DNA of 64,000 nt, taken from the NCBI RefSeq assembly GCF_026151205.1, contig NC_087075.1:15928571-15992570 (forward strand), in the 5' to 3' direction. Below the pieces are notes generated by a model that ran no database searches, was not told the origin of the DNA, and worked only from the letters and a program-made list of their open reading frames with translations. The stretch is from Bolinopsis microptera. Taxonomy: Eukaryota; Ctenophora; Tentaculata; Lobata; Bolinopsidae. Shown piece after piece: positions 1 through 64,000 of the stretch. The translations under genes were made by a program, and so were the position numbers. Within the stretch, counting starts at the first letter, position 1; each line of letters opens with the position of its first letter.

Positions 1-126
1 CAACAAAACTGACAAGGCCACGGAGCGTTGCAACTTTGGTTTTTCATATCCTGTACACCCTGCTGTACGAAAACATTCATTCATATTATATTCATTTCGA
101 TTGTCTGGAATGTGTGAAGAAGAGAC

Positions 127-1211
127 TTATTTGACAATGGCTAGCAGAAGAGACCTGTAATCTCCACTGGTCTCATCACTAATGTAGTCACTGAGACTCC
201 TATCCAGCAGTCTTCCGAACTCTACTTTTATCTCCTCCAGATCTATTTCTGATCTCCACACTATGACCCGTATTAGTTCGTCATCGTCTGTCCCTACTCC
301 CTTCATGATCTTAAAGAGCGCCTCAGCAAAGCACGCCGTGGGTCTCCTGATCAGGTTAACGATCTGCAGATATATCTCCTGATGTTCCCCTATCATCTCT
401 GATCGTATGCTCTCCCCAATATCCTCGTACGCTTCAACCCGGTACTCCGCGAACACCAACTTCAAGTGCTCGTAACCCCGGGAAGCCAGCAGAGCGTTGA
501 AAACAGGATCCTCCGTGCCGAACCTGTTAGGTCCAGCTTCTGAGAGGTCTTTAGCGTCTTGTTCAGCTAGGGCTGGGTCCGGTATCTCGCTCTCGTTTCT
601 GCTCCCTTGCAGAATTGCTAGAACCAACCGTTTGAAACCGCTGCTCACGTTTAACATACCGCCAAGGTCCCTTTCGATTGAAACGTTGAATTTTTGGATG
701 TAGAATATTTTCAGTTCGTTAAGGCTCCTATTATCCATGCCAATTAATACCTCTATAAGTGAGTGAGGCATACTCGTTTTTATGGCTCGGTGAGCTTCTT
801 TAGCCAGCAGCTGGGGTACTGGCAGGATTAAACTTTTTACCAGTTTTAAGAAATGGGAGCTGAGCTCCGATTTCAGTTCCGTTTTGAGGGATTTGCCGTA
901 CATTTTCTGAAATTTAATGTGATCGCCATTGTTGTTATTTGTAAAGATGAAATACCATTACATTAAAATGAGACGACTAAAATCACTGTAAAATTCTCGT
1001 ATTTATATGCCAAAGTAATAAAATGACAATGTGGATAAGAAAACGTTACCTTGAATTTGGTACAAATATCTAATCTCTGTTCAACTGTCCGGTTACTCAG
1101 TATCTTAATAATTGCAGCCTCGTCTGTTCCAATCCCCTTCATTGCTTTTTTGAGTTCTCGGCTGTCATTTTCAGCATTGCAGCTCTCATCCAAAACAATT
1201 GTCCCTGTCAT
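127..1211 (-). CDS. annexin, two exons
   Basis: Calcium-dependent phospholipid-binding protein of the annexin family, expected at the cytosolic face of membranes. Exon 1 is 1211-1050 and exon 2 is 906-127. The donor AAG|GTAACG and acceptor TTTCAG|AAA join in phase 0, so exon 1 TKFK runs into KMYGKSLKTELKSEL, a typical annexin repeat 1. The product is about 313 residues, the usual length of a four-repeat core. Repeat 1 has KGIGTDE and repeat 4 has KGVGTDD with a downstream acidic DETSGDY, both type II calcium sites. Repeat 2 (AIKTSMPHSLIEVL) has lost the GxGT loop and repeat 3 (GPNRFGTED) is altered, so calcium binding is probably limited to repeats 1 and 4. The start at 1211 lies in a 69-bp tandem repeat, so an extra 5' exon with a longer N-terminus is possible. 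The family call is very secure; the subfamily is not determined. Confidence 0.93.
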
Positions 1212-1410
1212 TACCTCTAATATGAAATGGTTTTTACTTATTATTGATCAAGGGCACTGCAATGATAACTGTCATTACCTGGGCTCTAATATGAAATGGT
1301 TTTTACTTATTATTGATCAAGGGCACTGCAATGATAACTGTCATTACCTGGGCTCTAATATGAAATGGTTTTTACTTATTATTGATCAAGGGCACTGCAA
1401 TTATAACTGA
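1206..1410. repeat. 69-bp tandem repeat, 3 copies, at annexin 5' end
   Basis: Three near-identical units, each running from TCATTACCT through AATATGAAATGG to GATAACTG. The first copy holds the annexin ATG (reverse strand AGGTAATGACAG), so the gene start has been copied into the array. The chance plus-strand ORF through it is not a gene. Confidence 0.85.
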
Positions 1411-1636
1411 CCACTTAGAAGAGCGGTCATCAAAGACCAGTGACAACCATAGACCAAACCAAATGTTAATCAGTGACCAAACTAAATGTTAATCAGTGAC
1501 CAATAATCACTGGTTAGTTGTAACCAATCACCAGTATACACTAGATTGTGGTCACTTATAATAGTGGTCAGGGACAAATCGTAATCAGTGACCCAGACAG
1601 TAGTGTTTAACTGTTGTCAACAATAATCAGTGATCT

Positions 1637-1850
1637 ATACAGTTACCATTGGTTACCAGTTACCATTGGTTACCAGTTACCATTGGTTACCAGTTACCAT
1701 TGGTTACCAGTTACCATTGGTTACCAGTTACCATTGGTTACCAGTTACCATTGGTTACTAGTTACCAATGCCATTAGTTACCAGTTATCATTGGTTACCA
1801 GTTACCAATACCATTGGTTACCAGTTACCATTTTTTACCAGTTACCAAAT
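1637..1850. repeat. 17-bp minisatellite
   Basis: Tandem units of GTTACCATTGGTTACCA with degenerate copies at the right end. The array lies between the annexin and EF-hand genes. The flank at 1411-1636 holds only diverged GTGACCA/TAATCAGTGACC repeats. Confidence 0.9.
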
Positions 1851-2147
1851 TGGTTTCTGAATGGTTTTGATTTCAGACTAAAAATCAAATTTTTCTCGAT
1901 ATATTTAAACAAGTGACAGGTTTAACAAGCTTCAAACTCAAAATTACCCGTTCGGACAAAATATTACTCCTCAACAACAGTCTATAGTTCACACGACGGC
2001 ACAGTTACTATGGTTACCAGTTACCATAGTATAAGTTCACACGACGACACCTAATAAAGTAATAACAACCGACTAGAACCAAAAGAAGGAATTAAATCCC
2101 AATTATCTCCGACTACAACATAACAATCAAACTCTTTCAGGAGACCA

Positions 2148-5100
2148 ATGGCACTGAACAGGAAGTCCTCTATCCTGTGCCAGCTGTACGAGAAAAAGCA
2201 CTTCACCAGCAAAGAATTCAGGAGACTCTGTGAGTCATTTTGCGAAATTTTTTATCAATTTCCGGGAAACTTGGTGATAAGACCAAATGCAGAACTGAGT
2301 CTATCGAACTAAATCAACTATAAATAAACTAGTCCTGCATGGGCCAGGTTAACCAGGGTAACCAGGGTAACCAGGGTAACCAGGGTAACCAGGGTAACCA
2401 GGGTAACCAGGTTAACGGCCCATAGCCAGGTACCCAAAATCCTAATTAACTCGTGAGGATAAAAAGTTAACAATAGATAACAATATAAGAAGATTAGTAC
2501 AAAAAGATCAAACCAGGTTGTTCATTCTGCTAGTATTTGAAAGTTTGTACACTGACTCTTTGAGTATTATACAGCGCTTATATATAGGCTTGGTAATGTA
2601 GTGATGTGTTATGTTGTGGTGAGTAGATATGGTATAATATGACGATCTTGAATGAAAAGGTGTAATGAACGTTCAAAAGATCCAATTTATTTGAATTACC
2701 TGACGTGCACAGAAGATTGTAGTGGAGGAATTTATGCGGAGGTATTGGATGCTGTGACGTATTACCTGACGTGCACAGTAGATTGTAGTGGAGGAATTTA
2801 TGCGGAGGTATTGGATGCTGTGACGTATTACCTGACGTGCACAGTAGATTGTAGTGGAGGAATTTATGCGGAGGTATTGGATGCTGTGACGTATTACCTG
2901 ACGTGCACAGTAGATTGTAGTGGAGGAATTTATGCGGAGGTATTGGATGCTGTGACGTATTACCTGACGTGCACAGTAGATTGTAGTGGAGGAATTTATG
3001 CGGAGGTATTGGATGCTGTGACGTATTACCTGACGTGCACAGTAGATTGTAGTGGAGGAATTTATGCGGAGGTATTGGATGCTGTGACGTATTACCTGAC
3101 GTGCACTGTAGATTGTAGTGGAGGAATTTATGCGGAGGTATTGGATGCTGTGACGTATTACCTGACGTGCACAGTATATTGTAGTGGAGGAATTTATGCG
3201 GAGGTATTGGATGCTGTGACGTATGAGAAAATACTACAATATAATCAAGGTACGATGTTGGATACCTGAGTTCTATATCTTTCGATAGCAACTCCATCTA
3301 TGTATCTGCTTAGCTTCCATCACTGATCCTGGTACTTGAGATTCCAGGTGTGGCTTTAAACAATGTTTTAAGGGCCCAACACTCAGCTCACTCAGTTGAT
3401 GGTAGAACAGTGGGTCTTTGTGCGATGTTGTAGCAGGGACTCCACTTCTTGTTTTCTCTTGCTAACCAGATTGCATAGGAACATCTGAGAGCAACCAAAG
3501 CCGCCTCTTGGAACACTGCTTTCTTTACTCTCTTTGTAACACCAAAGTAGTTTAGTAGCGCTGGTAAGGTATGATGCCAGAAGCCTCTACACCCAACCTC
3601 TACCGTAAAAAGCTGAGCTTTCCACCCACTGCCATGCAGCCCAGGAATAAGCTCTCTGTTGTAACGTGCTTGTTTACGTTCTACTTGGTCACTAAAGTTA
3701 CTCTCGTCACCAACTGTCAACTCTACTAATATGACCACCTTTCCTTTATCAGACCAGACTACAATATCGGGACGTTCTGCAGTTCCGTAGATGTGCTGGG
3801 GGAACTGTGCTGGGAGGTCATCTTCGTCCCAGATAATCTGCCAATCTTGGTCTTTCTCAAAAGGGCTCTCTCTTTTCATCTTCGTCTTCGGTTTTTGGTA
3901 ACAGCTGCTAGATGACTTGAAGCCTGTCCAGTCCTGAACTTCAAGTTTAAAATCTTTGTTGTTGAACTTCTCGATTTGATCCAGTAGGGATTTCGCAATG
4001 ACCCGCAGCACGTTGTCATGCCTCCAATTGTATCGTTTGTTGTTCAGCGAGAAGTTGCAAGCTACCAAAATGTGCTTAATGTTGCAGTGTCTCCATCCGC
4101 AAAGTGGACAGTGTCCTGTGTCAGCATAGTTCCACAGGCTCATGTTTGCAGGAGTATTTGCAACGTCATGGGTTGCATTGAGGTGGAACTTAAGAAGAGC
4201 AGGGCTCATCTTGTAGTTGTAAATAAGGTTGTTCCAACCTAGGTCTAGCTGCATGGTGTTTTCCCATGTTAAGAATTGTCCTTGAACTCCCTTGTCTACC
4301 AGTGTCAACAGGATATCCTGCTCTGAGATGTGGGATACCAGTTCTTTCAGTTTTTCCTTTCCTGACGTGCACAGTAGATTGTAGTGGAGGAATTTATGCG
4401 GAGGTATTGGATGCTGTGACGTATTACCTGACGTGCACTGTAGATTGTAGTGGAGGAATTTATGCGGAGGTATTGGATGCTGTGTTGTATTACCTGACGT
4501 GCACAGTATATTGTAGTGGAGGAATTTATGCGGAGGTATTGGATGCTGTGACGTATTACCTGACGTGCACAGTAGATTATAGTGGAGGAATTTATGCGGA
4601 GGTATTGGATGCTGTGACGTATTACCTGACGTGCACAGTAGATTGTAGTGGAGGAATTTATGCGGAGGTATTGGATGCTGTGACGTATTACCTGACGTGC
4701 ACAGTAGATTGTAGTGGAGGAATTTATGCGGAGGTATTGGATGCTGTGACGTATTACCTGACGTGCACTGTAGATTGTAGTGGAGGAATTTATGCGGAGG
4801 TATTGGATGCTGTGACGTATTACCGTGGTTATGACGTCATATTAGAAAATACCGTCCAAAAATTACAGATTCTATTTTAGTTTAGACTGCGCCCTCAGAT
4901 CACCCACAATTTTAGTTGTGACGCATGAAGATTCCATCGGTCGGTTGAACGATTGGTCGAAAATTCGGTCGAAGAAACGATAAAAATATACAGAACATGG
5001 TTTAATGCAAGGAATATGTTTGTTAGCTCTGCTATTAGTTACCTACCTAGTTACCATAGCAACAGTTACCTATTAGTAACCTACCTAGTTACCTATTCGT

Positions 5101-8100
5101 TTAGGTATTGTTATTAAACAGGAATTAAACTTTAAGCAGGAATTAAACATGAAATGACCAAGGAGAACACTAACGAACTCGTCTTGGTAATACAGCAATT
5201 CATAAAGACGATCAGAACTCTAAAAATCGAGAGAGAGCTATAAAAATAAAATCTTGAAAATTAACCGCGTTACAATTTCAGAGAAAAAAATCGAATATAA
5301 TAATTTAAATACGAGTAAAAAGGTATACTCTGTAAGACAACGCTATATCGAGAGATAAAATCCATAACTTGTACTTATTAAACCTTTTGATCGACTGATG
5401 AAAACACATGTTAATTACTGATTATTCTCCTTTTCTGGATATATTATGGGTTAATACATTATATATATACATTATTATTATATCTAATTTCAGGGGACTT
5501 CTATGATAAAGACGGTAGTGGTTTTTTGGAGTACTCCGAACTTGAAAGGTTCCTAAGGTAATTGTAAAACTGAAACTTTAAATCGTTTAACAAAGAATAG
5601 GCCCTGTAATTGTTTCCATCCTACGTTTGCGTTGTACAATGATTCGGGTAAAATCCAAAAAATTTAAGTATTAAATTTCGCCCCTAAAAATCAAATAGCC
5701 TTTTTTAATCTGGCTTGATTACCTCTAAATAAGGACTGGTAAGAATGTAACCTAATGAAATCTGTCTTTGATTTCAACAAGAGACTAAGTAAAGACTTGT
5801 AGTATAGTGTAAAGACTTGCTAATAATTTGCTCAGGGATCTCACAGAGGTAACTCTTGGAGAAGACGTTGACGAAGCAGAATATGAGAAGTTCAAAACCA
5901 AGATTATGGGAATGATAGATGACAACGAGAACGGAAAGTTAGAAGCTAAAGAACTGGTTAGCTGATCTAGATAAACTTAATTAGTTTCGATCCATTTTGT
6001 AAACTTCTACTTCAGCTCACTGGGAGACTTTGGGACCGGAAACTGATCCGGCCCCCAAAGAGGGGTCAGATCACGTCACTAATTAGTGACGTATAATTAG
6101 TGATGTGATCCATGGATTGAATTTAATTGACATAGAAATGTGCTAGATCTGGGGTAGAGTTCACATGTCAATTCTGTAAACCATAGCTGTACATTAAGAA
6201 GTAAACATGATCTGACGCTCGACTCGTAGATCACATAAGGGACGGGAGCTCTTGCTAAAGGGGGGGTTTGTTCTTTCTACACGACATACCCAACTCAAAT
6301 GAACTCTACCCCAGATCTAGCCCATTTCTAGGTCAATTATATTCAATCCATGGATCACATCACTGAAATGGGTCTTTTGTTCGCATGTGAAGCTCTTAAA
6401 ATATGTTTAATATAACACATGTTATGGGAGTAGCAGCTAAATCCACATTTGATAGAAAAGTGCTTATATCACAGCAAGGTATGTCACCCCCAGAGTTGGG
6501 ATGGTCTGAGGGTCTTATCTCCTTATCTGTATGCCAAGGCACTTTCTTACCCCCCAGTCCTGTTGAAGGGGAGTTAGTCCTGTTGAAGGGGGGTTAGTCC
6601 TGTTGAAGGGGGGTTAGTCCTGTTGAAGGGGGTTAGTCCTGTTGAAGGGGGGTTAGTCCTGTTGAAAGGGGGTTAGTCCTGTTGAAGGGGGGTTAGTCCT
6701 GTTGAAGGGGGGTTAGTCCTGTTGAAGGGGGGTTAGTCCTGTTGAAGGGGGGTTAGTCCTGTTGAAGGGGGGTTAGTCCTGTTGAAGGGGGGTTAGTCCT
6801 GTTGAAGTGGGGTTAGTCCTGTTGAAGGGGGGTTAGTCCTGTTGAAGGGGGTTTAGTCCTGTTGAAGGGGGGTTAGTCCTGTTGAAGGGGGTTAGTCCTA
6901 TGCCTATGCTATATATCCTTCTCCCCCAGTCCAAGATAATCCCGACAGAAGAGAACTTCCTGCTAGCGTACAGCATACAATCCCAGAACCTGGGGGCCCA
7001 GCTCTCCAGTCAGGACTTCTTAGAGATCTGGTGCCATTATGACAAGGATTGTAGTGGGTATCTGGATTTTACAGGTAATACTGAGTAATCATTATTGATA
7101 TAATCATTATATTACTTAATAATCATTAAAAAGCGGTGTCAAATCAAAATTGAATTGATGTCGTAGATCACCGAAAATGTCGCCTTTAATTTATTTACGT
7201 GTTAAATTAAGTCTTGTTCTTCAAAACTTGAATAAAAATTCAAAATTATCATGAGTTATATTGACCCGCAGAGGCGAAGGACTTCATGAAGGACATGCTG
7301 AAAGTGAACAGTGTGAAAGTTGACCTGAATAACGTTACCTACCTGGACACTTTCTTCAAAACATTTGATACTGATGATAACGGTAAGAGAAACCACTAGT
7401 TACCACTAGTTACCACTAGTTACCACTAGTTACCACTAGTTACCACTAGTTACCACTAGTTACCACTAGTTACCTACCTGGACACGTTCTTCAAAACATT
7501 TGATACTGATGATAACGGTAAGAGAAACCACTAGTTACCACTAGTTACCACTAGATACCACTAGTTACCACTAGTTACCTACCTGGACACTTTCTTCAAA
7601 ACATTTGACACTGATGATAATGGTAGAAACGTGAACTTTGTCCCAAACCAGCAAACCATAACCTAGCTATTCTTACACCATCACTCCAAATCAGATACCA
7701 CCAGTTACCATATATGTGTTTGGGTCGAGTGTGTCCGACCTTGCGAACAATAAATCAGCCTAATGACATGGATTATGGGCCAGAGTTATCACAACTATTG
7801 TTATCATCCACACGTTGGGCGGGTCACACCGTGCAATATGTAGGTATAATCTTGATAATATGGGTACCAAGAAATATCAGGAATATTATCCTCGACCCTA
7901 ACACATATAAGGATATAAGAACAAATTTGTAGCATGACATTATCCCAGCTATTCAAGTATTTAGTGCTGCAAACTGAGCAGCTGGTGGAGCAAGTCACTT
8001 GAAATTACTTAATTACTTAATTACTATAATTAAGTAATTAAGCCATTAATTAATTAATGGTTTTAATTGCTCCTGATAACACTTCTTCCCTGTAATTTCA

Positions 8101-11100
8101 AAAGAGAAATTGTTCCAAACGTCATCAGTCTCATAAGTACTTGTATTTGTAACATTTTGATATGATCTTATCAAAATCCCAGCCAGAAATGTCAAAATTC
8201 TTGTGCAATGTTATCATTAATTATGTAATTATGTAATTGTGTAATTATGTAATAATGTAATTATGTAATTATTTAATTATGTAATTATTTAATTATGTAA
8301 TTATGTAATTATGCAATTATATTATTATGTAATTATTTAATCATGTAATTATGTAATTATTTAATTATGTAATTGTGTAATTATGTAATTATGTAATTAT
8401 GTAATTGTTAATGTTATCCAGGTGTTATTGAAATTGATGAGATGGCAGCTATCTTCCCGGTAGAAGAGAGGTTTACGAATGCTCTGAAAGAGAGGAAAAG
8501 ATTTACTAAGGAGGAATTTGATAGGTTAGTTACCACCAGTTACCACCAGTTACCACTTGTAACCACTAGTTACCACTAGTTACCACTTGTCACCACTAGT
8601 TACCACTTGTCACCACTAGTTACTACTTGTCACCACTAGTTACCACTAGTCACCGCTAGTTGCGGTATATATCACAAATCACAATGGCTCTCGCACGCTA
8701 AATATGCAAGATATCTATTTGGGATATTCAGTATTATTTATTGGGAGCATGCTTGACAAAATAATTCATTAATTCTCAACCTTGTGAAGAATTTGTCATT
8801 CAAATAAACCTATAAATCAAAGTGAGAGAATTAGTATTTACAATGAGTTATTCAACGTTAATATTATACATTTATTTTGACAACCACTGCCATAAGATTA
8901 TTTACGATAGTTTAACGATACGATTTATCAATCAAATGTCGGCAGATATGGTTAGGTGACCCAACATTTAACCATTAGTTACCACTAGTTACCATTAGTT
9001 ACCACTAGTTACCACTAGTTACCATTAATATCAAATCTTTCAGATTATTTGACCAGTACGACACCAACAAATCAGGAATGGTGACAGCTAAACAGCTCCC
9101 TAAAATGATTTCAGACCTGTCTAAGATTAGTAAAACTAACCTCAACGATAAGCAGGTCGCTGAAATAAGCGGCAGATTGATACAGGTTCGTAACCATGAC
9201 AACACTTCATAACCAATAACCACTTCATAACCAATAACCAATTCAGGTCAGTGATTAAACTGTGTATTTAATAGTGGAAGCTGGGTGGTTTATTGCTGTC
9301 AGAACATTATAAACCCACCCCCCACCACCCCACCCCCACCACTCCACCCCCCCCCCCCCCCACCACCCCACCCCCACCACTCCACCCCCCCCCCCCACCC
9401 CCCACCCCCACCACCCCACCCCTCCCACCCCCCACCCCCACCACCCCCCCCCTCCCCCCCCCTCCCCCCACCCCCACCGGAATCAACATTTATAGATCTG
9501 AGAATGATTGAAGTTAATAATGATATTTTGAGTAATTTGAAAGTGTCAGGAATAAATGGCCGGTTTTGTTAATCACATTCTACCCAAATTCTATTTTTAG
9601 ATTTTTATTCACTCATGCACTATACTTCGTAAATGTGACCCGTCAACAATTGACTCAAACATTTTGACAACATTGGGGATACCCATTATACTTATAACAC
9701 CATGAAATTCTGACAACTGTCAACTATGTGTTAAACGATCACAGACACTTCGTAACCATGACAACACTTCACAGATATTACAAACTCAACCATAAATGAA
9801 CACTAAATACTTCCAGGTGAAGTTTACAAAATATTTTATATCCGACAAAGTAGTGAAAACTGCAAGTTCGTACATTCAAAGATTCAAATACTGTTTATAC
9901 AGGTTGTTTTCCTAGTCGCAATAATAATAGAGAACACTATAAATTTTTCCCCAGAAACATTCCAACAATGCGACCAATAGATTGTGTTCCAACCCGGATA
10001 TTACACTGTTTAGACATATGACTGAACTTTCTTTACACAGTTAAACAGTGGGAATATAAAACTATTATAATTATATATTATATTATAAATTATAATGTAT
10101 AATAGTGGGTAAACTATTATAATTATCTTCAGATGTTTGGACATGCTAACAAGCTTCCAAGGGACAAGATATCCCTGTTCTTGACGACAAAGTGCGTGTA
10201 CGAAGCGTTGGCACGTGACGGACACGACGAGACTTCGTAACCATGACAACACTTCATAACAAATAACCATGACGACACTTCGTAACCATGACAACACTTC
10301 ATAACCAATAACCATGACGACACTTCGTAACCATGACAACACTTCATAACCAATAACCATGACGACACTTCGTAACCATGACAACACTTCATAACCAATA
10401 ACCATGACGACATTTCGTAACCGTGCCGATACTATACCCACTTTTATCAAAACCATGACGACATGACTTGGAACCATACAAACTCTAAACTTGGAGACTT
10501 TATGTGACGAGTCAACCTGGCATTACATGGGAACTCAGGCTTTAATGTTTATTACTATTGGTAACAAGTGGTAACCAATAGTTACCACTAGCTACCACTT
10601 GCTGCTACCTGTTACCAATAGTTACCACTAGTTACCACTTGTTATCACTAGTTACTGGCGCTGTCCAGTAAACATGACTACTTAAATACTTTTCTAAACA
10701 CTTTGGCTTACCAGACATCAACCAGCCTGGCATTTTGCCAACAGTAAAATAGTAGTTTTCCAGTTCCATAACATTTTACCTTTCAGTTATTTAACTCTTT
10801 ACTCTGGACAATTCTCCGAACATTTGATTTACAAAATATCTTTGAGAAATAATTGATGGATCATGTAAAAAACAGAAGATGTATCGCAACACAATGTTTC
10901 TGGAACAATTTGTGAATTTTTGGATAAGTTAAACAGTGTGAATATTGTGTTGGATTCGTGTTATTGAGTCTCATGATTTGATAGTTCTTTCATTCAAATT
11001 TCTGATTGTTTCTGAATAGACTCAGTGAAGACAGATTCTAATGGAAATAAATATCTGAATAACGTATCGAAATTTTTACGTCATACTCATATTCTCATAT

Positions 11101-11631
11101 TATTTGTTATATAGTAGTTTTGAAAGTATTAAGTGTGAATATTTTTGGGCTCCATTTTAAAATAAATCAAATTTCAGCTGAAACACGTACACAAAAGTAT
11201 ATCATTAATTATGAGCAATTAGTATGTTAACAGTTAATTATACTTCATGTAACTTGTCATTGTATGCTAAGACAAGCTCACAGAATATCGAATTATAACT
11301 TTACATCTTAGACTTGTTAAACAGTTTATCCTGCCTAACTTGTTAAACACTCATTAGTAGGTGTTTATCCTCAATCTCTTAAAAAACGATCAGTCTGGTA
11401 ATATGTTTCATATTTTACTAATACTGCATATTTGTAAGATTTCTAGTAATATTAGTAATATTTCCAGTAATATTAGTAATATTTCCAGTAATATTAGTAA
11501 TATTTCAGATGTTTGCTAACAAGGACATCCCACGAACAGAGCTGTCCCTCGTGATATCCTCCAACACCCCACAACACGGCGTCCAATTCAAACGGGAAAT
11601 GAACGAAAAGAGGCAGTCGTTAAGGAGTTAA
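2148..11631 (+). CDS. hexa-EF-hand calcium-binding protein, calbindin/calretinin/secretagogin-like
   Basis: Cytosolic calcium buffer or sensor of the six-EF-hand family. Exons: 2148-2229, 5494-5557, 5836-5956, 6930-7074, 7272-7382, 8422-8524, 9044-9185, then either 10133-10240 or 11509-11631. All phases agree and give 291 or 296 residues (vertebrate relatives are 261-276). Loops visible are DKDGSGFLEYSE (EF1), DDNENGKLEAKE (EF2), DKDCSGYLDFTE (EF3), DTDDNGVIEIDE (EF4, split by an intron after its glycine) and DTNKSGMVTAKQ (EF5). The sixth hand is degenerate, as in calretinin. PTEENFLLAY after EF2 matches the inter-hand linker of calbindin, calretinin and secretagogin. The ATG at 2148 follows an acceptor-like CTTTCAG at 2131-2140, so a 5' UTR exon may exist upstream. 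Introns are packed with minisatellites. The family is certain; orthology to one member is not. Confidence 0.92.
2338..2425. repeat. 9-bp minisatellite in EF-hand intron 1
   Basis: Repeated CCAGGGTAA units, an intronic array with the GTAAC core common in this window. Confidence 0.85.
2697..3224. repeat. 66-bp tandem array, left part, about 8 copies
   Basis: Units of 66 bp (22 codons, hence long chance ORFs on both strands) containing CCTGACGTGCACAGTAGATT and GCGGAGGTATTGGATGCTGT. The same array resumes at 4361 in the same orientation and almost the same phase, so the retroelement fragment between the halves was inserted later. Confidence 0.95.
3225..4360 (-). pseudogene. 5'-truncated retroelement: zinc finger plus restriction-like endonuclease C-terminus
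   Basis: The open frame 4308-3388 has no reverse transcriptase core, only the C-terminal part of a non-LTR polyprotein. It has a CPLC...H...C finger followed by RYNWRHDNVLRVI, then a PD-(D/E)XK-like nuclease segment (RPDIVVWSDKGKVVILVELT) ending VEVGCRGF. This layout is known from elements with a restriction-like endonuclease (R2/NeSL/Utopia type); the exact clade is inference. The stop at 3388 and about 160 bp of 3' flank look natural, while the 5' side ends abruptly at the 66-bp array, as expected of 5'-truncated retrotransposition into EF-hand intron 1. Confidence 0.8.
4361..4824. repeat. 66-bp tandem array, right part, about 7 copies
   Basis: Continuation of the 66-bp array after the retroelement fragment. 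The left half stops after GTGACGTAT and the right half starts at CCTGACGTG, so only TA is missing at the junction. Confidence 0.95.
6550..6900. repeat. 20-bp G-rich minisatellite
   Basis: About 17 copies of GGGGGGTTAGTCCTGTTGAA, ending just before the acceptor of EF-hand exon 4. The earlier intron (5957-6549) also has two facing copies of a segment ending ATTCAATCCATGGATCACATC, at about 6090-6150 and 6290-6370. Confidence 0.93.
7383..7630. repeat. minisatellite containing two copies of the EF-hand exon 5 end and donor
   Basis: After exon 5, CACTAGTTAC units alternate with two duplicates of the exon 3' end (from GTTACCTACCTGGACAC to GATGATAACGGTAAGAG), at about 7464-7515 and 7574-7628. The first keeps a perfect GTAAGAG donor; the second has GGTAGAA. 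Neither has its own acceptor, so they are exon-end copies rather than whole exons. Confidence 0.88.
8215..8408. repeat. AT-rich minisatellite
   Basis: Repeated TAATTATG/TAATTATT units reaching the acceptor of EF-hand exon 6. The preceding 7630-8214 shows no recognised feature beyond ATTAATTA-type simple sequence. Confidence 0.85.
8525..8660. repeat. CACTAGTTAC minisatellite starting at the exon 6 donor
   Basis: The intron begins GTTAGTTACCACC and continues directly into CCACTAGTTA and CCACTTGTCA units, so the array is contiguous with the splice donor. A shorter array of the same type (8966-9030) precedes exon 7. Confidence 0.85.
9310..9480. repeat. CCCCACC polypyrimidine tract
   Basis: Almost pure C/A/T strand of CCCCACCACCCC-type units. 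The proline- or glycine-rich frames through it are simple sequence. Confidence 0.9.
10133..10240 (+). other. alternative last exon A of the EF-hand gene
   Basis: After acceptor TTATCTTCAG this exon encodes 35 residues beginning MFGHANKLPRDKISLFLTTK and is in phase with exon 7 (ending RLIQ). Its last codons and stop (ACT TCG TAA) are already minisatellite sequence, so the repeat supplies the C-terminus. Confidence 0.8.
10221..10425. repeat. 45-bp minisatellite at alternative last exon A
   Basis: Units built from CATGACGACACTTCGTAACC and CATGACAACACTTCATAACC. The first unit overlaps the end of exon A and supplies its stop codon. Confidence 0.88.
11509..11631 (+). other. alternative last exon B of the EF-hand gene
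   Basis: After acceptor ATATTTCAG this exon encodes 40 residues beginning MFANKDIPRTELSLVISS and ending SLRS, in the same phase as exon A. IPRTELSLVISS resembles the calbindin C-terminus more closely than exon A does, so this is probably the ancestral last exon. Confidence 0.82.
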
Positions 11632-11982
11632 TTGATGGACCAATTATTCAATTAAATAATTATCAAACCACATGTCAAATCATGCCAGGACGCAGTATTA
11701 TTTCCCGCTTGGATCGAATATACCCAGTTTGTGCCAGATATACAAGCAGTCGTCGGAGGTGAGCATTAACCACGTGACACCGTAACCATGGGATACTGTA
11801 ACCACGTGACCCCGTAACCATGGGATACTGTAACAAGTATAGGATTCTGTTTCTACGTGATACTGTAGAATGAGTCAACTTGGAGGGATTTCCATAGGAT
11901 CCTATAAAATTAAACCGGGGATAGTTTAACACTACAGATTTGTGGTAAACATGTCCTCCCTCCCTCCCTCTGTGGTGTGTAC

Positions 11983-12215
11983 TATGCACACTGCACTACT
12001 CGTTACCATGGTTACTGTGCACACTGCACTACTCGTTACCATGGTTACTGTGCACACTGCACTACTCGTTACCATGGTTACTGTGCACACTGCACTACTC
12101 GTTACCATGGTTACTGTGCACACTGCACTACTCGTTACCATGGTTACTGTGCACACTGCACTACTCTGTAGTGTTACTATGGTAACTAGTAGTGTTACCA
12201 TGGTAACACTGCACT
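11983..12215. repeat. 33-bp minisatellite downstream of the EF-hand gene
   Basis: About six copies of an ACTGCACTACTCGTTACC plus ATGGTTACTGTGCAC unit. All the ORFs here come from the repeat. Confidence 0.92.
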
Positions 12216-12259
12216 ACTCGTGTTCCGATCTGACGAACAACAAGACGGAAGTGTATGTT

Positions 12260-14149
12260 GTGTAAATGGCTGCTTTGTATGTGATTTGCTGAGACCATAT
12301 CATCTGACTAAAGATTGTGTATTCTCAAGAAACAGTGGTGCCCACAATTGAGGCCGAGCTGCCTGCAAAAAAGATGTTTTTCTATCAACTTACCGATAAC
12401 ACTGGGGCTGTATCCTGCTAAAATAAGTCGCTAATTATAATTATATACTAATAAAGCTTCGTATGCCCTGAGTAGAGCCCACTAAATGTTTTACACAATT
12501 AAATAGCTTGATAAGGTTTTCATTTTCTTAAAGAATTAATCCTAGAAGTATAACATTTTACCATTATTGATGTTGACTGCTAATGTGAGTTAAGTAAATT
12601 TAAAGAAGCAGAAAGACTTTTTTTGAAAATAAAGATTACTAAATAATAACCACTCGAAGTTAAATACTTTAGTATCTTTGGGTCGCTGAGCCAAAAAACA
12701 TTTTTTTGTCAATATCTTTAAAACGGAGTACTGGAGACCTTATGTTTCTTCATAACTTGTATATAAATGTGACTTTTGCAGTTGTTTTAAGCTAAAAGTG
12801 AAGTCTCTATGACCTTCAGGAGCCAAAATACAAAAATCCCATATACGCGACTGAGGGTAATTTAGAAAATGTGCCCTGTAGGGTTGTCTCTAGCGAAACA
12901 AATTGCGTACCTTAACGATTTTGGGTCAAAATGACCTATTACAAAGGACCCTGTGTCGTCAGAAATCGTGTACATCGAAGTGCACACTCAACTATGCCCT
13001 GCTACTAGATTAAGGTTTGCGATGTACACTAATCCATCCCTGCAACCACAATGTATCTGTTCACAAAAACAGTATATATAGTATAACTATATAAATTAAT
13101 TGTAAATATACTTTAATGGAATGAGATTTGTTGTTTACTGTTTACCTTTTCGTAGGTTTTTATCAAATCATTTGGCTTCGATCGGTGAATTCAAAGTTTA
13201 ATTAAAATACGAGTTTACTAATTTTGGTTATGAAAGGTGTCATTGTCTATGAACCGGCTTCAAATGATTCCGATCTGGAAAATTGAGTGATAAGTATGCT
13301 CTTACATAGTTGATAAAATATAATTTCCTGACTGTACTTGATGATGTGACTATAAATGAATATAAGGAAAGGAAAATTAAAATTTATAGTAAAATTTATT
13401 ATTAGTAAAATTCTGAAAATCACCCCTGGCTGAGTGCCTTACTTCAAAACCAGATCTGAGTAGATGATGACTATCACTACACTCAACTGTCACGTGAGTT
13501 TTTCTACAGGTTCTCTAGCTGGCCCTAAGCGACTATTCGAAACCCTAACCCTAACCCAATCTCTAACAAAAGCATATGCTGAAACCCTAACCCTGACGAG
13601 AAATTAGACCAACTAAGATCGCATCATCCTCTATTTTGTGTTAAAATGAGTCAAAACGGACTTAAGGCGGCCAGGCAGGGGGAGGCCTTCAAGAACATTT
13701 TCTCGACATAGACTTTTTACTTTTAGTGCTTGTTTCTGATAGTGGTAGAAAGGAAATATTTCGATAAGGAAGCTCGCATGCGAGTATCATCCGTCAAGGC
13801 CCAGTAAAGCTTTGCGAAGTACAAAGTAGCGCTTGCCGGGTCAGTCCATAGCATAATTCCATTGCTCAAATTTTCAATTCCTTAGAATGATATTTGGTCC
13901 AAGCTGGCAGCTAAGTTTTTTGTTGAGTAGCTCAATCTTATTATTAGAATTAATTAAATTCTCAGTTCCAGAGAATGATCCCTTAGCACCAGCTCAGCTT
14001 GCAACTATTTGATTGGCCCTTTAGCTACCAGAAGCAATATTAAATTCTACTGCATTATCATGAATTTTTCTTCTTAAAGTTAAGATTAGGGAGCAATTCT
14101 TGCGAAGTAACTGATGGGAGGATATAAAATGAAATTGAAAGTAGCTTAA
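12260..14149. other. intergenic region without recognised gene
   Basis: No credible coding region. A short segment at about 13485-13617 contains AACCCTAACCCTAACCC and resembles, in inverted orientation and diverged, the small element at 62034-62408. The remainder is AT-rich unique-looking sequence. Confidence 0.6.
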
Positions 14150-14460
14150 AACATAAAAACTTGACCAGATTTTACACAATATTTTATTGCATATTATAAA
14201 CTGCACGAGATAATTCGCTTCGTTATCTCCTGGTCCTATTTCAATGATGCTGAATTTAAAATTGACTTTAATCATGCAATGTTCGTAAGCTTCTTTCAGC
14301 TATTAATTCAAATAAAGCGCCAATATGGTATACACGGTAACATTCCTTTTCCGTTGGTTTATAGCTTAAGGCTTATGAATTTTTAAACATGAATTATTCG
14401 TGGATCCTACAATTATAGCGGCCAAATTCTGCAAGAGTGGAAAGTGAGAAACTAGCCAAT
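14150..14460. mobile_element. dispersed repeat R1, copy 1
   Basis: Shares with 35990-36440 the series ATTTTATTG, CACGAGATAA, ATATGGTATACACGGTAACA, CCGTTGGTTTATA, GTGGATCCTAC and AATTCTGCAAGAGTGGAAA. A second adjacent copy (about 14465-20470) is split by two younger insertions. Probably a retroelement remnant, since the related 36-kb copy carries a reverse transcriptase fragment. Confidence 0.7.
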
Positions 14461-14542
14461 AGGCTTTATAAAATAAAGCCCAGGTCCCATATTGATTTGG
14501 TATACACGGTAACATTTTTAAAAGAATTTCCGTTGGTTTATA

Positions 14543-15051
14543 TAGTGTAAAATAAGGTTGGCACCAGAACAGTCCTCCCGGGGCGTACCAATGGTCAACA
14601 TTGCCTGCTCACAAAGGTACGGTAACGAAGTGGCGTACACGGGTAATTAAAATGTACAAGGGTACGATAGAGAAGTGTCGTACACAGTACTTAAGAAATA
14701 CACGGGCACGATATTGAAGTATCGCACACGGTACTTAAAGAAATATACGGGTACGATATCGAAGTCTCGTACACGAATACCTGCAAATCTCTAGCTCTCA
14801 AGCTCTGCAATTTCACTTTAGCTCTTACTGGCTACTGAGTGCCGTATGACTTTAAATATGATCGAATGACTTGATCGAGTCCTAAGTTAGGTAAGAACAA
14901 AGGAAACAGGGTATTCGAACAATAAGTCTCGAAGGGCAATAAATTACTATATGATCAATAAACCAGCTAACGGGGCAAGCAAAACCTACCAGCACTGGGT
15001 CACGTGACATCACATGGCGAACCACGTGACACCGCGCGGCCCAGTCTGTCC
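14543..15051 (+). repeat. left terminal inverted repeat of the 5.5-kb element
   Basis: About 509 bp, matched in reverse complement by 19466-20062. It contains four imperfect sub-repeats of about 45 bp (14618-14780), each with facing GTACGATA and TCGTAC motifs, which are candidate protein-binding or hairpin sites. It lacks about 88 bp present in the right arm. Confidence 0.92.
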
Positions 15052-15059
15052 AATAACCT

Positions 15060-15950
15060 AACTTAACTAGCTAACCTGACTAACACGTGCCTTCCTCCGC
15101 AAAACCATCCATAATCTATTCCACTAATCTAATCCAATCTTATACTAATCCTTACGGTTACTTAACATTAATACTAGAATATTCTAAAAGATCTAAAATA
15201 TGACTACGTTAAAACTGCTGCAACCAGCCTACATATTACACTATATCCCCCGGGAAAATTTAATCGATTTCGTCAATATCTCCAGGAGGTATTGACAAAT
15301 TCGACTAAATCCCCCCTACCTACTAAAATACTAAATCCTACACCACTAAAAAAATATTTAAAAAAAAATGCACGTATAAACCCTCACGTGACTAACACTA
15401 ACTCTAAAAATCCCACGTGCTAACCTCACGTCTCCAACTCCATACACAAACTGAAAAATATATACACTACACGTGCAATACTATCAACTACAAATACAAA
15501 TACGCGCATGAAAAAAAATGCTCGTAATAAACAATTAAATTTCAGAAAACCCGTGATTCCATCACGTAATTCTAATAACAATCAAATATCTCTACGTGTT
15601 ACATCAATATTAAAAACAATTTTTAAAACAATTACGTGCATAAAAAAGCTCGTAACCAACAAATAAATTACACAAACCCCGTGATAACAATAACATCACG
15701 TACTATAAATGAATCCACGTGTAACACCATATGTCATACAATAATAACTTATAAATATTTTTAAAAAGTCACTTGCCACCCTCTCCTAATAAGTCTCTCC
15801 TGTAACTGTCTCTCCTTTCTGATGTTAAAAACTGAGCTGATCGACGAAGATGATGTTGTCTCCTCCCCTCCCCACTCTCTGTTGTTCCATCTCCACCAAT
15901 TCTCTACTAGGTACTCCTCTAAGTATCAGCCCACCACTCCACTACTACTA
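15060..15950. other. CACGTG-rich AT-rich region inside the 5.5-kb element
   Basis: Contains many CACGTG or CACGTA motifs spaced along diverged repeats with runs such as AAAAAAAATGC. On the minus strand 15950-15800 there is a short open frame ending IIFVDQLSF, too short to call. Confidence 0.6.
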
Positions 15951-15951
15951 A

Positions 15952-17573
15952 CTTATCTAAAATGCTCAGTACGTGATAGGTACTAACAATCTAACATACT
16001 TATCTAAAATGTTCAGTACGTGATAGGTACGAACATACTTATCTAAAATGTTCAGTACGTGATAGGTACGAACACACTTATCTAAAATGTTCAGTACGTG
16101 ATAGGTACGAACATACTTATCTAAAATGTTCAGTACGTGATAGGTACGAACATACTTAACTAAAATGTTCAGTACGTGATGGGTACGAACATACTTAACT
16201 AAAATGTTCAGTACGTGATAGGTACGAACACACTTAACTAAAATGTTCAGTACGTGATAGGTACGAACACACTTATCTAAAATGTTCAGTACGTGATGGG
16301 TACGAACATACTTAACTAAAATGTTCAGTACGTGATGGGTACGAACATACTTATCTAAAATGTTCAGTACGTGATGGGTACGAACACACTTATCTACTCT
16401 GTTCAGTACGTGATAGGTACGAACACACTTATCTAAAATGTTCAGTACGTGATGGGTACGAACATACTTAACTAAAATGTTCAGTACGTGATGGGTACGA
16501 ACATACTTAACTAAAATGTTCAGTACGTGATGGGTACGAACATACTTAACTAAAATGTTCAGTACGTGATAGGTACGAACACACTTATCTAAAATGTTCA
16601 GTACGTGATAGGTACGAACATACTTAACTAAAATGTTCAGTACGTGATGGGTACGAACATACTTAACTAAAATGTTCAGTACGTGATAGGTACGAACACA
16701 CTTATCTAAAATGTTCAGTACGTGATAGGTACGAACATACTTAACTAAAATGTTCAGTACGTGATGGGTACGAACACACTTATCTACTCTGTTCAGTACG
16801 TGATAGGTACGAACACACTTATCTACTCTGTTCAGTACGTGATAGGTACGAACATACTTAACAAAAATGTTCAGTACGTGATAGGTACGAACACACTTAT
16901 CTAAAATGTTCAGTACGTGATAGGTACGAACACACTTAACTAAAATGTTCAGTACGTGATAGGTACGAACATACTTATCTAAAATGTTCAGTACGTGATA
17001 GGTACGAACATACTTATCTAAAATGTTCAGTACGTGATAGGTACGAACATACTTATCTAAAATGTTCAGTACGTGATAGGTACGAACATACTTATCTAAA
17101 ATGTTCAGTACGTGATAGGTACGAACATACTTATCTAAAATGTTCAGTACGTGATAGGTACGAACATACTTATCTAAAATGTTCAGTACGTGATAGGTAC
17201 GAACACACTTATCTAAAATGTTCAGTACGTGATAGGTACGAACACACTTAACTAAAATGTTCAGTACGTGATAGGTACGAACACACTTATCTACTCTGTT
17301 CAGTACGTGATAGGTACGAACATACTTAACTAAAATGTTCAGTACGTGATAGGTACGAACACACTTATCTAAAATGTTCAGTACGTGATAGGTACGAACA
17401 TTACTTATCTAAAATGTTCAGTACGTGATAGGTACGAACACACTTAACTAAAATGTTCAGTACGTGATAGGTACGAACATTACTTATCTAAAATGTTCAG
17501 TACGTGATAGGTACGAACATACTTATCTAAAATGTTCAGTACGTGATAGGTACGAACATACTTATCCACTACT
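15952..17573. repeat. 39-bp satellite, about 41 copies, inside the 5.5-kb element
   Basis: The unit is ACTTATCTAAAATGTTCAG followed by TACGTGATAGGTACGAACAT. GTTCAGTAC and GTACGAAC face each other, so each unit can form a short hairpin. Variants (TTAACT/TTATCT, ACAC/ACAT, GATGG/GATAG, CTCT for AAAA) alternate, suggesting block duplications. The array directly abuts the 3' end of the coding region. Confidence 0.95.
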
Positions 17574-17583
17574 CTTACTTAAC

Positions 17584-18639
17584 CTAAAAACGAGCGTGTA
17601 ACGTACACAGCCTCGTCAACCCCAGCATTCCCGACAGTAACATCTCTGGTGGAACTCTCTCTGCCTTCTCCGCCGTCTCTACTAACTCTCTAATCTCCTT
17701 CATGTACCACCCCAGGAACTTAACGTTTCCTCTCAAATCTGACCTATAGTGTCCGTGACCCTTACCCTCCAACATCTTTCCCTCACTCACCAACTTCACA
17801 AGCTTCCCTCTCACTCTCTCTGTCAGGTAACAACGCTGGCCTTCCATCTGAGTCTGGATGAACTTCATAATTGCCACCACGTCTTTCTTCGATCTGTCAT
17901 CTCTCATCATCATCTTCATTCTTACTCTGGACACCGCCATTAACTCCTTCCCGTGCTTCATCACCTCTTCCTCTCTGAATATCTCCACTCGGATGCTGGG
18001 GTTGGCTTCTCTTTCTTCTTTCGAGAGCTTTAAATCATATCCATCTTTCCGGAACTTCTCTATTTGCCTAACGTTGTAAAAATAGGTGGGTGGAGGAGGA
18101 GCAGGCCTTTCCCTCTCGATCTCAGGGGCCAGCCTCGGCTGTCTCAGTGGTGGTTGCTCCTTGTCTTTTCTTTCCAACTCCTTTCTTTTCTCCCCGCTCC
18201 TCGGTCTCACTGCCTTATGTTTCTGCTGTTCTCCTTCTTTCCTTTCTTCTTTTACAGGGCTCAACTTCACTTCTTCTTGGATCTCAACCAACATATCCGT
18301 CTCTTCAGGGGCCTCTACCACCATCGGTTCTGCTTCACTAGCTCTCTTCTTTATCTTCAGAATTCCTCTGACTTCTTCCTCATTTTCCTTAATCAGCTGT
18401 TCAAACTTTAGCCGCTTTGTCTCCAACTCCCTCTTCTTCAGATCCTCCTGCTCTTTCTTCTCTCTTTCCAGCTCCTCTAATCTCTTCCGTCTTTCCTCTG
18501 TCTTTTCCAGCTTCTCCAGCTCCTCTCTAGAACTCTTCTGTAGCTTCTCCAGCTCTTCCACTTCTTTCTTTTGCTTCTTTAGCTTTTCCTCCTTGGTCTT
18601 TACTTCGTTCCCGCCCCTCAATATCTCTGAATATTGCAA
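17584..18639 (-). CDS. charged coiled-coil protein of the 5.5-kb element, C-terminal ORF
   Basis: 351 codons. Residues about 10-110 are a highly charged coiled coil (KEEKLKKQKKEVEELEKL type). A proline/basic stretch follows (ERERPAPPPPTYFYNVRQIE), then a helical C-terminal domain of about 150 residues ending LTRLCTLHARF. I do not recognise the C-terminal domain. The ORF overlaps the end of the upstream zinc-ribbon ORF in another frame. The upstream frame passes into this one at a run of six G (minus strand, about 18650-18655), so a one-base slip in that run probably split a single protein. It lies between the inverted repeats, so a role in the element's own mobility or packaging is possible but unproven. 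Confidence 0.7.
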   Translation of the reverse strand: MQYSEILRGGNEVKTKEEKLKKQKKEVEELEKLQKSSREELEKLEKTEERRKRLEELEREKKEQEDLKKRELETKRLKFEQLIKENEEEVRGILKIKKRASEAEPMVVEAPEETDMLVEIQEEVKLSPVKEERKEGEQQKHKAVRPRSGEKRKELERKDKEQPPLRQPRLAPEIERERPAPPPPTYFYNVRQIEKFRKDGYDLKLSKEEREANPSIRVEIFREEEVMKHGKELMAVSRVRMKMMMRDDRSKKDVVAIMKFIQTQMEGQRCYLTERVRGKLVKLVSEGKMLEGKGHGHYRSDLRGNVKFLGWYMKEIRELVETAEKAERVPPEMLLSGMLGLTRLCTLHARF

Positions 18640-18971
18640 GGTTCCGGAGCTTTCCCCCCTCCTAGGTTTCTCTTAACTCCCTGTCTTATTCTCATCTCCT
18701 CACTCTCGTTAACTATAGCCTCATCAAACTCCTCGCTCAAGCTCCATTTCCTCGGGTGCTCATCTTTCCTCCATTCTTTCTCTCCCTCCACTTCTCCTTG
18801 AGATTTCAACCTCCTCTTGTTCTTCTGTTTTACCTTCTCTATCTCTGCTGCCAATTTCAATTCTCTTCTCTGGGCTTTTTCCTCCAGCTGGCATCTTCTG
18901 CAGAGCTCCTCGTCCAGCAGCTGCCCCTCTTCATCTTTGGTTTCCTTGCAGATGAAACATCTGTATGTCAT
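18618..18971 (-). CDS. zinc-ribbon N-terminal ORF of the 5.5-kb element
   Basis: The most likely start is the ATG at 18971 (MTYRCFICKETK). The open frame continues upstream to 19178, but only through hydrophobic low-complexity sequence. Four cysteines form CxxC-x15-CxxC (CFIC...CRRC), a zinc ribbon or RING-like knuckle, followed by a charged helix. It ends at 18618 after KAPEPCNIQRY, overlapping the coiled-coil ORF. Together the two ORFs would make a protein of about 460 residues. The pattern resembles zinc-finger DNA- or protein-binding modules, but no family is assigned. Confidence 0.6.
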   Translation of the reverse strand: MTYRCFICKETKDEEGQLLDEELCRRCQLEEKAQRRELKLAAEIEKVKQKNKRRLKSQGEVEGEKEWRKDEHPRKWSLSEEFDEAIVNESEEMRIRQGVKRNLGGGKAPEPCNIQRY

Positions 18972-19465
18972 TCTGAATCGTATAAGTATTAGAGAAAAGT
19001 TACAGACAAAGCTGCAATTAACAAAAATTACAGACAAAGTTGCAATTTGTAACGAAATTACAGACAAAGTTGCAATTAGTATCAAAATTACATGACGTAG
19101 TAGTACGTGATCAGACACAGCGTACAAAACTATACATCTCCCGGGTGAGACACGGCAAAGGAATAAAACTCTCATCACGTCTCGCCCAAAAAGGCATCAA
19201 GAGTGAATCTCTACTGGATTATAAATGCTACGCCATGTAACCTCTACTCAAAATACGTAGGTAAGAGTGCGAAAAAATAAAAATGAAGTCACCTCAACTT
19301 GACATAACCATAAAAATATGAAATTATAAAAAACATCTAGACTAAACCTTATCGGCACAAGAATATTAAAAGTCAACTAAAGGCAAATCTAGGCATCAGG
19401 AGCGATGCTCTACCGGATTTAAAGGTGACTCCCACTCTACACTCTACTCTACTCCTACAAACACA

Positions 19466-20062
19466 GGACAGACTGGGCCGCGCGGTGTCACGTGGTTCGC
19501 CATGTGATGTCACGTGACCCAGTGCTGGTAGGTTTTGCTTGCCCCGTTAGCGGCAGTTCTTAGAGGAGGATTGAACGGTAAGGTTGTGAAAGTTACCGCT
19601 TCCAAGAACAGTGTAGCGTGGCCTTCGAGTCGCTAGTCTTGGTTTATTGATCATATAGTAATTTATTGCCCTTCGTGACTTATTGTTCGAATACCCTGTT
19701 TCCTTTGTTCTTACCTAACTTAGGACTCGATCAAGTCATTCGATCATATTTAAAGTCATACGGCACTCAGTAGCCAGTAAGAGCTAAAGTGAAATTGCAG
19801 AGCTTGAGAGCTAGAGATTTGCAGGTATTCGTGTACGAGACTTCGATATCGTACCCGTATATTTCTTTAAGTACCGTGTGCGATACTTCAATATCGTGCC
19901 CGTGTATTTCTTAAGTACTGTGTACGACACTTCTCTATCGTACCCTTGTACATTTTAATTACCCTTGTACGCCACTTCGTTACCGTACCTTTGTGAGCAG
20001 GCAATGTTGACCATTGGTACGCCCCGGGAGGACTGTTCTGGTGCCAACCTTATTTTACACTA
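19466..20062 (-). repeat. right terminal inverted repeat of the 5.5-kb element
   Basis: About 597 bp. Compared with the left arm it has an extra block of about 88 bp (near 19553-19643, beginning GGCAGTTCTTAGAGGAGG). Otherwise differences are a few single bases. Confidence 0.92.
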
Positions 20063-20105
20063 TATAGCTTTAAATCCTCTAACATGCACTTTTTGTGGAT
20101 CCTAC

Positions 20106-20427
20106 CTGTCACCAAGATGCAGTTAGGTCAAACCAGTTAGACAGAGTTAGGACTAAATTAGACCTAAATTAGGCCTAAATTAGGCGTTAGGCCTAACTGC
20201 ATCTTGGTATTACAGTTACTGTTAGGCATAACGCCTAATTTAGGCCTAATTTAAGCTTAACTCTGAGTTAGGTCTTAGCCCCAGTTAGACCTAACCAATT
20301 AGACCTAACCAGTTAGGCCTAACCAGTTAGACCTAACGCAGAGTTAGGAGTTAGGACTAATTTAGGCTTATAACTCTGCGTAAGGTCTAACCAGTTAGAC
20401 TTAGACTTAACTGCATCTTGGTGATAG
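20106..20427. mobile_element. 322-bp MITE with 20-bp inverted ends
   Basis: Ends CTGTCACCAAGATGCAGTTA and, inverted, CTATCACCAAGATGCAGTTA (19 of 20 match), flanked by TAC on both sides (3-bp target duplication). The interior consists of TTAGGCCTAA- and GTTAGACCTAAC-like palindromic repeats. It sits in R1 copy 2. Confidence 0.85.
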
Positions 20428-20559
20428 TACAATATAATAATATAACAGCAGCCGAATTCTGCAAGAGTGGAAACTTTCCAATGTTGTCCCATTTTTAAGA
20501 AAGATAAAAAGAGTGAGGTTGAAAACTAAAACCAATATCTCTTACTTGTTAAGTCATGA

Positions 20560-20790
20560 ACATTAAAAGTAAAATTCTTTCTTTGACAAACGTCCTTCTT
20601 GATCCTAGGCAGCATGGCTTTCCATAGAGCACAAGTCATGAACAACCAATGTGGTTGATTTTTGTGATAGCTTGGCATTGTCTCTGAATGAAAACATTAC
20701 AAATCATGTTGTGTATTTTGATTTTGCTAAGGCCTTCGATTCTATAAATCACGATATCCTCCTTCATATTGAGCTTAAGATCTTATAAAT
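20560..20790 (+). pseudogene. non-LTR reverse transcriptase fragment
   Basis: Frames with stops give LTNVLLDPRQHGF and then VYFDFAKAFDSINHDILLH, the classic reverse transcriptase motif A of CR1/jockey-type elements with its catalytic aspartate. Frameshifts and stops rule out function. The first part recurs at 36138-36200. Confidence 0.8.
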
Positions 20791-20815
20791 GATAATATAT
20801 GTTCATATATTATCA

Positions 20816-21148
20816 CAGTGCTGGCAAGCACGAGCGGTGTCTTTATTGGGGGTATACTATGTACCCCCTTTACTATTGTACCCCTTTGATATTATACCCC
20901 CTTTACTATTATAACCCATTTACTATTATACCCCCTTTGGTACACGTTACAAGCCTCTTTTGTGCACGCGAAGCGTGCACTCCGGCCGAAGGCGGCAGGA
21001 GTTTTCCAGGCATTAACACTCATCGGAAGTCGTTCAGCAGATTTATTTTTAGTTCAAAACATTCTAATTTGATGTCAAAGATGACAGGAATAAAAAATAG
21101 TTATGTTGAGATTTTTAAGAAATTTGCATAAAATACTCGCCAGCACTG
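20816..21148. mobile_element. 333-bp MITE with CAGTGCTGGC ends
   Basis: Inverted ends CAGTGCTGGC and GCCAGCACTG, resembling hAT-type termini. The 8-bp flanks (TATTATCA and TTATACGA) are not identical. The interior has ACCCCCTTTACTATT repeats and a strong hairpin, GTGCACGC-GAA-GCGTGCAC. Confidence 0.65.
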
Positions 21149-22218
21149 TTATACGAAATTCGGTAAAAAACCCAAAATCGCCATATTCAGGTGCCTTAAA
21201 AACCATGTTAAAATTGAGTTAGAGATCTGAAATTTTTCAGGGCGTCTAGACGTTGACCAAATCGACTGCAAAAAAGTTTCAGGTTTCAGGAGCATCGGGA
21301 AATGGGTTTTCTAGAAGCCCTGTTTTACGATAGATTGTCGTGATATATACATACATATTCAGGGATAGACGCTTTGCCAGTCAATTGTAACCTGTATTTA
21401 AGTGACCATAGATTCAAAAGTATAAAAGATACAGCCATTTCCGACCACAGGTCTTGCAAATAATTGTTTACACTTTAGTTTACATTGTATAAAAAAATTA
21501 TTTGACGTCATAAACACCCCTTGATGACGTCATCAAGTTAACCGTTTTTAAAACTTGATTTTTGACAAAGTAATAACTTTTAAAATTAATTTTACACCAT
21601 TAAGGAGTAATTTGATTCAAAATCTGAGGAAATTTTCACCTTAGATAATTGTTCAAGCATTCTGAAAATTTACCGGAAAGTTTTTCTAGCTTGCTCCTTC
21701 ATAAAGATATTCGTCATTGAAGTTTGTGCTTTTTTGAAGAATTATTTTATAAAAACGTCAATTTTGCGATTTAGTATTCTCTGGTGTTGGGCCATGCCTT
21801 GGGTTGTGGAGCTCAGTTCTGCTTCTTATAGGTATAAATTGTGCATTAGGCTAGTTTTAAAGTTGAAAATCGAAAAGTTGCACACGTGGGGACACGCCCA
21901 AATTGATAGAAAATTGCTAAAATCACTGAAAATTGCTGTTTTCGTCATTTTCTGTCAACTTTAGAGTGCCGTTGTGATTACAGTTCTTCTTGAAATACTT
22001 TGAAACTTTGCATGCTTATCAAACTATATATAAAACAATTACATGCAAAAATTTACGGCGATTCAATATTGGATGCGCACGCAACGTCCGCTCAAAGTTT
22101 GCACGTGCGAAAGGTGAGAATTTTGCTCATTCGTGATTTCCAACAAATTCTGCTTTGCCACGACAGTTTAATGTCATTATACATACATGTTACATGGCGA
22201 GATCTCCATCCAAAAGGA
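21149..22218. other. intergenic region without recognised feature
   Basis: AT-rich. The short open frames at 21734-21964 and 22000-22302 have no recognisable domain. Confidence 0.5.
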
Positions 22219-22757
22219 TTAGTCTGCGTCGACTGCGTCATTACTTTGTATTATACAACTTCGGCGGGTAACATTTCTCCATCCCTTTCGGTCTGCAGCT
22301 AATCTTCTCATACAATCAATCGTGAGTCCATTACGATCCAATCTCTGCTCAGCATCCTCAATGAATACATCATTTAAGCTCTTCCTAGGCCTGCCTCTTG
22401 ATCTCTTCCCATGCTTGGGTTTCCATTCAAGTAAATAGTTGGGTAACCGATCTTCAGGCATTCTACTGACATGTCCAAACCAACGCAGCCGTTTTGTTGT
22501 TATTATGTCAGCAAGGGCAGTTATTGATGCCCTTCTTAAAACATCCTCATTATTTACTCGATGGAACCACCTCACTCTCAGGATTCTTCTTAAGCAGTAC
22601 TGATGGAAAGACTCCAATCTTCTTGTCTGCACTTGAGTCGTGTTCCATATCTCACATCCATAGGTCAGAATGGTAAGAACAGCTGCGATGTAGATTCGCA
22701 CTTTGTTGTTAATGCTTATGTTCTTATTCTTCCAAATGTTGTTGAGTTGGTTAAAAG
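22219..22757 (-). pseudogene. 3' end of a non-LTR retrotransposon reverse transcriptase
   Basis: The frame reads NIWKNKNISINNKVRIYIAA, LTYGCEIW, LESFHQYCLRRILRVRW, RLRWFGHVSRMPEDRLP and HGKRSRGRPRKSLNDV. This is the familiar C-terminal thumb and tail of CR1/RTE-like reverse transcriptases. It is preceded by an in-frame stop near 22758, so it is 5'-truncated. The stop at 22219 appears natural. Confidence 0.88.
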
Positions 22758-22963
22758 CTCATTATATATGAATTTAATGCCAACTTGAATGAGTATTAAG
22801 TGGCATATTCAGTCAGTGATCGACCGATATGCTTCCCTAAACACAAGGAAATGTTTTTAAAGGAAAAATTTCGAAATCGTTGAAACTTCCTCCTTATTAA
22901 TGAAGATATCAGTTTATATTTCGACTTTATAAAGTACCCTGACATTATAATCAAAAAGAGATG

Positions 22964-23483
22964 ATATTTTACCAAAACCCATAATCATGGGTAGAGTGGA
23001 CCGCTGCCAGTGTCTCTCTTTCCCAAACAAAAGGAAATGATATTAATTTGATTGACCGTTCTCAAATGCAAAATGATACCGAGAATGAAATCGGTCGCTC
23101 GCTTTTCCCATTCATTTACAATTGTAATAGATTAAGAAGAACTGCCCAAAGGCAGCTGTACTCGGCAATAAAGATTCAATAAACTTCAGCTTATTCAATA
23201 AGTTATAACTACCACCCTTGTCCCTTACCCCAAAATACTAGGTATCGACCCGAACGCAACCCAAAGAGATTTTTACAGCATCTGATTGATGTAATCAATC
23301 GAAACTTATTTATACAATTCGTAAGCCGTGAATGAATGGGAAAAGCGAGCGACCGATTTCATTCTTGGTATCATTTTGCATTTGAGAACGGTCAATCAAA
23401 TTAATATCATTTCCTTTTGTTTGGGAAAGAGAGACACTGGCAGCGGTCCACTCTACCCATGATTATGGGTTTTGGTAAAATAT
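22964..23483. mobile_element. 520-bp foldback element with about 150-bp inverted arms
   Basis: The arms, starting ATATTTTACCAAAACCC, are near-perfect reverse complements (22964-23115 and 23332-23483; the visible difference is CCGAG/CCAAG). The central 215 bp contain GTACTCGGCAATAAAG. It ends 78 bp before the receptor start codon, so it may carry promoter or 5' UTR sequence. Confidence 0.88.
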
Positions 23484-23561
23484 AATTATAATAATTAATT
23501 GAATTTTAGCATGAATTGAATATATACCATATATAGCCACCTCTAAAGATTTTTTGGAGTT

Positions 23562-25025
23562 ATGACCACTTCAAACAACTACTCGGACATCGAATTCGGG
23601 ATGCACAACAATGCAGAGAGATACTTTTGGGCGTCTTACCATTTATTTGGCGTCCTGTCATCCCTTATTGGAGATACTCTGATCTTGATTGCATCGTTCC
23701 AGAAGGACGCCTTTAAAATTAAAAAAATCTTAGTCACAATAATCCAGCACATCGCAGTTTTTGATTTAATTTATACTATCTCTACCCTTGCTCCTGCTGC
23801 TATCTCCTTGCTAGCCAACTCGTGGGTCTTAGGAAAAACACTTTGCTATGTTAAGGTATATGTCGGCTATTTCACTTTCCCAGCTGGGATGTCCCTCATC
23901 GCAGTTCTCACTACAAGCAAGTTCCTGATACTCAAATATCCTCTCCGAGCTGCAAGTTGGTCAACAAAAAGAGCTCATCAAGTTTGCAGCTTCATTTGGG
24001 CTTATGGCCTTATCTTACCGATACTCGTCCTCGCTGTCGACAAGGATGATGTTCACTTTGACTACCGAGTCTACAGCTGTCACTACGGTTATAGCTCTGA
24101 TGCCTGGAAGACATTATTACCGATATTTGGATTTTTATTCGGTATAGTTCCAAACGTAATCATCGTCACCACTACAGTTCCTATACTGAAGTACCTAGCT
24201 GATGCAGGGAAATCTGCAAGACGAGTTGGTGGAAGTGTTCCATGGCAAGGAGCCCTCACTGTGGTCCTCACTGCTGTCATCTACTGCATCTCCACCTTAC
24301 CTTACGTTGTTAACGAAATCGCCATCAAGTGCATGAAAGATCCCTCCGAGTTATTTCTTGTCCAATTCTATAAATTTTTCTATTTCTTGACGATGATAAA
24401 TGTTGTGGCAAACTTTTACATATACGTTCTGACGATCAGAAGTTTCCGACAATTCCTCCTTTCCAAAACTCGTTCAGTTGTTTCGCTACTAGTCTCGTTA
24501 CAAACCTCGAACATAAGATCCACAGCAGGTAAGTTACAGTTACTAAACTAACAATTATTCAACCAACTATCACTGTTACAGTTACTTGACTAACTAAAAA
24601 TTACTCAACTAATTATTTATCACTATTTTATCAATTTTCAAGCAATGGACCCAGTACTCACAGTGAGGAATCCTGATCAAATATATTTCCAGCAGGTGAC
24701 AACCAAGAAATAAAACCAACTGACAAGAAAAATTCACCGCCTAACCAGATGATCTCACTACAGAACTCCCGGCACATTACAGGTTTTTTAAATTACCGTT
24801 TTTATTAATTTAAGTTTGGTTATATATTTACAATACAATACAGACAGTATCTTCTAAAAATCTAATATGATACTGATAAAACGCCTGTTGAATGAGTCAT
24901 GGATAGATAATATTGATAATAAAATGACATGTTATATTTAATTTTATAACTTATTCCCTGTAGATAAAGACAGCGGAGGAATAATACCTGATGAGAAGGC
25001 GCCATCTAACGAAACCTCAGTTTGA
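23562..25025 (+). CDS. rhodopsin-class G protein-coupled receptor
   Basis: Seven-transmembrane receptor of the plasma membrane; ligand unknown. Exons 23562-24528, 24693-24782 (acceptor 24693 or 24696, frame unchanged) and 24964-25025 give 372 residues. TM1 has GDTLILIASF (the usual GN is GD). TM2 has HIAVFDLIY with the conserved aspartate. A cysteine precedes TM3 (LCYVKVYV) and one lies in loop 2 (YSCHYGY), for the usual disulfide. The DRY position reads TSKFLILKYP and the TM7 NPxxY region reads NVVANFYIY, both atypical. The third-loop stretch is basic (GKSARRVGG). The cytoplasmic tail comes from the two small exons and ends ETSV, a class I PDZ-binding C-terminus. The start follows a short AT-rich leader after a foldback element. 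Confidence 0.9.
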
Positions 25026-25082
25026 AGCATGTTCGTACGTTGATAAGGAAACTCAAGAGAATAAGTTAAATATGAACTTAAA

Positions 25083-25660
25083 CTCCTCCGGCCACGCCGA
25101 TAGCTAAATGTGGCATTTACTAGAAACTAGAACATTTATTTCTAACGGTTATTCGGAGAACGCATCCATAAATTTGTGTTGGATTTTTTGAGATAAATTG
25201 AGTGGCAAATATTCATCCTTGTCTGGTTGAGTGATTAAAGGATCAAGGATAGAATCGATTTTTGTGATCAGACTTTCAGTTTGAATACTCTTTACTGTAA
25301 TTTCGAAGGGGTATCCCTTGACTTTAAGTTTAATAATTACATTTTAATTTCAGTTCGTTAACTCTTGTATTCATCACCTTCTATGTTTTTATTTTTCATT
25401 ATGATTTCCTATTTGTGCACAGAAAGTTAATGCTAATGTGAATCCTAATATTTCATCTGTGCCTATTTGTGCAAATTTTAAGTAGCGATAATTATGATAT
25501 TTAATTATTGAACCCGGTATCTGATCTTGATTTCTCATCTTCTAGGATTAATAAAATATTATGAATCTTTTGATTTTCGTAGATTATGTTCGTGTTCAAT
25601 AAATATTAAATTTGACAACTTTGACAAAGAAGTTCGTTTCACTACTCAAATGCTCATACA
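25083..25660. repeat. dispersed repeat R2, copy 1
   Basis: Aligns by eye and in the same orientation to about 34930-35620. Shared blocks include ATCCTTG...GGTTGAGTGATT, CAGACTTTCAGTT, GATTTCCTAT and AAGAAGTTCGTTTCA. The short ORF at 25527-25799 lies in or beside it and is not supported as a gene. Confidence 0.75.
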
Positions 25661-26417
25661 TTTCCAAAACTTCCAAGATGCTAAAAGTAAATATGATGTA
25701 GCGGAATGTTTATTTTATAAAGACAATAACCACTCCAAGTTAAAGCTTTGCAATGAAATAAATTTACTATTTACATCAATTCATCTCCCACAACTGTAAA
25801 TATATTTTAATCTGTTATTCAGCTTTTTTAATCAAACCATTTCGCAAATTAAAATGTAATTAGATAATCTTATAATTTGGTAGATTAAGTTCCCTTCGAA
25901 GCAGTTTTAATTATTTCGATCGACAGAAATCTGAATAAAGCTTTAAAACTGGCTTGGTATAAAAAGTAACTTCTATTATTTGATAAAATATCAATTTTTA
26001 ATCATTTATTGGTTCAAGAAATTCAAGGATTGTCAGTAAAATTAAACAAATAGAAATAATCCCTGAACATGTTGCGACACTTTTACTGGACAGTCGGCAG
26101 AATACAGTACCTTGACATAAACATAACTATTTGTCGCAATCCAGACCATTTGAGAAGTTTTACGTAAACGCATATTGCATTAGTAAATATTATAAAATTA
26201 TGTGTCCTAAAAATGTTTTCATGCACTTAAGTAACAAGTTATAAAAATAAATTAGTTCGGTTTAAAATTAAATTAAATCTATTAAAGCAACCTGCAGAGT
26301 AATATAAAAACAGTAACGATAAAATAAATCTGACTCAAGAAAATCTAAATCAACTAAGAACTCACCAAGCATTCACATAAATAAAAAATGTTAAAGTATC
26401 TGAAGAATTGAAAGTCT

Positions 26418-28289
26418 TTACACATTAGTCTTCTGCTTCTTCTCCCTGGCACGCTTGTTCTGAAACCACATCAACACAGTACTGAGCTCCAGTCCAGTAA
26501 CCTGACACAAAGTTCCTTTGTTTGTCCCGGTTACATATTTATTAACGTTCTGATAATAGTGCTCCAGAACTCTGATCTGTTCGTTGGAAAACTTGGTCCT
26601 TTTCCCCGCCGGATTAACGTCTGAAGCTGCTGTATTTTTCTTCTTCGACAACATCTTGCCAATAGTTTCTTTGAAACTGAAGTTAAATCGCTCTTTAGCA
26701 GAGCTATTCGTAAAGAATTCCCCTCCGGGGATATAAGGTTTACTCATCGTATCAGGGTATGGTAAATACCCTGCAGCTAAGTTGTCTGGTACTGCTTTGT
26801 TACCAGGGTTACCAAGGTACACCTCTCCTCTCTCTTTGTCCAGGGGCATGTTGACGGTATTTCGGGACAGCCCTCCCTCTCCTAGACCCCGCGCGGCGTC
26901 AAAATACCCCATATCAAGTTGAGGCATGGGCTCTTGTTTGGGTCTCATGGTTTGAAGAAAGTCTCCTCTAACGTTGTGTAGAGGTAGGTTAGCTGATCTG
27001 GGCCCTGACGGTAGTGGGGGCTGGAACCCTCTGGTAGGGGGTGGGGTGTGGAATTGGAGAGGTCTCGTATCGTTAGGGAACAGATGGGAGGGTAGGTTAG
27101 GAGGTCTCCCTCCTAAGTGAGGTGGTCTGTGGGCCGGGTGAGGCGCCTTGTGTAGCTCTGCTGGTCGCGCGGCTCGGTCCAGGTCACGTGGGCCATCAGG
27201 TGTCTGATCACGTGGGCCCTGATCACGTGGGCCCTGGTCACGTGGGCAAGTGTCTTGATAGTTCTTCTCGGAACTGTCTCTGAACTGAGTGGGAACTCTG
27301 GGTGTGGGACTGTGAGGTGATCTCTGATCCTGGACTTCTTGAGCCTTGGCATGGTGTTCGTGTTGGAGGGTTGGTCGGATTGATGACAGGGATTCTCCTC
27401 GTTCTATCACGTGGTCTGAACCAGGCAGTCTAGAACTTTCTGACTGAGGAACTGAAAGTTTGGAATGTTGTGGTATTCTAGAATGTTCCGGAAGCGGTAA
27501 TCTAGCACTTTCTGGTAAGTTTGTTCTGGGATACCCCGCAGAAGTGCCGCTATCTGTTCTGTTGTAATACCCAGGGCTAGGTCCGAGAACAGCAGCTGAC
27601 TGATCGAGGGAGGGCCCCATGATGGGTGTGGCGGGGTTGGGAGTCTGTGGGGGCGGTAGTCCGGTCTGGTCAGGCGCTGGGCCCACGTGACCAGTGCCCA
27701 CGGGACCTGGGCTAGGGAAGTTGAAGTGTAATCTCTGGGGTTTTACATCCATACCTGCGAGAGGGAAGCTATTTAGTTTCTCAGGAAATGTTAACATTTT
27801 GAATTTTATCAACTCAAGTACAGAATTCGATACTGTCAAAGAGATTGTTCACATTAATTACGTAAGCAGGAAGTTTTGGAGGAGGAATGTTTGGAAAGCT
27901 TACTCTAGTGTTATTTCTACACAATAGCTGTGAGTAAAGTGGCATACGGAAAAGGGGTCTAAAATAGAAAAATTACAAAAGTTTAGCTTACGTAATATGT
28001 GAACGATCCCTAACCACAACAAAACCAACTCCTAGTATTCTCATTTAAAACTGTTCTTCAGCTGAAAAATGCAACTCACCTTGATTAGGTACTGGAGGTG
28101 AACTATATTGACAACTCTGATCTGGCTGGAATCTTGTCTGAGGGGAAGGGTTGAAGTTCTCTTTGTTTTCCAAATACTGGGGGTGAATGGGAGAGGTGGT
28201 GCTGTCAACGAATCTTTTCTCTGACTGGTTAAGAGGACTTGCCTGTGACGTCATCATACCACCACGTGACGTCATCATGCTAGTTCCCC
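26418..28289 (-). CDS. homeobox gene, 3' exons
   Basis: Transcription factor, nuclear. Exon 28289-28080 (acceptor CTTCAG, donor CAAG|GTGAGT) joins exon 27754-26418 (acceptor CTCGCAG) in phase 1, giving 515 codons with an open 5' end; upstream exons were not found. A long proline-rich region, with GPRDQ repeats encoded by GGGCCCTGATCACGTG-type repeats, leads to a C-terminal homeodomain. It starts GKRTKFSNEQIRVLEHYY and its third helix reads STVLMWFQNKRAREKK, with W48, F49, Q50, N51 and R53. It ends KQKTNV with only a few residues after the domain. It is not clearly POU, LIM, PRD or Hox class, so the class is left open. The intron upstream holds the nested retroelements. Confidence 0.88.
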
Positions 28290-28436
28290 CTGAAGGGAAA
28301 CATGGCACGTTATTATTAGGTGGAAATATTAATAACGGATAGATTGAAACAGGCGACGAAAAACGCCGTGAATTTATTACCCAATCTAGATTAGATAACT
28401 CAACTTGTAAGTAAGTAATGAACATCAACAAGTCGA

Positions 28437-29357
28437 GTACCTTTTTTGTGCAGCGGGGTTACGACTGAGGTGCTCCAGGGGTAGACACCAAAAGAGAGGC
28501 ACTGATTGAACAAGTGTAAGATAGCGGTCTGCATGTTCATGTTCGAAGATTTAAGAAATTCGTTCAGGACACAATCCTCGGAAACTGCTTTGCCTCTTTT
28601 AAGGGAGTTGATGCATCTAAGGAGTTCTTCGTGTGTTATGTTTTGATCGAGAGATTCAGAGAGTTCCGACTGCAAATTACTCCTAGTCATCCCGTTCTGC
28701 AGTTGCTCGATTCTAGTTTCATCGATTGAAGGTTTGCCATATAGATCTTTAAAGAATTTGCAGAAGTTTAGCATGTCAAAGACGTCAAGTTTGCTACCTT
28801 CTGTCTTCAGTTCTTTAAGTTTCTTGAATCTTGCCCAATTAATATTGTCACCTGATTCAATATCACTACACAGTTCTTTAAAGAAGGATGACTTCTTAAG
28901 TTTGATGAGTTTTCTGTGAAGACGACGTTTCTCATAGTAGCTGTTTCTAAGGTATTGGCTTGCCGGGTTTTTTTCCGTATGACTTGGCGAGACGATTCAG
29001 TTCTCGCTTGCTATTGATGCACGCAGCATCAAACCAGGGTGCTTTGGGTTTCATTCGAGCCTTTTTTCCTCGGTATTTTTGGCGCTTTTTCCTATTTTGT
29101 TTTGTATTATTATTAGGAGTCATTTTGTCGGCAACATCATTTAGAATCTTAACAATAACTTGACTTAAACGTATCACGTCTTCTTTGTTATAACATTCAG
29201 TTCCTATTATACTTTCAATTTGGTCTGCAAACTGAGGGGTATTTTGTACTGCAATATAGCGATACCGGTTCGCTTCATTTTCAGCCCCGTTCCATTTATG
29301 GGGGGTGCATCTTCCAGGGTTTCTGTTAGCGCTTCCGCGTCGGAGATAACACTTCAT
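28437..29357 (-). pseudogene. non-LTR reverse transcriptase, N-terminal part
   Basis: Linker and RT fingers: KAPWFDAACINSKRELNRLA, then RNSYYEKRRLHRKLIKLKK, FCKFFKDLYGK, CINSLKRGKAVSEDCVLNEF and TSVVTPLHKKG. A one-base slip in a run of seven A (minus strand, about 28972-28978) breaks the frame after KSYGK. The similarity stops at TPLHKKG, where host-like sequence begins (about 28437), so motifs A to C are absent and it cannot work. Confidence 0.85.
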
Positions 29358-29359
29358 CT

Positions 29360-31084
29360 GAGAGCCTAAAGGAGAGATTTAATGTACAAGTTGAAGATAA
29401 AAACTTGCGACTAGCACGCATCTTCTGGAACCCTAAGCTTCATAAGAACCCTTACAAGGCGAGGTTCATTGCAGGTGCCCGTTTTTGCGTTACGAAACAA
29501 CTTAACGTCCAAGTTAACTGTTGTCTGAAACTTTTGAGGAAATACTTCAAGAAATACTGCGAGGCAATCTACAACAACAGCGGTATAAACATGTTTTGGA
29601 GCATAGATTCCTCAAGTGAATTCCTTGAAGCTATCAAAAATAGCGATGTTTATAATATACAAGTATATGATTTTACTACTCTTTATACCAGATTAGACTT
29701 GATTGAAGTAGAGAATATGATTAATGAAGTTGTTGATTTAATATTTTCAGACCGTAATAGATATATTTGTATTTCTAAAAGAGACAGTAATACATGTTTC
29801 TTTTCCAATAAAACCTATAATTCTCATGCCTGCTTTAGTCAAGATGACCTAAAAGAGGCTGTTAAATTTATTATTTATAACACTTATGTCGTCTTCGGTG
29901 GGATTGTATTCATACAAACCAAGGGTATTCCTATGGGTGGAAATTCAAGTTCCCCTATAGCTGATCTCACTGTTGGCAAAAAGGAATTTAATTATATGAA
30001 ACGTTTACTTCAGGAAAAGAAAATGGGATTAGCAAAGATATTATCCAATAATAAACGATATGTTGACGATTTATCTATTATTAACTACCTTTACTTTCAT
30101 AAATTGATTAAAGATATTTATCCTAATTCATTGGAGATGGAGCGAGCTGGTTCCAATAATAAAATCATTAACTACCTTGATTTAAATATTAATATTTCCA
30201 CAGAAGGACTTGAAATATCAGTGTATAACAAAACTGATGATTTTAATTTTCATGTTGTATCCCTTACATTTCCTCACAGTAACATCCCAACCGAGGTTGG
30301 CTACAACGTTTTTTCAAGTCAAGTTCTTAGATATGGTAATGTTTGCACTAGATTGGATATCTTTACCTCCCATCTTCACAAAATATTCAAAATTCTAATT
30401 GATAGAGGATATAGCCGTGATAGACTGATTAAAGGCATTAAACGTTGTCTGAGGAAATATGATAACGTTTTCAGGAAGTTCGGTATTCTAGATGACCGTA
30501 ACATTATTAAAGAACTCCCCTGATATCTTTTGATTTATTGAAACACGGGTACTAACTCTGCTAAACTGAACAAATTCTGAAACTTAGGTGAATAAGTGTA
30601 CAACGTGCTAAACCGAAGTTCAGACTGACCAGTGAAAATGGGCGAGCGTACCAAGTATCATTTTAATTAGAAGTTTTAGTCAGTGATTTATTATTGAAGC
30701 TTGTAATTACAATATCTAATACTCCTATAAATACTTTAATTAATTGTTTGTCCCGTTATTCTTTTTCCTTCCTCTTTTCCTTGTCATCCCCTTTAGTTTT
30801 AAGATTCTTGCTATAAATGGCTACAGCTAACACTATTAATGCTAAGTACCAAACAACAAGTGGGAGGTGGATCGTTGGTACCATTAAATCGATTTAACAC
30901 CGCAATTCCAGTCGCAAGCCTGGGACCACTACTAGCATAGTCACAACATCTACAAAGCTGCCATATAGCCTGACTGACAATTTTCTCGACTGACTGACAA
31001 TGTTTCTTCTTTTTCCCCATTTAGAATACAAAGATTAGTACATTTTAGCTTATGATTAATATTATATTTTTACCTATAGTTTAC
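29360..31084 (+). mobile_element. Penelope-like element fragment inserted in the non-LTR element
   Basis: Contains the reverse transcriptase ORF ending at 30523 and about 560 bp of 3' sequence without further recognisable coding. It separates the endonuclease end (KLKCKI) from the RT linker of the minus-strand host element. Exact ends are uncertain by tens of bases. Confidence 0.75.
29405..30523 (+). CDS. Penelope-like reverse transcriptase
   Basis: 372 codons, intact but lacking the usual N-terminus. FWNPKLHKNPYKARFIAGA is the Penelope signature. Motif A is YDFTTLYTRL, motif B is KGIPMGGNSSSPIADL and motif C is RYVDDLSIIN, so the catalytic aspartates are present. After YLDLNINI comes the thumb-like FPHSNIPTEVGYNVFSSQ. 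No GIY-YIG nuclease follows the stop. The frame is open further upstream to about 29366 (SESLKERFNVQVEDK), so the ATG at 29405 is internal and the copy is 5'-truncated. A separate Penelope-type nuclease fragment is at 57791-58285. Confidence 0.88.
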   Translation: MRLARIFWNPKLHKNPYKARFIAGARFCVTKQLNVQVNCCLKLLRKYFKKYCEAIYNNSGINMFWSIDSSSEFLEAIKNSDVYNIQVYDFTTLYTRLDLIEVENMINEVVDLIFSDRNRYICISKRDSNTCFFSNKTYNSHACFSQDDLKEAVKFIIYNTYVVFGGIVFIQTKGIPMGGNSSSPIADLTVGKKEFNYMKRLLQEKKMGLAKILSNNKRYVDDLSIINYLYFHKLIKDIYPNSLEMERAGSNNKIINYLDLNINISTEGLEISVYNKTDDFNFHVVSLTFPHSNIPTEVGYNVFSSQVLRYGNVCTRLDIFTSHLHKIFKILIDRGYSRDRLIKGIKRCLRKYDNVFRKFGILDDRNIIKELP

Positions 31085-31981
31085 CTAGATTTTACATTTT
31101 AGTTTGCAGAAACACGGTTTGTGGTCAGAGAACTTGGTGAGTTCTAGGATTTGGAATGAAGATACTCTCTCGCAGGTATTAGGGGTAGCAGCAAAATAAT
31201 CAACTACACTGCTTCCGTTGTAGTTAACCGAGGTGAAATCTCCGAATATATCTCCAAGTGTACACCCATTTAGGATTGGTAGATTGTTGCATGCTAAGAA
31301 GTCTAGAAAAAGCGCTCCCCTTGAGTTGTGTATTTGGTCCTTACTAATTCTCTCGACCGACTCAGGAAAACTTATAGGGTAATTTACTTCCGGTTCATGT
31401 TCATCACTGAGCTCTTCTGGTGTGGTGTTTTTACCGGCAGTTCTTGCATTCAGATCACCTACCAGGAGTGTTTCTCCTAAATTGGGGGTTTTGGCCCTAA
31501 ATTCCAATAAGAGATCTAATGTACTCGGTTCTGACAATCCTTTTCGTCGTGCTTTGTAAGAGGATTGTTCAGGGGAGTCATACACATTTATAATAGTGAA
31601 TTTCCGACTATCATCTTGGGGGAATACAGTGATGGCCTGGAAATCCGAACATCCCGTTCTTAACAGCTTGACGTTCGAAGTGAGGGAACGGTGTACACCA
31701 ATACATATGCCACCAGAGCGAGAGTCAGCTCTTAAGCTATTGAAACACTCGTAATTGGGAAGCGAGAAGTTTTGTTTGGTTTCTTGGAGACAGAAAATCA
31801 AGCTTTGCTGCAGTATTTCCACAAAATCACTGTCATTTGTTTTAAGGCCCTCTTCGCTCATCACGGTGTCGTGGATGTTCCAAGATAAGATCGGGAGTTC
31901 CGAGAGGATTTTGGTTTCCAGTCTAACATTGGGCTGCGATATTTTAAGAACGGAAGAGCAAGACTCGATTGTGCTAGTCAT
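31085..31981 (-). CDS. APE-type endonuclease domain of the non-LTR element (ORF2 start)
   Basis: 298 codons with the exonuclease-endonuclease-phosphatase motifs in order: LSWNIH, FCLQETK, SGGICIGVH, INVY, LVGDLNART, GDFTSVN...VVDYFAA and FSDHKP. It nicks target DNA for target-primed reverse transcription. Its ATG overlaps the ORF1 stop (ATGACTAG), suggesting coupled reinitiation. It ends at KLKCKI where the Penelope-like insertion begins. All expected catalytic residues (N, E, D, N, D, H) appear present. Confidence 0.88.
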   Translation of the reverse strand: MTSTIESCSSVLKISQPNVRLETKILSELPILSWNIHDTVMSEEGLKTNDSDFVEILQQSLIFCLQETKQNFSLPNYECFNSLRADSRSGGICIGVHRSLTSNVKLLRTGCSDFQAITVFPQDDSRKFTIINVYDSPEQSSYKARRKGLSEPSTLDLLLEFRAKTPNLGETLLVGDLNARTAGKNTTPEELSDEHEPEVNYPISFPESVERISKDQIHNSRGALFLDFLACNNLPILNGCTLGDIFGDFTSVNYNGSSVVDYFAATPNTCERVSSFQILELTKFSDHKPCFCKLKCKI

Positions 31982-33587
31982 TGTCTCTGTCCTTATTTGT
32001 GTATCTTGAGATATTGAGTTTTCTTACTCTATCTCTATTAAGTCCAAGGGTTCTTTGCAAGGAATCCTTAACTAGCAGCCAGATTTTCCTTTTACCCTCA
32101 GGCGATAGGGTTAGTTCAATTCCATGACTTCCAACAGTCCTTGTGATAAGGTTAGCTAAATTGTCATTGCAGGAAGTGAAGATACGTTTTTTGTACTCAT
32201 AAGTAAGCCTGATCGAGCTTATCAGGGAGGACATCATTTCATTGACTTGTTGTATCCTTTCGTTCAGGTACGGATATCCCTTGATGGGGATGATTTGAGA
32301 AACACAGATTCTGGTATTAGTTGTTTCTAGGAGTTTATAAATAAGCTGTTTGTACTTATTGTGTAGATCTTCAGGGGTTGTCTTAAGCCAGTGTAGATCT
32401 TGAAGTCCCACATGGAGAAAGACTGTGTCGTATGAGACATTCTTTATTTTTGTTACCAGGCCGCCTCTTGACAGGATATCATTTACAGAAAACACCTTGT
32501 ATGTGTTGATATCAAACTGTTTACTGAATTTATCACTTTCGAATTCGTTCAGCTGGTCGTCAAAAACAAGAAGGCATCGTGGCTTTTTATTAGTGTCATT
32601 TGTGCTACGTGGTGGTGTCGTCTCTTTATTTTTCTCCTGGTGACTACTAATAGAACCATCACGGTGGCTGTAGTTTTTATCATACTGGTTATCTTTTTTG
32701 GAGCCGTCTTGCTTGGCAGTCTTTTTTCCAGCATGTTGGTCGTGAGCTTTCTTAGCGACGAATGGTGTAGGTAAAAGAACTTTGTTCGCTTGTGATGGAG
32801 TACTGATTTGGGGTTTTTCTTCAGTTTGGTCAGCTCCGCTGGGAGGAGTTTCTTTGTTTTCCGGCTGTCGTTCAATCTTGTTAGCTGTAGCCCTACAAGT
32901 GGTAGATCTCTGGTTTGGCGAGGGCGCTTCTCTGATCATAAGGATGGTCTGGGTTTCTTTGCTTTCAATCAGAGATGGTGATGTATTATAAGCTGGTTGA
33001 TCTGTTTGACATGATGTTTCGGTATGAGTCCCTCTGTCATTTATTTTGTGATCATGGGGGTTTGTAGTTTGGGTTTCTCTGTTCATCATTTGTTTGGGTG
33101 GATTTGTAAGTAGAGCTTTGGAAGTCCCAACTTGTTGCTCTTGAGTCGATCTTTGATTAACAAGGTTGTCAAGGGTGCTTTGCTGAATCTTTATCATCTC
33201 TAAGAGAGATAGCACTTTGCTTTTCAGGTCTGACAACTCTGCGTCGACGCTTTTGGCTATTTGGTCTTTCTTGAAAAGTTCCAGCTGAGCTTGTTGATTG
33301 CTCGTTGTTTCTTGGAGCTTGAGAATACTATTCTCAAGTATTTTGAGGGGTTTTTCAAATGCTGGATTGCTCATTCCAAGGCTTCCAGTAGCTTGATTTG
33401 TTGGGTCTGGTTTTTTTTTCCTCTGTTCTTCCGATTTTTGGTTTGCCTTTCTTGGGGACAAGTTCATGTGGTTCAGCAGATTCTTCTGGTGTGGTAGGAA
33501 AACACCTAGCAGTCTTTGAGTCTTGTGCAGACGGTTCATCGGTGTTTTCAGTGATTTTATCATCCTCTCCGTTCTGCTGAGTGGCAT
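31974..33587 (-). CDS. non-LTR ORF1, C-terminal part with SGNH-like domain
   Basis: 537 codons. A low-complexity N/Q/T-rich region includes a coiled segment (LELFKKDQIAKSVDAELSDL). Residues about 340-500 resemble the SGNH/GDSL esterase fold found in ORF1 of CR1/L2 elements (RCLLVFDDQLNEFESDKF, DTVFLHVGLQDLHWL, ISQIIPIKG). The catalytic GDS and GxND positions read FDDQ and GLQD, so esterase activity is doubtful. It overlaps ORF1a (33560-34864) in another frame; the two were probably one ORF before a frameshift. Confidence 0.72.
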   Translation of the reverse strand: MPLSRTERMIKSLKTPMNRLHKTQRLLGVFLPHQKNLLNHMNLSPRKANQKSEEQRKKKPDPTNQATGSLGMSNPAFEKPLKILENSILKLQETTSNQQAQLELFKKDQIAKSVDAELSDLKSKVLSLLEMIKIQQSTLDNLVNQRSTQEQQVGTSKALLTNPPKQMMNRETQTTNPHDHKINDRGTHTETSCQTDQPAYNTSPSLIESKETQTILMIREAPSPNQRSTTCRATANKIERQPENKETPPSGADQTEEKPQISTPSQANKVLLPTPFVAKKAHDQHAGKKTAKQDGSKKDNQYDKNYSHRDGSISSHQEKNKETTPPRSTNDTNKKPRCLLVFDDQLNEFESDKFSKQFDINTYKVFSVNDILSRGGLVTKIKNVSYDTVFLHVGLQDLHWLKTTPEDLHNKYKQLIYKLLETTNTRICVSQIIPIKGYPYLNERIQQVNEMMSSLISSIRLTYEYKKRIFTSCNDNLANLITRTVGSHGIELTLSPEGKRKIWLLVKDSLQRTLGLNRDRVRKLNISRYTNKDRDND

Positions 33588-34864
33588 GTATCCGAAGTGA
33601 CATTAGCACAATTTCTCGTTTCTGCGGTAGTGTTAGCTGCATTGTCGTTAGTTTTCTTGGTTGCCCTAGTCTTTTTGTTGCTCTCGTTTTTCTTTCCCTT
33701 TGGGTTTTGTTTTTTTGTCTTAGGGCTTCCGATTCTACTTTTTTCCAAGCGACAGGTTTCATTGAAGTCACTTGAGTTAAGAGTACTGAATTCATTATTG
33801 AGGTAGGTTTCAAGGGCGTTTTTACGCATTCTAGCACTTTGAGGCACCTCAAGACCCATGTTCATCAGTTCGGCAGTGACTGCTTCATCATTAAGTCTCT
33901 TGACAAGTTTATCGATTAGACTCGGCTGGAGTTTCACTTTTCCTTGCGAAGCATCCAACAGGTGGTCAAGAACCATCTTCCTGTTTTGTTCTGAAGTATG
34001 CGCTACTCTCATGTGGCACAGCTTCACCAGCTCGATGATTTTAGATTTCGAGTTTCGGTCAGCAAGTTGCACCAATGTTTCTTTACTCAGAAACAGTTTA
34101 AGAGTTTTGGTATCAATGAATGCCGCGTCCGGTGCCGACTCTTTCGAGGGGTCGATGGTGCTCTGTGTCTCCACACTCGGTGGGGCAGGAGCTGTCGTCT
34201 CCTCAGGATGAGAAGTATTTGAGGCAGTCTTTATAGTTTGTTCTGCTTTATTGGAGTCAGTAACTGTCGCCTTCTCAGGGGTAGACGAATTTATGACAGT
34301 CATAGCGTGATCTGCTTCTGCGGACTCAATTGCTGTCGTCTTCTCAGGGGTAGAAGTATTTGAGGCGGTCTTAGTTTGTTCTGCTTTATTGGAGTCAGGA
34401 ACTGTCGCCTTCTCTACGGGGTCATTTGCTGTCGTCTTCTCAGGGGTAGAAGTATTTGAGACACTTTTAGTTTTTTCTGCTTCTGCGGGATCAGTGTCTG
34501 TTGTCTTCTCAGGGGTAGAAGTATTTTGGACAGTCATAGCGTGCTCTACTTCTATGGGGTCATTTGCTGACGTCTCCACAGGGACACAAGAATTCGAGAC
34601 AGTCTTAGTTTGTTCTGCCTCATTAGGATCAGTAGGTGTCGTCTTCTCAGGGGTAGAGGAGGAATTTGAAACAGTCTCTTCAGGGGTAGACGAATTTGGG
34701 ACAATTTCGGTGTGTTCTACTGAACAATTGAGGACTTCGGTTTGTTGCTTTTCAATCGCAAGATCCAGAGTGTTCTCTGTTTTGACAAAGCAAGGTGTTA
34801 TGATAATACTAAAATCTCCTTTGCCCTTTGGATGAATCCCTTCGCTAGGCAAGCTGATGTTCAT
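33560..34864 (-). CDS. non-LTR ORF1, N-terminal part with acidic repeats
   Basis: 434 codons starting MNISLPSEGIHPKGKGDF. Residues about 50-230 are tandem imperfect repeats around NTSTPEKTT and AEQTKT. A helical region follows (ETLVQLADRNSKSKIIELVK), then a very basic tail (KTKKQNPKGKKNESNKKT). This is typical of retroelement ORF1 RNA-binding proteins in composition only; no CCHC knuckle is seen. Confidence 0.6.
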   Translation of the reverse strand: MNISLPSEGIHPKGKGDFSIIITPCFVKTENTLDLAIEKQQTEVLNCSVEHTEIVPNSSTPEETVSNSSSTPEKTTPTDPNEAEQTKTVSNSCVPVETSANDPIEVEHAMTVQNTSTPEKTTDTDPAEAEKTKSVSNTSTPEKTTANDPVEKATVPDSNKAEQTKTASNTSTPEKTTAIESAEADHAMTVINSSTPEKATVTDSNKAEQTIKTASNTSHPEETTAPAPPSVETQSTIDPSKESAPDAAFIDTKTLKLFLSKETLVQLADRNSKSKIIELVKLCHMRVAHTSEQNRKMVLDHLLDASQGKVKLQPSLIDKLVKRLNDEAVTAELMNMGLEVPQSARMRKNALETYLNNEFSTLNSSDFNETCRLEKSRIGSPKTKKQNPKGKKNESNKKTRATKKTNDNAANTTAETRNCANVTSDTCHSAERRG

Positions 34865-34929
34865 ATGCTGGTAAGTGTCTAGGAAGATTGTTAGGAGAGA
34901 GTTGTTCTCCAGTTCGATGTCATAAACAC

Positions 34930-35620
34930 TTAGGCATATACCCGTACGATTTATTTCTCACGGGAATTCGGAGGTACGTTTCCAGGAAATTTTGTTAGAT
35001 TTTGTGAGTAATTAAGTGACAAATATGTATCCTTGCCCGGTTGAGTGATTGTAGGATAGAACTGATTTTCGGAATCAGACTTTCAGTTAGACTGTGAATT
35101 ATACTTCTGACTATTATTAAGTTGAAATTAACTGTAAGATTTATCACAAATCAGAAAATCTTAGAGTTACTGTTAGCCAAAGAAAATTTAAATTATGATT
35201 GTGTTCCACTTCTAAAGTGAGGACAATTTAACAATGACAGATTTTAGTTGGGGTAACATTTGATCTCAATAATGTCATTTTAATTTCAATGTGTTAATTA
35301 ATCTTGTATCATTATTATTCCTATTTGTGTTTTTATTTAATATCTTTCAAGATGATTTCCTATAATAGCTCACAGAAAATTTATGCGAATGTTCATACAT
35401 AATAAGTAATCTTGGTCTATCTGTGTGAATTTTAAGTATTGATAAATATTTGATCATCGAAGACCCGTTATCTGAGTCCTGACTTGATTTCCCATCTTCT
35501 ATAATTAAAATATTGTGAATTCCTAACTATTGATTTTCTCAGATTTTAGTGTTCAATAAAATAATAAATATGACCAGTTTTTACAAAGAAGTTCGTTTCA
35601 TTGCTCATATTATATGGAAA
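34930..35620. repeat. dispersed repeat R2, copy 2
   Basis: Same-orientation relative of 25083-25660. It lies immediately upstream of the minus-strand ORF1, so it may be the 5' untranslated region of that retroelement family. Confidence 0.7.
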
Positions 35621-35989
35621 TCACCCAATTTCGCCTTGATAAAAGATTCTGTCTGGAGATCCAATAATATAAAGGATACCGAATTATGCGGATACATTTG
35701 ACTATCCTACAGCTGCTATTCAGATATGAAGGGACTTGATTATGACGTAACAATTGGGTCACTAGGCCACCTCTAATATAATACAAATTGGAACTAATAG
35801 TGCATATTTTGTAGGTGAATTATCAAAATTATTGTCAAGATACAATTGCAGAATACAATTCTATGGGAAATTGTCCAGGTTTTGCGGGTGAGTAGTTTTT
35901 TGTACGATTTGAGTAGCCCATTTTGTGAATAAAAATGAGAATTTTAGGTTTTGTGGGGTAAGCTGTTTCTTTGTAGGATTTGAAAACAC

Positions 35990-36440
35990 GTAAATTACAC
36001 AATATTTTATTGTATAGTGCACGAGATAATAATTTGCTTTGTCATCTCCTAGTCCTAACTCCTATGTCAATGATGCTGGTTTTAAAATTGACTTTGATCA
36101 TGTTAGTAAGCTTCGTTCAGCTATTAATTGGTTTAAGTTTCTTTCTTTGACAAACGTCCTTCTTGATCCTACTCCTAGGCAGCATGGCTTTCTATAGAGA
36201 CCTTCTATATAAAGACAGCGGAGAATTAAATAGGTAATAATTATGTTAGTCTCTTGAGTCTTGACACCATACGGGTTTCTGCTAGTTCAAATAAAGCCCA
36301 GGGCTAATATGGTGTACACGGTAACATTCTTAAAAATTTGTCCGTTGGTTTATAACTTAATGCTTATCCTCTAATATGAATTTTTCGTGGATCCTACAAG
36401 TACAATAGCGGCCAAATTCTGCAAGAGTGGAAACTAGCGT
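35990..36440. mobile_element. dispersed repeat R1, copy 3, with RT fragment
   Basis: Has the R1 landmarks (CACGAGATAA, TGGTGTACACGGTAACA, CCGTTGGTTTATA, GTGGATCCTAC, TTCTGCAAGAGTGG) plus a fragment reading LTNVLLDP...RQHGF, as at 20575. 36441-37085 holds nothing recognised. Confidence 0.7.
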
Positions 36441-37106
36441 TTTGAAGCAATCCAATATCTCCGATCACAAGGGAAGCGGAGTTATTTCCATGCGAGTGAC
36501 ACTCCTAATACAATGTAAGCCGTCGTAAAGGCTGCAAGCGGCATGATTGAACATTGAACGTTAATGAGTGGCAGTTTTGTGGTTACCAAAAGTAAACTTG
36601 CAAGCATCCATCTTTGGTGCAGAGAAAGTGGCTGATAGCTTCATTCAAACTCAATTTTTACAAGATTCGAACCAGCACAGTACAAAATGTGTAACAGGAA
36701 TCTAAGTTTGTTATAGCTGGAGTCCGAATTGAGAGTTGAAATCTCTGCGGGGTTCTATTGATTGGCTCCGGACATGATAGGAATCATCCAACAAAAACAC
36801 CCATCTTCTCCATTGTCAAACTTAGCTGCAGTTTTAATAAGTGTTTTAAAACTGTCGAGGTTAACTTATTCTGTGTACAGATTAATATTTTGTTCAAATT
36901 TCACGTTACCATCGTTATAAACGTTGTGAATTGACTAGATGCTAAAACACTTTACTGATTTACAGTACCAGACATTAATTTCCCAACTCATACAATGTTT
37001 GCCAAAACTCGCTCTGGGATATTCTGATGATCCATAAATTTATTAATCAAAATTTAAGCCAAAAACGAAAATATCCACTAACTCTATAAGCACGTAAAAA
37101 TTGCAA

Positions 37107-37750
37107 GTGATCCCCACTGTGCAAGTGATCCCCACTGTGCAAGTGATCCCCACTGTAAAAGTGATCCCCACTGTGCAGTGGTCCCCACTGTGCAAGTGGT
37201 CCCCACTGTGCAAGTGGTCCCCACTGTGCAAGTGGTCCCCACTGTGCAAGTGATCCCCACTGTGCAAGTGGTCCCCACTGTGCAAGTGGTCCCCACTGTG
37301 CAAGTGGTCCCCACTGTGCAAGTGGTCCCCACTGTGCAAGTGGTTCCCACTGTGCAAGTGGTCCCCACTGTGCAAGTGGTCCCCACTGTGCAAGTGGTCG
37401 ATCCCCACTGTGCAAGTGTTCCCCACTGTGCAAGTGGTCCCCACTGTGCAAGTGGTCCCCACTGTGCAAGTGGTCCCCACTGTGCAAGTGATCCCCACTG
37501 TGCAAGTGGTCCCCACTGTGCAAGTGGTCCCCACTGTGCAAGTGATCCCCACTGTGCAAGTATTCCCCACTGTGCAAGTATTCCCCACTGTGCAAGTGAT
37601 CCCCACTGTGCAAGTGATCCCCACTGTGCAAGTGATCCCCACTGTGCAAGTGTTCCCCACTGTGCAAGTGATCCCCACTGTGCAAGTGATCCCCACTGTG
37701 CAAGTGATCCCCACTGTGCAAGTGATCCCCACTGTGCAAGTGGTCCCCAC
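37107..37750. repeat. 18-bp minisatellite, left part
   Basis: Units of GTGATCCCCACTGTGCAA or GTGGTCCCCACTGTGCAA. The 18-bp period gives long chance ORFs in several frames. It resumes at 38979 beyond the MULE. Confidence 0.95.
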
Positions 37751-38978
37751 GGTAATCGTACTGTAATGCGACACGTACTCTAGTGCGACACGTACTCTAG
37801 TGCGAAGTCCGACAAAAACACCCTCTGTCGCACTACAGTACGTGTCGCACTACGATCCAGGTAGCGTACTCTAGTGCGACAAAATATCCTGACTTATTTT
37901 CAAGTTCAGGTCACATCCTATCCTTCTTATGGACCATTAAGTGATTCGTCGGGTCGGTTCACGTCACTTATTTCGAAGTGATCTTGAGAATACGATTCGT
38001 CGGTTCACATCACGTGTTTCGAAGTGATCCACTGATCACAACCCTTCGGGTCAGTTCAAGCCACGTATGCAGTGTGTGATCCACCGGGTAACTCGTAAGC
38101 AGCATATGATCCTCATTCCTATCACGCATCGTATGAAGGTATATCTCCGATTGGGATAACAAGTTCATATGCTTGGGCCATATATATAAAGGTCACGATG
38201 ATTCTACCAAAGCATCGAACAACATCAACATGTCTTCATTCCTAGAAGCGCGACGACATGACCTACTGGCGATGCACTGAGAAGATCTGCTCCGGACTTC
38301 TCAGTTTGATGAACGACACTACTGTGACCAGTAAGAAGACCCATTCCCACCCTCCTACTCCTGCAGCAAACTCTGTCTACACAGCAAAGCAGAACATGAA
38401 ACGGAAAGCCTCCGATACTGACCTCCCTACGAAACACCTAATTGCTGACGCTGTTGGACCCCTCTCCTTCGAAGCCATGTCAAAACTCAACTGTCAGCAG
38501 GAATCCCTCGCTAAGATGGCACGCACAGCTCCTAACTCCTGACTACATCCGAACGAACGGTGGTGAAACCTTCCTTCTTTCGGATTCTACCTTTTCAGCA
38601 GAGAGAAGAAGATCTTTCCTGTTCGGCAAAATATGGATTGTTTAGCTGAGGCCCCTCATCTTGTCATCGATGGTACCTACAGCACCTCGACTAACTTGTT
38701 CACGCAGCTGGTGACTATCCACTGACTCTATCCTGACGGCTGGAGAAGGAAGATGCAGCAACATGACCTAGTGAATGTGTAAAGTGCTTTGTCGCACTTT
38801 AGTTCGTGTCGCACTACAGTCCAGGTAGCGCACTGTAGTGCGACAGTGTCGGCCTTGAACATTCTCTGTCGCACTAGGGTACGTGTCGCACTACGATCCA
38901 GGTAACGTACTCAACTGCGACATGGTCGATCTTGGAGGTTTCGCACTAGGGTACATGTCGCACTACAGTACGTGAACC
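37751..38978 (+). mobile_element. MULE-like DNA transposon in the 18-bp array
   Basis: The 9-bp GGTCCCCAC lies on both sides (37742-37750 and 38979-38987) and once per unit in the uninterrupted array, so it is a target duplication. Ends GGTAATCGTACTGTAATGCG and, inverted, GGTTCACGTACTGTAGTGCG form inverted repeats. Both ends carry several TGCGACACGTAC-type sub-repeats. Inside is a broken FLYWCH/MULE transposase. Confidence 0.92.
38258..38725 (+). pseudogene. MULE transposase remnant with FLYWCH finger
   Basis: Frame 1 (38258-38542) reads TYWRCTEKICSGLLS...HSHPP...MKRKASDTDLPTKHLIADA, the FLYWCH zinc-finger end and linker of MULE transposases. After a frame change, AEAPHLVIDGTYSTSTNLFT and QLVTIH match the start of the MULE catalytic core (first aspartate in IDGTY). 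A stop follows at once and the rest of the core is deleted, so the copy is non-autonomous. Confidence 0.82.
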
Positions 38979-39366
38979 GGTCCCCACTGTGCAAGTATTC
39001 CCCACTGTGCAAGTGATCCCCACTGTGCAAGTGATCCCCACTGTGCAAGTGTTCCCCACTGTGCAAGTGGTCCCCACTGTGCAAGTGTTCCCCACTGTGC
39101 AAGTGATCCCCACTGTGCAAGTGATCCCCACTGTGCAAGTGGTCCCCACTGTGCAAGTGGTCCCCACTGTGCAAGTGGTCCCCACTGTGCAAGTGGTCCC
39201 CACTGTGCAAGTGGTCCCCACTGTGCAAGTGATCCCCACTGTGCAAGTGATCCCCACTGTGCAAGTGGTCCCCACTGTGCAAGTGGTCCCCACTGTGCAA
39301 GTGTTCCCCACTGTGCAAGTGATCCCCACTGTGCAAGTGATCCCCACTGTGCAAGTGGTCCCCACT
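38979..39366. repeat. 18-bp minisatellite, right part
   Basis: Same unit as 37107-37750, starting with the target-site duplication of the MULE. Confidence 0.95.
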
Positions 39367-39469
39367 GCGTCCGTATTATACACGTACTTTTAAAAGACCA
39401 ACTATAACGTAAGCAAGAAAACGAAAGTTTAATTGTAAAAAAAGTAAAAATGATATCAAAATATCTGAC

Positions 39470-42400
39470 CTGTATGAACTTGTCAGTTGAAAGCGTGTCC
39501 CCCAGGTAGCTGACAACGTATTCTCGAACCTCTCTCGGAGACTCAACATCACGGAGAAACGAGATAAACGTCGGAACTGAGTTATTGATTGTTCAATTTA
39601 ATTTATCAAATATATAAATTAGTCAATCAAATATTTAATCGAATTTGTCTGTTTTTTATGTTTTAGATCAAAATACCAGCGAACAGGTACGAAGAAAAGT
39701 GATCAAAAGTTCGGACATTAAACTTTTGCTCAGGATTTCCACAGAAGCGTAAAAGTGAAATAAGTGAAATAAAACACACAAGAATGATAGTAATATGCAC
39801 GTTTTAGGGTAAGATTAAATAATTACTGCAGTTACCATGGTTACTGCAGTTACCATGGTTACCACCTAGTTACTGCAGTTACCATGGTTACTACAGTTAA
39901 CATGGTTACCACCTAGTTACTGCAGTTACCATGGTTACTACAGTTACCATGGTTACCGCCTAGTTACTGCAGTTACCATGGTTACTACAGTTACCATGGT
40001 TACCACTTAGTTACTGCAGTTACCATGGTTACCACCTAGTTACTGCAGTTACCATGGTTACTACAGTTACCATGGTTACCACCTAGTTACTGCAGTTACC
40101 ATGGTTACTACAGTTACCATGATAACCACCTAGTTACTGCAGTTACCATGATTACTACAGTTACCATGGTTACCACCTAGTTACTGCAGTTACCATGGTT
40201 ACTACAGTTACCATGGTTACCACTTAGTTACTGCAGATACCATGGTTCCTACAGTTACCATGGTTACCACCTAGTTACTGCAGTTACCATGGTTACTACA
40301 GTTACCATGGTTACCACCTAGTTACTGCAGTTACCATGGTTACTACAGTTACCATGGTTACCACCTAGTTACTGCAGTTACCATGGTTACTGCAGTTACA
40401 ATGGTTACTACAGTTACCATGGTTACCACTTAGTTACTGCAGTTACCATGGTTACTACAGTTACTATGGTTACCACCTAGTTACTGCAGTTACCATGGTT
40501 ACTACAGTTACCATGGTTACCACCTAGTTAGTTACCGTCTATGTGCTGGTTCTTGAAACCGGACACTTGAGATTCACACCAGATTGTAAACTCGTCCTTT
40601 GGGGTAGAGTTGGCGAACATGTCTAGTAATGGTGCCTGGTTGTTCTTCTTCCTGTGGGCAACATCCGGTTATAAGCGGTCACTGACTGGTCACCATGGGA
40701 TCACCAACAGGGCAGTCGGGGGAAAGAAGCGGTTGTTCAAGGTCACTATAATTGAAGCTTTCAAAAGTAGATTCAGGGTGTCGAAAACAATTTGTGGACA
40801 CAAAGTAAGTGGTATCCATATTCCTTGGCTAACGTTAGCACTTTATCAGAAATTGCAAATCACCAAAACCAATAATAAATGTTGATCCTGTCCGAAGAAG
40901 CACATGAAAGTTGAGAGCTACTTCAAGAGGCAGGATAACTTACTTAGAGGGAGCTTTAGGTTGCTGCTGCTGTTGCTGTTGCGGTTTCTTCGGCGGAGGT
41001 TTGGTCTGTTTCTTTGGAGAAGGTCTGGGATCATCTTCTAACATTCCCGCTACTGGGTTCCAGTCGTTGTTTTGGGCCTGTGTTCAAGGTTGGGTCAGTT
41101 CAAGATACTTTTAGAAGTTTTACAGAAAATGCGAAGCTGGCTGAATGTGAAACATTATATCCCCATGTCAGAACAATCGCAAAGTTTCCAAAATATTTGA
41201 AACCTAAAATTCGTTCCCTTCAATACAGATCATTCATTAAACAACACGCAAAACATCAGTCCACCTTACGAATCAACGCCAGCAAAAGTTACCACGCCCT
41301 CCCCCACTTACGTAGTTAAGATTCTGTTGCTGGGTTACCTGGAGGTTACTATGGTTACTCACGTAGTTAAGATTCTGTTCCTGGGTGGTCCTTCTCTCCT
41401 CCTCGCGCTGAATCTCCGCCAGAGATCTGGTCTTTGAGGGCTGCTTCTGTGTGGCCCATGTTGTAGCTCTAGATACTACTGGCTCAGGATGCGCTTGCGT
41501 TCTCTGAGGACAGTGAGGACAATGAGGACATTTGTTTATTAAAGCTAATCATAAAATCATCTTTGAATAAATTTCTAATTTGAGATACTTTGCTATGACC
41601 CAATTCTGGCAAATTTTAAGTTGTTCTGAAACATATAAAAGGTTCTTACAGGGGCGGATTTCTTCATCTTGGCCTCATCTTGCTGAATTTGAGAGAGCGG
41701 TATTGACACAGCATCAGGTTTACCCCACGTTTTCGTGGTGGGTTGATGAGTTCGTGTAGCAGATTTGGTAACGTTCGTTTTAGGCTGAAACAGTGGTAGT
41801 GTAACAAAATGTGTAGATTGTTTAACAGCTTGTGAGAGAGGTTGCTGGCGCCTTGCTAAGCAAGCATCTTCCACCATCTTCACCAAAACAAACACTGGCA
41901 GCTCAGGCAGTAAGTAGTCATGCTTCTAATCTATGTAAATCTGTACGAATCCCTTAATTTTTCCTTTTGTAAAGCTAGCCGCACAGGACTAAACTTGAAT
42001 GTCGACTGAAGAAAACCAACAACAAGTTGCCCCCCCCCCCCCTGCCCCCTCCCCAAGTTGTCCCCCCCCCCTGCCCCCTCCCTAAATTGTCCCCCCCCCG
42101 GCCCCCTCCCTCAGTTGTTCCACTAACCATGTTAGCCCAAGGATTCGTGTTCTCCTGCGCTGGAGGTGATTTAGACACCTTTGTTGCCCAAACATTTTCC
42201 TGTTCTCGTCTCTTTACAGCAGCAGCTTGTTCAGCGGCAGCATGCCGTGCCTGTTCTTCCCTTCTCGATTGTTCTTCACGGCGTAATTGCTCATCACGTT
42301 TGGCCTTCGCGTCAGCTTGACGACGAGCTTCTTTGATGGCTGATGCCTGAGAGAGTAACCCTGGTAACTGAGAGCTAGAGGTGTCTAGAGAGGTGTCAGA

Positions 42401-45400
42401 GTCACAAGATCGAGAGGTGCTCAGAGTCACAAGATTGAGAGGTGCTCAGAGTCACAAGATTGAGAGGTGTTCATAGTCACAAGATTGAGAGGTGCTCAGA
42501 GTCACAAGATTGAGAGGTGTTCAGAGTCACAAGATGAGAGGTGCTCAGAGTCACAAGATTGAGAGGTGCTCAGAGTCACAAGATGAGAGGTGTTCAGACT
42601 TCAGAGTCACAAGATTGCTTCTGAATTCAGTAATGATATATTTCGATTTTGGGAGCAAGCGAGGACAATCAGCTTATCAGTTAACCAGAGTCCCGATTAC
42701 TGTGGATAAAATGATTTAAATTGCACTGTCGAGTAATAGAAAAAGGTCACTTGAAACTCACGGTGGCTTCCTCCTGGGCCTTTGCGAGGGCCTTGGCTTC
42801 AGCAGCTGCCTGCTGCGCGGCTCGTCTCTCTTCAGCTACCCTGACTTCATCATCCCGCCTTTGCCTTTCTTCTTCATCTCTTCGACGCAGTTCTTCCTCC
42901 TTCAGTTTCACAAGATGTCGTTCTCTGGAAAATTTCACAGGTTAGGGTATGTACTGGGTTGATGGACGTAAAGTTAGGTGTTACATGTACAAGAAATAAT
43001 TAGAAGGTGGGCATTAGATTAAATAAGAGTGCACTGAAGAGAGTCGCATGATGTAACAATTATCTTTTGTTCCATCCTTATGTGGCAAAGAAGCGTTTTA
43101 TAAATCTTTATTCCACTGGGAAGTTTAAAAAATAGGATAATGTTTTTTTTAAATAGTGTATTTGATAAATAATTAATGTTGGTGGGAAATATCCATTATA
43201 TATTTTTCACATAATGCGATGATGTTTTGTAGACATGTGTGATGATGTGATGTCATAAATTTTACTTTACTTTACTACTTTACTTAACACATTTGAGATT
43301 TACGTTAAATAACTGACCGTTTTTAAGACATGCACATTTGTTTGGCTGTCAGTTGTCAGTTTCTCGACATGAATAATATAATATAAGGTTCCCAAAATAC
43401 ACGGAACAGTCTACGAACGGATTTAGCCCCGGCCTGCGCGGCTGACCTGGATAGTTAATTGCGCGGCGCCCGCGCGGTAAATGACGATTGCGAACAAAAA
43501 TAGGGACTAACTTTCGCCGTAAAAATGTTTTCGCGCGTTACGCATACTAACCTTGAACGTCGTATCTTGGCATTTTGCCCCAAATTTATGTTGAAACTTC
43601 ATGATGATCTACTACGGCTTACTCAAAGTACAAATTACGCAAGGGTAGCATTTGTGTCGGGATACAAGATATAAATCTTACAGCAATTAGTCTGGGAATC
43701 ACAAGCAACAAACTTTTCTCTCTCGCAATAATACTCAGAGCAACGTAACGCAGACACTGATTTAAAATCCACCAATAAGGTACATGATTAATGTAGAAGC
43801 AAGGTATTGAGACATTATCTAACGCTGAATAAAGATGATGCTATCGCACTACACTGTCACCATCGCACTAAATTAGTCCATTTTTGGCAACGATTGAGTT
43901 CACCTGGTCAATATTCTAAACTATTTATAGACAACCCTTTTATCGTGTTTATTGGTCCTGCAACACCATGTACGCCATAATTCATTGTGTCCCTGTACAG
44001 TATTTCCCGTTATGTCATGTATTTTATCGAATGACATTCTAATTTGTTTTTGAGCATGAAAATGTGAGAAGTATGAAATTTGACCTGATTCATACAGTAC
44101 CACTTCTAGCAAGTTTAACTTTTAATATTTGCGGTATATTTTAAAACATTTTCTAACTGCACATTCTGCAGAAACCCATGGGTAAATACATCCAGGTTCT
44201 TTTCAGATACCGTAATTATATGACACTAGTGACTAGATGCTAATATTAATTATAGTAATTATATGGAATCATCAGGAATGTTGTATCCAAAATTAGGGAT
44301 GAGATTATGTTGATCAAATAAAGATTACCTTTATCAGGAGTATTACCTGCTCAACAAGGTACCCATAATATTAGCAATATCATAATATATAAATGAAAGG
44401 AAGGTTAACTAGACATACTCATCTAGTGACTAGATGCTAATATTATGTGCATTATACTATTATACACCTGACAAAGCTACACAGAATGTCTTTCCGAAGA
44501 GTTTTGGTGTTCAATCGGTTCAATTACCAGTTATTTGTTGGAACAAGGGTAACCATGGTTTACAACTAGCCGGGTTAAGAAGACACCATGATGACGTAAT
44601 TTATGTTTCTCGGACACCGATCAGTATAATATGTACTTGTAGGGGTATTTTAAGAGTTAACGGACGTTATCTGTATTTGAGAGACAATTATATTATTTAC
44701 ATTCATTATTATTTGATTGTTTCACACTTTTCACATTTCATAATTTTATTACTAGGTGGAGGTGATGTTATTGACTTATTGAGGATTTGGGCGGCCAAAA
44801 AACTCCTGTTCTGAAAGTTGTCTTTTGTACTTGTTTCACTGACCCACGCTTTTTAGCATTTATACATTTCGGCCCATTTTATATGTTTGTTCGAATTGCT
44901 GTACATTTGTATACTTGCTATTTTGTAAAAGTTTTAAATCAAATCATGGTAACAAGGATGCTTTTCTATAAAAACTATTTCTTTGGCTACTCTTTTAGTA
45001 CTCGATATCTTTTAACACCAAAATATTATTACTATACACAACATCCAGATATTCTAACACATTGTAGACTTAAGATCCCCGAAAGTTACAAATTTGCTCC
45101 AACTAAATGTTTGTAACCCAAAAACCCAAAAAATTCAATCCAATCTGTACTGACGATTTTTTTTCTCTAAGGGATTTGTTTTTCAGGTTTCTTTTGGTTT
45201 TTTGGTTGGTTTTTTTGTTTTTAGTTCTACAATAAGCATACATTTAATCTTTAACTGTAATTCAAAAATGACCACATTAATTCAAAACCAAATTCAGAAG
45301 ATTATGAATTACTGTAAAATTTAGCAACTGATTCTAGATATTCTAGATATCAACTACTCTAGTAATATCTTAGTAAACTTTTACTGGAACTACTAATAAT

Positions 45401-48400
45401 TGTGTGCTCCTTCACAAATACTACTACTTGTGTGCTCCTTCATCAATACTACAACTAAACTAAAAAGTGGAATGAAATGCTCCCCTTCCTGGAAATGAGT
45501 GACTAGTGGTTACTAATGGTTACTAATGGTTACTAACTTACTAATGGTTACTAATGAAATGCTCCCCTTCCTGGAAATGAGTGAGTGATGTCGGACCACT
45601 TTCCACGTGGCTTCCACAATTCCGCCTAATTTTGTCATTGACATAAAGTAAGACAGCACAAATTGAGCACAAATCTTCGTAAAATAATTAATAAATGAAT
45701 ACAAGAAAACAGTGAAAAGGAGTGTAGATAAAGTGTAGATATAGCGGTATTAACTGTTTTTTAGGGCAGCAACTGGATGGAAAAAAGGCGGACAAAGATA
45801 AAAAAGGTTATTTTTCTATTTTTTTTCTTAAAAACAACAATTATATGCGCTTTTTAAAACAAGATCTTTCATTGTCCACTAAAAAAACCATCCAAATCAC
45901 TGCTTTGTTTTAAAGTTTTAAGAACCCATCGTAAAATTAAACATTCCAGTGCAATTCAAATTTCGAAGGTTAATATCAGGTTTCCTTTTCATAACATAGT
46001 TTCCTTTTCATAACATATTAAGGCAATTTTCAGTTTTGAAAACCACATTCTTGTAGTTGCTTTTCTTATATATTTGAAACGGTAGGTGTCCCCTTCCCCT
46101 TGATTTGCAAAACCAACGTCGAACACATGGTTAATGGTTATGTTAAAAAAGAAGGTAGCAGCCTCCTTTTCGGTTCCGAATAAATTTGTATGAAAATTAG
46201 AAATTTAAGTGCACTCGAAGTTCTAATTTTACGATGTAGTTCACACTAAGAGATAAATCATCCGGAATCATGCAAGGTAACCATGGTAACAAGGTAACCG
46301 TGGTAACAAGGTAACCATGGTAACAAGGTAACCATGGTAACAAGGTAACCATGGTAACAAGGTAACCATGGTAACAAGGTAACCATGGTAACAAGGTAAC
46401 CATGGTAACAAGGTAACCATGGTAACAAGGTAACCATGGTAACAAGGTAACCATGGTAACCAACTAACCATGGTAACAAGGTAACCATGGTAACAAGGTA
46501 ACCATGGTAACAAGGTAACCATGGTAACAAGGTAACCATGGTAACAAGGTAACCATGGTAACCAACTAACCATGGTAACAAGGTCGTTTAAGACCAGTTT
46601 AAGGTTTAATTCCAATGTCCATGACCCCTCATCTTACTCTCAGAAGCAGTTAAAGAGGGGTATGCAGCTGTAGAGGGTTTTAGATTAGTATCTTCCGGCA
46701 GTATGCTGTTTTATCATTTCCACCTCCGCTTGACCAGATTGATCTTCTGTCGGCAGAGTTAATCTGGTTCCAAGGACTCCCTGCCCTTATCATGAAATGG
46801 CCATCACCCCGGTCTTGGGGTTGCTTCCAGTTTTCTCCTTCAATAAAGTCAGGTTTTTCCCAGCCACTCTCCTCCACTCCAGCACATCTCCAGGAATTGT
46901 CCGAGACCATGAAATCGTTTCCTTCCGCATCCTTCATGCCTGCTACGATACCATAGCCACCACCACCATTGTAACATTTAACTGCTATGACCCGGGTGGG
47001 TGATGGAACACTGAGTGACGCTAGTGCCTGCCAGTTTGTGTCTGTGTACTTCTGAACTCCATCTATATAAACTGTTGTATGATCGTCACAGAATACCTTT
47101 AACGAGTATTCGCAAGGCTGGTCGTTGCATTCTTGTGTCTCCTCAGCATCTCCTACACAGTTAGATCCACCGTTAGCAGGGGCTGGGTCGGAGCAGCTTC
47201 TCGTTCTCTTCTGGGATCCTCCTCCGCAAGCAGCCGAGCAGTCTGACCAATCCCCGAAATCACTCCACTTCCCATCGATTATGCAAGGCTGATCGTTGCA
47301 TTCTTGTGTCTCCTCAGCATCTCCTACACAGTTAGATCCACCGTTAGCAGGGGCTGGGTCGGAGCAGCTTCTCCTTCTCTTCTGGGATCCTCCTCCGCAA
47401 GCAGCCGAGCAGTCTGACCAATCCCCGAAATCACTCCACTTCCCATCGATTATGCAAGGCTGATCGTTGCATTCTTGTGTCTCCTCAGCATCTCCTACAC
47501 AGTTAGATCCACCGTTAGCAGGGGCTGGGTCGGAGCAGCTTCTCGTTCTCTTCTGGGATCCTCCTCCGCAAGCAGCCGAGCAGTCTGACCAATCCCCGAA
47601 ATCGCTCCAGTTTCCATCAGTTGGGCAAGTGTGGCCACACTTTTTCAGGACTTGTTCAAGTTTACCGCATTTCCTCGAAGCCTTTTTCTTTAACTGACCA
47701 TCGCTGGATTCACAGCCCAGAGACGACTGGAAACCTTTCTGTAGGCACTTCCTGTTGTACTGCTTGATTTTCTTGTTGAGCTTCTTCTTCTTCAATGGAC
47801 ACTCGTACGAAGTAACGATTAACACTAAAAGTGTTAGCAAAACTACAGATGCGCAGAAATGTTTCATTGCTCGAGAGGGTTAAGTTGATAGGAGTAAACA
47901 AATTTGAATCGCCAAGTCGAAGTAATTTATGACTAAGTAAACTGTGAGTTTTCTTTCTAGGCGGGGATTCAGCCGTTTTTGAGTCGGTACGTAACAGCTG
48001 CATAACAATAGTCCTCACTCGTTTTGCCCTGAATGTCTCAATCCTTTAGATTCAAATCTCAACTACATTGTTCAATTATCTAGAAGTTTCATTATCGTCG
48101 GTCTTGCACCGAGGGCTAAATTTGACGACCTAACCAATTGTTTAATCTTCCAGCTCTCAAACTTTCAAGTTTAGACTGTCCCTCATTATTACATCGGAAC
48201 CAATATAATGGATATATTTCTTTGGTGCACAATTATAGTAGTGGTATGTCAACAAACTCCACCCCCAGTATAATAGTACTCCGTGCATATTAGTCATGAT
48301 GCGATGAGGGAAAGTCTTGACTGAAAACACAAAAACACAAAGACTTATTAAGAGACAACCGGTGCCAAACCTTGAAATTGTTGTTTTCTTGAAAACTGAT

Positions 48401-51400
48401 AAAACTTTGAAGGACGTGTTCAAACCTGGTTGGTGGTTTTGTTTCATTTTTCCCACTCATTACTTCTGGGCCCCCAGATTGAAATCTGTAACATTTTAAG
48501 AAAAACTGAAACTACTGACAAAAACTAGACCCTTTGACTGAGGGCACCCCTGAATCAGAATTTTTGTAACATATTCAGGTCCTGAGATATAGCAGTTTAG
48601 TTGGGGGCCCTGGATATTGAATTTTGTAACACATTTCTATGTTACACTTTTTCAATGGGTTTTTAGAGAAGCTTTTTGATAGTTTTTCAAGTTCAGACCA
48701 GTTTTTCTAGGTCACAAAGGGTTCCATCAACCATATTCTTGACTAAATTTTGTACTTGGGCCCAAAACATTGAATTCTGTAACATATTTATGTTTTCACT
48801 GCCAAGGTCATATCTGGAATATTCAATATATTTTTGTATTGGTAACATGGTTTTTAGATTCTCATACAAAATTCTGAAGCGATCCTTATTCATACAATTT
48901 GATAAAATGGCTGCGGAACTTGAATTATGTAACATTAGAAAGTAAGTGTATAGGGTATGTATCCTAGTGTGAGGGGTGTTAGGTAAGCTATATTATAGTT
49001 TTTGAAGTTCAGACCAGTTTTTCCAGGTCACAAAGGATTCCATCAACCATATTCTTGACAAAATTTTGTACTTGGGCCCAAAACATTGAATTTTGTAACA
49101 TATTTATGTTTTGACTACAAAGCTCATATCTGTAATGTTCAATATATTCTTGTACTGGTAACATGGTTTTTAGATTCTCATACAGAATTGTAAAGCAATC
49201 CTTATTCGTATAATTTGATAAAATGGCTGCGGAACTTGAATAATGTAACAATAGAAAGTAAATGTATAGAGTATAGTATATATAGTATGTATCCTAGTGT
49301 GAGGGGTGTTCGGCAAGCTATATTATAGTTTTTGAAGTTCAGACCAGTTTGCCTAGGTCATGAGGGTTCCATCAACCATATTATTGACCATATTTTGTAC
49401 TTGGGCCCAAAACATTGAATTTTGTAAGTCCACAGATGGACATGGAACTCTGCCATTTCAGTGGATAAACTCGTGACCTGGCATTTTATTGTTACAAATT
49501 TCAATATATAGGGCCCAATTTCTATTTTCTATACAATTTGATATATAAATTAAAAGTTTTTAAATATCCAACCTTTAATCTAATTAGCTATATTCATTTG
49601 ATTAAATATACCGCGTTCTGTCGCGGATTGTCAATTTAAATTACATTACATTTAAATTGTTACAAAATTCAATAATTTGGTCCCAATTATAATTTTTTTA
49701 ATTTGTTAAGTTGTTTCATGTCTTTATTTTAATGCATCAACCAACTTAAAACCAATACTAGATCAAACAACTCTGTATATAAACATACTCATTTGTAACC
49801 ATGTTACGTTATTCAAAGAAATGGGCCTTTTATTGATTATGAACCATATACCAAGATTGTGGTAATGCCTTTATACAAGAATTGCTGCACTAATAACCTG
49901 GTTTGAGAGTTAAATACATATCGTACACTAGCTGTGGTTGTAACAAACTATAAAGATAGATTCATGAAAACAAGATGTTACAAAATGTCCATTTTGGGCC
50001 TTTTTATGAAATCAAAAGTGGGCCTTTTTTCATTCCACAGCTAAGCAAATACCTAAAGTACATTTTTGTGAAGCAAGAATCTTTAAAATTTAATAATTGG
50101 CTGAGCCATTGAAAAGTGTAACCAAATGTTACATTTTTCAACATAACTGGGCCATTTTACAATATTATTCATAGCCGATGACCTGAGACTATTTGTTATC
50201 ACAATTATAATCATCTCTGAAAGTTTCAAGACCATCGAGTAATTATTAATGGAGTTATTGTAAAAATGAGAAAATCGCCCATTTTGGCAGTGAAACAAAA
50301 CCACCAACCAGGTTTGAACATGTCCTGAAGGAGAGCCAAGTTTGAGCTAGAATATGAAACAATTGCACTGCCACACGTGAAATGTTTATCTGATGAGGGC
50401 GGTAGTAAACTGACCACAGCTATATAATTAAACCATATCATTAACAATAGGGGGGCCGAAATCTTATTCTAACTTGCTAACCCAACTATAACCGTCCAAA
50501 AGCAGTCGAATAATTAATAGGCAGATCCAATTACGGTGAATATGGTAACCCTAGTAACCCTAGTAACCAGACTATCATAGTGTTACTAGTAACCCTAGTA
50601 ACCACAATATCACGGTGTATATGGTATCTCTAACTAGCCTCAAAATCTCCCAAAATTAGGTGGGTCATTGGTTCTTTATCTAAAATTGTGCAAGAATTTT
50701 AGATTTGTGCGGAAAAGTGTGGAAAACGATTGTTAGAGTGAATGTGTGCGGTAAACAGCTAAAAGTTCGTTGTGTGCGGCCAACGGCAACAGATTTAGCT
50801 GCACTTAAATACTGGTTTTGATGTTAAACTATAGTACGTGAATCTCAATTTGAGTTATCTCGATAACACTATGATATAGTGTGGTTACTAGGGTTACTAG
50901 GGTTACTAGGGTTACTAGTAACACTATGATATAGCCTGGTTACTAGGGTTACTAGTACAACACTATGATATAGCCTGGTTACTAGGGTTACTAGTAACAC
51001 TATGATATAGCCTGGTTACTAGGGTTACTAGTAACACTATGATATAATCAGGTTATGTATTAAGCTGTTAAAAAATTAAGCTAAATTCTAATATACTTCT
51101 GATGATTGATATCTCATGTTAGAACCAATAATGTAATAAAGTGAAACTTCTATACCCATACAAAAATCACGTTTTGTTCAAAAGTGGAGTTTGTTTGGTA
51201 AACAAATTGTTTGTAAACAATTTGGGGGGGGGGGGCGGACCTGCTAATTACTGTTACTATGGTTACTAGGGTTACTATGGTTACTATGGTTACCCCCGGA
51301 CCTGCTAATTACTGTTACTATGGTTACTAGGGTTACTATGGTTACTATGGTTACCCCCGGACCTGCTAATTACTGTTACTATGGTTACTAAGGTTACTAT

Positions 51401-54400
51401 GGTTACTATGGTTACCCCCGGACCTGCTAATTACTGTTACTATGGTTACTAGGGTTACTATGGTTACTATGGTTACCCCCGGACCTGCTAATTACTGTTA
51501 CTATGGTTACTAGGGTTACTATGGTTACTATGGTTACTATGGTTACCCCCGGACCTGCTAATTACTGTTACTATGGTTACTAGGGTTACTATGGTTACCC
51601 CCGGACCTGCTAATTACTGTTACTATGGTTACTAGGGTTACTATGGTTACTATGGTTACCCCCGAACCTGCTAATTACTGTTACTATGGTTACTAGGGTT
51701 ACTAGGGTTACTATGGTTACCCCCGGACCTGCTAATTACTGTATGATACAAAGCGCCTTATTTTTGAGATTCTAGAGCACTCTAGATCCATTGACAATAT
51801 TAAATGATTCGGGAAGTGTTTGAAGTATGCAGCGCTTAAATGCTCCCGTTTAAAATAATATACATTTTCTGTCATGGATGACATTTCATCAAAGAAAGTG
51901 TCAAATGATTGTCAATTTTCAGCCAAAATTTTGAGATATGGGCAAAATGGGCATAATTTTCATTATTTTCAGGTCAAAATCAAAAAATCAAAAATAAATA
52001 TGTCTAACACATTATGCATTATTCATTGAGCTGAAATATAACTCTACCTCGCAACTAAAGATCAGCGAACACGATGTTTGGTTTTCACCACAACTCACAT
52101 TTAATTAAGCTGCTTTTAAGCCCATGCCCCCGCCCCCCGCCCCCCCCCCCCCCCCCCCCCCCCGGCCCCCCCCCCCCCCCCCCCCTAGTTAGTAGTTTGA
52201 CAGCCACTAAATGAATTGAGAGGTATCACACATGAACACTAAATGAATTGAGAGGTATCACACATGAAACACATCAGAATTATACATGGCAAATGACTCT
52301 CAGAACATTTTGATAGAAGACGTTACTCGCTCATTCCATTTGAAATGTGAGCTGATTAACAATACATTCTTAACATGCAGGGAATCTGAAGGAAGCAGCC
52401 AGCAGGACACACATTTATCAGAACGTGTTTATCTGATTGAGACGGTCAGTGGACAGATTGGTTACTAGGGTTACTATGGTTACTAGGGCTACTATGGTTA
52501 CTAGGGATACTATGGTTACTAGGGCTACTATGGTTACTAGGGCTACTATGGTTACTAGGGTTACTAGGGTTACTAGGGTTACTAGGGCTACTATGGTTAC
52601 TAGGGCTACTATGGTTACTAGGGTTACTAGGGTTACTAGGGCTACTATGGTTACTAGGGTTACTAGGGTTACTAGGATTACCAGGGTTACTATGGTTACT
52701 ATGGTTACTAGGGTTACTATGGTTACTAGGATTACTAGGGTTACCAGGGTTACTGTGGTTACTATGGTTACTAGTTGTACAGTACAAAGCAATCTACAAA
52801 TATCAGGACTTGACAGTTCAATTTGCCATCAAATTATATTACAGTTTGTACGAGGGTTGCCATGATGTCATGTCAAGTATACCGGCATATTTTTAAAGAT
52901 AAAACCATAATTTATACGGCAAATTACAGAGTTGACGAAGAACACCTTAAAATCTAAAATACCAACAACCTCTCCACTTTCTAGCTTTCTCAAAGTATTT
53001 CAAAATAAAACTTACTTCTCAAGTTTTATCCTCTCCTGTTCCAGTGCGTATCTAGCTTTCTCAGCCTGCTCCAGCTCGTGTCTCACCATAGTAACCATAG
53101 TAACCCTAGTAACCCTAGTAACCCTAGTAACTCTAGTAACCCTAGTAACCCTAGTAACTTACTTCTCAAGTTTTATCCTCTCCTGTTCCAGTGCGTATCT
53201 AGCTTTCTCAGCCTGCTCCAGCTCGTGTCTCACCTTAGTAACCCTGGTAACTCTAGTAACCCTAGTAACCCTAGTAACCCTAGTAACCCTAGTAACCCTA
53301 GTAACCCTATTAACTTACTTCTCAAGTTTTATCCTCTCCTGTTCCAGTGCGTATCTAGCTTTCTCAGCCTGCTCCAGCTCGTGTCTCACCTTAGTAACCC
53401 TGGTAACCCTAATAACCCTAGTAACCCTAGTAACTCTAGTAACCCTAGTAACCCTAGTAACTTACTTCTCAAGTTTTATCCTCTCCTGTTCCAGTGCGTA
53501 TCTAGCTTTCTCAGCCTGCTCCAGCTCGTGTCTCACCTTTTCTGCTTGTCTTATTCGCTCTAGTTCCAGTCTGGTGAAAGTGAATTAGTGAAAGTGAAAT
53601 CATTTACAAATAATTGAGGGTTTTACACAGTTACAATACTGAGTCAGCTCTTGATAGCAGATAATTTAAATTATATTAATTATGGATTCTGGTACCGGTG
53701 GGAGGCATATAGTTTTGATACCTGACAGTTAATCAAACACCAATCAAATCCCTGAGTCACTGTCACGTGTCAAAACAAAATGCCTCACTCCCGGCACTCC
53801 CCGCTACAATCCACATCTATCTATTATGAGTAACTTATCTAAATATTTTCAAACAATACATAATTATACAGAATTGCATGCTTCTAAATAAACCCAGATA
53901 TAAAAGGATAAAACCTATATATAGCCCAAATTTCCAGTAGCCTAGTATATTATTATATAGGATAGGACAAAGAAGACACTATCTGCCACACTTATAGAGC
54001 CTGGCAAACTCTAATCAAAGGTAAGTCTGGCAGTGGTTCACACTCTGTTGATATCTCTTTAATGAGACTTGATTGAGGCCTCTCAACTTCCCTAGTTGAG
54101 TGTGTCCCACAACCAAGCTCATTGCCTAGAAGTCCCACATTATTATAATGAACCTGGACATACGTGGCAAGTATCAGCTCTTGAAACCAAACCAAACCAA
54201 ACCAAATATTATTATATATAATATAGTATGCAGTCCATCAAGTACAAGATAAGTTTGTTGAGAGCAGTGACCTGCTAATTAATTAATTAAGTTACAAAAA
54301 CATGATTTCAGAATCGATGAAAAATTGAAGTTAGCGAAGAATTTTAATTAATAATAACTATTAAGTACTTAGTTAGTACTTCGTTAGTACTTAGTTAGTA

Positions 54401-57400
54401 CTTAGTTAGTACTTAATTAATACTTAGTTACTACTTAATTAATACTTAGTTAGTACTTAGTTAGTACTTAGTTAGTACTAAGTTAGTACTTAGTTAGTAC
54501 TTAGTTACTACTTAGTTAGTACTTAGTTAGTACTTAGTTAGTACTTAGTTAGTACTAAGTTAGTACTTAGTTAGTACCTAGTTAGTACATACCTCTCTTT
54601 TTCCTTTCTTATCTTTTCAGCTTCTTCCTCGAATAATTTGCTCTTTAATATTTCCTCCTCTCTTATCTTCCTCATCTGTTCCTCCTGGAATTACAGATTA
54701 TTGTATTGTATTGTATTGTATTGTATTGTATTGTATTGTATTGTATTGTATTGTATTGTATTGTATTGTATTGTATTGTATTGTATTGTATTGTATTGTA
54801 TTGTATTGTATTGTATTGTATTGTATTGTATTGTATTGTATTGTATTGTATTGTATTGTATTGTATTGTATTGTATTGTATTGTATTGTATTGTATTGTA
54901 TCAGACCTTTACAGATTAACTTGTGAGAGATGTTCGCGATTAAAAAGCTATAACTTGTAGCGAATAGCAAATTGCTAATTACAAATTAAATTATCATTCA
55001 AAATAAAAAATTACAAATAATCCCTCGCTAGACCTGTACCTGTTGTCTAATTACTAATTACTAATTACGCTAGACCTGTACCTGTTGTCTAATTACTAAT
55101 TACGCTAGACCTGTACCTGTTGTCTAATTACTAATTACTAATAACGCTAGACCTGTACCTGTTGTCTAATTATTAATTATTAATTACGCTAGACCTGTAC
55201 CTGTTGTCTAATTACTAATTACTAATTACGCTAGACCTGTACCTGTTGTCTAATTATTAATTACTAATTACGCTAGACCTGTACCTGTTGTCTAATTACT
55301 AATTACTAATTACGCTAGACCTGTACCTGTTGTCTAATTACTAATTACGCTAGACCTGTACCTGTTGTTGTTGTTCTTCAGCCAGTTTTGCTTCCATGAT
55401 TTGTCGCTGTGCTAAGAGGTATTTGTCGTTTTCCAGCTGGGCCAAGTGCTGTATTTCCTCCTGAAATTTAAAAAGGTTTTAATTATTTTGGATTTTTAAT
55501 TAGCAATATTAGATTGTTAGGGCTGAGATAAACTCTTTCTAAATCTCAAAAGATTTGGGTATGTTAGCCTAGCAGATATTAGTGGTTACTATTGGTTACT
55601 GGGGGTTACTATGGTTACTAGCAGCTATTAGTGAATCAAGGGAAGATTGTAAGTTGCTTTTCTATGGTATATATATATATATACAGGGTATTTCAAGAAT
55701 AATGTCCTGATTTTTAAAAACAATACATTTTTTTATAAAGGAGCAAAATGCCCATTATTGGTTGCCATTAGTTCATAAAGCTTACAAATTTAATTTGTTA
55801 AGCTCATTTGTTCCAGCGATTCAACTTTGTTAATTTTTTTGGCTCTGTTCCAAAAAGTCGAATTTTGAGAAAAATGGGGTTCACAAAAGAAACAAAACTC
55901 GATATTGTGAAGACTTATTGGATTTGTGGAAGCAGTGTGACAAGTGCTAGGCGTTTGCTACAGAAAAAGGACAAGTCTAAATTCAGCAATGATGAAAGGA
56001 CAATACGACGTCTTGTAAAGAAGCTAGAAACTGATTGTACCCTGATAAAGAACATGCGTACGGGTAGGCCGAAATCTGCTCTTTCTGAGAAGAATATCAA
56101 AAGGGTGCAAAGAAAATTAGAGAACAGTCCAAGGAGGTCAACCAGAACACTTGGTAGGGAGCTTAAGTTATCGACAACTTCAGTTTGGAGAATTTTGAGG
56201 AAAGAGCTGAAGAAGTTTGCCTAAAAAATTAAAATCAAACAGACACAAACTCCAAAAAATAGAGAACAAAGGACCGAATTTGGCAGCATGATGGCTGATC
56301 GCATCGAATCTGACTCAGAATTCTTGAAACAGATATTTTTTTCAGATGAGGCTCATTTTCATCTGAGCGGTCATGTCAATCGCCAAAATTGTAGGTTTTG
56401 GGCAGATGAGAACCCCTATGCAACAGTTGAGTCGCCTATCACTAGAGAGAAAGTCAGAGCTTGGATGGGGATCGGGTATCATGGTATTTTTCTCAAAATT
56501 CGACGTTTTGGAACGGAGCCAAAAAAATTAACAAAGTTGAATCGCTGGAACAAATGAGCTTAATAAATTAAATTTGTAAGCTTTATGAACTAATGGCAAC
56601 CGATAATGGGCATTTTGCTCCTTTATAAAAAAAATTATTGTTTTTTAAAATCAGGACATTATTTTTGAAACACCCTGTATATGGTATATATATATATTTC
56701 TGAACAGACTCGAGTAAAAACAGGATCAAGTCTTACAATGACATCATTAACACAGTAAACAAACAACCCAATTTATTTGTTAGTGAGTAGTGTTTAAGAA
56801 AAATAAACCTTTCCCTTGTCACTGTAGTTTTCTCCACAGTGTATTTAAGCAATAATTTATTAATTTATTCTAATAATTTATTAATTAATAAGTATATTTC
56901 ACCTCTTCTTTGACAAGTTTGCGTTGTTGTTCCAGTTTCACCGCCCTGTCTATCTCCTTTTTAATCTCCTCCGCTCTCCTTACCTGCTCACTATCCTGCG
57001 GGTTTTATAGCGTTACACACAGCCTCGTTACACACAGCCACGTTACACATAACTGCGTTACACACAGCCACGTTACACACAGCTGCGTTACACACAGCCA
57101 CGTTACACACAGCCACGTAACACACAGCCGCGTTACACACAGCTGCGTTACACACAGCTGCGTTACACACAGCCACGTTACACATAGCCACGTTACACAT
57201 AGCCACGTTACACATAGCCACGTTACACATAGCCACGTTACACATAGCTGCGTTACACATAGCTGCGTTACACACAGCTGCGTTACATAAAGTGAAAGCA
57301 ACGCGTTACACACAGCCACGTTACACACAGCCACGTTACACATAGCTGCGTTACACATAGCCACGTTACACACAGCTGCGTTACACATAGCTGCGTTACA

Positions 57401-60400
57401 CACAGCTGCGTTACATAAAGTGAAAGCAACGCGTTACACACAGCCACGTTACACACAGCCACGTTACACACAGCTGCGTTACACATAGCCGCGTTACACA
57501 CAGCTGCGTTACATAATGTGAAAGCAACGCGTTAGTAACGCCTAACAACTACGTTACACACAAGTAAAAAAGGTCACTTCAATGATCAAACCAAAAACAC
57601 CAAAATTGGCCCTGAAATCTAAATTTCTAGTTTATAAGACCGTTATAGCTGCTGGTTATTTGCACTTACCACGTTGAAGGTGTTAGTGAGACCGTTATAG
57701 CTGCTGGAGGTTTCCACCGTGCTCCCCCAGATACTGCCACTAGCACTGGTCGTCCAGGCGGGTACAGCTGCTGCTGAGGGGGTATGTTAGTTAGTGGGGG
57801 TTTTTATCCTTGAGGTCCCATATCACTTTTGATAGCTCGGTACTCAGTCTGTGCTTAGGATTTTTGAAGCTTTGTCGATGATTGTACCATCGTGTCTTAA
57901 AGCTGTTTTCTGTCAATCCAATATATGTCGAGTCCTTGTTTAATGCAGTTTTAACGGCTGCTTCGTAGACTATACATTTGGCCAGACATTGTCCTTTTAG
58001 GGGGCACTTTGAGGCGTCTCTGCAATTACACTATTTTTCTGGAGCTTTTCTCTTTTCAGATTGTTTCTCCAGGACTGATTTGTTGTGTCCTTTGAGTATC
58101 CTTTCCAAACTGGGCATGCAGCAATAGCTTATTTTCACGGTATTCCTATTGATTATTTTGTGTAACAGCAGATTTTTCGGGAAGTGCTTATCAATGAGAG
58201 CGAAGAACTTTCTTCCGATGTTGGTTGAAACATTTGCGCTGAATGGGGAAACGGATCGTTTGCCCGCCAATTTGATTTGGTTCAATTGTTCGAATTATAA
58301 TGCTCCTGCTTAAATGCAGTCGAGCACTCTCTTTGGGAAACCAACAACTATTTATTATTATTATTATTTACATATACGTACTTATATATAGATGGAACCG
58401 TTAAACTGCTAGATTTTTATGTGTGAATTCTTTCAGTCGAGGTTTCATTTTTGTTGACATTAAAAGCTAATCAACGTTTTTATTTCCACGTTTTTATTTC
58501 TACGGTCTAGAAGGTCATTAAAAGTTGTTCATCCTAAAAATATTAAAATTATCTCAAGCACATGTTAAAAATTGATCTTCAACTAAGTAAATTAACGTTA
58601 ATGTAGCTAAAGACATTAAACGATTCAATTATGTAATTAAGCTGCTCAAGTGATTCAATTATTTAATTAAATCTAATTAAATGATGAAGCTCAACTGAAA
58701 TAACCTCTTAACCTCCCCGTTAACTCCACTACCACTGTTCACACTGAATACAATAAGAACTCGTAACCAGCTTCACACGTATAATACACATAACAGGCGG
58801 GGTGTAACAACTAACACTCATGACTCAGTACAGAGATGTATAATGTATAATAATGTATTTAATGTATAAGGTCCTCGCTGCTCTTAGCCTCTTTAAATGC
58901 TTATTATTATTGCGTGGAGCTGCTGCATTATTGGGTATGTTAGGAGCATGCGGCTTATATTTCTAGAAGTTTTCAGATTATAGTTTGTGGATGAGTTTTT
59001 AACAAGATTGTGTTTTAAGTTCGTCTAGAAACCCCGGTTTAGGTAAATTATACTGACACGTACAGCATTGCATTTGTAATTTAGAGTGTAGACATTTGGT
59101 AAGATGTATAAAATATACACAATATGAAGGAAAACCACTCACATCAATATGCAATATGATACTAAAGTGCAACGTTACATGATTTACTTTGTTTACAATA
59201 CTATAAGTTATAGATCTTTAGTTTTACTGAAATATATAGAGTGAAGTCTGTAAGTAAAGTAGATAGAGTAATATGTAGAGTGAAGTGTTTAAGTAAAGTA
59301 GATAGAGTAATATATAGAGTGAAGTAGATAGAGTAATATACAGAGTGAAGTGTTTAAGTAACATAAACTGTGCTCTTTAATGTAGTCCTGAACAGAAACA
59401 TGCTTCAGAATTCTAATGTACTAGTATTGAAATGTAAAGCAATTTAAGTCCGGTATTTTCGTATGACATTTGCAATTCTAATGCCCACATTACAAAGATC
59501 AAATTGTATTAGAATATTATGTTGATCACATGCTATAATCTCACATTTTTTGAAAGTTATTAACTTTATTTAATTACGAGTATCACAAAGGTTATCATTG
59601 GTTGACACTAAGTGAGTAAGTGGGTTTATACTTTATTGTATTTACATAATATGTTTGAAAAAACTAAAAAAGAAGAACTGCCATTCAGAAGACTGAGAAA
59701 CACGTTCCCTCTATGTTCTGTCCAATCTCACTAATTGTACCACATGCCATAGAACACGTTGGATGACGTCATTATTGGATGACGTCATTATTGGATGACG
59801 TCATACCATAATAACAGGGGGCGACTTACCAGGGGACTGAGTGATGTGTCCTAGTTGGGATGTTTGCGGAGGGGGTGGCGACTTACCAGGGGACTGAGTG
59901 ATGTGTCCTAGTTGGGATGTTTGCGGAGGGGGCGGCGACTTACCAGGGGACTGAGTGATGTGTCCTAGTTGGGATGTTTGCGGAGGGGGCGGCGACTTAC
60001 CAGGGGACTGAGTGATGTGTCCTAGTTGGGATGTTTGCGGAGGGGGCGGCGACATACCAGGGGACTGAGTGATGTGTCCTAGTTGGGATGTTTGCGGAGG
60101 GGGTGGCGACTTACCAGGGGACTGAGTGATGTGTCCTAGTTGGGATGTTTGCGGAGGGGGCGGCGACTTACCAGGGGACTGAGTGATGTGTCCTAGTTGA
60201 GATGTTTGCGGAGGGGGCGGCGACTTACCAGGGGGCTGAGTGATATGTCCTAGTTGGGATGTTTGCGGAGGGGGCGGCGACTTACCAGGGGACTGAGTGA
60301 TGTGTCCTAGTTGGGATGTTTGCGGAGGGGGCGGCGACATACCAGGGGACTGAGTGATGTGTCCTAGTTGGGATGTTTGCGGAGGGGGCGACTTACCAGG

Positions 60401-63400
60401 GGACTGAGTGATGTGTCCTAGTTGGGATGTTTGCGGAGGGGGCGGCGACTTACCAGGGGGCTGAGTGATGTGTCCTAGTTGAGATGTTTGCGGAGGGGGT
60501 GGCGACTTACCAGGGGACTGAGTGATGTGTCCTAGTTGGGATGTTTGCGGAGGGGGCGACGACTTACCAGGGGACTGAGTGATGTGTTCTAGTTGGGATG
60601 TTTGCGGAGGGGGCGGCGACTTACCAGGGGACTGAGTGATGTGTCCTAGTTGAGATGTTTGCGGAGGGGGCGGCGACTTACCAGGGGGCTGAGTGATGTG
60701 TCCTAGTTGGGATGTTTGCGGAGGGGGCGACTTACCAGGGGACTGAGTGATGTGTCCTAGTTGGGATGTTTGCGGAGGGGGCGGCGACTTACCAGGGGGC
60801 TGAGTGATGTGTCCTAGTTGGGATGTTTGCGGAGGGGGCTGCGACTTACCAGGGGACTGAGTGATGTGTCCTAGTTGGGATGTTTGCGGAGGGGGCGACT
60901 TACCAGGGGACTGAGTGATGTGTCCTAGTTGGGATGTTTGCGGAGGGGGTGGCGACTTACCAGGGGACTGAGTGATGTGTCCTAGTTGGGATGTTTGCGG
61001 AGGGGGTGGCGACTTACCAGGGGACTGAGTGATGTGTCCTAGTTGAGATGTTTGCGGAGGGGGTGGCGACTTACCAGGGGGCTGAGTGATGTGTCCTAGT
61101 TGGGATGTTTGCGGAGGGGGCGGCGACTGCTTGTCTTCAGGCTGGAATGGTATGCGGCCACACTGCTGAATCATTATCTCTGTGGAAATTGGTGGAATGT
61201 TTATTTTGTTGGAGAAATTACAAAACATGCAAAATATTTAAGAGTTTGGTATATATATATATTATATGCTAGAGATATCTACTAGTGCGTTTGGAGTAAA
61301 ACGCCGATTACAAGAATAACTTTTAAATATAATTGAATTTCTCAAACTCTTCAAAATATATTATACCATAGGCCATAAAAACAAATCAAGATAAGATGAT
61401 GTGTTTTATAATTGCCGATACTCCAACATATTATCTACCTAATTTAGTAAACTGTTTGTCAGCAGAACGGTTCTTTTGCGATAGTCAAAACGCGACAACT
61501 AGCGCTGGATGGCGACAACTAGCGCTATCCAGCGCTAGTTGTCGCCATCCAGCGCTAGTTGTCGCTATCCAGCGCTGGATAACGCTGGCCAGCGCAAAAT
61601 ATATATGTTCGATAATTGTCGCTATCCAGCGCTAGTTGTCGCCATCCAGCGCTAGTTGTCGCCATCCAGCGCTAGTTGTCGCTATCCAGCGCTAGTTGTC
61701 GCTGGCTATGCGACACTGTCGCACGCGATAGTTTGCGATGGCCAGCGCAACTGGCCATCGCAGAAAACAGTTCGATAACTAGCGCTGGATAGCGACAACT
61801 AGCGCTGGATAGCGACAACTAGCGCTGGCCAGCGCTGGCCAGCGCTGGCCATCGATATCCAGCGCAAAATTTTTGCGCTATTACTCGTCAGCTAGCGCTA
61901 GCCAGCGCTAGCCAGCGCTAGCCAGCGCTAACCAGCGCTAGCCAGCGCTAGCCAGCGCTAGCTGACGAATAATATCGCAACTATATTGCGCTGGCCAGCG
62001 CTGGCTGACGAGTAATACTAATATCGAGCGTGCTAAATCACTTTACAGTCGATCTTCGAGATTGTTCTAAAAGGGCCCCCGATGGTTGTAAGTGTAACCA
62101 ACTTCAATCGATGCAATGTATTTTCGGACGCTAATTCCGAATCAACCCCCATGACATAGGGTTAAAATGCTCTCCTGACGAGATATTGGCGAAAAACTGT
62201 ATCGATCACGTGATATGACCGTATAAGGAAGTTAGTCTAATTTCTCGTTAGGGCTAGGGTTTCAGCATATGTTTTTGTTAAGGATTGGGTTAGGGTTAGG
62301 GTTGGGATCAGATTTATAGAGGGTTAGGGTTTCAAAAAGTCGTTCAGAACCAGCTAGAGTCAGAGAATGGGTTAAAAAGTCACGTGACAGTCGAGTGTAA
62401 AGTGATTAATCATCATCCGAGTAATATCGCAAGCATATGATTTTGATACATTGCGCTGGCTAGCGCTGGTTAGCGCTGGTTAGCGCTGGCTAGCGCTGGT
62501 TAGCGCTGGTTAGCGCTGGCTAGCGCTGGTTAGCGCTGGTTAGCGCTGGCTAGCGCTGGTTAGCGCTGGCTAGCGCTGGCTAGCGCTGGCTAGCGCTGGC
62601 TAGCGCTGGTTAGCGCTAGCTGACGAGTAATAGCGCAAAAATTTTGCGCTGGATATCGATGGCCAGCGCTGGCCAGCGCTGGCCAGCGCTAGTTGTCGCT
62701 ATCCAGCGCTAGTTGTCGCCATCCAGCGCTAGTTATCGAACTGTTTTCTGCGATGGCCATTTGCGCTGGCCATCGCAAACTATCGCGTGCGACAGTGTCG
62801 CATAGCCAGCGACAACTAGCGCTGGATAGTGACAACTAGCGCTAGATGGCGACAACTAGCGCTGGATGGCGACAACCAGCGCTGGATAGCGACAGTTATC
62901 GAACATATATATTTTGCGCTGGCCAGCGTTATCCAGCGCTGGATAGCGACAACTAGCGCTGGATGGCGACAACTAGCGCTGGATAGCGCTAGTTGTCGCC
63001 ATCCAGCGCTAGTTGTCGCGTTTTGACTATCGCAAAAGAACCAGCAGAAAGTCTAATCTGTGGTTACTAGTGGTTACTAGTGGTTACTATTGGTTACTAT
63101 TGGTTACTGGGGGTTACTATGGTTACTATGCAATGGTTACTAGAGGTATTTACCTAATTTAGTAAACTGTGTGTCAGCAGAACGTCTAATCTGTGGTTAC
63201 TAGTGGTTACTAGTATAGTGGTTACTATTGGTTACTGGGGGTTACTATGGTTACTATGCAATGGTTACTAGGGGTATTTACCTAATTTCGTAAACTGCGT
63301 GTCAGCAGAACGTCTAATCTGTGGTTACTAGTGGTTACTAGTGGTTACTAGTGATTACTATTGGTTACTATTGGTTACTATGGTTACTGTGGTTACTATG

Positions 63401-63669
63401 GTTACTATGCAATGGTTACTAGAGGTATTTACCTAATTTAGTAAACTGTGTGTCAGCAGAACGTCTAATCTGTGGTTACTAGTGGTTACTAGTGGTTACT
63501 ATTGGTTACTATGGTTACTATGGTTACTATGCAATGGTTACTAGAGGTATTTACCTAATTTAGTAAACTGCGTGTCAGCAGAACGTCTAATCTTAAGATC
63601 CATCCCGAAGTAACCCTCTTTAAACCAACCAAACATTTTGACAGAGTCGAACGGTCCTTGAGTGTTACC
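39470..63669 (-). CDS. GIGYF1/2-like GYF-domain protein, 14 internal exons
   Basis: Adaptor that in animals binds proline-rich partners through its GYF domain and represses translation with the cap-binding protein 4EHP. Exons (minus): 63669-63555, 61179-59830, 57773-57670, 56995-56903, 55460-55362, 54684-54593, 53570-53466, 42924-42762, 42346-42128, 41784-41650, 41503-41363, 41077-40944, 40651-40536, 39576-39470. All phases agree: 991 codons. GYF core: GPFDSVKMFGWFKEGYFGMD and IRRSADTQFTKL, then CGRIPFQPEDKQ. A 23-unit proline-rich array follows, then a Glu/Arg/Gln coiled coil (EEQMRKIREEE, ELEQAEKARYALEQERI), two W...LSQIQ / SLAEIQREEE motifs, and the C-terminal LLDMFANSTPKDEFTIWCES with VPTFISFLRDVESPREVREY, all in GIGYF order. 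The 5' exons lie outside the window; the exon after 39470 was not identified. The exon 41784-41650 acceptor and the 10.5-kb intron are the least certain points. Confidence 0.9.
39835..40535. repeat. 47-bp minisatellite starting at a GIGYF splice donor
   Basis: About 14 units built from TTACTGCAGTTACCATGG, TTACTACAGTTACCATGG and TTACCACCTAG. On the minus strand the donor GACG|GTAACTAACTAGGTGG passes straight into the array. It fills most of the intron between exons 40651-40536 and 39576-39470. Confidence 0.92.
41306..41400. repeat. in-frame duplication of a GIGYF exon end with second donor
   Basis: On the minus strand CAGAATCTTAACTAC|GTGAGT (exon end 41363) is repeated 51 bp later as CAGAATCTTAACTAC|GTAAGT (exon end 41312). 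The 17 codons between are open and include minisatellite sequence. Using the second donor adds 17 residues without changing the frame. Confidence 0.85.
42027..42112. repeat. C-rich tandem repeat
   Basis: Two to three copies of a CCCCCCCCTGCCCCCTCCC-type unit in the intron after GIGYF exon 42346-42128. Frames through it are simple sequence. Confidence 0.85.
42380..42610. repeat. 25-bp minisatellite
   Basis: About nine imperfect copies of GAGAGGTGCTCAGAGTCACA with AGATT, in the intron upstream of GIGYF exon 42346-42128. Confidence 0.88.
42925..46260. other. intronic region without recognised gene
   Basis: Part of the 10.5-kb GIGYF intron. The plus-strand open frames at 44434-45116 have no domain and unusual composition. 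A short GGTTACTAAT repeat is at 45505-45560. Nothing else is supported. Confidence 0.5.
46275..46582. repeat. 17-bp minisatellite
   Basis: About 18 copies of GGTAACCATGGTAACAA. Leu/Val/Tyr-rich frames here are artefacts. Confidence 0.95.
46680..47867 (-). CDS. secreted thrombospondin type-1 repeat protein, single exon
   Basis: 395 codons without introns. An N-terminal signal peptide (MKHFCASVVLLTLLVLIVTS) is followed by a lysine/cysteine-rich segment of about 60 residues. Then come three thrombospondin type-1 repeats of 57 residues, each with WSDFGDWSDCSAACGGGSQK, RSCSDPAPANGG and CNDQPC. The C-terminal domain of about 150 residues (DDHTTVYIDGVQKY, VIAVKCYNGGGGYGIVAGM, WRCAGVEESGWEKPDF) looks like a beta-sandwich carbohydrate- or matrix-binding module; its name is not certain. 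The three repeats are almost identical in DNA (171-bp units), implying recent duplication or conversion. Expected outside the cell. It lies on the same strand inside a GIGYF intron. Confidence 0.9.
   Translation of the reverse strand: MKHFCASVVLLTLLVLIVTSYECPLKKKKLNKKIKQYNRKCLQKGFQSSLGCESSDGQLKKKASRKCGKLEQVLKKCGHTCPTDGNWSDFGDWSDCSAACGGGSQKRTRSCSDPAPANGGSNCVGDAEETQECNDQPCIIDGKWSDFGDWSDCSAACGGGSQKRRRSCSDPAPANGGSNCVGDAEETQECNDQPCIIDGKWSDFGDWSDCSAACGGGSQKRTRSCSDPAPANGGSNCVGDAEETQECNDQPCEYSLKVFCDDHTTVYIDGVQKYTDTNWQALASLSVPSPTRVIAVKCYNGGGGYGIVAGMKDAEGNDFMVSDNSWRCAGVEESGWEKPDFIEGENWKQPQDRGDGHFMIRAGSPWNQINSADRRSIWSSGGGNDKTAYCRKILI
48407..50335. mobile_element. candidate element with inverted ends and internal 318-bp tandem repeat
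   Basis: GTTCAAACCTGGTTGGTGGT followed by TTTGTTTCA at about 48418-48446 recurs inverted at about 50294-50322. Inside, a unit of about 318 bp is repeated 2.3 times (starting near 48683, 49000 and 49330), giving two sister 80-codon frames (48935-48693 and 49251-49009). The frames are probably by-products. No coding domain or target duplication was recognised. Confidence 0.45.
50540..51045. repeat. GGTTACTAGGGTTACTAGTAAC minisatellites
   Basis: A short array at 50540-50620 and about five 37-bp units at 50870-51045 (ACTATGATATAGCCTGG plus GTTACTAG repeats). The two are in opposite orientation. Confidence 0.85.
51245..51740. repeat. 61-bp minisatellite, about 8 copies
   Basis: Unit GGACCTGCTAATTACTGTTA followed by CTATGGTTACTAGGGTTAC and CCCCC. 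Copies differ in the number of internal TTACTATGG steps. Confidence 0.92.
52128..52186. repeat. poly-C tract
   Basis: Nearly uninterrupted C run with two or three G. 51750-52127 and 52187-52440 hold nothing recognised, apart from a 28-bp direct duplication (AAATGAATTGAGAGGTATCA) at 52208-52265. Confidence 0.9.
52455..52775. repeat. GGTTACTAGGGCTACTAT minisatellite
   Basis: 9-bp steps TTACTAGGG, CTACTATGG and TTACTATGG in variable order. The Thr/Val or Asn/Pro-rich frames are artefacts. Confidence 0.93.
53015..53465. repeat. three extra copies of GIGYF coiled-coil exon 3' part
   Basis: The 71-bp exon end (minus strand GTGAGACACGAGCTGGAGCA to AAACTTGAGAA) and its GTAAGT donor recur at about 53018-53088, 53163-53233 and 53316-53386, separated by TTACTAGGG minisatellite. 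Copies look identical to the real exon end at 53466-53536. Possible acceptors (TACTAAG) come from the minisatellite, but splicing one copy to another would create AAG TGA, so they are probably not used in series. Confidence 0.92.
54360..54592. repeat. 11-bp minisatellite of TACTAAC at a GIGYF splice donor
   Basis: On the minus strand the intron starts GTATGTACTAACTAGGTACT and continues as about 20 copies of GTACTAACTAA. Each unit contains TACTAAC, the canonical intron branch-point sequence, directly behind the 5' splice site. Confidence 0.9.
54697..54901. repeat. (TTGTA)n microsatellite, about 40 copies
   Basis: Uninterrupted 5-bp repeat beginning 13 bp beyond the acceptor side of GIGYF exon 54684-54593. 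All ORFs in it are artefacts. Confidence 0.97.
55030..55365. repeat. minisatellite carrying GIGYF donor copies
   Basis: Units of about 37-46 bp with CGCTAGACCTGTACCTGTTG on the plus strand. On the minus strand each reads CAACAG|GTACAGGTCTAGCG, the same as the real donor of exon 55460-55362 (CAACAG|GTACAG). About eight extra donor copies lie downstream of the true one. Confidence 0.9.
55684..56677 (+). mobile_element. Tc1/mariner-superfamily element, internally deleted
   Basis: Ends CAGGGTATTTCAAGAATAAT and, inverted, CAGGGTGTTTCAAAAATAAT, with TA on each side (target duplication). Inverted arms extend about 190 bp. It encodes a broken transposase and sits in a GIGYF intron. Confidence 0.9.
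55874..56557 (+). pseudogene. Tc1/mariner-like transposase remnant
   Basis: The first ORF (55874-56224) has the N-terminal helix-turn-helix part (MGFTKETKLDIVKTYW, RTGRPKSALSEKNIKRVQRK, TSVWRILRKEL). After a stop, 56288-56557 has the first catalytic block (IFFSDEAHFHLSGHVNRQNC, RFWADENPY). It then runs directly into the right inverted repeat (KIRRFGTEPKKL), so the later catalytic residues are deleted. Not functional. Confidence 0.85.
57008..57545. repeat. 15-bp minisatellite
   Basis: About 33 copies of GTTACACACAGCCAC or GTTACACACAGCTGC, with two CATAAAGTGAAAGCAACGC interruptions marking a higher-order unit. It lies just upstream of GIGYF exon 56995-56903. Confidence 0.95.
57791..58285 (-). 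pseudogene. Penelope-like element C-terminus with GIY-YIG nuclease
   Basis: The frame reads NRNTVKISYCCMPSLERILK, CNCRDASKCPLKGQCLAK, IVYEAAV and STYIGLTENSFKTRW, then STELSKVIWDLK, typical of the Penelope GIY-YIG endonuclease end. One in-frame stop at 58031-58033 breaks it and no reverse transcriptase precedes it. Its natural stop (CAC TAA) is only 18 bp upstream of a GIGYF acceptor, so the remnant forms the end of that intron. Confidence 0.85.
58290..59800. other. intronic region without recognised gene
   Basis: AT-rich. A short repeat of GTAGATAGAGTAATATATAG with AGTGAAGT is at 59250-59350, and three GGATGACGTCATTATT units at 59760-59800 directly precede the proline-rich array. Confidence 0.5.
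59801..61130 (-). repeat. 57-bp coding tandem array with a splice donor in every unit, 23 units
   Basis: Coding unit SPPPPQTSQLGHITQSPGK (19 codons; a few units have one proline fewer, 54 bp). Each unit ends CCTG|GTAAGTCG (two units CCTG|GTATGTCG), a consensus donor in phase 1, the phase required by the next GIGYF exon at 57773. The frame is open through all 23 units. Confidence 0.95.
61469..63042. mobile_element. 1.57-kb foldback element made of AGCGCT repeats
   Basis: Ends GGTTCTTTTGCGATAGTC and its exact complement. The flanks AGCAGAAC (61461-61468) and AGCAGAAA (63043-63050) form an 8-bp target duplication with one mismatch; other array copies read AGCAGAACGTCTAATC. Both arms (about 560 and 630 bp) are dense in AGCGCTAGTTGTCGC, CCAGCGCTGG and TAGCGCTGG and are mirror images around a 375-bp centre. 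An 8-bp duplication fits hAT-type integration. No transposase is present. Confidence 0.92.
62034..62408. mobile_element. 375-bp MITE with telomere-like repeats, centre of the foldback element
   Basis: Inverted ends TAAATCACTTTACAGTCGA and TAATCACTTTACACTCGA. The interior has TTAGGGTTAGGGTT. A diverged, inverted relative of its right half is at 13485-13617. No clear target duplication. Confidence 0.75.
63043..63600. repeat. minisatellite with copies of the GYF exon 3' end and donor
   Basis: On the minus strand the exon end (ATTAGACGTTCTGCTGACAC, AGTTTACTAAATTAG) plus donor GTAAATACC is repeated after the true copy (donor at 63554) at about 63431, 63285 and 63152. A fourth copy is split by the foldback element (61429-61468 plus 63043-63056). 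GGTTACTAGT-type minisatellite separates them. Confidence 0.92.
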
Positions 63670-64000
63670 CTGAAATATTTTATTAAGTTATGTAAACGGT
63701 CCTTGAGTGTTACCCTGAAATATTTTATTAAGTTATGTAAACGGTCCTTGAGTGTTACCCCGAAATATTTTATTAAGTTATGTAAACGGTCCTTGAGTGT
63801 TACCCCGAAATATTTTATTAAGTTATGTAAACGGTCCTTGAGTGTTACCCTGAAATATTTTATTAAGTTATGTAAACGGTCCTTGAGTGTTACCCTGAAA
63901 TATTTTATTAAGTTATGTAAACGGTCCTTGAGTGTTACCCTGAAATATTTTATTAAGTTATGGAAACAGTCCTTGAGTATTACCCTAAAATATTTTATTA
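63648..64000. repeat. 45-bp array of the GYF exon acceptor
   Basis: Minus-strand units of TTACATAACTTAATAAAATA then TTTCAG|GGTAACACTCAAGG, that is, intron end, acceptor and first exon bases. About eight copies run off the window edge. The copy nearest the exon (63669) is the one used in the model. Confidence 0.92.

Follow-up and report, generated by a model that had tools for sequence, protein, structure and literature searches.

Why does one coding exon of a GIGYF-like gene in the ctenophore Bolinopsis microptera end in a series of 23 potential 5' splice sites, and which of these donors would the cell use? The window analysed is a stretch of 64,000 nt; positions refer to it unless a contig is named. 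A preliminary description had proposed that donor choice could yield GIGYF forms with 1 to 23 repeats next to the GYF domain.

The donor ladder and its gene

The tandem array of the ladder exon (minus strand, 61179-59801) consists of 23 units, all of which end with CCTG/GTA[A/T]GT (the slash marks the cut), GTAAGT in 21 and GTATGT in 2. The units measure 57 nt (20 units) or 54 nt (3 units), and the three indels of this copy are all of the same 3-nt type. From the first ladder-exon base after the acceptor, 61179, the exon would extend 105-1350 nt to the 23 donors, each length being a multiple of 3. All donors are in phase 1 within one frame, open from 5' of the acceptor to the TGA at 59803-59801 (478 codons stop to stop). 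The TRF score of 2408 (57 nt x 23.1 copies, 95% matches) places the array far beyond chance. The exon upstream encodes the GYF domain (PF02213, 55.1 bits, cut-off 25.7); it is 115 nt long, is read in frame 0 and ends in phase 1. The exon downstream continues in phase 1. The donor series, the frame open through every donor and the phase taken up by the next exon are all as first described. Beyond the GYF domain we take the gene to be GIGYF from a by-eye likeness to the human protein (IM.Q.CGRIPF, SGSIW, a coiled-coil and a VPTFISFL-like stretch); in Pfam, the C-terminal pieces given of the gene matched no family save for a weak TAF4 match.

By U1 duplex energy the 21 GTAAGT donors are all equal (-9.1 kcal/mol) and beat 8/9 of the other donors of the gene tested, and thus no sequence mark sets donor 1 apart as special. 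The two GTATGT sites had been called good donors still; in the ladder they reach -5.3 kcal/mol, while GTATGT does end the exon at 54593 of the same gene, in a better context (-8.3 kcal/mol), so that the term is generous for the two ladder sites.

Repeats also lie at other splice sites of this gene (Table 1). The 18-mer at the GYF-exon acceptor has 7 local copies, the donor 18-mers of the GYF exon and of the coiled-coil exon have 3 further local copies each, and the 42-nt array is another exon-end donor array, with stop codons in its units and 8 local copies of its donor 18-mer. Altogether 4/12 donors of the gene, the ladder among them, fall in local repeats, compared with 36% among 1500 positions drawn at random and 43% among 1000 random GT positions, and donors are therefore not specially targeted. 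The corresponding figure for acceptors is 1/9; exon-internal positions (ladder exon excluded) fall in local repeats in 115/838 cases, vs 503/1500 for intron positions.

Table 1. Positions of the donor ladder and of related features of the GIGYF-like gene in the window
Feature	Position	Strand	Details
GYF-domain exon, donor TTAG/GTAAAT	63555..63669	-	PF02213; 3 synonymous, 0 nonsynonymous vs second copy
45-nt array across GYF-exon acceptor	63650..64000	-	most units AATATTTCAG/GGTAACACTCAAGGACCGTT; two TTTCGG, one TTTTAG
GYF-exon end with donor, four copies	63070..63593	-	TRF periods 128 and 122
Ladder-exon acceptor		-	ATTTCCACAG/AGATAATG; same reading in second copy
Ladder exon to donor 1 (105 nt)	61075..61179	-	GYF region end IMIQQCGRIPFQPEDKQ and repeat unit 1
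Ladder donor 1		-	CCCCCTG/GTAAGTCGC; same reading in second copy
Tandem array, 23 units	59820..61128	-	mostly SPPPPQTSQLGHITQ[S/P]PGK, a 5' splice site ending each; TRF, unit table
Ladder donors as a set (23)	59824..61074	-	unit table, U1 duplex energies
Donors 1-12, G of GT	61074, 61017, 60960, 60903, 60849, 60792, 60735, 60681, 60624, 60567, 60510, 60453	-	
Donors 13-23, G of GT	60396, 60342 (GTATGT), 60285, 60228, 60171, 60114, 60057 (GTATGT), 60000, 59943, 59886, 59829	-	
Next exon, phase-1 acceptor	57670..57773	-	5 synonymous, 0 nonsynonymous between copies
42-nt array after exon 55460-55362	55026..55361	-	units ACAACAG/GTACAGGTCTAG
Coiled-coil exon (53570-53466) and three more copies of exon end with donor	53009..53570	-	147-nt period

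The second gene copy and its array

A second GIGYF copy lies 311 kb away on the same contig, with its GYF exon at C4:15680908-15680794. Its array has 33 units, vs 23 in the window copy, with one of the 33 donors destroyed and with indels of -2 (unit 9), -1 (units 17, 20 and 22) and -3 (unit 29). Phase is kept at donors 1-8 and the reading frame hits a stop at donor 9; donors 17-19 regain length phase but sit past that stop. With the 2-base loss in unit 9 and the later 1-base losses, only donors 1-8 are usable, and therefore early donors must serve in this copy. Thus the proposed range of 1 to 23 repeats is attainable in the window copy, where any donor is in frame, but its reading as a tuned device is not supported, the second copy being limited to donors 1-8.

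The seven exons compared between the copies are intact, with 15 synonymous and 2 nonsynonymous changes. Five of them carry 14 synonymous vs 2 nonsynonymous codon differences (binomial p 5e-7, with 26% synonymous expected), and two further exons carry 1 and 0. Two stretches with guessed starts were excluded from the count, 41833-41650 (3 nt length difference between copies) and 42950-42762 (no open frame as cut). Judged by these substitutions, purifying selection acts on the other exons of the second copy. Within the arrays, 6/13 distinct substitution types are synonymous vs 31% expected (p 0.19), and hence no clear coding constraint is seen there. At the exon ending at 54593, the second copy has GTATTA in place of GTATGT, possibly a weakened donor. 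An origin of the first duplication through an 11-nt exon/intron match (AGTCGCCCCCT), which the window copy suggests, was rejected because at its end the second copy has another partial unit, with extra sequence.

The locus is colinear with the second copy from 41 kb of the window to ~77 kb, past the window end, and the second copy could be either an allele or a paralog. Were it a damaged allele, or were its indels errors of assembly, the case for early donors would weaken; units 9, 17, 20 and 22 do, however, carry linked substitutions. No copy of the GPCR near 15.64 Mb was present among the 53 matches listed.

Similar arrays elsewhere in the genome

Seven other GGTAAGT clusters were fetched, L030 and L031 having been picked for their visible clusters, and four were counted as presumed exon-end ladders, with 44 (L027), 5 (L028), 5 (L030) and 27 (L031) copies of GGTAAGT; L026 and L029 were excluded for want of a long upstream open frame and L032 as a coding repeat of the other strand. 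In none of the four does any frame stay open through the array: read-through, taken in the frame that is open furthest upstream, ends 0-6 codons past donor 1, and the first donor would thus have to serve. Since these four ladders close at once, the GIGYF ladder is unusual, an observation that counts against the use of an early donor in it.

Three-fold ladders, counted genome-wide as overlapping matches that long arrays inflate, number 6130 for GGTAAGT vs 66 for the reversed motif, 10885 vs 33 for GGTAACT, and 1456 vs 196 for AGGTGAGT. A genome-wide drive towards splice donors is unsupported, the GGTAACT ladders being even more numerous than those of GGTAAGT; GGTAACT is weak by U1 pairing, yet is not a clean non-donor control, and the donor at 40535 of the GIGYF-like gene reads GTAACT (U1 -5.2 kcal/mol). 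A TRF sample of 144 kb with 110 arrays, not selected for ladders and drawn from the window and its flank, from the other GYF locus and from four arbitrary stretches of 10 kb, contained GGTAAGT in one array, the ladder itself, vs 0.39 expected, GTAAGT in 4 vs 1.55 expected, and GGTAAC in 16 vs 2.03 expected. GGTAA-type arrays are therefore common, and full donors do not clearly stand out among them.

Donor choice and known parallels

We propose, with a probability of about 0.6, that the ladder arose by tandem expansion over the exon-intron junction, an early donor fixing the exon and the remaining array being mostly intron. The minisatellite would have grown across the junction, with a 57-nt unit made up of the last ~52 nt of the coding exon and the intron start (GTAAG), so that each copy brings along a 5' splice site, always in one phase. 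The exon would be defined by an early donor, whether donor 1 or any other up to donor 8, and would measure ~105 nt or a little more. What remains of the array would usually be spliced out as intron, and expansion, copy number and later frame drift would thereby be tolerated. The frame of the window copy would stay open by happenstance, and longer in-frame isoforms could leak out. The extra donors are probably for the most part harmless by-products and not a dial of protein length; both the early donor and the neutrality of the extra repeats are what we infer from this pattern. Neutrality does not require that all 23 window units be open and in phase, as they are, and this speaks against an early donor, as do the uniform 3-nt type of the three indels in this copy and the equal strength of the 21 GTAAGT donors. 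Choice of the intron-proximal site among identical donors is also known, and it too counts against the early-donor reading.

It is conceivable, at lower odds, that use is spread stochastically over many of the 23 donors and that the repeat number beside the GYF domain varies, with the second copy capped at 1-8. This would be allowed by an open frame with 23 donors in phase, of which 21 pair strongly with U1, since every choice joins the next exon in frame, and splice sites at repeat boundaries in human UBC give a ladder of RT-PCR bands (PMC10809524). Against it, the second copy loses the frame from unit 9, and a wide range is thus not maintained there. In addition, the window units read PPGK, SPGK and SPGM, none having PPG with a hydrophobic residue after it, a type of motif that PMC12171015 names for binding of GIGYF2. 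We regard as doubtful the broader proposal that near-identical donors act as a repeat-number generator, each transcript picking 1 of up to 23 (window) or 8 (second copy), with such exon-end ladders recurrent in the genome; if true, spacing or composition beside the GYF domain would differ from molecule to molecule.

That the whole array is a constitutive coding exon, the last donor (59829) always being used to give a ~430-residue proline-rich tail beside the GYF domain, seems improbable: it would fit the window copy, open throughout, and intron-proximal choice among equal donors, but it implies a 1350-nt internal exon that ignores 22 upstream donors, and the second copy would hit stops from unit 9, yet its seven compared exons are intact. 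We consider it very improbable that mis-assembly of a repeat-rich heterozygous genome produced the array, the number of its units or the second copy of the gene: 82/99 400-nt chunks of the second copy, on the same contig, match the window region (84-100% identity), as a retained haplotype might, and the neighbouring annexin gene has a 98% inverted copy, but the two arrays differ in unit order with linked unit variants, many similar arrays occur across the genome, and the array of 33 units argues against a pure artefact, even if exact copy numbers depend on the assembly.

In human salivary proline-rich protein genes, splicing can change the number of proline-rich coding repeats in the mRNA, through cryptic sites within the repeat exon, unlike the full donor ladder of GIGYF. 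The preliminary remark that no case had been described is too strong for the class, as the UBC isoform ladder (PMC10809524) and internal repeats at exon-intron boundaries (PMC2812944) are on record. UBC likewise has a coding tandem repeat with a splice site at every unit boundary (here in 23/23 units, by sequence only) and a unit length that is a multiple of 3, so that splice choice changes the repeat number without frame loss. The UBC sites are AG/GT and serve as donor and acceptor, whereas those of GIGYF are TG/GT, donor only, with a separate downstream acceptor. The ladder thus differs from dual-specific AG/GT sites, no AG preceding the cut in CCTG/GTAAGT, and joining a phase-1 donor to the CAG in each unit (phase 0) would shift the frame. 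The UBC repeats are functional domains and their ladder was demonstrated by RT-PCR, whereas the GIGYF repeats are low-complexity and their isoform ladder is predicted from the genome. The boundary repeats described in primate duplicated genes affect splicing (PMC2812944); like them, the GIGYF array is a variable tandem repeat at an exon-intron junction, covering the end of a coding exon together with its donor, and its copy number differs between the copies of the gene. The primate repeats are described as forming novel introns, some via cryptic splice sites, whereas here one existing donor would have been multiplied. Tandem genomic duplication as a route to intron gain (PMC4974935) likewise ties duplication to a splice-site change, but the GIGYF array copies an existing intron start and no new intron is proposed.

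The locus presents 21 identical donors and 2 weaker ones, spaced 54-57 nt apart ahead of a single acceptor, and the gene occurs in two copies whose frames differ. This would be a near-ideal setting in which to ask whether a donor is chosen purely for its position, be it through exon length or through the distance to the acceptor. An apparently designed ladder can come about just because the repeat unit includes the donor, and this one bears on how a gene of translation control tolerates minisatellites that span an exon boundary.

The ladder exon and the repeat load of the gene

A recount of the units, distances and open frame confirmed the counts, phase, frame and coordinates that the preliminary description had given for the ladder of 5' splice sites in the GIGYF-like gene. 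The array consists of 57-nt (n = 20) and 54-nt (n = 3) units, every one of which ends in CCTG followed by the donor GTAAGT (21 units) or GTATGT (2 units). All 23 donors lie a multiple of 3 nt from the acceptor (105-1350 nt), and the GYF domain (PF02213, 55.1 bits) is encoded by the preceding exon. PPGK, SPGK and SPGM occur in the window units, but no unit has PPG plus a hydrophobic residue, a type of ligand motif given for GIGYF2 (PMC12171015), and thus binding of the GYF domain to its own repeats is not suggested. No clear coding constraint was detected within the arrays (6 of 13 substitution types synonymous vs 31% expected, p 0.19).

Features of the window, and other presumed exon-end ladders in the same genome (L-numbered sequences, local coordinates)
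Feature	Position	Strand	Details
Ladder exon	61179-59801	-	3' portion is a 23-unit tandem array
TGA closing the ladder frame	59803-59801	-	no stop before it, across all 23 donors
Downstream exon	57773-57670	-	same phase as the ladder donors
GYF-exon acceptor			inside array of 45-nt units
GYF-exon donor			inside repeat, four copies
Exon end	55362		junction inside array of 42-nt units
Coiled-coil exon	53.5 kb		junction inside array of 147-nt units
11-nt array AAGTACTAACT	54364-54588	-	~20 copies; begins directly past donor at 54592
AGCGCTAGTTGTCGC-type repeats	61480-63040		between GYF and ladder exons; abundant, both orientations (by eye and TRF rows)
25-nt array	42388-42598		8.6 copies; precedes a GIGYF exon
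Mobile-element remnant, broken	57794-58294	-	closely upstream of exon at 57773; weak GIY-YIG match below cut-off, E 0.0008
Open frame	46680-47879	-	three 171-nt repeats; thrombospondin-like by eye
Annexin-like exon (by eye)	127-957	-	98% copy, inverted, 112 kb off (C4:15816517-15817347)
Large ORFs	31085-34957	-	one LINE-type endonuclease-like by eye
L027 ladder	4075		44 donors; sub-threshold sushi match, E 0.0038
L028 ladder	5212		5 donors; sub-threshold dynein AAA_9 match, E 0.0007
L030 ladder	4996	-	5 donors; no family matched
L031 ladder	4624		27 donors; activin-receptor domain above cut-off, E 0.00017

Tandem arrays crowd the GIGYF gene in this 264.65-Mb genome: a local near-copy was found at approximately 36% of 1500 random positions of the region, at 503 of 1500 intron positions and at 115 of 838 exon-internal positions (ladder exon left out). 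With such a repeat load, a donor is expected to fall within an array now and then, and donors taken together are no more frequent in local repeats than the random positions (4 of 12, ladder counted). Most units of the 11-nt array contain TACTAAC, the branch-point consensus of yeast, and the AGCGCTAGTTGTCGC-type stretch looks like a putative large hairpin. The thrombospondin-like frame shares its strand with GIGYF and apparently lies within one of the introns of that gene, and related DNA occurs at many genome sites.

The second GIGYF copy

A GYF-family search of the genome found a second locus 311 kb off on the same contig (C4, GYF exon 15680908-15680794), colinear with the window from ~41 kb to ~77 kb, beyond the window end, with 82 of 99 400-nt chunks matching at 84-100% identity; this locus may represent a recent paralog, or else the scaffold may have retained the other allele. 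In five exons compared between the copies, 14 codon differences are synonymous and 2 nonsynonymous (p 5e-7 vs neutral expectation); AG and GT are kept in the second copy, one donor being GTATTA instead of GTATGT. Two further exons together add 1 synonymous and 0 nonsynonymous differences, two stretches with guessed starts being left out. Where compared, the other exons of this copy thus look functional. Of the 33 units in its array, unit 9 has lost 2 nt, units 17, 20 and 22 have each lost 1 nt, and unit 26 has a destroyed donor, so that a full-length protein is possible via donors 1-8 only. Random read errors are an unlikely source of these indels, because the unit-9 loss (CG) is not a homopolymer base and is accompanied by two substitutions, and the 1-nt losses have a linked substitution in common. 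The 25-nt array covers several kb in this copy (C4 ~15653.3-15658.1 kb), a very large length difference.

Origin and possible use of the donors

The simplest account of the ladder would be minisatellite growth across the exon-intron junction, the donor being carried along in each unit because the minisatellite spans the junction. An early donor alone would be enough for a working gene, and the remaining array would act as intron and drift. In the second copy, one of the first eight donors would be required for a full-length product that includes the ladder exon; skipping of that exon would also preserve phase, but at the cost of the end of the GYF region. The four other presumed exon-end ladders point the same way, as read-through stops 0-6 codons past the first donor in all four; the window array, with its open frame, stands out among them. 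Multi-donor use, occasional or even broad, is also plausible, since U1 pairing of the 21 equal GTAAGT donors is good (-9.1 kcal/mol; GTATGT variant, -5.3 kcal/mol) and is surpassed by only one of nine further GIGYF donors (-5.2 to -10.2 kcal/mol). Sequence alone does not decide between early-donor and multi-donor use. Splicing as the driver of the arrays is not shown: genome-wide counts, inflated by long arrays, gave 6130 donor-like ladders (66 for the reversed motif) and 10885 for the weak-donor motif GGTAACT (33 reversed), an imperfect control because one GIGYF donor is itself GTAACT.

In human UBC, splice sites likewise lie at the repeat boundaries of a tandem array, producing an isoform ladder differing in monomer number that the authors consider stochastic, and human tandem repeats are enriched in introns whose length is a multiple of the unit (PMC10809524). 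In duplicated genes of primates, splicing is altered by repeats at exon-intron boundaries (PMC2812944). The proposal that no such case had been described goes too far for the kind as a whole, repeat-boundary splice sites and exon-intron boundary repeats being already known; a donor-only ladder of this type was not found by title or abstract start among the top matches listed for a few phrasings in the open-licence literature. The suggested selection of 1 to 23 repeats by donor choice keeps its in-frame ladder, but the selector role is unproven and is weakened by the second copy. The donor ladder itself is confirmed and makes a fine natural experiment.
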